In this document: piece by piece, positions 1 through 64,000 of the stretch
Numbering within the stretch: the stretch's first letter is position 1
Layout: the number at the start of each line of letters is the position of its first letter
Assembly (NCBI RefSeq): GCF_022201045.2
Contig: NC_068558.1
Location: forward strand, 44,481,001-44,545,000
Length of the DNA: 64,000 bases
Source of the DNA: Citrus sinensis
Lineage: Eukaryota > Streptophyta > Magnoliopsida > Sapindales > Rutaceae
Direction of reading: 5' to 3'
Notes under the pieces: model-generated
The model's input: the letters and a program-made list of their open reading frames with translations, nothing else
Database searches by the model: none
What the model was told of the DNA's origin: nothing
Translations under genes and position numbers: made by a program

Positions 1-640
1 AGATAAAACAAAACACATTCAACCTTTCGTATTTGAAATCCACCCACATCCAATCTCCACCTGCTTTCTTGAGACGCATCCTACGCTTGAGAGGCTGCCT
101 AACATCAATGGCCACCCGGATCCTCATATAGTTCCTCCAAATCCCTTTAAGGTTATTTTCATTTGATTCCACAAACTTGCCAGTGTAATTACCAATGCTC
201 TGTAAGATTTTCTCTGATTGAAAACCAATAAGAAGGTTGTAGATTTGGGTCCAAAATGATGTATGAAATAAAGGTACATGTTGAGGTTGATCCTCTGCCC
301 CCAGCCGCTGAACAATGAGAATATGCTGGTCAAATGTCCAAGGCCCTGAGTCTATCACTCTGTTGATGTCAATTTCATGAAAGAATTGGAAGAGAAATAG
401 TGTAGGCGACAGATCTTTAATACAAACTCCTCTGCCAGGCCTCCACAGCGACGCCATAGTGCTCTTCATGGCTGGGAAGTTAATCACCTTGTCCGTCAAG
501 AACCTACCCACAAGGCAGTAGCGGAAATCACTTTTGGCCTCCTCGCATTCATCATCCTCAACCCCCGCTACAATTATCCCCCCTTCCTCATCCTCAGCAA
601 GAGTAAGCCATGCATAAGAGTTGTTTAAGTTAGCCTCCAT
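1..640 (-). CDS. DUF4283 domain protein, LINE gag-like, 3' end outside window
   Basis: The minus strand from an ATG at 640 is open to the window edge, about 213 codons without a stop. The translation starts MEANLNNSYAWLTLAEDE and contains typical DUF4283 blocks, including SLWRPGRGVCIKDL, FQFFHEIDINRV, SGPWTFDQHILIVQRL, LKGIWRNYMRIRVAID and RQPLKRRMRLKK. It ends near FKYERLNVFCF, where family members normally run into a CCHC zinc knuckle (C-x2-C), which would lie just outside. In plants this architecture is the ORF1/gag-like part of non-LTR retrotransposons, sometimes kept as a free-standing DUF4283 gene. I infer a LINE remnant or a domesticated derivative. No reverse transcriptase can be seen because the window ends. 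The family call is firm; element versus host gene is undecided. Confidence 0.8.
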   Translation of the reverse strand, partial: MEANLNNSYAWLTLAEDEEGGIIVAGVEDDECEEAKSDFRYCLVGRFLTDKVINFPAMKSTMASLWRPGRGVCIKDLSPTLFLFQFFHEIDINRVIDSGPWTFDQHILIVQRLGAEDQPQHVPLFHTSFWTQIYNLLIGFQSEKILQSIGNYTGKFVESNENNLKGIWRNYMRIRVAIDVRQPLKRRMRLKKAGGDWMWVDFKYERLNVFCFI

Positions 641-2250
641 TGTTGTGTGCGTACCCGCCATACTCAGAACAACGTGACTAACTTGGTTGAGGCGAAACAG
701 TGAATAAGAAAAAACTAAAGAGCAAAGAAAACGAAGAAGGTATTTATTTACTTGTCAAGCAGACAAGACAAACACACTTGCCAAAGGACAAGACTTTTTC
801 CACAGAGACATTTAAACGAACAGAAGATGTCCATGTTAACTGTTAAGTAGATACTAAATCCGGATCTTTAGAAAACAAGCAATTGGTAATTATTAAATAA
901 AATATATTAATAGTTATTAATATAGTAAAATTAATTTATAATTTATTTTAAAATATCTTTTGTATTACAAATATATATGTGTGTTCACGTTTTTGTGTGT
1001 GTATATATATACACACACACATATGTATAAAGGATTTATAACCGTATTAAAGTTAATGATAAATTAAAAGATAAAAAAGTACAAACTATAATGCAGTGTA
1101 TTTTATCATGTAATGTATTGAAATTTGTACTTTTTTATTTTTTTACTTATCGCCGACTTTAACATGATAAAAAAATCTATGATTGAAAACTCACTTTATA
1201 TACATACATACATACATACATATATCTACATAGATGTTTGTTAATAGCATTCTCACTTTTTTTTTAATACTGATATTTACAATCAGACATATAATTAAAA
1301 TTATAATATTTTATAAAATTCTATGAAGTGCTTACCCAAACAAATAACCATTGTAAATGAGAGATATAACAATGGACGTTTCTGCTTCACTCGCATTTTA
1401 TAAGGGAGAAACACTATAAATTAACTTCATACAATCATAATTAATTGAGGAAGATTGAATTCATGGAGACTCGAATCATTGTCCTCACAATTATAAGGGC
1501 AGTGGTTCATCACTCGGCCAAAGGCAACATTCTCACTTTAATGTCCTCACTAAAAAATCATTTTGGTATAACTTTTTAAATAAAATTTATTTAAGACAAA
1601 TTTTTGTTAGGAGATATTTTACAAATAGAGTTTTCACAAAAAAAAAAATTTATTGCACAGTTGTCAATGAAAGTTTTATTAAAAGTTATATAAAATTATT
1701 TTAATGGACAAATTTTTTAAAAAGTTATGTTCTGAAATAAATGAAATAAGATTATTAAATAAGTAAAAGATATTTTAGGTATTTAATATTTTAAATAAGT
1801 ATTTAAATCTTTACTCATAAAAACTCAAAATTTAGACTTTTGTTAATAGAGGTACAATAATTTATTTAATTTTTAAAAATTCTAATAAAAAATGAAATAA
1901 CAACAAAAGAATAAAAAAAAAAATGAGAATAAATAATTACTATGCCCATTACATGAATCATTTGAAATGGGTACATAATTTTCCTACAAGCCAAACATTA
2001 ATATCTTATCTTGACAGCAAAAGGCGAAAGGAAAAGAAATCCCACTGTAAACGGCTGCAGAAAGGACACTTGAAAGCATACAACGGAGCTAATTAACAGT
2101 AAGAAACCTTAGCCATTTCCGAGTCAGGGCTTAACTTCCGGCTCCCCTCCGGTCACCGAATACAGTCATATTTACCGACCTCCTCGAACAGGTCCTATTT
2201 TTTTCTCTTCTTATTCTATCTTTCTTGGATTTACTGTCAATGATTTGCGT
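641..2250. other. AT-rich spacer with a foldback
   Basis: No coding region is supported here. There are TA/CA microsatellite runs near 978-1025 and CATA repeats near 1199-1225. A foldback of about 38 bp per arm has its left arm around 1048-1085 and its right arm around 1124-1162. The right end leads into the mTERF4 promoter and leader. Confidence 0.6.
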
Positions 2251-2578
2251 GCTTTGGTTGCTGAGAAAATGCAGGGAAAGAGATAAGTTATTAAATTCGT
2301 AGACTAGCAAATGGGGCGTTTAGGATTTTATGCATGTGAATTGAAGTTTCAAATTTTGTTCAAACAGAAGCTTACTGCCTATACATGTACATATGCTTCT
2401 CGATGTTTTTACACTGCACCGCCTTAAACAAATTATTAGTGCTGTTGATAAGAGTCAATTTAGAATGGAACTGTTTATGGAGTTCAGATTGGAAAGTAGT
2501 GTCATAAGAACTTGTAAAGTTGCTGGTGACTCTTCTTATATTTACCTTGACTTTGTGCAGATTGTTGCTTTTAAGAAC

Positions 2579-4138
2579 ATGAGTATAAGAAGCTATTTTG
2601 GCATTAGAAAATCCAGTTTTTTGCTTGTACACCCAGAGTTACCTGCTTTTACATGTTGGAGACCCCAGTTAGAATCTTTATCAACTTTTGGAATCACTGG
2701 TAATCATGGAGGTGCGATTAGGTTGATTGCAAGGTCCCGGTACTCATTTGCCGATAGAAATGTGGATGCATCTGTGCGCAATCCCAGCACTGTTCGTTTG
2801 GGTCGGAAGCAAGGAGGTTCCTCATCTTTGTACAGTCGTCCTAGTATATTAGAGATGAAGAATGAGAGGATGGCAAATCGTGCCAAGGTCTATGATTTCT
2901 TGCAGGGCATTGGTATTGTTCCTGATGAGCTTGATGGGTTAGAACTTCCTGTGACAGTTGAGGTTATGAGGGAACGTGTGGATTTCCTTCACAATTTAGG
3001 GCTAACAATTGAAGACATAAACAACTACCCGCTGGTTCTTGGCTGCAGTGTGAAAAAGAATATGATACCTGTGCTTGACTACCTTGGCAAATTAGGTGTT
3101 AGGAAATCCACTTTCACAGAGTTCTTGAGAAGATACCCTCAAGTCCTCCACTCTAGTGTTGTTGTAGACCTTGCTCCAGTGGTCAAGTATCTGCAAGGCT
3201 TGGATATCAAGCCGAATGATATTCCTCGGGTTCTTGAGAGATATCCGGAAGTGTTGGGATTCAAACTTGAGGGGACCATGAGCACATCAGTGGCTTATTT
3301 GGTAGGAATTGGAGTGTCAAGAAGAGAAATTGGAGGTGTTTTAACTAGATACCCGGATATTTTGGGCATGCGAGTAGGCCGGGTGATCAAACCTTTTGTG
3401 GAATATCTTGAAAGTTTGGGTATTCCAAGATTAGCTGTAGCTAGATTGATAGAGAAGAAGCCTTACATTCTGGGATTTGGATTAGAGGAGAGGGTGAAAC
3501 CAAATGTTGAATCCCTTCTAGAGTTTAGTGTTAGAAAAGAAGCACTTCCTGTAGTAGTGGCACAGTATCCTGAAATTATAGGAATAGACCTGAAACCTAA
3601 GCTTCTTGGTCAGCAGAGTTTACTCAATTCAGCTATTGACTCAAGTTCCAAGGATTTTGGCAGCATTGTTGAGAAGATGCCTCAAGTTGTGAATGCAAGT
3701 AATTCTGCTGTTACAAGGCATGTGGATTTCCTAAAAAGCTGTGGATTCTTCTTGCAGCAAGTGAGACAGATAGTAGTGGAGTGTCCCCAAGTGCTTGCAT
3801 TGAATCTGGATATTATGAAATTGAGCTTTGATTACTTCCAAAGGGAGATGCAAAGGCCTCTGGATGATTTGGTTGTTTTCCCAGCTTTCTTTACTTATGG
3901 TCTGGAGTCTACAATTAAGCCAAGACACAAAATGATCGCAAGGAAGGGTTTGCAATGTTCCCTGTCATGGCTTCTTAACTGTTCTGATGAGAAGTTTAAG
4001 GAGCGGATGAACTATGACACTATCGACCTGGAAGAGATGGATGCAATGCCATCATTTGACATGAATACACTGATGGAACAAAGGAGTGATGAGTCAGCTT
4101 CTGAATATGAGGAAGACAGTGATGATGAGTATGCCTGA
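2579..4138 (+). CDS. MTERF4: mTERF4 (BSM/RUG2) plastid transcription termination factor-like protein
   Basis: This single coding exon encodes 519 aa. Mitochondrial-transcription-termination-factor family proteins bind nucleic acid through stacked helical mTERF repeats. The Arabidopsis counterpart (BELAYA SMERT/RUGOSA2, At4g02990) acts in chloroplasts, and maize mTERF4 promotes group II intron splicing. The sequence shows a plastid-transit-like N-terminus, then at least seven repeats with the L-G-[IV]-x-x-x-[DE]-I...YP-x-[IV]-L-G pattern (for example LGLTIEDINNYPLVLG, LDIKPNDIPRVLERYPEVLG, GVSRREIGGVLTRYPDILG) and an acidic tail ending SEYEEDSDDEYA. An upstream in-frame ATG at 2393 would add 62 residues. 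I chose 2579 because MSIRSYF...FLLVHPELPAF aligns with the family N-terminus, and because 2551-2560 (ctttgtgcag) looks like a 3' splice site, so the upstream ATG is probably in a 5'UTR intron. Confidence 0.93.
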   Translation: MSIRSYFGIRKSSFLLVHPELPAFTCWRPQLESLSTFGITGNHGGAIRLIARSRYSFADRNVDASVRNPSTVRLGRKQGGSSSLYSRPSILEMKNERMANRAKVYDFLQGIGIVPDELDGLELPVTVEVMRERVDFLHNLGLTIEDINNYPLVLGCSVKKNMIPVLDYLGKLGVRKSTFTEFLRRYPQVLHSSVVVDLAPVVKYLQGLDIKPNDIPRVLERYPEVLGFKLEGTMSTSVAYLVGIGVSRREIGGVLTRYPDILGMRVGRVIKPFVEYLESLGIPRLAVARLIEKKPYILGFGLEERVKPNVESLLEFSVRKEALPVVVAQYPEIIGIDLKPKLLGQQSLLNSAIDSSSKDFGSIVEKMPQVVNASNSAVTRHVDFLKSCGFFLQQVRQIVVECPQVLALNLDIMKLSFDYFQREMQRPLDDLVVFPAFFTYGLESTIKPRHKMIARKGLQCSLSWLLNCSDEKFKERMNYDTIDLEEMDAMPSFDMNTLMEQRSDESASEYEEDSDDEYA

Positions 4139-5048
4139 ACTTATGAATCTGCGATTCAGAGAATGCGGTCCAGTTGGTCTTTATTTGTAGAGCTTCTGGC
4201 TTAATTTATCAAAAAGGCATGCCTTGCTAGACTGCGAGAAGATATACCTGGTTTGTGGAGATACTGATATGAATTTCTATGATGTAATACTTTTTTTTTT
4301 ATGCTGATAAGTAATTTCAAAGCATTGGCCTAGTTTTAGGCAATTTATGTATGTGCGTGTATATACATTGAAGATGATAGGCATTTAGGTATTCATGAAA
4401 ATTTCAATAATTCTATGTTAATATGTGATTTCATGAGTTTGGAACTCATGATTCTAATCCTTTTCTGGCCTTTGCCCAAAATCAGGTCTTTATATATAAA
4501 TTCATGCCCACATAAGATGTTAACCTTAATTGCAAGCATCAATTAGAAGGCCTTGCGGAAAAAGAGATAAGAGAGTTCAAATTGGTGTTAAAGCATGTGG
4601 ATCAATGTATGTTGGAAGGCAAAACAAACCTTACAAAAAGCAACCTTGGGTACACTTTCTTCTGCCATTTTGATGACTTCTTTCTTATAAATTTTAGTAT
4701 TAGTAGATGTACATATTTCAAGTCTCAAAAGTTGTACCCATTCACAATTCTCCTAATGAACATTGAATTATATACATTCTGTCCTCGTAGCTGTAGGTTG
4801 TAGAAGAATAAATGGACAAAAGAAAAGGTGAAACCACCCGGCACCCAAATGGAAATGGTATATTTAACTAAATATTAACTCATCTCGTAGCTTAAAGCAA
4901 AAATTCTGTCTTGCTTCCACCAGGCAATAAATGTTGCCCTGTTTACCATAGGTTTGAAGAAACTTTACATCAGAAATCCATTGTGGACCAGTTGAACAGC
5001 ATGAGCCTCTGGATTCAGTTGAAGAAATACACCACTGCATAAAAGCTC
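4139..5048. other. Convergent spacer and 3'UTRs
   Basis: This spacer lies between the convergent mTERF4 and plastid membrane protein genes. The left part should be the mTERF4 3'UTR and the right part the 3'UTR of the minus-strand gene. I see no further gene or repeat. Confidence 0.6.
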
Positions 5049-6837
5049 CTACTCTGTTGTTCGTAGCCACCCAAACTATGCAAAGAAAATTGTAATTTAA
5101 CATACAGATGCAACTATAGGCAGGGTGTCAAATTCACATTTTCTGCATCAACAAACCATACCTTCCATGCATACATCGCAAAGAATGCAACAGTGTCTGC
5201 AGACCATACGACAGAAAATGACTTCCAAAAGAATGGGATTATGACATTGAGTAAAGGGATGAGGAGAAAGAGATAGTTAAGGGCTTCTTTCTCATTCTTT
5301 GAGCAGTCTCGAGCACGGAGGGATGGAATTGCTGCGAATAATAAGCCATGAAATTTTTTAATACAATTCAAGTCTACAGTGACCAGAAGTCAATGCCTGC
5401 AAATTATTATCTGAAAATTAAGGAAAGACCACAACAGAAAGGATTTGGTTATAGAAACATGCCATGGAATATTTTAACTTGCAGCAATATGTAGGATAAA
5501 CAAACAGAATTATGGATAACTAGGTTTGAATGTTAATAGACATACTTCATATGCTAAGGCAACGATGAAGTGAACAGATGTAAATTGCTTGTGCAAGTAG
5601 TTAATTATAGTATTTCACCCAATCCACCAGAAGCACCAAGAAAGTTAATGGCAGAATAAGTAAAACTTGCTGCAGAGAAGTGCTGCAAAAACTAACATAT
5701 TCCTGTCTCTCATTTATATTTTAAGTATGGAATTGAAAACAAAGGTGCAGAACTTACCGAACATCCATATAGACCACATCCCCATTAGTCTCCATATGTC
5801 GGGTTCATTCGATGGGAAAATGAGATTGAAAGATAGAGCTCCACCTAGCAACATTGAGGCATAACCTTGGACCTCAAAAACAGTGTACAAAATAGTTCCA
5901 GGCACTGCAGGATTTTTGGTTGCTGTAGAAGCTCTTGGTGCAAATGTGGCAGCTGTCTTTTGAACAACCTGTTTCAGCAAGGACATGGAATATAGAATTA
6001 AGAGAAAATAGTTATGAAAAAACTCTCAATGTCCTGAGTCACCTATCAAATTCCAAAATTCTACAATCAAAATATATTGGATGAACTCCCTTGCACTATC
6101 ATCCAAATTAGCCCTTCAGCCAGAGTAATTTGGATGATAGGCAAATTTCAAATGCCTCGTTAAAGACAAATCAGATAAGATTAAAACTGCACTAGTAGAT
6201 TTACAAAGCCGTAATTCAGTGTAAGCATGACCTTTCTCCCAAAAACTATGCAATTGCCAGGAAACACTTGGTGTATATATAAAACATCTCAAGGGATTGA
6301 CTATCAACGTCAGTTCAGTATAAATACTTCTCAAATTCACATGACCAAATAATGTAAATCTCCGACATTCCCTCAACAAGGAGAAAGAATAACATGCATG
6401 CGACCAACTGAAACCGAATCCTGTTACTAATAAACGAACTTCATTTTTACTCAGCTTCAGAATCACAATAACTTGAAAGAACATCCATGAAACCATGTTG
6501 ACAAAAAAAAATATATAAAAATACTAGCACAAATTAAGATCATATATTCATATATAACTGTCTTCATTATAGTATGCGCCAACGTAACCTTTTTGAGATC
6601 TTTGTCAAGTGCAGGTGGGGCGGTAGAGCTGAGCTTGTTAGTTTCTTTGGGTTCTGGTAGTGGCTCTTCATTCTGAGATGATTCCTCTACTGTTGCCTGT
6701 GCATCCACTTCATTAGCACTGGCTTGTATTTTCAAGCTTGTGCCACGAAACTTGGGCCAGCATAACCTGTTACGGAGTAATGGGAATTTCGAGACGTGGC
6801 AGCTGTATGGAGATGTTGAGATGATCAACGTATTCAT
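5049..6837 (-). CDS. Conserved plastid-targeted multi-pass membrane protein of unknown function
   Basis: There are four exons on the minus strand: 6837-6589, 5968-5758, 5331-5162 and 5075-5049 (TAG). All junctions are GT-AG and the phases join to 218 aa. Residues 1 to about 45 are Ser/Arg-rich and acidic-poor like a chloroplast transit peptide. They are followed by an acidic linker (EESSQNEEPLPEPKE) and a conserved core beginning VVQKTAATFAPRAST. Three to four hydrophobic segments follow: around YASMLLGGALSFNLIF, IWRLMGMWSIWMF, LFLLIPLLNVIIPFFW and TVAFFAMYAW. The protein ends FGWLRTTE. It resembles a small family of uncharacterised plant thylakoid or envelope proteins (I recall At4g13500/At2g05310-like proteins, from memory). 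No catalytic motif is visible, so I assign no function. The tiny last exon (27 nt) was placed because it restores the conserved C-terminus. Confidence 0.82.
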
Positions 6838-9800
6838 ATTTCAAATGCAATGTTCTTTTTAAGGTGTTTTCATCAGCGGTTTTTCGCCCAAGCGGGTGGA
6901 GCTACGAGAGAATAGAAAGAAACCGAGGCCGATAAGGAATGAAAGGCTGCGATCGACCGTGCCACTTGCTTCGAAACGACAGTGTTTCTGTTGCAGTCAT
7001 GTATTTAGATAATGGTAATATGCTCCAACCATTTATATTACGCACAAAAATGTAATTAATAAAGAAAATTTCTAAAATATAATTAATGTATATATATATA
7101 TATGATTAATTAAATTCTTTATTAATTAATTTATATATATATATATATATATATGTAATTAAATTTAATATAGCTACATACTTCAAAAAAAAATAATATA
7201 ACTACCACCTGGTAATATTTTTTAAAAATAAATAACTAACATATGTGTAATCATTTTTTAAAATAAATATGCATTTATTATTGTATTATTTACTTATTAA
7301 ATAATTGATATAGTACCTTTAATTTATTCTACAATTTTTCCTTAGTGAAAAAGATCAAATTATCCCCTTCCTAATTTTTGTAGACAAAAAGCATTGATAC
7401 TAGAATCTTGTTAGTTTGATATAGGGATAGCAAAATCCTCCATGAGTTTGGGGCAACATTCCAAATTGGGTAAATTTTGAATAATTTTTAAGGAATAAGG
7501 AAAAAATAATTTCCAAATTCGCAATGAGGTGGGATTTGATTTTGTACTCTGCATCCCACCCCCATCCCAATTCCCATTATATATAAGTATTTTTTCTAAT
7601 TTTTATTTTATGAATTACAATATTAGTTAATAAATTTTCTTTTTATTTTTACTTCATATAAATAGGCTATAACTAAAAGAAAACTTTACAATATAATTTT
7701 TATTCTACCCTAAAACACTATTATATTTCCTTTTTTCTCTAAAATGTTGCTCTCTTCAAATATTTTTCAGTTTTGATATTATTTCAAGATATTATTTCTA
7801 ACATTTGGAGATTTTTTAAAATAATTTAAATACTTTATAATATGATAATAATTTTATTTAAGTTTTTAATTTTTAATTTATTGAAATCATGTGTATATAT
7901 CTACTATAAAATAAAACAAATGAGGAATGGTATGAGGGAATGGAGACGAAATTTTTAATGGGGTAGGCCTCCCCACCCAATTGTCATTCGTAGTTTGATA
8001 AATTAAGTAAAACTAGGTAAGCCGGTCGAGTTAGTAAAAGTAAGAATACTTTAATAAATTGAGTAAAAGTTAGATAAAATTTGTTTAATAACTATAAAAG
8101 GTTATTTGGTATTTTTCTAATCCATTAAAAGCATATTCACTTAAAAATAATTTATCGAACAAGTAAATTATAAATCTATACAATTTTTATGTTAGTGGAG
8201 CAGTTGCATACTAGCATGTTAGGTGCAATATGCACCATCACTCCAACAAATTTTACTACATTTAGATTTTACTGTGTACACAAGAAACAAAATTTTCAAT
8301 TTTCATTTTTTTTTAATTGCTAACTACTGATGGTATGTTAGGTAAATCATAAATGGGTGGAAAAATAGTCGCAGACTATTAGCGCGTTTGGGGCAGCTGC
8401 GCTGCCACCGCGCAACTGTTCCCCAAGCCATATTCTAGGGGAATATCATAATGGGTGAAAAAATTACCCTAGAAAAATATGGCTTGGAGAACAGCTGCGT
8501 GGTGGCAGCGCAGCTACCCCAAACGTGTCTTATGTCTTTCACACGTTAAGATACGTTTCTTTGCATAGATTATGAAGAAGAAAAAAAAAATCCAGTATTG
8601 GAGGGTTGTGGTCATTGTCAGCTCATTTTAAATTACTTAGACAACTGACAATTAACCTAATCATCTTAATTAAATATTATTCTAATTGTAGTTGAATTTG
8701 ATTACTTAATTGTGCTAAACTTTTCATTGTAGTCTTTTCTAGTTAAATTATAAGAAGATTGTCAATTTCTCCGTATTAAAATTAAGATATTCTCCTGACA
8801 ACAAAGATTTTAAGGAAGCGAGGAGTAATTTAATCATTTGCTTAATAATTTATCTAAGGAATGTAGAATATATATTTATTATAAGAAAAATATTTAAAAA
8901 TAACAAAAAATATAAGAAAAATATCTTAAATTTATTTTTTATTTGCACTAAAACATATATTTATTATTTTGAGTACTTAAAATTTTTTGTTTTGATTTCC
9001 ATTTATACGATTTATTCAATTTGTAATAAATATAGATAAAAATGTATTTGAAAGTAAGGGTAAAACTCTAAAATTATGTTATCAAGGGAAGTTATTGACT
9101 ATTATGAAAATAGTGGTGAGTAAGTGGTATAAATTGATTTCGGTAGAAGAAAACTAATAATCTTCCTAAATTGTATAAAAATCTAATTTTACATGATTAA
9201 ATCACAATTTTTAATCTAATCCAATCCACGGATTGGTGAAATTCAATCTACACGTCTGCAGATCAAATACGAATTTGACATAATGCATATCCAATCAATT
9301 ATTTTACAGATTGGTTTAAGGACTAAAATTTTTTAATAATGTCATGTCCATAAATTAACTAAATAAAAAAATTAATATAAAAATAATTTTACTACCGATC
9401 AAATTCAAACTTAAATAAGATTTAAATAAATTAATTGTTTAAATAAAGGTAAAAAATACATTCAAGGTTTCAAAATATTACACATTAAAAAGAAAAAAAC
9501 TCATTTGTTTATATCAATACATAAAAGTTAATTGTTTAAGAAGTTATTTTTTTTAATTATTTTTATTTTATATTATTATCGGATAATATATAATATGATG
9601 TTAATGTAACTATATTTTAATTTATTTATTAGTAAGTATAATACCGTATTTATAAGTTTAATTTTTTTATTAAATAAATATATATTTTTTGTTTTTTTAA
9701 GGATTGGCGGGTGCGGTATCGGCAGACTCGCACCCTTCCTTACCCACTGTCATGTCATCCTTGGCTTAGTCCCGTACGCGACGTCGTCTAGAAGTCTCAA

Positions 9801-9900
9801 ATGGGAATTACTCGAGGAAATAGCGTGCTCCCATTCCCGTTGGGCATTGCCGTAAACAAAAACAGAACCCAACACTTTACAGCGTAGATGGGGTAGTTTT
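6838..9900. other. Long AT-rich spacer upstream of PIEZO
   Basis: This 3 kb between divergent promoters has no supported gene. It contains (TA)n runs at about 7088-7155 and a hairpin MITE at 8382-8529. It also has G/C-rich low-complexity patches near 7430-7580, 7925-7990 and 9700-9850 that look like old repeat debris, and I could not assign these to a family. Confidence 0.5.
8382..8529. mobile_element. Tourist-like hairpin MITE
   Basis: The 148 bp fold almost completely on themselves. The left arm (8382 to about 8441, beginning GCGCGTTTGGGGCAGCTGCG) is complementary to the right arm (about 8470-8529, ending CAGCTACCCCAAACGTGTC), with only about 28 bp between. It is flanked by TTA on both sides (8379-8381 and 8530-8532). 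A TTA/TAA target duplication is typical of PIF/Harbinger-derived Tourist MITEs. The arms are much more G/C-rich than the surroundings. Confidence 0.75.
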
Positions 9901-9920
9901 ACAGATCCCATAGCTTCACG

Positions 9921-9931
9921 TTATAAATATA
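9921..9931 (+). promoter_or_regulatory. Candidate TATA box of PIEZO
   Basis: TTATAAATATA lies about 365 bp upstream of the PIEZO start codon. A start site near 9955 would give a leader of about 340 nt. This is inferred from sequence only. Confidence 0.45.
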
Positions 9932-10295
9932 TTTATTTCTCTATTTTGCTGAAAGCTGCTAAGTTGCTTAACACGATAAAATTGATTTTTCCCCAGACTT
10001 GCGGGACTTCATATTCCAAACTGTTAGTCGTTTCATCAATATTTTCTTAACTTCTAATCGTAATTTTAGAAAACCCATCATCGACAAAATTCAGTTCGTT
10101 CGTCGTTACATTTTCCTTTTTCTTTCCTTCATGAAAAGATCGACGAATTTTATTTCAATATTTGGGTTTCGTGTGAATTGTGTTTCCTTCATTTCTGAAG
10201 AAAATCGAAAACCCATTTGACAGATTTGTGAGTTTGACACTGAAAGAAGAATAATGATGAGAATTGAGTGATCGAACTGAACATAAGAGCTTCAC

Positions 10296-13200
10296 ATGGG
10301 GAGTTTTCTTATTGGATTTGTGTTGCCTTTGCTACTTTTAACAGGTACGCTTTCATTATTATTTTTTTAAGAGAGTTTTTTAATTCTTTTTTAGTTGCAT
10401 AATCGAGCTAATGAGATAGTTTAAAAAAAGGTTAATACGACTGAAATTAGCACATAGGTGTATAAAGTTAGTGCACCTGTGGATTTAGAGCTTTAAAGTT
10501 TGTGTTTAATTGCTTATAGTTCTGTCTTTGTAGTTATATTACTCACAGCGCTGAATTGGGTTTATACTTAAGCTGTTTGTTCGGTATAAAATCATTTGAA
10601 TAAATTATTTCGGGTTTGTTTCATGAGTTGACTTTCGATATAATTATTTACTCCTAAAATCTGCTGCCTTTCTTGCAGCTGCTTTAGTCAATTGGAGCTT
10701 GATCTCTCTTGTTGATTTGATAGCTTTTCTTCTTTTTCAATTTGTCGCACCAAAGATAGGTAATGCATTTTATGTAAATTTACCACTTTAATTTCTGTTT
10801 TATTGCTTTCAAACAGTTCTATTTGGTTAAAGTGTAAATCTAAGCTTGTATGATGTTCTGCATATTCATTTTTTGTTCCGAGTACGAAGATGGGCAAGGA
10901 GGGTGGAATTCTCTTTTCAAAGCTACTGAATGAGAGTATCTTGAGAGTTATTACATCAGAGTACTACTAAATTATTTCTGATTCTTGCATGATGTTCCAC
11001 ATGTATTTGCTGAGGGAAAGTGGTTAATAATAATTCTAAAATATTGTATAAATAATTTCTCATGTCCCATTAATGGGTTTGCATAGTTTTTTTTTTTTTT
11101 TTAATCTGTTGATAAGCGCATAGGAAATATCTGATATAACCGTATTGAAGAATTTTCCCAGTTTATTTCTTTCATATTTTTTCAAAGTTAGGAAGTCATG
11201 GGTCAAAAATACATTATGTTTGGGTGCTTCCAGCAATGGTGTTACAGACTCACTCAATGTGGGGCATGGCGATGGTCTGTCATCCCCGCTTTTGAGTTTG
11301 GCTGAAGTAAAATGGGATAAAAGCTATCAGGTGAATATTTGTGAGATAGGGGAATTTCTATAGGGGTTGTTTCAATGGAATATTCTAGATCTTCACTTTG
11401 CTTTATACATGCTATATGTCATTGGCTAGATTCCTCTTCATTGTACAGTAGGAATTTATATAGTCCATGATTATTTGAGCTTTGCTTGTTTAGTTTGTAC
11501 TTCACTACAATTTTGCAATTTTGCAATTTTGGAAGCAACTATCTGCATACCAAACTTCGGCTTAAGCACACACACAAACACTCAAAAGGAGGAAAAAGAG
11601 AGAGAAAATTATCTAGATGCTAAACTCAATCATCAATGACTGCAAACTGTTGGTTTTTAAAATGTAAAAATGATTATTATTTTCAAATCTGGAAAATTTA
11701 GATAAAGAAATGATACTTAAGAGAATGCTGTAGTCTCCGTGATTTTTTTTTAAAGATTATTATGATTTTGATGGACTGATATTGGATTGTTCTTGCCTGT
11801 AGGTTTTCGCTTCCGAGGGAGACTTTTGTTGTTGTGGCCTGTCATTATCTTTTCAACATTTGTAATTGTTTGTCAAGTTGTATATCTTGTTATATGGGCT
11901 TGTAAGGGTTACAAATGGAATCTAGTTGATGCTTGGTGGATGAAGCTAATTGGTTTTATGATGTAAGAACTAATTTTTAATTTTAAATTTTAAATTCTGA
12001 AAATTCTTTGTTTCCTCTGCATGGATTGACAAATTGTATCTTGTTGTATGCTTTTGCAGAGTGAAGTCCTGGAAATCCCCATCAGTTGTATATTTTTTAG
12101 TTGGACAACTACTTGCTCTTTTTGTAGCTTTGATTGATATATATGGGAACAATTTTGGTCTGGATCCGTGGCGAGATTCCTGTTGGGGTCATTTCTTAAC
12201 GGTTGTTGATCATCTAGGTTTGTAAGTGTTTCATTACAACTCCAAATGCTGTTCATGTGTTGCTAACTTTTCTCTCTCTTTTGTTTCTCCTTCCTGAATA
12301 TTGAATACATTATGAATTACCACTAAGCTTTGTAATAATTTTTACTTAAATAAATCTCATTTCATATGTACGAATCTCAATTGATCCGGAATACTTTTTC
12401 TTCTTTGCAATTTGAAAGGTTCTCATCTTAGGGTTGCTTCCTGTTTGCTGTTGCCTGCTATTCAGCTGGTTGTGGGGATTAGCCATCCTTCATGGGTTTT
12501 TCTTCCATTTTTTATCGGCAGCTGTGCTGGTGTAGTAGATTGGTCTTTGACCAGCAATTTTCTGGGACTTTTCAGGTTCTTACTTTTTGATTCTTTATAT
12601 GTTAGTACTTATATTTCTCGTTCTCTTTTCAATGGTCGGCCTTTGGTCTCTTGTTGGCTTACATTTGTGTATCTTGTCTCTAAGGTGGTGGAGGCTGCTT
12701 CAGCTGTATGCCTGCTTTAACATCATCCTGCTTTATGTCTATCAGCTCCCAGTAAATTTCCCAAGCATGTTTCAATGGATGGCTGATTTTGTTGGTCTGT
12801 TTAAAGTGTCTTCAAATACTGAGTGGCCTGAAATTTGCGCTGGTTTTTCTCTTATACTTTTCTACATCATGGTATGCACTGTTCATTTAGATATTTGGTC
12901 ATCTTTGTTTAAGGTTAGTTGGGAAATCACTGGAAGAAGCAAAAATGATTATCTTATTTCTTTTAAGTTTCTGGTTCTGCAAGTCATATTTGGTTTAATA
13001 ATTTTTTAATGTTATAATAACTTGCCTTCCTGATTGTAGAAACTACACCTGTCTGGATATGTAGTTTTGCATGTTTGTTACTGTATGTAGGCAACATTCA
13101 AGTATTTAAGAGCAATATGGTAGGGGCAATGCTCAAAGTGAATAATGAGTTAGTGGATAGAATGACTAAAAACTTGTCCTATTCACCTTTGGGTTGAGTA

Positions 13201-16200
13201 ACTAGTACCTGTGCATATAAGTATGAATTAAGTATTGCCACATGGCAAATGAGTTCTCCTCTATGTTTGCTTTAGTTTTTTAGAAGATGGGTGCCAGCTC
13301 TATTTTACTGGTAGGAAGATGTTGGTATGACTTATGTCATCGAGTTCAATTGTGGCTACTGGTAGCCAAAATTTTTTCCTAAACAGATAAAATCAGAGCT
13401 TACATGCAAATTTATAGTTTTGGATTATTTGGGCCTAATAAATGGGACAAAATAAAATAATGATTTCAAAAAATTGCAGGGAAACTAAATTTTGTATTGA
13501 GGAAACAGTTTCTGTACATATCACGACGTATATGTTGTACTTTTTCTGGGTTGTTTCCTATAGATATATATTTTTCCCCCCCCTTAAATTTTCTACCCAA
13601 CGGTGCAGCTTTCTAGCATTCAATGTGATTTGGAGGAAATGGATGTTATTGTGTCCTCGAGAGAAAGTAGCATGACAGAGCATCTACTGCCCTCAAAACA
13701 TTCATTTTTCATACGTGAATCAAGGTAACAAACTTGAAATATCCTTATTGTTTCTGATAATCCTGAGTCAACCTTTTTCTTCTCAACCTTAGAATCTACC
13801 AAATCTGATTTGGTAACTTCATATTAAGTTCTGTCTACATTGCTTTGAATCAAAATCTGACACTCCATACATTTAACTAATAATTTCCTGCAATATTTTG
13901 AGCTAAGTATCCATTTCTACAAATCTGAGGGCTGGTCTTGCAAGTTTCGTTCCATAATTTTTCCTGGGTCCTTCCATAATAAGGTTATTTATGCATTCTG
14001 CATCAGAACAATTTGTAGGTTATATTCATTAAGTTACAAGAAGATATGGAAAGCCTATCTAGTGGCATCTTTTGATAAGATTTCAAATGCAAGACTGGAC
14101 GTTAGAAGATGCTTTCGCAGTGAAATACTAAGGGAACACAATGCATTTAAGAAAGATGATGATGAGGGAGTCCTTGACTTGAACCTATTACCTTTTCAGT
14201 CTCCCATGACTACTGTGAAGTATTTCTGAAAGAATTCAATCAAATTTAGGAGAAATTGTTTTTAACTAGCTTTCTATTGCCTTCTGAAAAAAATTTATGT
14301 CAAATTGCAGGGGTTAAATTTTTTTTGCCCTCTATATCACTTTCTCCTTTATGATTGATGTAGATATGTGAGTTCTCTTGTCTATAAAACATTAAACGTA
14401 AAAATGATCAAAATCCACTATATCTCCTAAGATCTGAGTCCTTGGACAGACTGAAACTTAATGGTTTCAAATTGAAGGCAGACTGCTTTGCATGTGAGAA
14501 AAAATATTGGGAAAATATTTTTTTATTCATAGAAGCTGCAATCTTTACATTATATACTACTTTGACTGGGCTATATGAGGAAGTTATAGGAAATTAAGAA
14601 AAAATAAACCATATATCTCTGACTTTCAACATTCCCCCTCAAGCTGGCTCGAAGATATCTATCATTCCCAGCTTGGAATTCAGTGATTGAAAGACTTGTT
14701 TTGATAATCCCTTGGTGAGAGAATCAGTTACTTGCTTTTGAGTTGTAACATTTGGAATGCATATCAAACCTCTCTCCTACTTCTCATTGATAAAGTGTCT
14801 ATCAATCTCAGTATGTTTTGTTCAATCATGTTGGACTGGATTATGAGCGATGCTAATGGCAGCTTTATTATCACCGTACAGTCTCATTGATCCAGCTTTT
14901 CACACCTTCAACTCCATTAGAAATATTCTCAGCCATAGAAGATCACAAATCCCCAATGCCATTGCTCTAAACTTAGCTTCAGCACTTGATCTTGCAACTA
15001 CTAATTGTTTCTAGCTTTTCCGAGTAACTGGATTCCCCCTAACAAATGTACAATAATCTGATGCTGACTTTCTATCAGCAAAGGATCCAGCCCAATCTGC
15101 ATCTGTATATGCCTCAACCCATAGGTGATTATTCTTAGAGAATAAAATGCCTTTTCCTGGAGATGTCTTCAAATATTTCAGTATCCTAAACACAACTTCC
15201 ATGTGCTCTACATTAGGAGAATGCATAAATTGACTCACAACGCCTACTGCAAATGTAATGTTTGGACGAGTATAACACAAATAGATTAGCTTTCCAACTA
15301 ACCTTTGGTACTGTTATTTATTAACCAAACTACTTTTAGTACTTGCCCCAAGTCTATGAGGATTCTATAGGAACATCGCTAGGTTTGCATCCTAACATCC
15401 TAGTTTCTTTCAAGAGATCCAAAATATATTTCTGTTGTGACAAAAATATCCCTTTATGAGACCTAGCCACTTCAATTCCGAGGAAATATTTCAGAGAACC
15501 TTGTTCTTTAGTTCCCAACTCTTTGGTTAACAACCTCTTAAGTCTTCAATTTCATCTCTGTCATTTCCAATCAAGATAATATCATTCACATACACAATAA
15601 GGATAGCGAGCTTATCTTCTTTACCATGCTTAAGAAACATCATATGATCACTATGGCTTTGTTGATGTCCACATTTGAGAATAAATCTCGCAAATCTGTC
15701 AAACCAGGCTCTAGGTGATTGCTTGAGCTCATATAAAGACTTTTTCAGCTTGCAAACTCTTCCTCTTTCAAATGTATTCTCAAACCCTGGTGGTGGATTC
15801 ATATACGCCTCCTCTTCTAAATCTCCATGGAGAAATGCACTCTTCACATCTAGCTGTTGTAATGGCCATTCTAAGTTTGCAGCAAGTGACAATAAGACCC
15901 AAATAGAGTTCATTTTTGCAACAGGGGTGGATGTCTCTTGGTAATCAATTCCATATGTCTGAGTAAATACTTTATCCGCCAGCCTAGCCTTGAATCTCCC
16001 AATTGATCCATCAGCCTTACGCTTAACCATAAATACCCATTTACAACCCATAGGTTTCTTTCAGAAGGCAAGTCTGCAAGAGCCCAAGTTCTATTTTTAT
16101 ACAATGCTCTTAGTTCTTCATAAATTGCTTCTCTCCACTTTGGGTTTGCGAGAGCATCCTGTACTGTTCTGGGAGTAGTTACAGATGACGGATTAGTAGC

Positions 16201-19200
16201 AAAAGCTTTAAATGGTAGTGACAATCTATGATAAGAGGCAAACTTAGAAGCAAGATGTTTAGTAAAAGTTCTAACACCTTCTGTATAAGCGATAGGCGAA
16301 TCTAAATCCAAATCAAATGATGGTAGAGAATTTAAATGTAATTTAGACTCAGATTGAACAGTACCTGTATCTTCCAACAACTGTATGTTCGGTTCAGAAT
16401 TCTGGCAGTCAATAGATGTACAAACTGTTTTATTTGGTCAAGAATACACCTTTAGCTTTTTAGCATCCTCTTGATTTTGTGCAGTGGATGGTTGAATTTG
16501 TGAAGACACTTGCTGATCATCACTTGGGTAGGCTGTTTCTGTGGGGAAGTGCAATCTTGTTCCTCTTGTTGATTGTTATTGGAAGATGGCAGATTTTGTG
16601 GAGAGCAAACTATCAAAGGAGGAGTTGAATTTGTGATATTATCTCTAAAAGATGGCTCACCTGACTGTGTGGACTTTGGAAAAAAAAAACTTACAAAATT
16701 GATCTTCCATATTATATTCCTCCCCGTGAAGAGAGGTTTTGGAGAAATAAGGCTTAGTCTAAAAAAAAAAAGTCACATTCATGGTTACAAAATATTTACC
16801 TGTTGGAGGATGAAAGTCCTTAGCTGACAACATTGTTTCTCAAGTGCCTAGTGAGAATGGTCGTCAGCCTATGGTATGTCTATTGACCCATCAAGATAGT
16901 CCGTTTTACCTTTTCCCTTCACATACAACTTCACAGACTGTGACCACTGCAAAAAGTTTTGGCCATTCAATTTGTGAGTTGTAATCTGCAATGATGGATT
17001 GTTAACAGAACTGTTGGCCTGAACATGTTTAATGTTGACACCAGAGCTGGATTCGCTCACATTTGACATTTTAAATTAGAATTTTAAAGTCATAGAACAA
17101 GATAAAACCCTGAAGGTATTGGCGGCTGAAAACTTGTTGACAAAATAGATGCCCAGAAACCCTAACGTGGGCTCTGATACCATGAGAAAAAGTATTGGGA
17201 AAATAATTTTTTATTCATAGAAGTTGTAATCTTTACATTATATACTACTCGGACTAGGCTATATAAGGAAGTTGTAGGAGATTAATGAAAAATAAACTAT
17301 ACAAGGAAAGAATAAGTATATGTACACAAAATTAGGCTACAGTCTCTGACTTTCAACAGCATGATTAATGTAAACTGGAGGATGAAGAGGATTGATATTA
17401 CTGTGAATCTACTTTATCTGATCTTGTCTTGTTAATTTGCTTCATTTTTCTGTTTTTTGCTGAGACAGTGCATTCTGCATTATGTGCTGATGCTTGCACT
17501 CATCTTCAATTGTTGCTTTTGTTCGCCACACAAGATGTATAATTGCCCCTGGATTATTCTCTGTTTCAAGTTTTCTTAATCGTGATTTAGACAAAAATTT
17601 GGTATTCTGCTCACCGTTTACTGATCTGCTATTTTCAGATCTGGCGTGAGGCATTCAAATGTTTTGTTAAGGGGAGCAGTTTTTCGAACATTTAGCATCA
17701 ACTTCTTCACTTATGGTTTTCCGGTACATATTCGTGAACAATGAATATCGTCATCTGCTTTCTGAACTATTTGGTCTTCCGCTCAACCAGTGAAACTAAA
17801 GATGGCTAATGGTCGTGGACCTAGTTCTTGACTTTAGCAATAAATGTCAAATTTACATTCTATTTTCAATTGTACTTATCCATCATTTTTGTTATATGTG
17901 AAAGCCTACAATGGTGGTTTTGACAGGTCTCACTGTTTGCTCTTTCTTTTTGGAGCTTCCATTTTGCAAGTATATGTGCATTTGGACTTCTTGCTTATGT
18001 TGGCTATATTTTATATGCCTTCCCTTCTTTATTCCACTTGCACCGGTTAAATGGACTGCTGCTTGTCTTTATTCTCTTGTGGGCTGTTAGCACATATATC
18101 TTCAACGTAGCATTTTCTTTCTTGAATTGGAAGCTTTGGAAGGTAGTACTCCCTATCAGCATGAAGTTTCATATTCCTCATTAAAAAGAAAGCAAGGTTA
18201 ATTTTGGAAAATATGCAGGACATGGAAATCTGGGAGATGGTTGGGCTGTGGCATTATCCCATTCCTGGGTTCTTCCTGCTTGCTCAGTTCTGCCTTGGGG
18301 TTTTGGTTGCTTTAGGTAATCTCGTGAACAACTCTGTTTTTGTCTACTTGTCTGGTGAGGATGGGCGATCTTCCAGTGAAACCTCAACAGTAGAAGGTAA
18401 TTAATACAACAGCCCCTCTAAATGTCTTGTATTGATTCATTCTCAGGATCTGATTGGATGATCTACAAAGTAACTGTAGGGAAGATTTAGTTTGTGGACC
18501 TCTGGTTCACTTGTGTAATATTTATTCCCTTCTAATATTGCATAAAATTTCTCTGTTTTCTTTCCAAAAAGAAAAATAACTGCAAAGTTACTGAATCGTG
18601 TCTCCTCTTGTAATTGTCATTTTCTATTAACATTTTATCTCTAATCAACCAATATATGACATTTTAGTCCTTTTGGGATTTTGTGTTGCTTTGCCAAGAG
18701 CATCTTTTAAGAAATAATGTCCTATGCATGATTTTCAATTGATGCAAAACTATCTTTAGCTTAAGTTCTTATGTGAAATTTTCTTTTAGTGTTCTGGTTT
18801 CCTGACACTGCTTGTAATACGTGAAATATTTCCAGATTTGGGGATTTGTTATGCCATGCAAGCATGATCTGCTTGAGAATCCTCTCTTGCTATTTCTGAT
18901 TTTTATTTTGTTCTTATCTCTGTTATGATGTCTTGGTATACTTTGAGTACAGTGAGAGAAGAGACCAAGGTATTGATTGTGGCCACGATTGCCTGGGGAT
19001 TGCGCAAATGTTCTCGGGCAATCATGCTTGCACTCATAGGCCTCCTTGCCATGAAGCCTGGTTTCATACATGCTATATATAGTAAGTAAACAATAATCTG
19101 TTATGTTCTGTTATTAATTTATGGCAATTGATCCTTAGCTCAAGGCCTTTTCACCTTCATATTAACGTACATGTAAATGGATGGAAATCTGTGACGTGGC

Positions 19201-22200
19201 ATTGACTAATGGAATTTTTTTAATGGTGTTTTCTTGACTTATGTTTCAGTGATATTCTTTCTGATATATCTTTTAAGCCACAACGTCAGCAGAAAGATAC
19301 GCGAGTCTTTGATTCTTCTATGTGAAGCTCATTTTGCACTCTTGTACCTTCTTCGGATTGATTTGATCTCTAATGCTTTGCGGCAAAAAGACTCTTTAAG
19401 TATGGAAATTCTATCACAGCTTGGTATGCGGTGATTTCCTTTTATCTGGTTTGAATTGTTATCCTCCCAGTGGATGTGGCCACAGGTTTTAATTAATTTT
19501 ACTGGGTTGTTTTGATCTATTATCAAAGTCTGAGGTACTACATGAATTGATGCAGGTCTCTTGAATCATGACAGCTCCTGGGATTTCTTAGAAATAGCTT
19601 TGCTTGCTTGTTTCTGTGCAATTCACAACCATGGTTTTCAAACGCTATTTTCATTCTCGGCCATCGTGCAGCATACGTCTAGCCCTCCAGTTGGATTTAG
19701 CATATTAAAGGCTGGTCTGAACAAGTCAGTCCTCTTGTCAGTGTACTCAGCCTCAACTGCAAAATACAGTCATGATAATTCCTCTTATGGTAAAATTTCA
19801 TTAATCTCTTGATTAATTTGATTATCCAACTTCGTCCAACAATTTTAGTAAAAATTCATCACCGCTTCAATTTCTCTGAAGTTATTGCAAAAGGCTAAAT
19901 AAAGTATTTAGTCCATCTAATAATTCAAAATTATATGAAACTGGAATTGCTGTGATGATTATGCTGTTCAGAAGGCTCCGAAGTCTAACTTACCATTTCT
20001 TTGTACGTCTGCAGTCTTATTCTGGATATTTAACTATCTGTTTATTGCAAGTTTTGGGATGGGTGCAAATTTAACGGTTATGTTTCTGAACTTTATTTCT
20101 TCAATGAAACAGAAATATGAAAAGTCCCAACTGAGCCTAAAACAAACTAGTTGGGGTTGACATGAAGCAGAATTTGAACCAATAAACATTATATGGTACT
20201 CACTGTAATGACCACGCTTGTGATTTTCCATTGGTTGAGACCAGTTATCTACTTGATGTCAACCTTACATTCTTTTTGATAAGATGACGCAAATAAGACT
20301 ATGAACCTGCTTTTGTTAATTTTCTAACTAATAGGGAAACAGAGCATTGTCAAGTTTAAACTCACTGATGTGACAATTCTTGCTATCTGTGTCTCGGAAT
20401 AATACAATCAGTTGCACTGCAGCTGTTGTTTGCTACTACTATTTTCACTAACTATTCATTTGTTTCATCTACTTTCAGAGAGAAGGATAGCATCGTTCCT
20501 TAGTGCAATTGGGCAGAAGATTTTATCTATGTACCGATCATGCGGAACCTACATTGCTTTTCTCACTATTCTCCTCACAGTATACATGGTGAGACCCAAT
20601 TATATATCATTTGGGTACATTTTCCTTCTGCTTGTGTGGATAATTGGAAGACAACTTGTTGAGAAATCAAAAAGACGCTTATGGTTTCCATTAAAATTAT
20701 ATGCTATCACGGTGTTTGTCTTCTCTTATAGCTTGAGCTGTTTCTCCAGCTTTGAGCTGTGGTTATCCAGGTTGATAGATCTGTATTTTTACTTGGATTA
20801 CGATTCAGAAGCATCATTGCTGGAAAATGTTTGGGAATCTATAGCAGTCTTGATTGTGATGCAACTTTATAGCTATGAGAGGAGACAAAGCAGGCACTAC
20901 AGGCAAGATGATCCCAATCTCTTGGATTCTGGGTTACTAGGTTTCATCAAACGGTTTCTAGTTTGTCACAGCCAGAAGATCTTGTTTTTGGCAGTGTTCT
21001 ATGCCTCTTTATCTCCAATTAGTGCATTGGGTCTTGTTTATCTACTTGGACTTGTCATCTGTTCAACTTTACCTAAAGCTTCCCGGATCCCATCCAAATC
21101 ATTCTTAGTTTACACAGGATTTCTAGTGACAATTGAGTATCTCTTTCAGATGTGGGGCAAGCAAGCCGGAATGTTTCCAGGGCAAAAGCACTCTGATTTG
21201 TCTCTTTTTTTGGGCTTGCGAGTATATGAGCCCAGTTTTTGGGGCATAGAATTGGGCTTGAGGGGAAAAGTGATGGTGATTGTTGCCTGTACTCTGCAGT
21301 ACAATATCTTCCGTTGGTTGGAGAAGACTCCAAGTAGTAGTTTAAACAAAGGTAAGTGGGAAGAGCCTTGTCCATTGTTTGTGTCATCCGAAGATGCCTT
21401 TATTAATGGCCCCCATCCTAATGAGGAAGATAAGCTGTTGTCAGATTCAGGCACGCGCTCTATGAAACGAGAGGTGGCTGCAAGCAATTCTTGGCCTTCT
21501 TTCACTTCTGTTCTGACTCAAACACCTAATTCTGTGTCCTCTAAAAGAGGAGAGTCTGAGGCTAGTAGCACTAGAAAATTTTCATTTGGATATTTCTGGG
21601 GAGGCGCCAAGGAGAGCCATAAGTGGAACAAGAAGCGGATCCTTACATTGAGAAAGGAGAGATTTGAAACACAAAAGACACTCTTGAAAATATATTTGAA
21701 GTTTTGGATGGAAAATTTGTTTAATCTTTTTGGTCTCGAGATTAACATGATTGTGCTGCTTCTTGCCAGTTTTGCTCTGTTGAATGCCATTTCTTTGCTG
21801 TACACCGCACTGCTTGCTGCTTGTGTTCTTCTGAATTGGCATTTTATACGTAAATTGTGGCCTATGTTTGTCTTCTTATTTGCTACCATTCTAATCCTGG
21901 AGTACTTAGCCTTATGGAAGAATATGTCTCTAAATCAACATAATCCTAGTGAAAATAATGTACGTTGCCATGACTGCTCAAGAAGCTCAGCTCAACATTT
22001 CCAATACTGCGGGAATTGTTGGTTAGGTATTACTCTCTGAAGCATTTTACGATTGCACTTTTTTGTGGTTTAGACATGTCTATGCACTCATTCGGATGGC
22101 TTGTAGGATGGATATTGGCATATAGTTTCTTATTTTCTTTTTGTTTGTAAAATGCTTAGTGGAGATGCTTGTATTTATGCTGAAGTTTATTCATTTCTTA

Positions 22201-25200
22201 TTTTGGTCTAAATTTTCTTAATGTTTGAAAGAATACTAGCATGGATTGCTGTTTTGAATCCTGAAGATCTTTTTGATGTCTACTCTACCATTAGTTATTT
22301 ATTTATTTATTTATTTTTTATGTAGTCAAAATCATTTAATTTAATCTGCTAACAGAAGGTACCACTTTCCTGTAGGACTAGTGGTTGATGATCCCCGGAC
22401 GCTTATAAGCTATTTTGCAGTCTTCATGCTTGCTTGTTTCAAACTTCGTGCCGATCTATTGTCCAGCTTCTCTGGGTCCTCAACGTATCGTCAAATGATG
22501 TCCCAACGTAAAAACACATTTGTTTTGAGAGATCTTTCTTTTGAAACTAAAAGCATGTGGACCTTTCTCGACTATCTGAAGCTTTACTGTTATTGCCATC
22601 TACTGGACCTTGTGCTTGTACTGATTTTGATTACTGGTACCCTGGAGTATGACATTCTGCACCTTGGCTATCTTGCTTTTGCCCTTACATTCTTTCGGAT
22701 GAGACTAGAAATACTAAAGAAAAAGAACAAAATATTCAAGTTCTTGCGCATATACAATTTTGTCCTTATTATTCTTTCTCTTGCGTATCAATCTCCATTT
22801 GTAGGGGAATTCAGTGCAGGGAAGTGTGAGACAATAGACTATATCTTTGAGATGATTGGATTTTATAAGTATGACTATGGGTTTCGGATTACTGCAAGAT
22901 CTGCACTTGTTGAGATTATTATATTTATGTTGGTATCACTTCAGTCATATATGTTTTCCTCCCAGGAATTTGATTATGTCTCGCGATATCTTGAGGCAGA
23001 GCAAATTGGTGCCGTTGTGTGTGAACAAGAAAGGAAAGCTGCCTGGAAAACTGCACAATTACAACATATTCGTGAGTCTGAAGAGAAGATACGCCAACGT
23101 AACATGCAAGTGGAAAAGATGAAATCTGAGATGCTCAATTTGCAGACACAACTTCACAGCATGAACTCCATTGCTAATTGCAATACCACTTCACCGGACA
23201 CTGAAGGCCTAAGAAGGAGGAATACTCCTCTTACTTCAAATTGGGAATCAAGGACCCCTGATAAAGGGGAAGGTTTAATTAGGAAGCAAGAGCAGATTAT
23301 AAAAGAGGAATTACAATTTCCTTTGGAAGTTCATGAATTTCCTGCTGTTGTTCACATGGACAATCTAATGGGGGTGGTTTCTCCAAAGGATTCAGTGGGA
23401 TCTCCTCCTTGTGAAATCAATGAGATTGAGCTAGATGTTGCGGATAGTGCAGACTTCGACTCAAATAGAAGTATCAAAGCCAAGGAAAATCCTTTAAAGT
23501 CTGCAGTACAACTACTAGGTGATGGAGTTTCCCAGGTACAGTCTATTGGAAATCAGGCAGTTAATAACCTTGTGAGCTTTTTGAACATCACTCCTGAAGA
23601 TTCAGACATGAATGAGCTGTCCTCTGCTGAGGATGAGGCATATGATGAAATGGAGAGCCAGAAGAAGAGGTACGTGTCTCTGGATCGTTCATATTCTCTG
23701 CAATCTGACAAGAGTTCAGACGCTACGAGTTTGCAGATTGGAAGGATCTTCCGTTACATATGGTCCCAAATGCGGTCTAACAATGATGTTGTGTGTTACT
23801 GTTGCTTTGTGCTTGTGTTCATTTGGAACTTCAGTTTGCTTTCAATGGTGTATTTGGCAGCTCTCTTCTTGTATGCTCTATGTGTGCATACTGGCCCAAG
23901 TAGCATCTTCTGGATTATTATGCTAATTTACACGGAAATGTACATTTTAGTTCAGTATCTGTACCAAATTATCATCCAGCACTGCGGGTTAAGTATTGAT
24001 TCAGACCTCCTCCAGGCATTAGGGTTCCCTGACCCTGCACATAAAATCACATCATCTTTTGTTGTCAATGCAGTGCCTCTTTTTCTGGTCTACTTTTTTA
24101 CTCTCTTACAGAGCTCTATAACTGCAAAAGATAGTGAATGGATGCCCTCTACAGACTTCATTTCTCGCAGGAGGGATGCTCTCTACAGGAAAGAGGTTCT
24201 GGTGAATTATAGTTGGAGTAAGAAGGCACAAGAGCTGCTTCAACAAATGATAAATATGGTGAAATTGATAATAAGAAGGTTCTTCAGGTACTGGAAATCA
24301 CTGACACGGGGAGCAGAATCTCCTCCTTACTTTGTTCAGTTGTCCATGGATGTTAACTTGTGGCCAGAAGATGGGATTCAGCCAGAGAAGATCGAGTCTG
24401 GAATAAACCAAGTGCTTAAAATTGTTCATGATGAGCGATGCAAGGAAAAAAACCCTAGCGATTGCCCTTTCGCTAGTAGGGTTAACATTCAGAGCATTGA
24501 GAGAAGTCAGGAAAAACCAAACATTGCGTTGGTTGTTTTGGAGGTAGTGTATGCCTCACCTTTGACTGGATGTGCTTCAGCAGAATGGTACAAATCACTT
24601 ACTCCCGCAGCTGATGTTGCAAAAGAAATTCGTAAAGCACAAAGTCTTGGGCTTTTTGAACAATTGAGATTTCCTTACCCACTACTCTCTATAATTGGGG
24701 GAGGCAAAAGAGAAATTGATCTTTATGCCTACATTTTTGGAGCTGATTTGACTGTGTTTTTTCTAGTTGCCATCTTTTACCAATCCATCATAAAACATAA
24801 TAGTGAGCTTCTTGATGTTTATCAGCTTGAAGACCAGTTTCCCAAGGAGTTTGTATTTATATTAATGGTAAGTCTTTCTCTTGAGAAGTTGTGGTGGTAT
24901 ATTTCTCCATTACCTGGCTGGCATCTTCCACTTAATCTAGTTCTCTTACTGGATTAAATGCTTTCTTCATGCAGATCATCTTCTTTCTGATTGTTCTTGA
25001 TCGCATAATTTACCTTTGTTCATTCGCCGTAGGAAAAGTGATTTTCTACCTTTTCAACCTCATTCTCTTTACATATTCAGTCATTGAGTATGCTTGGAAT
25101 ATGGAGGCTTCACACCAACGTGCGGGAGAGTTTGCTCTTCGTGCAATATTTCTCGCAAAAGCGGTTTCTTTATCATTACAGGCAATACAGATTCGTTATG

Positions 25201-28200
25201 GGATTCCTCACAAAAGCACCTTGTATCGGCAGTTCTTGACAAGTGAAGTTTCACGAATTAATTATTTTGGCTATAGATTATACCGTGCCCTACCATTCCT
25301 ATATGAGTTACGATGTGTACTTGATTGGTCATGCACATCCACATCTTTGACCATGTATGATTGGCTGAAGGTAAGTGACGATATTATTCAGTAGTGTTAC
25401 ACTAAAATTGCTTTGCGATATTTACCTAAACTTCTTGAAGTTATACAATTATCTCCTACCATAATTCACCTCCTGTATTATACTGTTCTTTCTGTTATTA
25501 ATTGTTGCTTTTCTTCTTTAGCAGATTAGGGAACAGAAAATTCAGAAAAAGTAGAATTCTACCAGTATGTTCCAATAATAGGAAGTTTTTAGCTAATTTA
25601 TCAGGTCAACTGTTTTCCGGCAAGTAAATATTTCAGCTGAATTGTTTGTGGATGTGCCTAATAGATGTGTGTCTGCTGGACGTGCCTCTCTGATGGTGTC
25701 AACTTTGAATTTTTGTCAATTTTTCCATTTTAGCTGACCTCAGTCTACCATAGCTTGAGATCTAAAAGATTTTCTTCTTATCTAAGCTCAAAAAATGTTT
25801 AACCCAGCTAAGTGTTTGTTCGTCAGAAGACCATCATTATGGTTGTTAAAATATCCCATTGTTCAAATACAGTTTAATACGGCTTCTCCGCACACTCTAG
25901 CTTGAGTTATTATTTGGTTTAATTAATATGATAGTATAACCAAGTTTGTTTTGTTTTCTCCTTTTTTCCCCCATTATTCCCAATTTGTTTTAGTTTCTGG
26001 TCTGCATGCTAGGCTTAGTCAGTTACGGCATTCTGTCGAACTTGCTTAAGAAGGGAAAGTGTTAAAATTTGCACATTTATTAAATATAACATATGATTTG
26101 GACACGCATACCAAAAGCATGACTTGAAAGCTTGGGTTCAGTTTACTAATAATGTGCACTTCGCTTTCTGAAGTTTATACCAACATGCCATTTGTTGCCA
26201 TTTCTTCCACAATTCGCAATTCGAAGTCAAATCAAATTAGTCCTGGTCAGGGCTTTGTTAATCTTTGTTTTCCAACTGTCTGACATTTCTTATGCTCTCT
26301 GTTGGTGCCATCCTCAACTCCTCTCCATCCTCCTCATGGTGCCTTCTTAACCTCTGAACCTTTTTTTCTTCTAAGCAAGACACAAATTGAGAGATGGGAG
26401 TGGTAGAAAAAGAAAGAAAGAAGCCTAAGAGTGCTTAATTAGAAATTATCATGAGTCTGCATTGCTAAGATGGATTGTCTAATACTTGTCAAAAAAAAAA
26501 AAGGGATGGATTGTCTAATAGATCATAAATTCCTTGCTTGCTTAAAAATGGATAATGGATCTATATGTTATTACTTTGTTGAGTTCCCTAGTTAGAGCTC
26601 TATTCTACAGCTGCATCAGTTGACATTGGTATAGAGCATATCATTTGTTTGTTTCTGTAGTATACTGGTCATAGAATATATAGCTCACTTGATTTTCTGT
26701 TCTTAGCAATAGCTGCTTGATCGGACTTTTTTCATGATTATTTTTGTAACTGATTTATAGCTTTATTCTTAGCTGGAGGACATAAATGCAAGTCTGTACC
26801 TTGTCAAATGCGATGCAGTGTTGAATAGAGCTAAGAACAAACAAGGAGAGAAGCAAACGATAATGACCAAATGTTGCAATGGGATATGTTTGTTCTTTGT
26901 GTTAATCTGCGTTATCTGGGCTCCGATGCTGGTAAGTAAATGTAGCTTCTGAGATTTGCAGTATGTCTTAGTAAATTGCCTGTGGCTTGTTCATGAGCTT
27001 CTAACTTAGATATGCTTGTCTTCTGAGCTACTGCTTTTAGATGAAGTATAACTTTCATTTACTAACATCCTCTTTTTTCTTTTTTTCCCCCACTTTCTCA
27101 GATGTATAGCAGTGGTAATCCAACGAACATTGCAAACCCCATAAAAGATGCAAGTGTTCAAATTGATATTAATACAAGGGGTGGAAAGTTGACATTATAT
27201 CATACTACTCTCTGTGAAAAAATCCCATGGGATGTGCTCGACTCTGATGTTAATCTTGGTCAAGGGTTTTTGGAGACATACAATACACATGATATTCAGT
27301 TGATATGCTGTCAACCAGATGCAAGTGTTTTGTGGCTTGTTCCTGGTTTAGTTCAGACCAGATTCATTCACTCCTTAGGCTGGCACATGGGCATGGATAT
27401 TAGATTTACTTGGGTACTTACAAGAGATCGACCAAAAGGCAAGGAAGTAGTGAAATATGAAAATCATGTAGATCCTCTTGATCTTCCAAAACCATCAGAT
27501 GTCATAAGTGTGCTTAATGGTTCTACTAACAGCTTCAGGGTGAAAAATATTTATCCAAGATACTTCCGTGTCACTGCTTCTGGTGATGTCAGACCTTTTG
27601 AACAAGAGGTACAACTCTTTTGTCAATCTGCTCACAGTTAAAAAAATCATTTGCACAGTATAAATCTGATTTGGCATCATATGATGCTTTACAATAATTA
27701 TTATGTTTCAACTATCATAATGCTGCTGAATGTAAAATTCGTATTTTAGGTTGTTTTTGAGGCTTTACAACAAATGTTATGGTTCAACTATCATAATACT
27801 TCTGAAGACAAATTTCATATTATGTGGTGTTTTCTGTGGTAACAAATTGTTAATCTCTAATAATTTACTGGAAAACCCTTCCTAAAACTGTCTTTGATGG
27901 CAATTAACAAAAAAACTTCATAAGCAACTAACATTTTTGTAAAAGAGATGGCTTACTCTAAAATGAGTCAGTAGACGCTATTGTATGGTATACTAGCTGT
28001 CTTATCATAAATGATGTCGTAGGTGACCTCAGGACAGATTGTTGTGATGACAAGCCTATAATATCTTTATAGGTATATGCAGTTAGTGCGGATCTCGTTA
28101 TGAATCGTGCTGATTCTGAGTGGTGGTCCTTCCATAATATCAATGCATCTGACATAAAAGGTTGTGAAGGTCTTTCAGGACCAATGGCGATTATAGTCTC

Positions 28201-28969
28201 TGAGGAAACACCACCACGTAAGTTTAGAAAATAGTTTCTTGTATTCATGTATTTATTACATCCATTATGATTCTTCTTTCATACAATTACTAATGCTAAG
28301 ATTATACTTCAGAGGGTATTCTTGGTGACACTCTAAGCAAGTTCAGCATTTGGGGTCTCTACATAACCTTTGTGCTCGCGGTTGGTCGCTTTATCAGACT
28401 TCAGTGCTCCGACTTAAGAATGAGAATTCCTTTTGAGAACCTACCTTCTTGTGACAGGTAAATGCATAGTTGTGAGGCCCTATTTTTATTTTTATTTGTC
28501 CGAGCACAGGATGTACTACCATGAAAACAGAATAATGGACACACAGTTTCGATGGTCCTAATGCCCATGGTCGGGTCTTTAAGTGAGAAGGAAGTACAGC
28601 TCTATGTTGGTTTTATTTGGTTTGACAGGCTGATTGGAAGTGTGAATACAACCTTTAGCTGCACCATCCAAACCATTTTTGTATATGCTATAAGCCCAGA
28701 TTGAAAATCAAATATTTCATGTTGGATTCTGTTAGTTTGTCCTCGTGTTTGCTCTCCATACATAAGAAGATGAGAACTTCCGGCTCCTTTTCCTGTTACA
28801 TGTCAATATCTGGTTTTTCATTTTTTGATGCAGGTTGATAGCCATATGTGAGGATATATACTCAGCTAGAGCAGAGGGTGAGCATGAAGTTGAGGAGGTC
28901 CTTTATTGGACCCTTGTAAAAATTTATCGGTCACCACACATGCTGCTCGAGTTCACAAAGCCAGACTAG
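10296..28969 (+). CDS. PIEZO: PIEZO mechanosensitive ion channel, complete 21-exon gene
   Basis: This encodes a cation channel opened by membrane tension. In plants it is reported at the tonoplast of tip-growing cells and in root caps. Exons: 10296-10344, 10679-10759, 11803-11962, 12060-12217, 12419-12575, 12685-12871, 13609-13724, 17639-17723, 17927-18142, 18219-18396, 18953-19081, 19250-19423, 19556-19789, 20479-22026, 22376-24867, 24975-25370, 26773-26931, 27102-27608, 28073-28217, 28313-28457, 28834-28969 (TAG). The sum is 7452 nt, 2483 aa, close to the roughly 2.5k aa of plant PIEZO. All junctions are GT-AG and every phase closes. Many transmembrane segments build the blade. A cytosolic coiled coil is near EQERKAAWKTAQLQHIRESE, and a conserved block reads GDGVSQVQSIGNQAVNNLVSFLN. 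The C-terminal cap and pore regions contain NPTNIANPIKDASVQID and YITFVLAVGRFIRLQCSDLR, and the anchor contains EEVLYWTLVKIYRSPHMLLE. Intron 7 (3.9 kb) carries a copia insertion. The exon 4 donor (G|GTTTGT) is non-consensus but is the only one that keeps the frame. Confidence 0.96.
14495..14631 (-). repeat. 3' LTR of the copia element (137 bp)
   Basis: This is the LTR adjoining the polypurine tract. It matches the other LTR at 17183-17358 with roughly a dozen substitutions and a gap of about 39 bp, located where the partner has the segment around 17297-17340. Confidence 0.9.
14632..14643 (-). other. Polypurine tract of the copia element
   Basis: On the minus strand the sequence GCTTGAGGGGGAA runs directly into the LTR start TGTTGAAAG. 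This is the expected plus-strand primer site. Confidence 0.85.
15011..15280 (-). pseudogene. copia RNase H region, broken
   Basis: The minus-strand frame reads RPNITFAVGVVSQFMHSPN...AYTDADWAGSFADRKS, the end of the reverse transcriptase and start of RNase H of Ty1/copia polyproteins, with the YTDADWAG motif intact. It stops early at RKS. Further in-frame-like RNase H fragments continue to about 14640 with several stops. Confidence 0.88.
15527..16380 (-). pseudogene. copia reverse transcriptase, frameshifted, catalytic Asp lost
   Basis: Two overlapping minus-strand frames (16380-15910 and 16051-15527) together cover the linker and reverse transcriptase domain. Family blocks include LANPKWREAIYEEL, GCKWVFMVKRKADGSIGRFKARL, VAKMNSIWVLLSLAANLEWPLQQLDVKSAFLHG and CKLKKSLYELKQSPRAW. 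The catalytic box YVDD is YVND, and one frameshift lies near 16050. The fragment cannot encode an active enzyme. Confidence 0.9.
16869..17069 (-). pseudogene. copia gag N-terminal fragment
   Basis: The minus-strand frame starts MSNVSESSSGVNIK and contains LNGQNFLQWSQSVKLYVKGKGK, the typical start of a plant copia gag. It is cut after 66 residues. The sequence following it (FHPPTGKYFVTMNVTFF, about 16735-16830) already belongs after the integrase core, which marks the internal deletion. Confidence 0.85.
17171..17182 (-). other. Primer-binding site (initiator tRNA-Met)
   Basis: On the minus strand TGGTATCAGAGC directly follows the 5' LTR end. This is the standard tRNA-iMet primer site of copia elements. 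Confidence 0.92.
17183..17358 (-). repeat. 5' LTR of the copia element (176 bp)
   Basis: This partner of the LTR at 14495-14631 keeps about 39 bp that the other LTR lacks. It begins TGTTGAAAG and ends TTTCTCA in element orientation and abuts the GCATG target duplication. Confidence 0.9.
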
Positions 28970-30596
28970 GTGGTTGAATCTGAGCACTGCCTTTGATTGC
29001 TAGAAAATGAAAGTTCACACTGACGTTAGATCTGACACACACGCTTATAATTGGACAATGAAGATCAACAACTGATTCTTGTTTCTATGGCCCCTAGAGA
29101 TGCTCTGGTGGTATACTGGTATTACATTCTTCACACTGAGGCTTTAACAGTACTGAGATTTTGAATGTTGAATTCTCCGTGTGTATATATAATCAACAGG
29201 CTGTCCATTCTTTGTACAGTATCTGTTATTGGGTATTAGAATTTTGGATTCATGTTGTATGCATGGGGGTTCATCTCCACATGATTGAACAGAGGATTGC
29301 CCGTTCTGTTCAGGCCCAAAAAAAAAAGGAAAAAATTATAGAAAATAATTTCGAACCCAAGCTCATCTTCGTTGCTCTTTTGACTTATCTTTTCAAATTT
29401 AAGTGTTTTTCTTTTTTTCCATCAAGATGCGCATCTAAGTGACAGGTAAAAGGCTGAGCTTTCATCACTTGGTAGCGCGCATTATTAAGTTCAATCACCA
29501 ACGACGTACAAGTTGCATCATAGTAGAGCTGGTGCAGCCGTGCAGAGTTGCTGTCTTCCTTACAATCTTTTGTCATCTATATTTATTCAATTTAAGAGCT
29601 ACCAACATCAAATAACAAAAAAGATAAATAAATATGTGAAGTGGTTTCATCGGACCGTTGGACGATTCAATATTGTCCAATTTGGTGGCAATCAATCACA
29701 ACTTAAATTTTCTTCTGTTACAAGCAGAACAGGAGAAAGCAAGGAATGTTCTGAGGTTTTTGACTGTCGTAGCTAGCTGTGCAATTTCCACTAATTGAGT
29801 AAATATTGAACGTGTACTCACCAATGCATTAGAGACATCAATGAAAACGGTGATCCAACGGTGTTTGCCCATTCCTGACCCTGAAACGGTTACCAGGACC
29901 AAGATATGTATCTAGAGGCTAGAGCAACCACTGTCCACTTAGTCCCAATTTTCACGGAATTCTCAATGGGAGATGAGAATTTGTGCAATTCTACAAATGA
30001 GCTTTATCATGGTTTCTGTTACGGACAAACAAACTTCTATGGTACTTAAAATAACTCCCTCCACCAATCCTATGCCAGTTCTGTTCTATGCTCTAAGGGG
30101 AAGGGAGATTTAATCACATACTTCAAAATACAATAGTTCACTCGGGACAAACATTCACTGGGGGGAAAAAAGAAGAAATGCAACCATTACAACAGATCCA
30201 ATAGCTGAGCCTACTAACAACATTCAAGTCACAATAACATTAGCTGCTCCATCCATACATAGTTCACTCCCAAAAAAAAGAGAGTAAGAAAGAAACATGG
30301 GTACATTACCTAGAATATCTAACAACATAAAACTTGGCCGTTTCGGAGGACATAATTCCACCAAACAAAAGTTGCCAAACATATTCACTTGGGCCAATAC
30401 TGCTTCCTCTGGAAATCTACCAGAGGTGGCATAATTCCACCAAAACAAAATGCAGGTTGACCAATTCATGTATACGATACACAAATCAACTCAGTCAATT
30501 AAAAATAATCAAGATCAGCTACAGCAAGCAGCTCAATTGCATCAAACCCAATTCTCGACGAAAATAACTTTTAACATACATGGCCCAAGAACAAAT
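28970..30596. other. Convergent 3' region of PIEZO and MBD4-like gene
   Basis: The first few hundred bases should be the PIEZO 3'UTR, and the last few hundred the 3'UTR of the minus-strand MBD gene. I see no other gene, RNA or strong repeat. Confidence 0.55.
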
Positions 30597-33500
30597 TCAG
30601 TGCATGGCAACAGACCCTTCATCCCTAGCAGTTCCATCTCCAACAACACCCTTCGATGTTTTAGGTTTCCTTTTAGCATCACTACTGGCAGAACCCTTTT
30701 TGACAACATCCTCAGGAATAGTATCGTCCATTACTTTTGGAACTGAAAAGGTAAAATCTGAAAGGGATACATCACTATATTCAGGATTTGCTGCAAGAAA
30801 TCCTGCTACTTCATTAAGAGTTCTTAGTTTCTTCCCTGTGGGAGTAATATAGTAAGCATCCATTTTAGAGAAATCTTTTCTAAGCACCAAACTTCTCTTA
30901 AAACCTCCTGGGGTCTTTGGGATTCCAGGTCTGTCAATGACCCAGACTCGTGAGGCATCATACTCAATATCAGCAGGATCCTCACAGGAAACACCAGGTT
31001 TTCTGTCACAAACAAAAGGGATCTCTGCGATTTTACATCTAATTTCCTCATACTCTTCTGATGAATTAATCACCCTCCATTTAAAACATTTTTCGCACTG
31101 TGCTGCGTATGTGTCGATTGACCTGATCGGTTCCCCTCCTCCTCGGGGCTTCTGTCATAAGAATTCAAAAGCAGTCAGTGAAATTGCCTAAGAAAATACA
31201 TTAACACATTAAGGTTGAGAAGTATAATGACCCAATTTAAAATTTCCAATTTCCAATCAGCTCTAAATGAACAAATGAAAAAGCAAATGAAATAATTAAG
31301 AATGTGCATCCATTAAGCATATAGATTTCAAATAAATTTCAAGCAATTGTTGACCTTTTTCCCAAAGGAAATCTTCCAACTACATTAAAAACATAATCAG
31401 GAGGCGGTGCACTGACAAAACGGCCTCATTGACACACACAAAGACACCCCAAAAAAAATAATTGAAATAAAATAAAATCCTATAGGTAAGATGCATGATT
31501 GATTCTTCATGATTACCATGAATATTGTCTGTCTAAAATACCTAATTTACTTCCTAAAGTATTTAAGTCCTTTCAATTTGGTAACCATAATTATTTAATA
31601 AAAGGGATAGTCAGAAGCCTCCAAGACGTAACGAGTTCTATATCTTCGTTTATATAAATAAATAAATAATCTATATGCTTTGAGATTGGTGTCTAGGCTG
31701 GTCTAATTTTGTAGAGGGTTGATTGGTATATTTTTATATAGCACCGATAAGTTTTCATTATTTTGCTTTCTCAGTGGACAGCTGGTCCACTCCTTGTACT
31801 GACTCTTCATCTTTAATACAATTTAAGGTTTCTAATAAATAATAATAATAATAATAATAATCAACTTGGTCACAGGAAAAATAATCTTTTTTTCTTTTTT
31901 TTTTTTGGTGGGGGGGTGTAAGGGGAAGAAGAGGGTTTAAGAAACAAATAGACTTTTATGGAGTAAAAAAAGCCACCACATCAATTCTAACATCTGCCCA
32001 CTTCAGAGCTCCATTACATCCATATAATAAACACATACTTTCCAGCTTTCAACATTTTGGAAGACAAAGCAAAGGTAGCAAACAAAAGTAAGAAAAGCAT
32101 GTTAGTCCAATCAGTTCTATACCATACAAACATGAGCTGTGCACAAGAATCATGTCAAACATTATTGGTTAATCCTAAGGAAGTATAACATTTACCAAAG
32201 TAAATTTCACACTCCAAAGATAGATCAGAACGACATAAGGTTCTGAGGTGCTGTAGCTTAAAATCTGTAACTATTAAACAAAAGTTAATAATATATAGTA
32301 CATATAAATTTTAAATAATAGTTTTGACAAAATTATTAAAGATATAATAGATTTTTCATCATACAAGTGGAAAATCATATCAATATAGCTTCTAAGATAC
32401 AGCAAATAGTGCTTACCAAACACTTTAATGCTGTAGCTCTGCCCAACCTCAATCCCGAACACACCCTAAGTTATTGAATGTGTGGTTTACAACATAAATG
32501 GTTACAAATTCTGTGCTTCCACATAACCATAACCTAGTGTAGATTATTAGCACGCATTACTTCATGCCCTTAAAAAAGGCACTATGTACAAAATAACACT
32601 CAAAAATCATTCATGTAAACATATTTAGCCAGCAGCCCATGTAACAAAATGGACAACCTAAATGTTGGCTTATCACTCAGATGTTCCACCTTACCACAAC
32701 AGAACCGAAACCCACTAGCCCAAGCATCACTGCTGACCAATGTCAAACGCTATCAGTTTATCTTAAGAAAGCATGCTATTTAACAAAGTTAGCAAATGTA
32801 ACAATCCAGAGACAGATGAGAATAACATATGTTACTGAATACATGTCATACAACAGCGGGGTGGAGGCGGAAAGAGAGAGAGTGTGTGGGGAGGACAACA
32901 AATTCCACACTCCTACAATACCATAACACATAGAAGATGATTAGGATACCCTAAAACAAAGGCATAATATACAAAATAACACTCAGAAAGGTTTTGTGTA
33001 AACACATGTAGCTGGCAGCCCATGCAAACAAATGAGCATACTATATGTTGTTTACTACTAAAATGATACATACGGACCACCATTGAAACCGAAAGCTAAA
33101 ACCCACTAACAAAATCATGAACGCTGAGCAATGTCCAACGTCACCAGTTTATCTAAGCAAGTAAGTCATTTATTTACCAAAGCAAATTTAACAGTCTGAG
33201 GGCAGTTGACAACAATTTATGCTATTGAATATGTGTTTAACGCCCAAAAACTAACTCATTACAATGACGCATAGTAGATGATTAGCAAGCATTAGCTCAG
33301 AACTAGACATAAGCATTATATACAAAACATGACTCAAAAAGGACTAACTTAAAACATATGCAGACCATGCAACTAGATGGGCATTAACAAATCTGACCAA
33401 TTCTTCTAGGATTGAACAACATCCCTAGCTGGCAAAACGCTCTTTCATCATTTCAAAAACGCAAAATTTCTGGCTGTCCTGTAACTAAGAAAAGGAACAA

Positions 33501-33955
33501 ACCAACAAAAATAATAATAATAATAATAATAACTAGTTACTAGAGGAATAGTAACGCTCAGCCGATGGTTTCGATTGAACAAAATATCATTTGAATTTTA
33601 GGCTCAGTTGAGCGAGCGTTTTTATCGATTGATGCGAGACACCTGACTCATCACACTAAGTGAAAACAAAAGATTCCCAATTTCCTTCCGTTCCCTAATC
33701 TACGCTGCAATTTCATCCGCATCCAAACACGGCTCAAACGAAATAATAAACATATGAATAAAAGATAATTATTAATTATCGATTTTTATAATAATAAACT
33801 CAACAGAGCAGTTACAAATTTCATGTCCGTACTAAAATCTCGTAACCGTTATTTGAAGAGGAAAAATAAAAAAAAAATAAATCTAAAAAAGAATTAGGTT
33901 TGAGTTCGTAGCGTACCTTCGACGCCGTTTTCGGCGTCTCTTGTTTGTCTTCCAT
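30597..33955 (-). CDS. MBD4: Methyl-CpG-binding-domain protein, plant MBD4 type, with CW zinc finger
   Basis: There are two exons on the minus strand: 33955-33917 (13 codons, MEDKQETPKTASK) and 31151-30597, giving 197 aa. GT-AG borders close in phase 0. A CW-type zinc finger spans about residues 25-80, with Cys at about 32, 35, 61 and 69 and the tryptophan of KCFKWRVI. An MBD follows (about 82-140): VWVIDRPGIPKTPGGFKR, LRKDFSKMDAYYITPTGKKL and NEVAGFLAANPEY. This CW+MBD layout and length match Arabidopsis MBD4/MBD2-type nuclear proteins, which act in chromatin and for which binding to methylated CpG is weak or absent. The name should not be confused with the animal MBD4 glycosylase, as there is no glycosylase domain. 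The basic/Ser tail (SSDAKRKPKTSKG) is less conserved. The 2,765-bp intron is very long for so small a gene. Confidence 0.92.
32150..33400. repeat. Three diverged tandem copies inside MBD4 intron 1
   Basis: A segment recurs at about 32150-32660, 32734-33050 and 33110-33370. Shared landmarks are ACCAAAGTAAATTT/ACAAAGTTAGCAAAT/ACCAAAGCAAATTT, then a TTATTGAAT/TTACTGAAT/CTATTGAAT block, then TACAAAATAACACTCA-like text and the phrase AGCAGCCCATG/GGCAGCCCATG/GCAGACCATG. Copies 2 and 3 are spaced about 340-390 bp. Copy 1 is longer because a MITE sits in it. Confidence 0.7.
32239..32466. mobile_element. Tourist-like MITE inserted in intron repeat copy 1
   Basis: The 228 bp lie between two TAA triplets (32236-32238 and 32467-32469). 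The right end, read in reverse, is GGGTGTGTTCGGGATTGAGG...GAGCTACAGC. The left end GGTTCTGAGGTGCTGTAGC is a shortened version of it. Sibling copies of the intron repeat (for example near 32822-32835) read through this point without it, which gives paralogous empty sites. The target type fits PIF/Harbinger. Confidence 0.65.
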
Positions 33956-34042
33956 CTTTCTCTCTCTAGAACTTACGTCTACTCCTTTCTTTATCGTTTC
34001 CTAATTTTTCACAGTTTTGCGGTTTTTTTCACTTCTCAGTGA

Positions 34043-34048
34043 CACGTG
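34043..34048. promoter_or_regulatory. G-box/ABRE-like CACGTG upstream of MBD4-like gene
   Basis: The palindrome CACGTG in context GACACGTGGCG lies about 90 bp upstream of the MBD ATG. bZIP/bHLH factors bind such sites. Function here is inferred. Confidence 0.4.
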
Positions 34049-34395
34049 GCGTTGGGTCGTGCATCAGTTACTGTCTGCCTTGGGGAATGCACATGCACTC
34101 ACGTGATATATACTGTAAGAGTAAAATGTTTTTGGATATTGCCCGTTGGTTCACCTGGATGTCTCGCATGCATGCGTCAAACGTGTCGTGGGTTTTAATT
34201 ACAAATCCGATCCAGCGGCACCGAGGGGTGTATGGCCCCATTAGAGCCCGCGTAAACTGATTATTGGATTTTTCCTCGCCACGTATATAATAATTGACAC
34301 CCATGGACATTTGACCTTCGTTCAGTGGACTTTTTTTTTTTTAACCCCACTTACTAAAGAAAACCGACATTTGAACAAAAGGTTAATTATTATTA

Positions 34396-34777
34396 GAAAA
34401 ATTATCATTCGTATACCTTATAAATGATCTGTTATAAAAAATATTATAATATTTTAAGGGTGTATTAATCATCCATTCTAACTTGATCGTCTATCAAACT
34501 GTTACTTACCGTTTAAATAAAATAATATCAGAAGAATAATTTAGTCTTTTCATATGATACAAATAATAATAAAATAATTTAAGGGTATACAAGTGATATT
34601 TTTTAAGGGTAAAATCGTTAATTCATTGTAATTTCATTAACTTTCAAACGACAGCTAACAATTTGGTGGTCGGCAGATAACTTTTGTTAATTTAAGATAG
34701 ACAATTGATACACTCTTAAAATATTGTGGTATTTTTTATAATAGAGGATCTATAAAATATACGAATGATATTATCCC
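34396..34777. mobile_element. Mutator-type MITE with long inverted termini
   Basis: The 382-bp element has imperfect inverted termini of about 110 bp (34396 to about 34510, and about 34670-34777). Both contain ATCATTCGTATA close to the end and a TTATAAAAAATA...ATATTTTAAG block. The flanks carry an identical 9-bp TTATTATTA (34387-34395 and 34778-34786). A 9-bp duplication and long TIRs are the hallmark of Mutator-like elements. The duplicated word is low complexity, so the exact ends are slightly uncertain. Confidence 0.75.
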
Positions 34778-34786
34778 TTATTATTA

Positions 34787-36554
34787 TTCAATTATCTCAC
34801 TATCCAAAAGCCGACGACTAGATTATTTTGGTATCGATAAGATTCAAATATTGTCTGAGAAATGTAATGGTGTTATTCTTGATATTATTGACAGAAATGC
34901 AATTTCTCGGCAACCAAACACAGTTCAAACGAAATAAATAATAAACATATAAATAAAAGATAATTATCGATTATTGTAATTTGCTCGCTCATTCATTTCA
35001 ATTTTCAACGTGCATGCCTTCCACACATCGCCGAGTCGTTCCATGCAATTAATAATATAATTTAATTATATCCACCCGTCGCCCGCTGCTGACTAAATTT
35101 CATCTGGTCACGCTCTGCTCGCGACGTCTTCACCTGGTTCGCTCTGCTCAGTGCGTTTCCACCCGTTGTGCTTTTTCAAATATATATCACACGCGTCACG
35201 CTCCACTTACTATAACGTAAGCCTATTTCATTTATAAGCACCACTTTTCGCTGTCTGGTGAAGCCATATCCAGATCCATTTTGTATTTCGGCAGTGTCAT
35301 TACTGGCTTCAAGTTGGGTTTCAAAATATTGCAGTCATTTCAGCTATGACAGACAGTGAGTGTTTAATAATTTTCCTTGATTTCAATGTGTTTTTTTTAT
35401 TATTATTTATTTCAATATTTCGACGGACCAATTTGTGTTATATGTAGAATGCTGACCAAATTTTTCTGATTTTCTAACAGTATTAACGGTTATTTCATAT
35501 ACAACTCTGATTTTGGTTGAATAGTGATTTTTCCATTTTGGTATATACAACGATACTTTGGTTTCCTGCCGTGACTTGCCCATCAACAAATGACTGAGAA
35601 TAAATTTTCTATATATACATATAACCATATACATTATAATTGCTTATAATAGAGTAATTTTCGAATGATTTCTGTTTCCAATTATTTTCTTTTAATTTTA
35701 TAAAAAAAGAAAAATATTTACTTTATTTTATTTATTTCCATTTTCCCAAAATTTCTAAGGCGTAATACACATTTTTTTTTTGGGTTTTCTTTTCACTTAA
35801 AAAAATTATAAAAATTTGAATTATTTATTAATAAATTAATAAACTTTATCGTAAATATTAAGTATGTAATTAATGTGTAATCTGGGAGGGAATTAGTGAA
35901 TCCAATACCAATTGGCAAAGACTAATTAAGGGTTAGACGAATAAGCCAAAAAAGGGCCGAACACTGACTCTGGTTTAGTGGCTTTTGAGTGCAAAAAGCC
36001 CAAACGCACAAGCACACCAACACTACACCGGGCACAGGCAGTGCAGCTGCAAAATTTGTCCGCGCGAAGAAATGCAGCCACGGCGAAGACAATGGGGACA
36101 AATTACCATTGCTTTTTGGTTCTCTGTGACATACTAAATAGTTTTCTTCTAATCAAAACCACTAAGTATAGGTATAAAGATTCTGTTTTTTCTTTCTTTT
36201 TCTCTTATGGTCTTCGTTTGAAGTGATTCTTGGGTTTTTTCTTTTTAGTGAGTCTGTGTGCTGCTTCCTATGTTGCAGCTTAGGCTATAAAAATAAAAGG
36301 GTTTTGTATTAGTGTTATCTACGCATTCATTATCATTATTATCTTGAATAGCAAAGTAAGCGTGCTCTGAATGTAAGTGGTTCCTGTTTTTGATAAACTG
36401 ACTGTTTTTCGGTTTTTCTCTGATACAGGGTAGAGAAAGATTGCCTCACTTGCCCTATTTCAGAGATACTGGTATGGGTTTTGCTTATTCATTTTTCTTT
36501 CTGCTTTGTTATGCTATTGGTTATCTTTGCTTACAAGAGAAATACAACGGTTCA
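34787..36554. other. Spacer and probable leader region of the RING E3 gene
   Basis: No protein gene is supported here. A TTTATAAGC motif near 35231 and candidate splice sites (for example acag|GGTAGAG near 36428) suggest that the RF298-like gene has a spliced 5'UTR beginning in this stretch, but I cannot fix its start. A 65-75 bp segment at 34912-34975 duplicates 33722-33780 on the other side of MBD exon 1. Confidence 0.45.
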
Positions 36555-36672
36555 ATTTGCATTGTTTTTGCAGTTCATTCTCTCTGTTTTTTTTTTTTTT
36601 TGTTCATTTTCTTATTTGCATTGTTTTTTGCAGTTGATTCTCTGTTTATTTGGTGTTCATTTTCTTTGGACA
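36555..36672 (+). repeat. 59-bp tandem duplication in the RING E3 leader
   Basis: Two copies (36555-36613 and 36614-36672) begin ATTTGCATTGTTTTT(T)GCAG and end GTTCATTTTCTT. Each contains a pyrimidine-rich stretch followed by GCAG, so a potential 3' splice site is duplicated upstream of the coding start. Confidence 0.7.
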
Positions 36673-36813
36673 ATGTGTTTTATGCACTTTTCTTTATTTT
36701 TTATTTCTTTGGTTACTGTTTGAGCCTTTGCTTGCTTATGTAGGGAATGTATCCGGAAGCCTAAGTAGAGAGGACATTGAGTGTTTTGTTTTTGTTGTTC
36801 GTAGAAGGATAAC

Positions 36814-39673
36814 ATGGCTAACAGTGGTGCTAACAAAGCAGGGTCCTGTTCTGTGTTATCCCTTGATAAGGGAAGTAAGAACAAGAGAAAATTAGCCGAA
36901 CCTTCTCAAATGAACCCAGTTAACCTTCCTACATCCTTGACCGAATTCCCTCGGTATCAACAGTCCTTGGAGAAACCCCAAAACCCATTGAGTTATCCTC
37001 CATTGTCTGATGCTGGGTCTAGTCGGGGTACGGAAGTGGACAAAGAAGCAGAGTGCGAATCTGGGGAGTGGGATGATCCTATTGTGTGTGCACTCGGGGA
37101 ACTTCTATCCTCTGGTTTGAACACACTATTCAGGAATGTAATTAAGCAGATTTCTGAGTGTGGCTATAGTGAGGACGATGCAACTAAAAACATTGCAAGG
37201 CATAGCATTTACTGTGGGGGTAAAGACCTTGTGTCAAATATTGTCAATGATACTTTGTCTGCTTTGGAGAAAGTGAAGGGAACTAATTCTTCAAGGGATG
37301 AAATGTTTGACAATTTGCAGCAAATGGTGGATTACACCATGTTGGAGATGATTAACGTGCTCAGGGATGTGAAAACATCCTTATCCATTGCGGAAGCGAT
37401 GTGGTGGTTGTTAATGTGTGACTTGAACATTTCACAAGCATGCACAGTTGAAGGAGATATTTTGAGTTTCCTTGATAGTAAAGAATTCTCAGGAGAGAGC
37501 TCCTCCAGTTCTTCACCTTCCCAATTGAGATCAGAAGACCAAGGCTCTGGAACTTTTCCTCCAAATACTAGTAAATCAAATGTTCCAAGACCTTCAAAAC
37601 CTACAGAACCCTCAAAATTTTCAAAACCAGGAGCTAAATGCTCTATGTCTGAAACCCTAAAATTCGGAAGTTTCCCAAATATGCCCAACCCCAGAAATTC
37701 TTTTGTTACTGAAAAGATGCTACCAGAAAGAGACAGTCTGGTTTCTATGGCAGAAAGTGTAGAGAAATCTTTGAGTTCCCTAGGGGAACATGCTCAAAAC
37801 ATGTCGCTAACACTTGGTTCTGATGAAAGATCTGGAAATGGTCGGAAAGGGCGGTCCAAGAAAGAACTAGCAATCCTTCGCCAAAAGTCCTGCCATGTGC
37901 CCACTGAGAAATCCTACAGAACTTATGGCAAAGGGGCTTTCAGATCAGGCAAGCTTGCTAGCATGGGGGGTTTTGTTTTGGAAAAGAGAGTGAGACCTGC
38001 ATCTGATTTATCTGCTGTGCATCCAAAGAGTGGTCCCTCAAAGATTAGTGCAGATACAGGAGCTGCAGCAGCATCAAGAGATAGAGGTCATTGTGCCTCA
38101 ACCAGGACTCCACTTGCTCACCCTGTTTCAGATAGCCCTTCATCATTACCTACCAAGGGCACCACACTTGCATTACCTGTGCCAAATACTGAGCTGGTGG
38201 CATCATCCTCATCAAAAAAGAATCCTGACATAAAGGCTGTAGCAACCACCTCTCCATCTCCCAAGCTTCCTGAGTACTATGCTGGAATTCCTTTTGATGA
38301 AACTCTAGGAAGATATATCCCGCAAAATGGGAAGGATGAACTCATTCTGAAGCTAGTTCCTTGGGTTCCAGAGCTGCAGAATGAACTAAACAGTTGGACT
38401 GAGTGGGCCAATCAGAAGGTAATGCAGGCTGCTCGTAGGCTTAGCAAGGACCAAGCTGAGCTTAAAGCACTGAGGCATGAGAAGCAAGAAGTAGAGCAAT
38501 GCCAAAAGGATAAGCAAATCTTGGAGGAGAACACCGTGAAGCGGCTATCTGAGATGGAGTTTGCCCTAACCAATGCCACTGCTCAGGTTGAGAGGTCCAG
38601 TTCCACTGTTCACACGCTTGAAATGGAACATTCTGTGCTGAAGAAGGAGATGGAGGCAGCCAACTTACGGGCGGCCAAATCAGCTGTTAGTTGTCAGGAA
38701 GCATTTGAGAGGGAGCAGAAGGCCCTCAAGAATGCACAGTCATTGGAGGCCCAAAGGGTTTTGCTGCGGGAGGAGCTTGCAACTGAGAAGCAGAAGGTGG
38801 CTGTGCTGCAACAGGAGATAAGCAAGGCAGAAAATCGCCACAATCAACTTGAGGTATACTTCTTTGAAGCAGTTATGGATATTTACCTTCTGATTATAAT
38901 AAAATGCGTGTTATTGGACTGTAAATATCATACATGGGGAATTCATTTCCGTACATATTCCTCGCAAAGCCTCTAGGTCATATTATGTAATAAGCCTGTT
39001 CATCAAATTGTTGTGAAAAATATGCTAAAATCAGGATTTTCCCGTCAACCACAATACAGGAGTGTCATATTCCTGCAATGCATAATTTTATTTTTTATTA
39101 CTTACTAGAAACAATGGAAAAAAAAAATTGCAGACTAGATGGAGAGAGGAGAGGATGGCCAGGGAAAATCTTCTTGCTCAGGCTGCTGCTATAAGGAACC
39201 AACGAGAACAGCTTGAAGCTGCTGCAAAGGCAGAAGAGGAGATGATAAAGCTGGAAGCTGAAAAGGAGATGAGCAAACTTACAGAAGACATCGGAAAGCT
39301 TGAAAGCCAGCTTTCACTGTTGAAATATAAGTCAGACTCTTCCAAAATAGCAGCACTTCGAGGAAGTGTTGATGGAGGTTTCATGCCTGACGGCAAGATT
39401 GAAAACCCAGCTATGAAGAAGGGTAGTAAAATTCCTGGTTTATTAATGGGAGGAGGAAGTTCTTCGGGTAGTTCTTTGATGGGAGGATTAAAACGGGAAC
39501 GGGAATGTGTCGTGTGCCTAGCAGAGGAGAAATCTGTGGTTTTCCTCCCGTGTGCCCATCAAGTCCTCTGTCAAAAATGCAATGAGCTCCATGAGAAGCA
39601 GGGTATGAATGACTGTCCTTCATGTAGGTCTCCAATTCAGCAGCGTATTCAAGTGCGTTTTGCACAGCCATAG
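36814..39673 (+). CDS. RF298: RF298-like RING-type E3 ubiquitin ligase
   Basis: There are two coding exons, 36814-38853 and 39134-39673 (GT-AG, phase 0), giving 859 aa; Arabidopsis RF298-type proteins are about 800 aa. The N-terminal third holds a conserved helical region (WDDPIVCALGELLSSGLNTLFRNVIKQISECGY...AMWWLLMCDLNISQAC) specific to this plant family. A Ser/Pro-rich low-complexity middle follows. A long coiled coil runs from about residue 520 to 740 (ELNSWTEWANQKVMQAARRLSKDQAELKAL onward). A C3HC4-type RING lies at about 805-845 (CVVCLAEEKSVVFLPCAHQVLCQKC...CPSC), ending IQVRFAQP. It should transfer ubiquitin from an E2; the substrate is unknown. The start ATG (aggataacATGG) follows a probable splice acceptor GTAG, implying a spliced leader. 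Confidence 0.93.
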
Positions 39674-40405
39674 CAAATCTTCTTAGCTGGAACGGTGGGG
39701 CTGGGGAGAAAGAGCAACAACTTGTATAATGTAAATGGAATTCTGGCAAAGTTCATCAAGTTGTTGCTCATTTTGTTTTTTGTTTTTGCGTTTTCAAATA
39801 GTTCAGAAAAAGTTATTCCTAAAAATGAAGAACTAGAAATAGAAAGAGAAAAAGGAACTTACAGTTACAGAAGTCAACTTGTAAAGTTTAGGTTTATGCT
39901 TTGATATATACAATATAAAATGTCAGTTTTGCTCTCCCATTGTTCTTTTATATTTCTCATCCTGGAATGGGTATTTAGCATTATACCTAAAGCTGTTGCC
40001 ACTAAAATATGAAAACGAAAGCACACTCAAATGCATCGAAAAGTAAGCTCCATATTCAACTGAAATTGACGGATGTAGACAGAGCAAGAGAAATTGTAAG
40101 CAAGACACTTTTTTTTATAAAAACCGGTTAAAACTTAAAACTCATGCACAAGCAACTATAGTTATTAATAACATGCTCCTTTGGCGGTGAAATATGATTT
40201 TAGATTGTGTCTAATTTCATATGTTCATCTAAATCTGACGTTATTAATCGGCTTTCTGAATTTACTTAAACTTTTATTTTGCTAATGTAATTCCCATTGT
40301 CTGATGACTAATATCAGAGGAATTAATTATTATTTTGTGCAAATAATTAAAAACTAAGAATATAAATAGTATAATATGATTTAAACAAGCTCAAACGGCA
40401 TGCTG
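39674..40405. other. 3'UTR of RING E3 and spacer
   Basis: The first 200-250 bases are probably 3'UTR. The rest is AT-rich spacer up to the tRNA, with no gene seen. Confidence 0.5.
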
Positions 40406-40487
40406 GTCGATATGTCCGAGTGGTTAAGGAGACAGACTTGAAATCTGTTGGGCTTCGCCCGCGCAGGTTCGAACCCTGCTGTCGACG
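40406..40487 (+). tRNA. tRNA-Ser (anticodon UGA)
   Basis: This 82-nt cloverleaf has acceptor stem GTCGATA/TGTCGAC with discriminator G. The anticodon stem ACAGA/TCTGT closes loop CTTGAAA, with anticodon TGA at 40439-40441. A long variable arm (TGGGCTTCGCCCG) is typical of serine tRNAs. The T arm is GCAGG-TTCGAAC-CCTGC (B box), and an A-box-like sequence includes GAGTGGTTAAGG. There is no intron. A TTTT run at about 40494 can serve as the polymerase III terminator. It reads UCA and, by wobble, other UCN codons. Confidence 0.96.
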
Positions 40488-42025
40488 ATTTATCTTTTGC
40501 AACGAATTACACATACATAATGCATGTAGATTCAACCGCCGCAATTTAATGCGTTGAGGTCTTTTTTCTTGATTGTAACGTTGTTGTGGATTTTATAACG
40601 CGGCTAATAGAAATTGAAATATATATATGCTAAGAGATTGAGATTTGACGTCACATTAAACAATATTTTCTCGGGGACATTAATGCCAATGTGTGTGTGA
40701 CAATTGTGAAAATATCCTAGTCGAAATAATGCAATCTCGCCATAGCTAGATCTCACACATATCATACGGCTAACATTCCTATAACTATAATATCATCACA
40801 ATCATAAATCATTAAAATAAAAACTAGCCTTGTTCCTGCCGGGACACCGCCGTCACTTAATTTGATTTTATAGTTCTTTCAATGACGTTTTGCCCATACG
40901 AAACGGTAGGCGATTCTACCAGCTCATACAAAAAGTGAGATAATGGAGAGGGAAACTCAAACAGCCACAAGATTCTCGAGTTCGGGGAGACCATTAAAGA
41001 AAGAAGAGCCAGCTGTCATTTTACTGAGATTTCATCTTACTTCTCTGTCATCACATATTTTTTCATTTGGCATCTTTCTTCAGCCGGCAAATCCAGCTAA
41101 AGAGTATGCATTTATTCCTCCATCGGCAAACATATTTATTTGTTTAAAATCTCATCCCAGAATTAAAAATTAAAAAAAAAAAAAAGAAGCAAAATCATAT
41201 TGATACATCTCCACCTAACTCTTAAAAAGGGTATTTATTATTCAAGCTAGATTATAGGTGGACACCACTTGGTCAACTTCTCGACGTTCGCCGATCCCTT
41301 TCTTTTCATCATTTTACATCTTTTATGTGAGCTAATAATGTGTGCCCTCACCCTGTAGGGGACCCCAATCTAGACTAATGTTGGAAAAAAAAAAAAAGAA
41401 GTAATTTTCCCCAAAATGCTGCTTGGGAGCCACCCTCTCTCTAGTTAGATGTAGCCCATTTTTCTCGTAATTATATGCGACAAAATTTTGGTTTTTCAAG
41501 TATCTAAGATAGATTCTTAAATTATGCACATATAATTAGAGTTCTCTTTGTAAAAATTAATTTTCCGTCAAATATTAACTTTGGAATGTTCAGTGTTTGA
41601 GAATAGTCAGTTTTGGGCATCCAATCGCGAAAGACCTGGAGGTTAACTTAACCAGGAGATGATATACTGAGCCCAGTCCAACTCGCCTCATGTTGGTTGC
41701 AATTGTGATCATGCATAGATTATGACTCGTGGGCTCCACTTACGCCACTGAGGTTGCATGGGAGTTGTGTGCGGCGTGTTTTAGGTGACGTGGCGTTCCA
41801 AACAAAACAAGAATCTTGCGTTGCATGGCTAGTAGTCGTTGGACTCTTTCATTTTCTTGACCGATAATCTCTGTCTCTCTCTCTCTCTCCCAAAATTAAA
41901 TAATTATTATTCTGTTATGTTTGTGAAATAAATTAGGTTAAAAGCCCAAACGACATTTACATACTGTCCGGTGAACACCCTCTCTCTGGAGCAGTTGGCA
42001 CCGCACAAACTCTCATTTTGTCCGC
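40488..42025. other. Spacer between tRNA-Ser and EEP-nuclease gene
   Basis: No gene is supported. A (CT)n run at about 41874-41890 and a TGACGTGGC motif near 41787 fall in the distal promoter of the next gene. Confidence 0.5.
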
Positions 42026-42031
42026 CACGTG
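42026..42031. promoter_or_regulatory. G-box CACGTG upstream of EEP gene
   Basis: GCCACGTGTCAC contains a G-box/ABRE core about 235 bp before the start codon. Together with the TGACGTGGC motif at about 41787 it suggests bZIP control. This is inference. Confidence 0.4.
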
Positions 42032-42260
42032 TCACAAAACCAATTTCCCCGAAGGCTCCTTGATCCCTTCAACCTCTGAAAAACAAAATTTTAATCAAAA
42101 GTCTACTTACCTAAATAATTAACCATATTATTATTATTTATTTTATTTTATTTTTTTAACCTTCATTTCTTATTAAACAAACACCAAAAGCATAGTTGTT
42201 ATTGTTGTGTTAGTCTTTGATAACAACTCTGCATCTTCTATTTCTTTCTTCTAAATTCTA

Positions 42261-45233
42261 ATGCCACCATTAACAAACCAAGAACTCATTTTCTTCGAGA
42301 CCAACTTCTCCACAATGCTCAAAGTCCTCAACAAAAGACTCCGGCGCCTTTACTGCCGTCTCCGGTGGCCGGTCCGCTGCCGACCGGAGCCCAAAGTTAT
42401 AGTAAAAAAGTTCAGAAAATCCAGCTACAAATCACAAAACGACTCAAAAAACGAACTTCCCCTTAATGGGTCGGCTACGGTTCATCCAAATGCTCGAACT
42501 GTTGACCTGAAATCAGAAAAATCAATACGTGTAGCCACTTTCAACGCTGCTCTGTTCTCAATGGCCCCCGCAGTACCCAAATCGGAGAAGCCTTCAAATT
42601 TTGACCATGAAAATGAAGATTTCAACAGAATTAATTTACGTGCCAAGTCAGTGATTGATCGTCCAAAGAGCATACTAAAGCAGTCTCCTTTACATTCAAG
42701 CTCAGTGAATGGAACAGAGAATCTTTCCAAGCAACAAAAGTTTGCAAAATCAAAGCTCAGGGTATCCATAAATTTGCCTGATAATGAGATTTCTTTGTTG
42801 CGTAACCGGCAGCTGAGTTTCAGAGAAGAAGATAAAGATGAACCTTCAAGCAGTGCTGTCAGAAGGATTTTGAGAGGAAAGGCGCCATTGAAATCAAGTG
42901 TGAGTTTTCCGACGAGTTCTATAGCCAGTGTTGGCAGCACAAGGACAGTTCTTGAGGTTTTGAGGGAATTGGATGCGGATCTTCTGGCTTTGCAAGATGT
43001 GAAAGCAGAGGAAGAGAATTCGATGAAGCCGTTATCTGATTTGGCAGCCGCTCTGGGGATGAATTATGTTTTTGCTGAGAGCTGGGCTCCTGAGTATGGC
43101 AATGCTGTCTTGTCTAAGTGGCCGATCAAGCGCTGGAAAGTGCAGAAGATTTTTGATGATACTGATTTTAGGTGAGTCAATTTCTCAGTTCTAGTTAGTT
43201 CTTTTAATATATAAAATTTCTATGTTTGAAGGAATAAAGGTAGAAAAAAAAAAGTTTCCTTTTGAAAATGTCAGCAATTGTCTCTTCTTTTGATCAGAAT
43301 AATATGGGGTTTCTAAGTGTAGCTTTCCTCAAAGTTGAAGAAACTTTCCATAGGATATGATTTTTTGATAATCTATATAGTAATTGAAGAAATTGTTTAC
43401 TGCTGTTAGACTTTTACATATTATTAATTATTGCCTCTGCGTTCTGCGATCTGTTTGGCCTAAATCGTGTGCAAGCAGCTCTGACACTGTCAAACTCACA
43501 GTAACAGCTGTATGCAGGGTCGTATAAAACCTAAGTTAGGATTTTTTTTTACCTATATTATATTATCATCAGTTCTATATCATTCAGATGTTTTTTTTTT
43601 TTTATATATATATATTCCCAACATTTTCATTAAGGCCCTATTGGTGACTGTTGAGTATATCTATCTAGTGTAATTTCAGAATGAAAACATAGTAAATAGC
43701 TTTTCTTGTGAACGATGTTGAATATTTTAATTTTTCCCAGAAAACTTGTGAGTTTCAATTTTACTGCAATGCCTAATTCCACTGAACTGTTAGTTTACCC
43801 CTGCTCAAGATAAAACTATGTTTTTGTTAATAAACCAGTTTTTTAAACTCAAATATGTAGAGCTTAGTGATTATTAACCTGTTGGGAAATTTACCTGTTT
43901 TCTTGAAAGATATACTTTCGAAAATGATTGCTACTATTACTAGAAGTCAGAAATTTGAACTGTTTCCATCAATCTATTTTTTGAATTGTTATATAGAAAG
44001 GGATGATTTGTTTTTAAAATAAAAACAAAATAATAATAATAATAATAATAGAAAGCACTAATTCGATTTGACGTGAAGTGCGTATTGTTATTATAGCTGC
44101 AATTTTGGTATGCCATGAGTCAAATTATTAGCATAATTGAGATGAATGAATGCTACATCCAGCGAACAACTTTTTGTTGGAAAAGCAACATTTTTCAGAT
44201 CAAGATAAAATAATCAATTATGACTCCTCTTTGCTCTTAATGTCTACTATTAATTTAAGCAATTTATTCGATCATCGTACGACTAATATATTTATGGGTT
44301 TCATGCTTCAACATGTCGTTCTGTTGTCTGATAAATGATAAAAGGAACAAGGAGAAATGTATATATTATATGACCCTGCATGGTGCTTTTTACAATGCAG
44401 GAATGTTCTTAAGGCCACCGTTGATGTTCCTCAGATTGGAGAAGTCAACTTCCACTGCACTCACCTTGATCATCTCGATGAGAACTGGCGGATGAAGCAG
44501 ATGAATGCAATCATCCAATCTAATGATCATGGTGAGGCCCACATCTTGGCTGGAGCACTTAATTCACTTGACGAAACAGATTACTCTTCGGAGAGATGGA
44601 CTGACATTGTAAAGGTAAAAACTATTGCAGCTTTGATCATTCTCAATCCGGTCACAAAAACAACTTGATTTAACTTCGTTTTTTAACTGGATTCGCATTA
44701 CATCTTATATAGTACTACGAGGAGATGGGAAAGCCAACCCCAAAAGTTGAAGTCATGAAATTTCTGAAGAGTAAACAATACACCGATTCTAAGGACTTCG
44801 CTGGTGAATGTGAGTCGGTGGTCATGATTGCCAAAGGCCAAAGTATGCAACTTATCACTTTTAAATGTTTCCCCCCAGCTAATCAGAAAATTTCTCTATT
44901 CAAAACCACTGTTTTTATGATCTTTTCTTTTTTTTTTCCTCATAATACGATGATGCAGGTGTGCAGGGGACATGCAAATATGGAACCAGAGTGGATTACA
45001 TATTGGCATCCCCGAATTCACCGTACAAGTTTGTTCCGGGTTCATACTCGGTCTTTTCTTCGAAAGGGACTTCGGATCATCACATAGTGAAAGTTGATAT
45101 AACAAAAGCGCAAAGCGACGAGAAGCAAAACGATGTCGGTCGGAAGCGATACAAACCTAAACAGAAAGTTGTAAAGATATCAGGGTCTTCTCCAGCAAAA
45201 GGTATATGGAAAGCACAAATGCCAGAGAGATAA
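42261..45233 (+). CDS. Endonuclease/exonuclease/phosphatase (DNase I-like) family protein
   Basis: Four exons: 42261-43171, 44401-44614, 44713-44842 and 44959-45233. All are GT-AG, and the phases close to 509 aa. The fold's motifs are present: RVATFNAALFS, a metal-site strand LLALQDVKAEE (Asp where many members have Glu in LQE), YGNAVLSKWPI, HLDHLDENWRMKQ, LAGALNSLDETDY (usually GDxN), GTRVDYILAS and the C-terminal SDHHIVKVD. A long Ser/Lys-rich insertion (about residues 100-230) separates the first strand from the rest, as in the plant-specific subgroup of DNase I-like proteins. The substrate is unknown (nucleic acid or phosphoester). The N-terminus is basic (RLRRLYCRLRWPVRCR). Part of intron 1 (about 43730-44240) is duplicated at 56830-57280. 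Confidence 0.88.
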
Positions 45234-46488
45234 TAAATTGAGTATAGTTTATAATCTTTTATTATTATACACACAAAATTACTGTTTCATAATCACGACG
45301 GGGCAGATTGTTTTAAACCTGCTTTACTTCAATGGTTTTGTAAATTATATTAACTTTGTCGAGGGCGGTAGAAACTCTGTAGGACGAAATCTTGGCGTGG
45401 AGATTTTTATGATTACTTTATTTGTACACTGTGAGGTTGGGAGCGATAACTGAACACTTGAAAAATGTATTTTTCTTTGAGCTTCTCTTTTGACCATTAT
45501 CATCGATGTCATTAGTAATAGGATATATATACTATAAATTTGACTGCATTTTTTAATGTTATATATCTCCTGGTTTTGTAATTAGTTCCTATGACAAATA
45601 CAAGCAAATGGTCTAACAATGAAATCGTAATCATTACTTCAGGTTCATGCCAGAATATTTCCTGACGGTCTAAGAGTAAGTGATTTCATGCGGATAGAGA
45701 ACCATCACTGAATGTAAAACAAGCGAAGTTAGTGTGCATTGGAAAATATCTTCGATACATAGAGAGTCACAATTCACCGGAATGTTTGATGTCGATGCCT
45801 CTCAAAGCCTATATACTCTCACGTTTCACAAATTCAGAGCCCAAGCTTTAATGGATGGGCTGTCATCGAAGCCCATCCAGGAAGAGGACTAAATTCCCAC
45901 AAAGCATATTCACTCACTCGGCTTAAATTTTCAAATAGACTGGCTAAGCAAGTATAAATTGACCCTGGAAATGGACTGTCGTAATTTAATACACACCTGA
46001 ACCCATGCACTAGCGTTGTTATATCATACAAAAGGGAATCAGATATCACAGAATTATATAAAACATGCACTGAAATAGTAGAAAATACCAAGAAAAAACT
46101 AAAAACAATGAAGGAAGATAAAGCATACAAGAATGAATGAAAGAAATTTTAGTCACCTTTTAAATCTCCAATTCAAATGAAATCACGTAATGCTAAACTA
46201 ATTAAGAGACTTTTTCAATCATGATTTAACCTAGAATTGGAACAAGATGCTCTCGCAGTAAGTAACCTAAATGAACTCCCAAAACTTGGATGGGGACCTT
46301 CTTAGTTATCATGACCACCTCCATCAATTTTTCCCGCCAAAATCAGTTACTAGCAAATGCGACAAAACAACCTAACATAACTTCCTCAATTCTTCGTCTT
46401 CTTCTTCTTATTGTCATTCTCATCATCAGTCATTTCCACCGTCTGATTCACATTATTATTACCAATATCATCGCCACCTTAATCACGA
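45234..46488. other. Convergent spacer between EEP and FAF-like gene 1
   Basis: EEP 3'UTR and the 3' flank of the minus-strand FAF-like gene. The last about 230 bp are related to 58180-58373, the matching flank of FAF-like gene 2. Confidence 0.5.
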
Positions 46489-47301
46489 TCACCGATAATC
46501 TCCTTCATGACGATCATCACCAGTCACCTCCACCTCTCTATTCTCATCCCTAGCATCATCACCTAGACGATCACCGATACTCATCTCACCGTTACCATCA
46601 TCAACTTCTTGATCAACAAGATTATCACCAATCATCTCCTCTATACGATCATCAGCAGCCATGTCCTCTTTTTGCTCACGATCACCAATATTCATCTCGT
46701 GATCATCATTTTTCAACTCACCAATACCACCATCAACTTCTTGATCATCACGTGCCATCGCCACTTCGTCACCACCGCCAACAAGATCCGCCATATAATC
46801 GACCATTACGATATTCAACCGTCCATCACTCCCCGTCACTTTCTCGAGACTGAATCTTGGCCGTCCGCTGCAGAACAGTGTAGACAAAAATGGCGGGAGA
46901 ACTCTTACTCGGCGCATTTTCGTCTTTCTGCCGCTTGATGTAATTAATCTTGATGAGTGCTCCTCAATCACCTTGGACAAGTCCATCTTCTCCGACATGC
47001 TCTCAAAGCCTAGGACCTCCGTACACATTTCGTAAAACTCCGTACTTCCTGTGGCAGTTCCCGAAGGCCTTGGTACATTCACATAGTCCATTCCCGCGGC
47101 AGCAGCGATTCCTAAAAGAATGTCGCCGGCTCTGGTATGTGGATTAACACTGCTTCCGATTATAGAATCAAGAATGCCGATAGCCGTAGGTGGTGATGAG
47201 GTGTCTTCCTGCGGCCGACTGTCATCCGGAGGCTGAGGTTGTTCCTCATCAGGTTCTTGGTTCTCTGAGGTGGAGCGCTCGGATTTGTTGGCAGAACTCA
47301 T
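46489..47301 (-). CDS. FANTASTIC FOUR (FAF)-like protein, copy 1
   Basis: A single exon of 270 aa from the ATG at 47301 (MSSANKSERSTSENQEPD). A conserved module spans about residues 40-160. It begins ILDSIIGSSVNPHTRAGDIL, followed by YEMCTEVLGFESMSEKMDLS and LPPFLSTLFCSGRPRFSLEK, and ends GSDGRLNI. The LGFES box followed by a PP-x-L-S...RP...DGRL box is the arrangement of the plant FAF/FAF-like family, whose founding members repress the shoot meristem regulator WUSCHEL. The C-terminal 100 residues are Asp/Glu-rich (DDRIEEMIGDNLVDQEVDD), also usual in that family. The match is loose, so the family call is moderate. It is divergently oriented to GH3 and has a paralogue at 58374-59462. Confidence 0.62.
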   Translation of the reverse strand: MSSANKSERSTSENQEPDEEQPQPPDDSRPQEDTSSPPTAIGILDSIIGSSVNPHTRAGDILLGIAAAAGMDYVNVPRPSGTATGSTEFYEMCTEVLGFESMSEKMDLSKVIEEHSSRLITSSGRKTKMRRVRVLPPFLSTLFCSGRPRFSLEKVTGSDGRLNIVMVDYMADLVGGGDEVAMARDDQEVDGGIGELKNDDHEMNIGDREQKEDMAADDRIEEMIGDNLVDQEVDDGNGEMSIGDRLGDDARDENREVEVTGDDRHEGDYR

Positions 47302-47914
47302 TGTCAAGTTCTTTTAATTTCAAGAAAATCCTATTAGAATTGAGTTTTTATTAGAGTTTTTGTGGAAGAGAGAGGTCTAGTATGTATACATATACTGATG
47401 ATGCTTAGGTGAATTTTTTTTAGGGCAAAAAAAAAAATAAAAAATCAACGAACGGAATTGAAACGAGGGCATGCGCCAATGTGGCAGTTGATTTGATGAA
47501 GGGAAACGGGCAAGTTATTTGTTGGTCGCTCTACTCTACATAGATAGTTGGGGGAGTTCAGCGTAAGATTGTGCCATCCATTACCACTAATAATATATCC
47601 AACCTTATTGTAGCACTAATAAAACTTTTCACCAATAAATTTACTCACATATATTGTTGAGGGATGAGTGGGCATTTCAACAACTAAAATTTTTTTTAAC
47701 CTCTACGAGTTACTTCATTAATCAATTTTAATTTGTTATTATATTTATTGAGCTATATAAAAATAATATTACGTACATTTACAAGTTAATTAAATAATGC
47801 TATACGAGCAGATGGTCGTCGAGGCGAAACTCTAAAGAGCAGAAATGTTGACTTCACTCTGGCTGACGCGAGCATCGTTAAATTGAGTCTCTGCGGCTGC
47901 GCCGGTTTGGTTAT
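47302..47914. promoter_or_regulatory. Shared upstream region of FAF-like 1 and GH3, cut by the MULE
   Basis: Joined to 54608-54681, this stretch forms the original intergenic region of about 700 bp between the divergent FAF-like (-) and GH3 (+) genes. Blocks such as GCATGCGCCAATGTGGCA and GAAATGTTGACTT recur at 59683 and 60592 in unit 2. Confidence 0.55.
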
Positions 47915-48305
47915 CAAAAGCTGGGACACGGCTACCATGCAGGGCATAAAATCCCTGTATGGTGCAGGGGCTGCCTTTGAACCGTTGGATTCAGCTTGTT
48001 TGAATCCAAGGGTTGTGGTTTTAATTAAAAAAAAAAGAGAAAAAAATAAGGCAACCGATTAAAGGGAGTAGCTACAGTTCATAACAAATTACCGTTGGAT
48101 TGAATAGAGTGGATCCAATGGCTGAGATTTGTTTAATTATTAAATGATTAAAAAACTTTGAAAGAACAAACCTATAAAATTGAAACAAACAAAAAACGAA
48201 ACCCCTACCACTCACTCACTTACCTCACACACGCCAAACGCCTCACCACTCCCTCACCACACACCTCACCACGGCCAGCAACGGGGACGGCTGAAGGAGT
48301 TCCTA

Positions 48306-48432
48306 GGCAACGATCAACGACGGCACAAGGACGGGCTGATCTCCACCGTCGGCAATGATCAACGAAGGCAGAAGGACGGGCTGATCTTCTTCGTTGACAA
48401 TGATCAACGGCGGCACAATCACAGCGCCCTCA
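48306..48432 (+). repeat. 45-bp coding-like tandem repeat within the MULE
   Basis: Units 48306-48350 and 48351-48395, plus a partial third to about 48432. They keep an open frame reading (G/D)NDQRR(H/Q)KDGLI as 15-residue repeats. The surrounding short frame has no convincing ATG and no known family. Whether it is translated is unknown. Confidence 0.65.
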
Positions 48433-50730
48433 GCCCCTTCAGGAATACATGCAACAGTTTATAAAATTTTGTTTCCCGTAAGTACTGTGATGGGTTTTGT
48501 TTGGTTTGTGAGAAAAGTGAGGAAATTTTAAGAAAATAATGTTTTTTTTTTGTTTTTAGGGTTTATGTTGGTTTTGATGATGAGTACAAGTTTGTTTGGT
48601 TGCTGAGAAAGTGAAGATAAGAAAAAAAAAAGTTTTCTGTTGTTTTAGATTTTGATTTTTAGGAAAAACTAATTAAAATTTCTAATTTTTAGATTGACAG
48701 CTTTTATTTTCTCTTGATCCTAGTAATGAAAGTAGTTGCTATGTTAAATTCATTTAAAATTATTTTCCTGCCTTTACGAGACTCCTTTTTTTTGGACAAA
48801 AAAAGGAGTCAATGATTTGGCTTTTATTTGCAGTGAATTTGGTGTGTGTTGTTAATTTTGTGGCGCATAGGTTGTTGTGGCATATGCAGTTAGGCATGTG
48901 GCTGCTGCAGTGAGTATGGCCAAGGTTGCAATTTCAGTGTTTTGGTTTCAACGTTTCTTCTGGATCAGACATTTCTTTTGCCAATTTATATGTCCCTTGT
49001 TCCAATGATTTTGGTTGTGCTCTTACTGCGGTGACCAAGCTAAAGTTAAACATGACTGGTAATCAGAATTTTCCTTTATTTCTGGAAACTGAAACAGCAG
49101 TGTATATGATATATTCACTTGTTATCTAGTAAACTTGGTATCAATGATTCTTGTATAATTCTTTGTTCCTTGCTTTCAATTAGAGATGTGAACTAAATTA
49201 TTAATTTGGGAATCATTTATCGTTTTTTCCCCTTTTTATTTGATTCTTTAGTTTTGTTTGTTGGTTTCCACAAAACCTTTTTATTTCCTCAATTTTGCCA
49301 TCTTTCTTTGCATGAGCTGCATATGATGATTTGAGTAAAATTATAATAACATTTTTTAATGGGAACTTTTTATTGTTTATAAGTAATATGTATATGGGAA
49401 TGGGAACTAAGAATAGTGTGTTTAAAGTCCTGAACTGTTTTTGCCATTTTGATTTTGATGTCAAGTAATTTTCATAGTTTTAAGGGAATGGATTTAGGTT
49501 AATATTGATTGTAACTAGATAAGTCCTTTTATGTAATAAGTTTGAAGGATTGGTTTTGTAAATTCAATGTAATGGCTTAAAAAAGGCTATTAAATTGGCT
49601 TAGGTTGCCACGAGCTATAACTAAATCAGAAACATAATACATTTTACTTATACAAAATTAGTTCATTCTTGGTATGGAGGATTAAAATTTGTACAATGAT
49701 AAATAAAATCAATGTTGTCCTTATCTAATACACGCTTTGATCTAGAAATAGCATATTACAACATGCATGTTAACTCTTCGATAAAATGCCTATTAAAATT
49801 CTCAGACCTATTTCAAGCTCAAGTATTGCATGTCCCTTAAGATAATGACAGTTTCATTGTTTTATATTGCAGATTTGAGATTTTTTGGGTGCCTATATAA
49901 CAAGTTAACAATGGCGGCTTAATAGTTTAAAAGGGAAGGTAATCTCTCTTCATATCTTCTCGAGGATTCTTCTTTATGTATTTCAATTATGTCTCACATA
50001 TGTATTAAATAGAGGTTTTGATTAAAAGCTTTTTGTTTTCAAAATTAAATTTCTTATTAAGGGGTTGATTTTTAGCTAAATTGTGATTGCTTGCTGAGAA
50101 ATTGGATTGTGTCATGAGATTTTGTACTCTATTGGTTTATTTTTTTGAGTTGTTTGGATTCTGATTGAGTGGAATTTGCCATAAATTTGTCAATATAATG
50201 CCATGTACTGAAATGATGTAAAGCATGAGCTTCAAGGTTTACTCTATTTTTTTAATTTTTAATTGCTTATTTACTAATTGCATAATGTGTTTTCAAATGA
50301 GCTTATGTTTATTAGAAAAAAAAGGGCCAGATTGTTTTTGTGTATAAATGTGAATTGATGCCCAAATTTTGGAATAAGTTTGTGAAGAATCTGGAGTTGA
50401 GAGTTAAAGACAAGTGGATAAAAAATGATGTCTTGAAAATGTCACTTAGTGTTTTTGTTATAGTGACTTAATCTTTGAGTTGTTTTATTGCAAATACTGA
50501 ATACTAGAGTTCTTGGAGCGATTATGATGATGCAAGCATCTATTAGATGGTTGAACATTCTTTGGTCAATATAAATTCACTTTAGCATGACTTAAGGCTA
50601 AAAGAAAGGATAAAAAATTGGCGATTATGATGATTTAAGTATCTAATAAACAGTTGAATACAATCATTAAATGGAAAATTGCTATGTTTTCTCCAGGGGT
50701 AAAGGTTTCCAATAACGCAGCAAACCCATT

Positions 50731-50913
50731 TCTCTATTTGTGCTTTTCTTTGGAGCTCTCCTTGGACAGGACTCGATAACTATTGCAAAACTTGCTGCTG
50801 TTTTTATAAGCATGGATGGTGTTGCCATGACGACAGTTGGAAAAACTTGGGCAGTGGATGAATTTCTTAGTGCCTCTGAAGAAGATAAATATGTTGTTAA
50901 TAAGTTGTGCTGA
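50731..50913 (+). pseudogene. Captured fragment of an EamA/SLC35F-type transporter
   Basis: The plus strand reads about 60 codons, including SLFVLFFGALLGQDSITIAK and GVAMTTVGKTWAVDE, before a TGA at 50911-50913. These blocks are characteristic of the plant EamA-like/SLC35F drug-metabolite-transporter subfamily (At4g32140-like, from memory), in which they are a small internal piece of a protein of about 400 aa. No other part of the gene is seen nearby. I infer transduplication of one exon-sized piece into the MULE. Confidence 0.7.
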
Positions 50914-52019
50914 GCTTTTACTTTAAAACTACTTACCTTTCTTCCTCTTTTTATTTGCCGTAAATTTATGCAATATATCAATCTACTTTTTTTCGGAGAT
51001 GATACTTGTAATAAGATTGTATGATGCACTTAGTGTAATGTACTAGATTTTGGTGGATTTTTATAATATGTAGAAACTATTATGTTTGATATAGGAATAG
51101 TTAATTTGAATTATTTTCTTTAAATTGTGTTTCCTATAATTACTAAAAAAAAATAAATTGATTAAATTGATTTAGCGGATGGGAAAATAATCCTATAAAT
51201 TTGTGTGGGAATTAATAGAATTAAAAATGGTTGTAAGGTTATTTATAGTGGAGATTTTGGCTATAAAAAGCGCTAGTAGAGTATAAGAGCTCTTCCGAAT
51301 TTATTTGTGAGGCCACTTATTGCAACCATTAGTATTTTACTCATTTTTAGTTTTTTTTATCAAACTTAATAGTTAAGTCATATTTTGCTTTAGCACACTT
51401 ATTTCTTCACTTTAATGGTTCACTTTCACAAATTTCACTCAAATGTGAAAATTTTCAATTTCCACTACAACTTAGTTGAAAGTTATTCATTGGGTTTACT
51501 ACTTTTTCAAGCCTTAATCAACAAATTGAAGGCATACATTGCTTAACTAGAATTTCAATAATAATTACAAAAAGCGAGTGCTATATTTCAAAGATTAAAA
51601 TTAAATATAACACACTAAGAGGCTTTGATAGTTCTCCAACCAAACGAAAGAGTTAAAACACTAAAAAGCAAATTCATATTGGAATATTATTATTTTGTTG
51701 GTTACCTTTATTCAGAATACAAATACTTCGAAAGTGATTATATTTATAAAAAATTAGAAGAAAAATGTTAACAAAATAATATTATTGAATGTCTAAAACG
51801 AACACTTGTAGTCTAAAGTATGATCATTGAAAGATTAAAATCGGTGCACGAAATTCAAGTGAAACGGTTAGATTTAAGACTAAATAAATAGTATTCGTAC
51901 AATGAGTGTTGTTAAATCCCTTAATATTCTTCTAATGCTTATGTTAAAGTCACTTTACAAAATGGTGGATTAAAAATTTTCGGGTGTTTGAAAAATAATT
52001 ATCTAAAATATTGAATAGT

Positions 52020-54330
52020 AAATTTAAAACATATTACTTAAAATATGTAACAATGAGTACCTCCGTAACAATGAACATAAACATCAAATATGAGACTCCG
52101 AACTTAAAACATAAAACATGAACCATAAACATGAAACGATGGCAAAATAGAAAAATTTTAAGGTATTTAAAAATTATTACATAAAACATTAAATAATAAA
52201 TATGAAACACGTTACTTAAAATGTGCAACAACGAACATAAAATATGAGTACCTCCGTAATAATGAACATGAAATATAGAACAGCAAACATGAAACACAGA
52301 ACGTAAACATGAAACGGGGGCAAAAAAGAAAAATTTCGGGGTATTTGAAAAATTATTACATGAAATATTGCACAACCATCGTGAAACAGATCACTTAAAA
52401 TATGCAACAACGAACATAAAATATGAGTACCTCCGTAACAGTGAACATGAAACATAGAACAACAAACATGAAACATAGAACAACAAACATGAAACATAGA
52501 ACGTAAACATGAAACGGGGGCAAAAAAGAAAAATTTCGAGGTATTTGAAAAATCAGTACATGAAACATTGCACAACCAATATGAAACATGTCACTTAAAA
52601 TATGCAACAACGAACATAAAATATGAGTACTTCCGTAACAGTGAACATGAAACATAAAACATGAAACATAGAACAGCAAACATGAAACATAGAACAACAA
52701 TCATGAAACACAGAACGTAAATATGAAACGGGGGCCAAAAAGAAAAATTTTGGGGTATTTAAAAAATCAGTACATGAAACATTGCACAACCAACATGAAA
52801 CAGATCACTTAAAATATGTAACAACAAACATAAAATATGAGTTCCCCTGTAACAGTGAACATGAAATATAAAATATCAAATATGAAACATAGAACGTAAA
52901 CATGAAACGGGGGCAAAAAAAAAAATTTCGGAGTATTTGAAAAATCAGTACATGAAACATTGCACAACTAACATGAAACAGATCACTTAAAATATGCAAC
53001 AACAAACATAAAACATGAGTACCTCCGTAACATGGAACATGAAACATAAAACATGAAACATAGAACAACAAACATGAAACATAGAACGTAAACATGAAAC
53101 GGGGGCAAAAAAGAAAAATTTCAGGGTATTTGAAAAATCAGTACATGAAACATTGCACAACTAACATGAAACATTGCACAACCAACATGAAACAGATCAC
53201 TTAAAATATGCAACAACAAACATAAAACATGAGTACTTCCGTAACATGGAACATGAAACATAAAACATGAAACATAGAACAACAAACATGAAACATAGAA
53301 CGTAAACATGAAACGGGGGCAAAAAAGAAAAATTTCGGGGTATTTGAAAAATCAGTACATGAAACATGGCACAACTAACATGAAACAGATCACTTAAAAT
53401 ATGCAACAATAAACATAAAATATGAGTACCTCCGTAACATAGAACATGAAACATAAAACATGAAACATATAACAACAAACATGAAACATAGAACGTAAAC
53501 ATGAAATGGGGGCAAAAAAGAAAAATTTCGGGGTATTTAAAAAATCAGTACATGAAACATTGCACAACCAATATGAAATATGTCACTTAAAATATGCAAC
53601 AACGAACATAAAATATGAGTACTTTCGTAACAGTGAACATGAAACATAGAACAGCAAACATGAAACACATAACGTAAACATGAAACGGGGGCCAAAAAGA
53701 AAAATTTCGGGTATTTGAAAAATCAGTACATGAAACATTGCACAACCAACATGAAACGGATCACTTAAAATATGTAACAACAAACATAAAATATGAGTTC
53801 CCCTGTAACAATGAACATGAAACATAGAACGTAAACATGAAACGGGGGCAAAAAAGAAAAATTTCGGAGTATTTAAAAAATCAGTACATGAAACATTACA
53901 CAACTAACATGCAACAGATCATTTAAAATATGCAACAATGAACATAAAATATGAGTACCTCTCTAACAGTGAACATAAAACATAAAACATGAAATATAGA
54001 ACAGCAAACATGAAACTTGAACGTAAACATGAAACGAGGGCAAAAAAGAAAAATTTCAGGGTATTTAAAAAATCAGTACATGAAACATTGCATAACAAAT
54101 ATGAAACAAATCACTTAAAATATACAAAAACAAATATAAAATATAAGTACCTCCGTAACAGTGAACGTAAAACATAAAATATGAAACATAGAATATCAAA
54201 CATGAAACTTGAACGTAAACATGAAACGAGGATAAAAAAGAAAAATCTTGGGGTATTTAGAAAATCAGTATATGAAACATAAAACATAAAATATGAAACT
54301 TAAAATGTTAAACATGAGATAAATTTCATA
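52020..54330. repeat. Minisatellite array, about 12 units of 163-224 bp, inside the MULE
   Basis: The marker ACTTAAAATATG (with variants) recurs near 52037, 52212, 52391, 52592, 52805, 52985, 53209, 53388, 53583, 53762, 53925 and 54111. Each unit also has ATGAGTACCTCCGTAACA, AACATGAAAC(A) submotifs, ACGTAAACATGAAACGGGGGC and AAATTTCGGGGTATTT. Unit length differs by the number of AACATGAAACATAGAAC-type subrepeats. Minus-strand open frames across it are an artefact of the repeat composition. The array stops about 270 bp before the right end of the element. Confidence 0.92.
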
Positions 54331-54681
54331 AAAAATGAATAAAACTTTTATCTTTTTCTTAAATCATACTTTATTTTATTTTTAAAATATTTTTAATAAA
54401 AAATATTTTTTTTCATTTTTACTTTACTTATCCTTTTCTACAACTTATTATTATTATTATTATTATTATTTAAATATTATTCGTTTTAAATATTTTTTAT
54501 TTTAATTTATTTAAATAAAAAATACATATTAATGGCAGCAACCGGCTGGAAAACCGGTTCCTGCCAGTCATAAAAGTTTGGCTATCATAGCCGTGTCCCA
54601 AAAGCTGTTCATGCTAAGCTGCCCCGTCCCGTGAGCACACCACGATACCATAAACCGCGGCCACTACCGTTCCCGATAGAT

Positions 54682-56593
54682 ATGATGACCGACGAAGACA
54701 TCCTGAAGAAGCTCGAGGACTCCACAAAAAACGCCACGCGTCACCAGCTCGAGACTCTGCAGTCAATCCTCGAACGCCAAAGCGGCGTACGTTATCTCCA
54801 ACCCTACCTCTCAGGCTGCTGTGCGCCGATCGACGCGGCAACTTACAAGCGCACAGTGCCGTTGTCTTGCTACGATGACTACGCTGATCACATCAATCAA
54901 TTGGCCGGTGGCGATCACGGTCAAAATGATCAACCTCTGCTGGCCGTTGATCCCTTAGTATGCTTCTTTTACAGGTAAAAAATCAATCTTTTCTCCAAGC
55001 CAAACATTGATTTTAGAATTTGTTTAATTTTTCATTTCGAGTTTTAATGCTTTCCAGTTCTGGGACAAGTTCAATGAAGCCAAAATTGATTCCATATTTT
55101 GACTCAGCACTTTCAAAAGCTGCTTCACAAATAGCTATTCAAGGCAGCGTTGCAATTCTTCGAAGGTCTTAAATTTTTTGTTGTTAATTTCACGTCTTTA
55201 TATCATTATGCATATTACTTTGTTCTGTTTCTGATTTTTGAAATTCAATCGATCTAGGTTGTTTCCTCCGAAACATGATGTTAATAAGATCTTATTTTTC
55301 ATTTACTCCGACAATAAAACAACAACAAAAGCTGGATTTAAAGTTATGGCTGCGTCTGCTTTTCCTTTGCAAGGTAGTAGTAACGAAAACTTGTCTCAAC
55401 TTATCCGTCATTCTAGTCCGCGTGAAGTCATTGTTGGATCAAATTTTCAGCACCAAATGTACTGCCACCTTCTTTGCGGTCTAAGGAATTATGAATTTAT
55501 CGATGGAATTTTTTCTCCTTATGCTATAGGATTAATTGGAGCATTTAGTTTTTTTGAATCTAAGTGGGAGCAGCTATGTGATGATCTTGAAAATGGGTAC
55601 CCGTGTTTGGATATTACTGAGGTTGCAATGCGAGATTCTGTTATTGAAGTTCTTGGTGGGCCACAACCAGATTTGTCAAAAAGGATCCGATCAATTTGTG
55701 GAGAAAGTAATTGGTCTGGGATTTTTAGTAAATTATGGCCTAATGTTCGATATATTAAGTGTGTTACAACCGGAAGCATGAGTCAATATTGTTCAAAAAT
55801 AAAGTATTACGCAGGGGAGGTTCCTGTTTTAGGTGGAGATTATTTTGCATCAGAATGTTATGTGGGTATTAATTTGGATATCGCACAGCCTCCGCAGACA
55901 ACACGATTCGTTATGCTTCCCACTGCGGCCTATTTCGAGTTCCTTCCTTTTGATATGGAGAAGAATGAGGCTGTTGGAGAAGAAACTGTTGATTTTTCTG
56001 GTGTTGAGATTGGAAAGATGTATGAAGTGGTTGTGACTACTTATAGAGGATTTTACCGGTACCGTTTGGGTGATATTGTGAAAGTTGTTGATTTCTATAA
56101 TTCTTCTCCACAAGTGGAGTTCGTGATGAGAGCTCCTAAAAGTTCTTTTGAGATAATAAGTGAGAGAGATTTGATGTCTGCCATGGAAAGTTTCCAAATG
56201 ATGCTTAGAAACGTTATGGCTGTTGAGATCGTGGAGTTTGCAGGCTATACGAATTTGGAGTCGAGTCCAAAGAAGCTAATGATCTTTGTTGAAATTAGAG
56301 AGGGATGTACTAAGTTGCGAGACTCAGTTGCAATCCTTAGAAGGTGTTGTTCCTCGCTGGAGGATGCCTTTGGAAGCATTTATAAGGTGCAGAGGGACAG
56401 AGGTGAGATAAGCCCTTTATCGGTATCCATTGTGAAACCTGGTACATTTGATAGGTTACTACAAGTCGCCATTGAAAAGGGGGCGCCAGCTAGTCAATAC
56501 AAGCCACCTAAGATTGTAAGAAATCGGGAAATTGTTGAATTTATGGAAGGATGCTCTCTTGTGACTGTGAGACTGGATTCTTTAGATGGTTAA
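54682..56593 (+). CDS. GH3 family acyl-acid amido synthetase (PBS3/GH3.12-like group)
   Basis: Three exons, 54682-54974, 55058-55165 and 55258-56593 (all GT-AG), encode 578 aa, the normal GH3 length. GH3 enzymes adenylate a carboxylic acid (jasmonate, indole-3-acetate or benzoates) and conjugate it to an amino acid. Visible motifs are the ATP-binding SSGTSSMKPKLIP (spanning exons 1-2), YFASECYVGINLD (the YxSSE adenylate motif, with Ala for the first Ser) and the nucleotide-binding GFYRYRLGDIVKV. The C-terminal domain ends with SQYKPPKIVRN. Overall similarity points to the third GH3 group that contains PBS3/GH3.12; the acid substrate cannot be decided. The start is ATG 54682 (MMTDEDILKKLED). 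An upstream in-frame extension has no ATG. The start lies only 84 bp from the MULE, so the native promoter has been displaced. Confidence 0.9.
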
Positions 56594-58373
56594 GGGATTG
56601 GAAGCACATGGTGTTAACTCCTACATTTCTATATTCTGGTGATAGAAGTATGCTGCCTATTTGATCAATGAAATTGTGATATTTTTCTGGCTCTGGTTCA
56701 AGTATACTGGTATCTAATTGCAGTACAAATTGTCGGAACATCTAAAGTTTGGGTTGATGGGCAAGAGGCTTCTTATATATTCTTAGAAGAGAGTTTTAAC
56801 TTTTTTTGCATTGCATATTACAATAAAATTATTCCCAAATAACATGTGATTTTCAATGTTACTGCAATACTTAATTGTACTTTTTAATTGCTAATTTATG
56901 CTGTGTTCAAAATCATTCTACCACTTCTTGCATTTGTCGTTCCACCAATTTTATAATCACCAACATCTACAGTCTATTGATGTTTAACTTGTCGGGAAAA
57001 TTATCTGTTTTCTTGTAAGGATTGTTGCTAGCGCCATAGTTCAGAAGCTTGAAGCTGTTCGATCACTCTGTTTTGACTTGCTATTGAAAGGGGTTATTTA
57101 GTTTTATACAATAATGCTTAGTGTGCACTCTTTTGGGTATAGCTGCAAATTTGGTATGCAATGAGTCAAATTATTAGCATCATTGAGATGAATTAATGCT
57201 CTATGTATTATTAACGAGATTTTTTGGAGAAAGAAATATTCAGTTGAAGATAAAGTCATTGATTATGACCCCTCTTGACTCTTTGAAGTACAAGGAAAAC
57301 CCTAAAGAGCAAACCTAGTCTTTATCAGTGGGCAGTTGGGCTTGCAATTTGCAACGTCACACTGTGGGACACCCAGCACACCTCAAGTTAATGGTACCTC
57401 ATTCTGGATTCTCCAGTGGCGACAGAATGCTGTATTATTTACCCAGCACCTAGTAATTTGTTTGTTCAAAAAGCAATATGCATATCTATGAAGTCATTGA
57501 ACAATGTATCACGTTTGAAGTTAAACAGCTAGCTGATGCAAATCACCTATGGTTAGTATGGCATCTGCTCTTTCTAGAAAGGTAGAAGATGTATATATGT
57601 CACAGGTTCAAAAGTGATAGATCATCGATGCCTCTGAGATATGCATATCAAGCCTATTATGGCAACACATTCATTCAACTCTATTTGAATTCTACACTAT
57701 AGAACCAGCTAGTGCCAGTTCAAATTAATTTCCTATAGTCTGATCGTACAAACAATAAGATTTCTTTGCTTTCGAGCATACCTTGAACATTCTTTTTTAA
57801 TCTGGGCAATTACCAATATCAAGGATGGCACAGGCAAATACTTATTTAGTTCACAATAAATCAAGCCAAGATTGGAAAGCCCCAATGTTTGACTTGGCTC
57901 AGCTTGCATGATGAAATTGGGCTTCGAACTTTTTTGACAAAATTCTTTAAAACATGTGCTCCATTTCTTCATGTTCAATGGGATCCCTATTTGGGTCAGT
58001 CCCGAAGTAAATACCAAAATAACCAGAAAACCTGATTTGGAGAAGATCCAAAGCTTTTTAATCTACAACTAATTATGAGAATATCAACATGCATTTGAAC
58101 ACAAGGTCACGACCTCTCTTTGTTGAACATCATGAAATGAAGCAAAAAGCGTCATACTAATAGCACGTACTTTTAACATAATGTAATCCAAGAATTCAAC
58201 CAAACTGTTCTATATATAGTAAGTAACAAAAATGAGTTACCAAAACTTGATGGACCTTATTATTAGTTAACCCCTCCATCATTTTCCCGCCAAAATCAGT
58301 TAGTAGAAAATGCGACCAAACAAAGGGTGAAAAAAAAAAAAAAAAGGCTTAACTACCTCTTCCCTTTTCTTCT
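56594..58373. other. GH3 3' flank and start of tandem unit 2
   Basis: The GH3 3'UTR extends to about 56800. From about 56830 to 57280 the sequence is related to intron 1 of the EEP gene (see the separate entry). 57300-58180 holds nothing I can name. 58180-58373 resembles the 3' flank of FAF-like gene 1. Confidence 0.55.
56830..57280 (+). pseudogene. Relic of EEP gene intron 1 (tandem duplication unit 2)
   Basis: 57141-57200 matches 44095-44154 with about 4 mismatches in 60 bases (AGCTGCAA..TTGGTATGC and onward). Weaker matches extend on both sides, for example TTTTCAATGTTACTGCAATACTTAATT versus TTTCAATTTTACTGCAATGCCTAATT (near 43755). The EEP exons that should follow are absent. Confidence 0.75.
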
Positions 58374-59462
58374 TCAAGTCTTCTTCCTATTGTTCTTGTT
58401 CTTCTTCTTCTTCTTGTAGTTATTCTTGTTCTTCTTCTTACTGTTCTTCCAATGATCACCAGTCATCTCGTCCGTCCGATTATCATCATCATCTTGATGA
58501 TCACCAAGCATCTCCTTCTCGTTGCTCTCACCGTTATTATTACCAACATCTTCCTGACGATCATCACCATTGTCACTCGCATCATTACCACAATCGTCTT
58601 GGCGATAACCAATCATCTCCGCATTCGACACCCCATCTCTCCCCACCGCTTTCTTGGAACTGGGTATTGGCCTTCTCCGGCTGTCCACTGTGTACAAAGT
58701 TGGCGGGAAAGCACCTTTCGGATTCGAGCTCATATTGTCTCTCGTTACTCCGCACGTTTTCATCGCGCCTGATATTAATCTCGATGACTCATTAATTATC
58801 TTGCACATTAAGTCCATCCGCTCAGAAAAGCTTTCAGACCCTAGGCTCTCCATACACATTCCGTAGCACAACTTCGTCTGATTCTTCTCATGATGATGAT
58901 GACGATGATCACCAGTAGCGATCTCCTCCTTGTTATTCATATCATCACTAATATCCTCTTCTTGATGATCGGGTTTCATCTCCACCGCCGGTGTCTCATC
59001 GCTCCCAAATTCAAACTTTATGATCTTCAACCGTCCATCACTCCCCGCCACTTTCACGACACCGAATCTTGGCCGTCCGCCGCTGTTCAGTGCAGACAAA
59101 AACGGTGGGAAAGCTTGCGGCCTACATTTTTCTCTCATTATAACTCCGCACAATTTCGTCATTCTGCTGCTTGATGTAATTAACCTTGATGAGTGCTCCT
59201 CAATCACCTTGGACAAGTCCGTCTTCTCCAACATGCTTTCAAAGCCTAGGATTCCTTTGGCGGTTCCCGGAGGCGTCAGTTCATCCACAGACTGCGTTCC
59301 CGCGGCGGCAGCGGTTCTTCCAAGAATGTCGCCGGCTCTGGTATGTGGATTAACACTGCTTCCGATTACAGAATCAAAAATGCCCGTAGGTGGTGAGCTT
59401 GTGACGCCAACGGATGATATCTCGGGAGGTTGGCTGGCCATTGGTTGTGAGGCCACCGTCAT
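58374..59462 (-). CDS. FAF-like protein, copy 2, with doubled module
   Basis: A single exon of 362 aa from the ATG at 59462. Module 1 (about residues 25-150) matches copy 1 closely: IFDSVIGSSVNPHTRAGDIL, KTDLSKVIEEHSSRLITSSS, FPPFLSALNSGGRPRFGVVK and GSDGRLKI. Module 2 (about 195-290) repeats the same order in diverged form: YGMCMESLGSESFSERMDL, ESSRLISG, FPPTLYTVDSRRRP and GRDG. A His-rich patch (DHRHHHHEKN) lies between them, and the tail is Asp-rich then Lys/Asn-rich. A longer N-terminus homologous to copy 1 (MSSPKKFKSSTSENQEPD, ATG at about 59530) runs into a TGA because of an 8-bp deletion, so the present ATG lies within the old N-terminal coding region. It may be functional or an early pseudogene. 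Confidence 0.55.
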   Translation of the reverse strand: MTVASQPMASQPPEISSVGVTSSPPTGIFDSVIGSSVNPHTRAGDILGRTAAAAGTQSVDELTPPGTAKGILGFESMLEKTDLSKVIEEHSSRLITSSSRMTKLCGVIMREKCRPQAFPPFLSALNSGGRPRFGVVKVAGSDGRLKIIKFEFGSDETPAVEMKPDHQEEDISDDMNNKEEIATGDHRHHHHEKNQTKLCYGMCMESLGSESFSERMDLMCKIINESSRLISGAMKTCGVTRDNMSSNPKGAFPPTLYTVDSRRRPIPSSKKAVGRDGVSNAEMIGYRQDDCGNDASDNGDDRQEDVGNNNGESNEKEMLGDHQDDDDNRTDEMTGDHWKNSKKKNKNNYKKKKKNKNNRKKT

Positions 59463-60545
59463 CCGGAGGCTTCCTTATCAGGTTCTTGGTTCTCTGAGGT
59501 GGAGGACTTGAATTTCTTGGGAGAACTCATCAATAAGTTTTTTTATTATCAAGAAAATCCATTAATTAGAGCTGAGTTTTGATATTTTATTTTATTTTTT
59601 GGTTTTGACCACGAGTTTTGATATTTTATGGGAGAGTATTCAGAGGAACGGTGTGTGGGGCCGTGTGAGCGATTGGGCGGGTGGCATGCCAACGTGGCAT
59701 TTCAGTAGTTAGTTGTGGCGACTATAGTTTGGGAGTTCGGTAACCGTATACATACAGTTACCATCTATAGTGAAGCACTACTCTTATGATTTACTAATCA
59801 AATCTAAAACATATTGGTAGATAAATTTAATTGATAATGAAAAAGTTGCAACCACTAAAAAATATATCGTCGGAATAATAAGTATTATGTATCATGATCA
59901 TTGTTCCAACAACTAAAAATATTTTAATTTTTTTTTCTCCTAACCTCTCTTAATTTAATAAGTGGGCAATATTAAATTTTAAATTTTAGTGTTGATAATC
60001 AAATCAATTGTTTTTTTACTTTATAATCAAGTTATATTTTTTTCGCTAGATTTAAAAAAATTAAGAGAGGATCATAATTCTAAGGACTATGATGGAGGAA
60101 ATTTTGGCTACGCTGCATGCACAAATTGAAATTTTCCGGAAATGTTTCTCATGCCATCATTAACTTAGGATGACCCTAACTTATCTCCTTTAATTTGGTA
60201 GTGGATTTCGAATCAACCAATGTTGTGTACCTTCTTAACAGAAAAAAAACGAAGTAGTACAGGACATTCTACAATAATTTTCGGCATGTTATAACCTTGT
60301 TGCTTCTATGCTGGGCAAGCTTGCTTTCAAATTTTTCCATGTCCTCGTGTTGGCTGGTAGATTTCCGAGTGACCATTATTTGCACACTTAAATTCTGTTT
60401 TATGAACGAAGTTCTTTTACATAAAATAAGAATAATAATAATAATTCCATTTATGAGTTCCTGAATTTATTTGCTAATTACCATGTCAAATTAGAAAATT
60501 ACATTAATTAAGCAGTAAAAGACTGATGGAGTATTACTGAAGATA
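59463..60545. other. Upstream region of FAF-like copy 2
   Basis: It contains the out-of-frame old N-terminus of FAF-like copy 2 (about 59470-59530) and promoter sequence related to 47330-47700. Beyond about 60000 it is AT-rich with no gene seen. Confidence 0.5.
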
Positions 60546-60770
60546 ACAGTACAATATTATTCGACCACATAATCAGGGGTATAAAGGGAAGAAACATTGA
60601 CTTGGCCCCACCAAACTAGCTGACTCTTTAAAATTTGTCTTTAATACGGCAGCGGTTGCTGGCTATGAAAGGCAGTTGCTGGCTATGAAAAGCAGTTGCT
60701 GCTAACCGGCGCCGTCAGTACACCGCGATAGAAGCCGCCCCGCCCGGTCTAGTTGAATTATCTCGAAACG
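60546..60770 (+). pseudogene. Relic of the GH3 promoter/leader, unit 2, without MULE
   Basis: AGAAACATTGACTTGG...GGCTATGAAAAGCAGTTGCTGCTAA...GTACACCGCGATA corresponds to AGAAATGTTGACTTCA...GGTTATCAAAAGCTG at 47845-47923 continued by TTCATGCTAAGC...GCACACCACGATACC at 54608-54650. It reads through the target site (about 60687-60695) without the element. A local 20-bp tandem repeat (GTTGCTGGCTATGAAA) lies at 60653-60702. Confidence 0.72.
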
Positions 60771-61702
60771 TTATTAACGCAACATTAATAAGTTTTGTTT
60801 GTTAAACGAAATATCTACGACTATTATAATTTATTTGGAATTGAGTAGTTAGTAACTTAAAATATAATTTTTATAAAATAAAGTTATAATTATGAATTAA
60901 AAGTTAATATTATATTATAAATATAATTTTTATATAATAATTTTAATAAAATTAATAAATTTTTAATAAATATTTTATCGTATAAATATAAAATTAAATC
61001 AATTTAATTTTTAAATTATTTTATATAATATTTATTAAACACTTTAATACCGTACGTTAACCTCAATCCGAATCAGAACATATAAAAGATATATGCCAAA
61101 GTCATATTTGTGTGATTACTAGGCAATACAAATAGAATTCTAGCATAATAGAGTTTGGAGTCCGGGTCCTTCAGTACTTATTGGTTCTTACATTAGAGTT
61201 TGAGAAAAAATAATTATATCAATTATAATAATAATGATATTTGTATAAAAATGATTTTAAAAAAATTATTACAGTATTTTTTATTTTGTGGTGATATTTA
61301 TATTATTTTTTGTGCTATTTATATGTACATATCCTAAATATTCATATGATTTAGAAAATCTAAAGTAAATTTTTAATACTAAACCATAAATTCATCCATT
61401 TAAGTAAAAGATTTAAAAAACGAAGAAAAAAAAAGGAGAAGAGGGGGAAGAGAAAAACTACAGATGGCGGCTGAAGGAGGTTATTTTGGTCATTTTACAT
61501 AAATTAGGTGGATATGGTTTGAAAATTTTGAAAGTCATCTCTGACTTCAAAATCCTCTTCACCTTTACAAATCCCCAGTTCCTTCCCCACCAAACGAATA
61601 AGCTCATCATCTATGCGATTAGAAATCCTCACCAAACGCATAAGCTTATTGTCTATCCGATTAGAAACAGAAACACAATCATAGACAGACAGTGATCCAA
61701 AA
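60771..61702. other. AT-rich upstream region of the ARM-repeat gene
   Basis: No gene is seen. It is very AT-rich to about 61440. The last 250 bp are the probable leader of the ARM gene, with a direct repeat of about 50 bp (AAATCCCCAGTTCC...CATCTATGCGATTAG-like text repeated as CATAAGCTTATTGTCTATCCGATTAG). Confidence 0.45.
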
Positions 61703-62653
61703 ATGGAAGTAAAGCGACGCACCGTTCGGTCGTTAGTGACCAAACTCGGTTCAGTGTCGGAACAAACACGGGCCGAGGCTCTGGCCGAGCTGCGCCTCCT
61801 TTCAAAGCACGACGCCGAAATCCGTCCTATGATCTCCGAAGCTGGCTCTATCCCGTACTTAGCCGAAATCCTTTATTCCTCCTCGCACGCATTTCAAGAA
61901 AACGCCGCCGCCACGCTCCTGAACCTCTCAATCACCTCGCGTGACTCTCTGATGTCCACGCGCGGCCTCCTCGACGCCATCTCCCACGTGCTCCGCCACC
62001 ACTCCACCTCCACCTCCTCCGCCGCCGTACAATCCTCCGCCGCTACGTTGCACAGCCTACTAGTCGTCGATTCTTACCGCCCGATCATCGGTGCCAAGCG
62101 CGATATCATTCACTCTCTCATTGAAATCATAAAAACGCGTAACTCACCGCTGCGTTCTGTTAAAGACGCGTTAAAAGCGCTTTTTGGAATTGCGCTTTAT
62201 CCGTTAAATCGCTATCAAGTAATTGCGCTAGGTGGGGTCCAGCCTTTGTTTTCACTGGTTGTGAACGGGGGAAGGGCTGGGATTGTGGAGGACGCGAGCG
62301 CAGTGATCGCGCAAATTGCGGGATGTGAGGAAAGTGTGGACGAATTTAAGAAATGTTGTGGAATCGGAGTGTTGGTGGATTTGTTAGATTTGGGCACGGG
62401 ATCAGGTCATAGAGTAAAGGAAAATGCAGTGTCAGCGCTGTTGAATTTGGTGAATTTTGGAGGGGAAAGAGCTGCAGAAGAAGTAAAAGAGATGGCGATG
62501 CAAGTAGCGGATGGAATTGCTGATGTGGCCCAAAATGGGAGCGCAAAGGGTAAGACAAAGGCAGTAGCGTTACTGAAGATACTGGTTGATGATGGGAATA
62601 TGGTGAGAGATTCATATTTTTCTTCTTTGCTTGATCAATCAGAGTCTTTATGA
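61703..62653 (+). CDS. Armadillo-repeat protein, intronless
   Basis: A single exon of 316 aa from the ATG at 61703 (MEVKRRTVRSLVTKLGSVSEQTRAEALAEL). Repeated ARM motifs are visible: EAGSIPYLAEILYSS..FQENAAATLLNLSI, LLDAISHVLRHHS..VQSSAATLHSLL, SLIEIIKTRNS..VKDALKALFGIAL, GGVQPLFSLVVNG..VEDASAVIAQIAG and GVLVDLLDLG..VKENAVSALLNLV. This resembles the ARM half of plant U-box (PUB) proteins but has no U-box, so it is a protein-interaction scaffold without predicted E3 activity. The first half is strikingly G/C-rich compared with its neighbours. It lies between two parts of a broken GH3 copy. Confidence 0.85.
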   Translation: MEVKRRTVRSLVTKLGSVSEQTRAEALAELRLLSKHDAEIRPMISEAGSIPYLAEILYSSSHAFQENAAATLLNLSITSRDSLMSTRGLLDAISHVLRHHSTSTSSAAVQSSAATLHSLLVVDSYRPIIGAKRDIIHSLIEIIKTRNSPLRSVKDALKALFGIALYPLNRYQVIALGGVQPLFSLVVNGGRAGIVEDASAVIAQIAGCEESVDEFKKCCGIGVLVDLLDLGTGSGHRVKENAVSALLNLVNFGGERAAEEVKEMAMQVADGIADVAQNGSAKGKTKAVALLKILVDDGNMVRDSYFSSLLDQSESL

Positions 62654-62986
62654 ATGTAGTTTATATTGTTTGATCTAGTAGTGACTTTAGGTTCAACGTT
62701 GTACAATTTAGAAATTTTATTGTATTGGTATTGACAATATGATGTATCATCAAATTTAGTTTATAATAATTGTTTGGTTTTGTATATTTGACAAGAATTG
62801 ATTTTAGCACGACATATTTATTCATTCATTCACTGGTTGCCTTCATTTTCAGTTTTTTATTCTAGTTCTATTGTGAGACGGTGATGAACATCTGTTTATC
62901 TCTATCTATATTATTGTCAAATATCCATGGATATTTGGTTATGAAGTCCTGAAATAGCTGTTTATAAGCTTCATTAGAATATTACG

Positions 62987-63540
62987 ATGACCAATGAAGA
63001 GATACTCAAAAAGCTCAAGAACTGAAGGAAGGTCACCAGCTCGAGATTCTCCAGTCCATTCTTGAATGCTGAAGCTCGAGATTCTCCAGTCCTTTCTTGA
63101 ATGCTGAAGCTGCATACGTTATCTCCAAACCCATCTCTTTGGCTACGGTGCATTGATTGATGCAGCAACTTTATCAATCAACTGGCCAGTGGTGATATGG
63201 TCAACATGATTTGCCTCTCCTGTTCATTTATCCCCTAGTATGCTTCTTTTACAGGTAAAAGGAAGATCATCTTTCCCTTAGCCAGTCCAGGCAAATATTA
63301 GAACTTGGATGATCTTTTCTTTTAAAAAATAAAACAATGTTTATATTTCTGGAAGGCCAAATTGATTCCATATTTTGACTTGGCACATTCAGAAACTGCT
63401 TCATTAATAGCTCACTAAGGTAGTGGTGCAATTCTTCAAAGGATTTTTTTTTTTTTTTCCAGCTGCTCCTCTTTGTACAAAACAGGAAGGAATGGCTAAA
63501 CTTTTGATTGATTGGCCAGAGGCTTCTATATTCTTTGACT
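62987..63540 (+). pseudogene. GH3 pseudogene relic (exons 1-2 and 3'UTR, large exon missing)
   Basis: 62987-63255 is a decayed copy of GH3 exon 1: ATGACCAATGAAGAGATACT matches ATGACCGACGAAGACATCCT, and TTAGTATGCTTCTTTTACAG|GTAAAA is kept including the donor. A TGA follows after about 11 codons, and a 35-bp tandem duplication lies at 63039-63073/63074-63108. 63355-63440 is exon 2 debris (CCAAATTGATTCCATATTTTGAC). About 63500-63535 resembles the GH3 3'UTR (GGCCAGAGGCTTCTATATTCTT). The 1.3 kb third exon is gone. Confidence 0.85.
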
Positions 63541-63934
63541 AACTAAATTTCAGCTTGCTAGTTTCTATGTTTTTACATGGAGTTGTAATTGAGCACCACT
63601 ATCATCATCATTCATAAATCCGCACCAATAACAAATTGATGAATTTCCATCATTAGATGTAATGTAGACCATACACATTTGTAAGTATGATTATTCCTGT
63701 CCTCAGTCTAGGCATGTATGTACTTAGAGTGAAAAAAAAAAGGAGAGAAAAATTTATTCCCTTGAAAAGTGTGTTTTCTACAAAACACAAGGATTTCAGT
63801 ATCATTGACTGTGCACAGCATCAAATTTTATCATTGTTATGGAACATTTCCTATTTCTCAAGGTTTTGAAGTTCCTTCAAAAGTTAAAATGAAAATGTCC
63901 TAGACATCACGGTCTTTATTCCATTTTTGCGTCT
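63541..63934. other. Spacer between GH3 relic and sugar transporter fragment
   Basis: No gene is seen. The right part should be the 3'UTR of the minus-strand transporter. Confidence 0.45.
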
Positions 63935-64000
63935 CTACATATTCATAGTTGCTTGAATTTCCTCCAGGGTTCTCCCCTTTGTTTCAGGTACCACTGTGGT
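63935..64000 (-). CDS. C-terminal end of an ERD6-like sugar transporter (rest outside window)
   Basis: The minus strand reads VVPETKGRTLEEIQATMNM then TAG (63937-63935). PETKGRTLEEIQA is the hallmark C-terminal motif of MFS sugar porters and is closest to the vacuolar ERD6-like (ESL) group. An AG just before the Val codon (…CACAG|TGGTACC) may be the acceptor of the last exon. Only about 21 codons are visible. Confidence 0.78.
   Translation of the reverse strand, partial: TTVVPETKGRTLEEIQATMNM

Follow-up and report, generated by a model that had tools for sequence, protein, structure and literature searches.

A probable Pack-MULE between a FAF-like gene and GH3 in sweet orange

We analysed a 64-kb window of the sweet orange genome (C3:44481001-44545000) in which an intact GH3 gene and a divergently oriented neighbour are held apart by a long segment with repeated ends, and asked what this segment is and what its arrival may have meant for GH3. 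Our preferred reading, to which we give a probability of about 0.93, is that a non-autonomous Mutator-like element (MULE) carrying captured gene fragments (a Pack-MULE) inserted in a 696-bp gap between the two genes. The observations behind it are the ends of the segment, its 9-bp duplication, the family to which it belongs, three donor-type loci and a transposase-bearing member with the same ends.

Ends of the element and its position beside GH3

The segment is bounded by two identical copies of the 9-bp direct repeat CAAAAGCTG, which form the left (47915-47923) and right (54599-54607) target site duplications. Abutting the left copy from inside is GGACACGGCTA (47924-47934, + strand), and its reverse complement TAGCCGTGTCC occupies 54588-54598 (− strand), leaving an element proper of 6,675 bp (47924-54598, + strand). 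The initial annotation had claimed a perfect 9-bp duplication with inverted ends for 47915-54607, and both repeats and coordinates proved exact. The left end, of CCATG type, faces the FAF-like gene, and the right end, of TATGATA type, faces GH3. Inverted similarity is perfect over 11 bp and weak beyond (13/17 and 19/34 positions equal), as in short-TIR or non-TIR elements.

On the right, GH3 (54682-56593, + strand; 578 aa in three exons, 54682-54974, 55058-55165 and 55258-56593) is intact, with its ATG at 54682, 74 bp past the duplication; the frame of its third exon matches the C. sinensis protein cluster P0001 at 100% identity across 98% of the frame. On the left, the gene on the − strand (46489-47301; 270 aa) starts at 47301. 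The earlier placement of the insertion between divergent genes stands, but the FAF-like label given to this neighbour is weak: the 270-aa protein has no Pfam match at E≤10, and its tandem paralogue reached a Pfam E of 0.42, below the cut-off. Once the element and one copy of the duplication are taken out, 696 bp (622 + 74) remain between the start codons. Further downstream lie a second FAF-like gene (58374-59474, − strand) and, from about 62983, a broken copy of GH3, which suggests that the FAF-like/GH3 pair predates the insertion. Comparison of the left flank with the sweet orange genome gave no second, empty copy of the site. A paralogous empty site was considered and rejected, as the sole match of the flank is to the tandem FAF-like gene (71% over 566 bases), where similarity ends some 50 bp above the gene start.

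In the course of events that we envisage, gene pieces would first have been copied into the element, probably when repair synthesis switched templates; a FAR1-type MULE transposase from an autonomous member would have acted on the GGACACGG ends, and the element would have inserted at a 9-bp staggered cut. The insertion would have displaced all native GH3 upstream sequence except 74 bp by 6.7 kb and brought a tandem array to about 340 bp from the GH3 start codon. To say, as the initial annotation did, that the element must replace the GH3 promoter is too strong. Native upstream DNA is still present as 622 bp on the left and 74 bp on the right, now 6.7 kb apart, beside an intact GH3, so that "separate" describes the event better than "replace".

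What followed for GH3, where the initial annotation thought a gain or loss of regulation likely, is a matter of tentative readings. Possibly, though at less than even odds, the insertion struck the GH3 5' UTR or core promoter and lowered or abolished expression, which would make GH3 a recently silenced allele in this haplotype. The reduction of native DNA before the ATG to 74 bp is consistent with this. In maize and rice, Pack-MULE occupancy is described as highest immediately before transcription start sites, and insertions in the 5' UTR as eventually purged (PMC7337890); the position at GH3 is therefore typical, and both findings count towards this reading. In a mandarin hybrid, structural variants in the promoters of allele-specifically expressed genes are reported to be enriched for hAT and MULE-MuDR sequence, and lower expression from the inserted allele is proposed in that study (PMC12577126). 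However, the GH3 reading frame is intact, and a 578-aa relative with 96% identity is encoded in a single frame by a 2,118-base contig and so resembles a spliced transcript, though one of another allele or species. A single TATAAA/TATATAA site in the native DNA points towards GH3 (47754). A start site based on it, with the insertion then falling in the 5' UTR, was rejected, since 56% of simulated sequences contain at least one such site and the TATA-like site behind this placement is thus expected by chance.

The insertion may instead have had no lasting effect, with GH3 transcription starting inside the 74 bp or with a promoter in the element end replacing the native one, an outcome that we also regard as possible without favouring it. 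The intact frame speaks for this, and in rice PsbS1 an upstream MULE is reported to accompany a promoter with higher reporter activity (PMC4178011), whereas a promoter in the right end of the present element is hypothetical. Because the genome is phased and the MULE sits beside an auxin gene, the effect of such insertions can be tested directly, allele versus allele.

A family of related elements in the genome

The Pack-MULE reading draws much of its strength from the rest of the genome (299.7 Mb in 11 contigs). A 16-base terminal pattern had 46 exact matches genome-wide and none in a reversed control. Twenty-eight of these pair into 14 complete elements, 3.1-9.5 kb long, with the ends of the window copy; the other 18 are single ends, among which the duplication check covered the one at C1:19.71 Mb. 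Perfect 9-bp duplications, different in sequence each time, flank 12 of the 14 complete elements, while L015 has a duplication with one mismatch and L021 has none. A tandem array of ~190-bp units lies close to the right end in all 14. The initial assignment to the MULEs is thus borne out by a multi-copy family with independent 9-bp duplications and by a relative with the same ends that bears a transposase; 9-bp duplication, terminal inverted repeats and, in a same-ended member, a MULE-domain transposase were all found.

Across the whole 64 kb, a scan for 9-bp direct repeats around 11-bp perfect inverted repeats (spacing 200-20,000 bp) returned two matches, the element pair and one poly-A artefact. 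Relaxing the inverted repeat to 7 bp gave five matches, compared with 0-3 in 20 simulated windows; pairs with 7 bp of inverted repeat also arise in simulation, so it is the 11-bp length and the family that matter. That the repeat pair arose by chance in ordinary intergenic DNA, as the relaxed pairs in simulated 64-kb sequences might suggest, is extremely improbable and can be dismissed on the 11-bp ends, the 46 terminal matches against none in the control, the same ends and independent duplications throughout a multi-copy family, and the array in every complete member.

The family appears to have moved recently, since some copies are nearly identical: L011, L012 and L016 share 99.8-99.9% over 5.8 kb, and L009 shares 98.8-99.8% with L013, L014 and L017 over 5.0 kb. 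The interior of the window element recurs with 96-97% identity at C8:15.66 and C3:20.06 Mb (3,404 of 3,801 bases) and at C7:15.21 Mb (2,867 of 3,801 in one piece), which argues that most of its mosaic predates the spread of these copies. In 3,026 columns aligned with three sister copies, the window copy carries 35 private substitutions (1.2%) and the sisters 24, 38 and 109, the last count, that of L019, possibly including poorly aligned left sequence. With 2-7e-9 substitutions per site and year, the 1.2% would make the window copy at most about 2-6 million years old.

Three MULEs are reported to account for 31 of the 40 structural changes inferred to have arisen spontaneously in sweet orange (PMC9832951). 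A family with the present ends was not found described in the passages of literature surveyed, and the name CiMULE1 has no occurrence among the papers listed for it; the family may still have been described. The element is ordinary in kind, and insertions like that in the window are well known. The family is unusually complete, comprising ends, transposase-bearing members, subfamily-specific captures, recent near-identical copies and a capture site with and without its insert.

Captured fragments and transposase-bearing relatives

The interior of the window element is a mosaic on the + strand. The left family backbone (47924-48466), with 45-bp repeats at 48306-48440, is ~83-84% identical to L011, L012, L015, L016 and L021. 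It is followed by a piece with one exon, and its surroundings, from a TPT-family translocator gene (48468-49216; donor locus C9:26.456 Mb, 80%), a first piece of an EamA-type transporter gene (49215-49715; donor locus C1:0.871 Mb, 88%), a piece from a C5:25.581 Mb locus in two parts at 82-85% (49713-50531) and a second piece of the C1:0.871 Mb EamA-type gene (50733-50990, 91%). The right family backbone (50882-51972) consists of pieces common to other members at ~89-96%. Exons at the donor loci match Pfam TPT (1.5e-32) and EamA (1e-6), and the genes are presumably a glucose-6-phosphate translocator and an SLC35F-like gene; at the C5:25.581 Mb locus, no gene was identified. Fragments of host genes with related loci elsewhere are one mark of a Pack-MULE, and here three such loci were found at 80-91%.

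Both the TPT and the EamA pieces lie in sense orientation within the element. The BLAST boundaries of neighbouring pieces overlap by 2 and 3 bp, which is compatible with template switching. Two captured coding stretches have no Pfam match at E≤10, so it is the 80-91% similarity in DNA that argues for capture. The captured TPT exon is 71% identical with one deletion, and by their sequence the captured exons are degenerate. The actual donors may have been paralogues of the loci given here. The second EamA piece shares its final ~110 bp with other subfamilies; that stretch is therefore older, and the pieces were not all gained together. Another subfamily carries a 1.1-kb piece resembling C3:42.588 Mb (95-96%); the copy at C5:7.757 Mb has the backbone at that place with only 11 other bases, and as read from the alignments the two give a before-and-after view of one capture.

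To the left of its array, the window copy has no frame longer than 115 aa and none that is transposase-like by eye; of the 150 places listed in the genome with a MULE domain (150 of 899 candidates scored), none is inside the window element. The initial annotation had pointed to an autonomous relative with these termini as a thing to look for, and there is likely one at C1:19701755-19713962. The duplication around this 12,208-bp element, CTGCCTCCA, is perfect, and the right terminal repeat contains a single mismatch. Opposite to its left-to-right orientation runs an unbroken 726-aa frame that encodes FAR1 (8.1e-22), MULE (PF10551, 1.3e-28) and SWIM (3.6e-5) domains. Points that count against a Pack-MULE insertion are this mismatch and the putative nature of the element's activity, the two of 14 complete elements that have no perfect duplication, the failure to see an empty allele in this genome, the captured stretches without a Pfam match and the stepwise gain of the pieces. 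On the strand opposite the transposase, an Ulp1/C48 protease gene (PF02902, 1.1e-8 and 2.5e-6) is visible in the C1 element as separate open pieces, between which introns and breaks are not distinguishable. A 258-aa frame further left has no Pfam match; the N-terminal part of the huyou protein P0135 is similar to it and is joined there to a C48 domain.

Transposase genes are linked to these ends elsewhere as well. A search with the right 300 bp of L011 (40 of 52 candidates scored) gave 91 matches, from which 51 of at most 53 bases were dropped and 40 long ones retained; two of these, at C7:21.977 Mb, may belong to one element. Among the best 150 of 899 MULE-domain candidates, a domain lies 2.5-3.5 kb inside the element on the opposite strand at 7 of the 40 right ends, and outside, within 13 kb, at none. 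Three of the seven domains are in open frames of 726 aa and the others in frames of 287-685 aa. L018 retains a FAR1 remnant (2.2e-10).

The subterminal array and known systems

The array of the window copy (51972-54341, + strand) ends some 340 bp short of the GH3 ATG. After it comes the right subterminal region (54342-54598, + strand), to which related sequence is listed at no fewer than 40 places in the genome. The ~190-bp units of the array contain 46 copies of ACATGAAAC, a 9-mer chosen post hoc, all in the same orientation, as is inevitable in a tandem repeat; 0.26 copies are expected from the composition of the array, and the other 61.6 kb of the window has none. In 15 elements (the 14 complete ones and that on C1), 20-62 copies share one orientation and 0-1 are reversed. 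Searched against the genome, an array unit matched 338 times. The about 150 listed fall into 27 clusters, every one behind a right end on the same strand, at a distance within 3 kb for 25 of the 27, 5.1 kb for one and 8.8 kb for one.

VANC proteins of Arabidopsis MULEs are reported to recognise dense one-way motifs in tandem repeats (PMC5735166), and a review mentions VANC genes carrying Ulp1 (PMC13317346). By analogy, the ~190-bp arrays might be platforms for an anti-silencing factor encoded by the Ulp1-type gene of the family, with de-silencing in trans and GH3 under the switch, which we consider unlikely. If this were so, non-autonomous copies would retain the array in order to be de-silenced in trans, and the window copy would subject an auxin gene to a trans-acting switch. 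With its intact relatives and long repeat array, the window element is useful for testing silencing escape and effects on neighbouring genes.

Pack-MULEs described from rice, maize and Arabidopsis (PMC13317346) resemble the window copy in their TIRs, 9-bp duplication, fragments of unlinked host genes, several copies and an apparent lack of transposase; they have long terminal inverted repeats, whereas the window copy has short ends and a 2.4-kb subterminal tandem array. The C1 relative shares with the Jittery-like MULEs of grapevine a FAR1/MULE transposase together with an Ulp1-like gene, and with the KI-MULEs of Arabidopsis an Ulp1 gene reversed to the transposase (PMC2528002). It has the FAR1, MULE and SWIM domains of the Jittery clade, a likeness judged by domains, without a tree.

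CitMule of clementine is similar to the window family in being from citrus and in having 9-bp duplications, a FAR1 + MULE + SWIM transposase and short ends (PMC4334395). In sweet orange, the CitMule_1 duplication TTGTTGAAA lies on either side of a 6.9-kb MULE (C3:6.790-6.797 Mb). The ends of that element are different, its DNA has no match to the C1 relative, and the transposase frames of the two are 28% identical over 669 aa; identity of the window family with CitMule is thereby ruled out. VANDAL21/VANC (PMC5735166) resembles the array in having a dense one-way short motif and tandem repeats outside coding parts, confined to one TE family. Its motif, YAGTATTAY, differs from ACATGAAAC, and the transposase of the present family is of FAR1 type; in VANDAL21 the VANC protein binds the motif, whereas the likeness of the window family to this system lies in its array and motif.

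Duplication of the FAF-like/GH3 unit

The FAF-like/GH3 unit is present as a tandem duplication downstream of the intact GH3 gene, and its second copy comprises a second FAF-like gene (58374-59474, minus strand; 53% identity over 196 aa to the first FAF-like gene) and a broken GH3 copy (62983-63540, plus strand), with an ARM-repeat gene (61685-62653) lying between them. We also noted a partial resemblance of 56827-57283 to 43729-44238 within the window. By eye, an upstream ATG frame of 7 codons (54611-54634) is found between the right 9-bp duplication of the MULE and the GH3 start codon.

The fusion-like protein P0122, from a 1,036-base contig, reads as a join of the N-terminal part of the second FAF-like gene to the C-terminal part of the first, the two genes together spanning 46489-59474. 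It may be the product of a deletion between the two FAF-like genes or, with equal likelihood, a read-assembly chimera. Such a deletion, if true for P0122, would mean that GH3 and the MULE were lost.

Other features in the window

A Piezo-like membrane protein gene lies at 22345-24954 (plus strand; THU_Piezo1, 1.7e-15), and a Pfam search of the long frame ahead of it (20403-22037) yielded nothing at E<=0.01. A reverse transcriptase remnant (15527-16057, minus strand; RVT_2, 1.8e-49) derives from a retrotransposon, presumably of the Copia type.

Atypical copies of the element family

In L019, a sister copy of the element (C8:15661072-15670578), about 2.9 kb separates the subterminal repeat array from the right end, whereas this spacing is 257-343 bp in the other 13 complete elements. 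The duplication flanking L015, another complete copy, carries one mismatch, and a third, L021, lacks the 9-bp duplication. By analogy, L021 could be a rearranged copy comparable to CitMule_ARR of clementine, for which duplications that differ from each other have been reported (PMC4334395).
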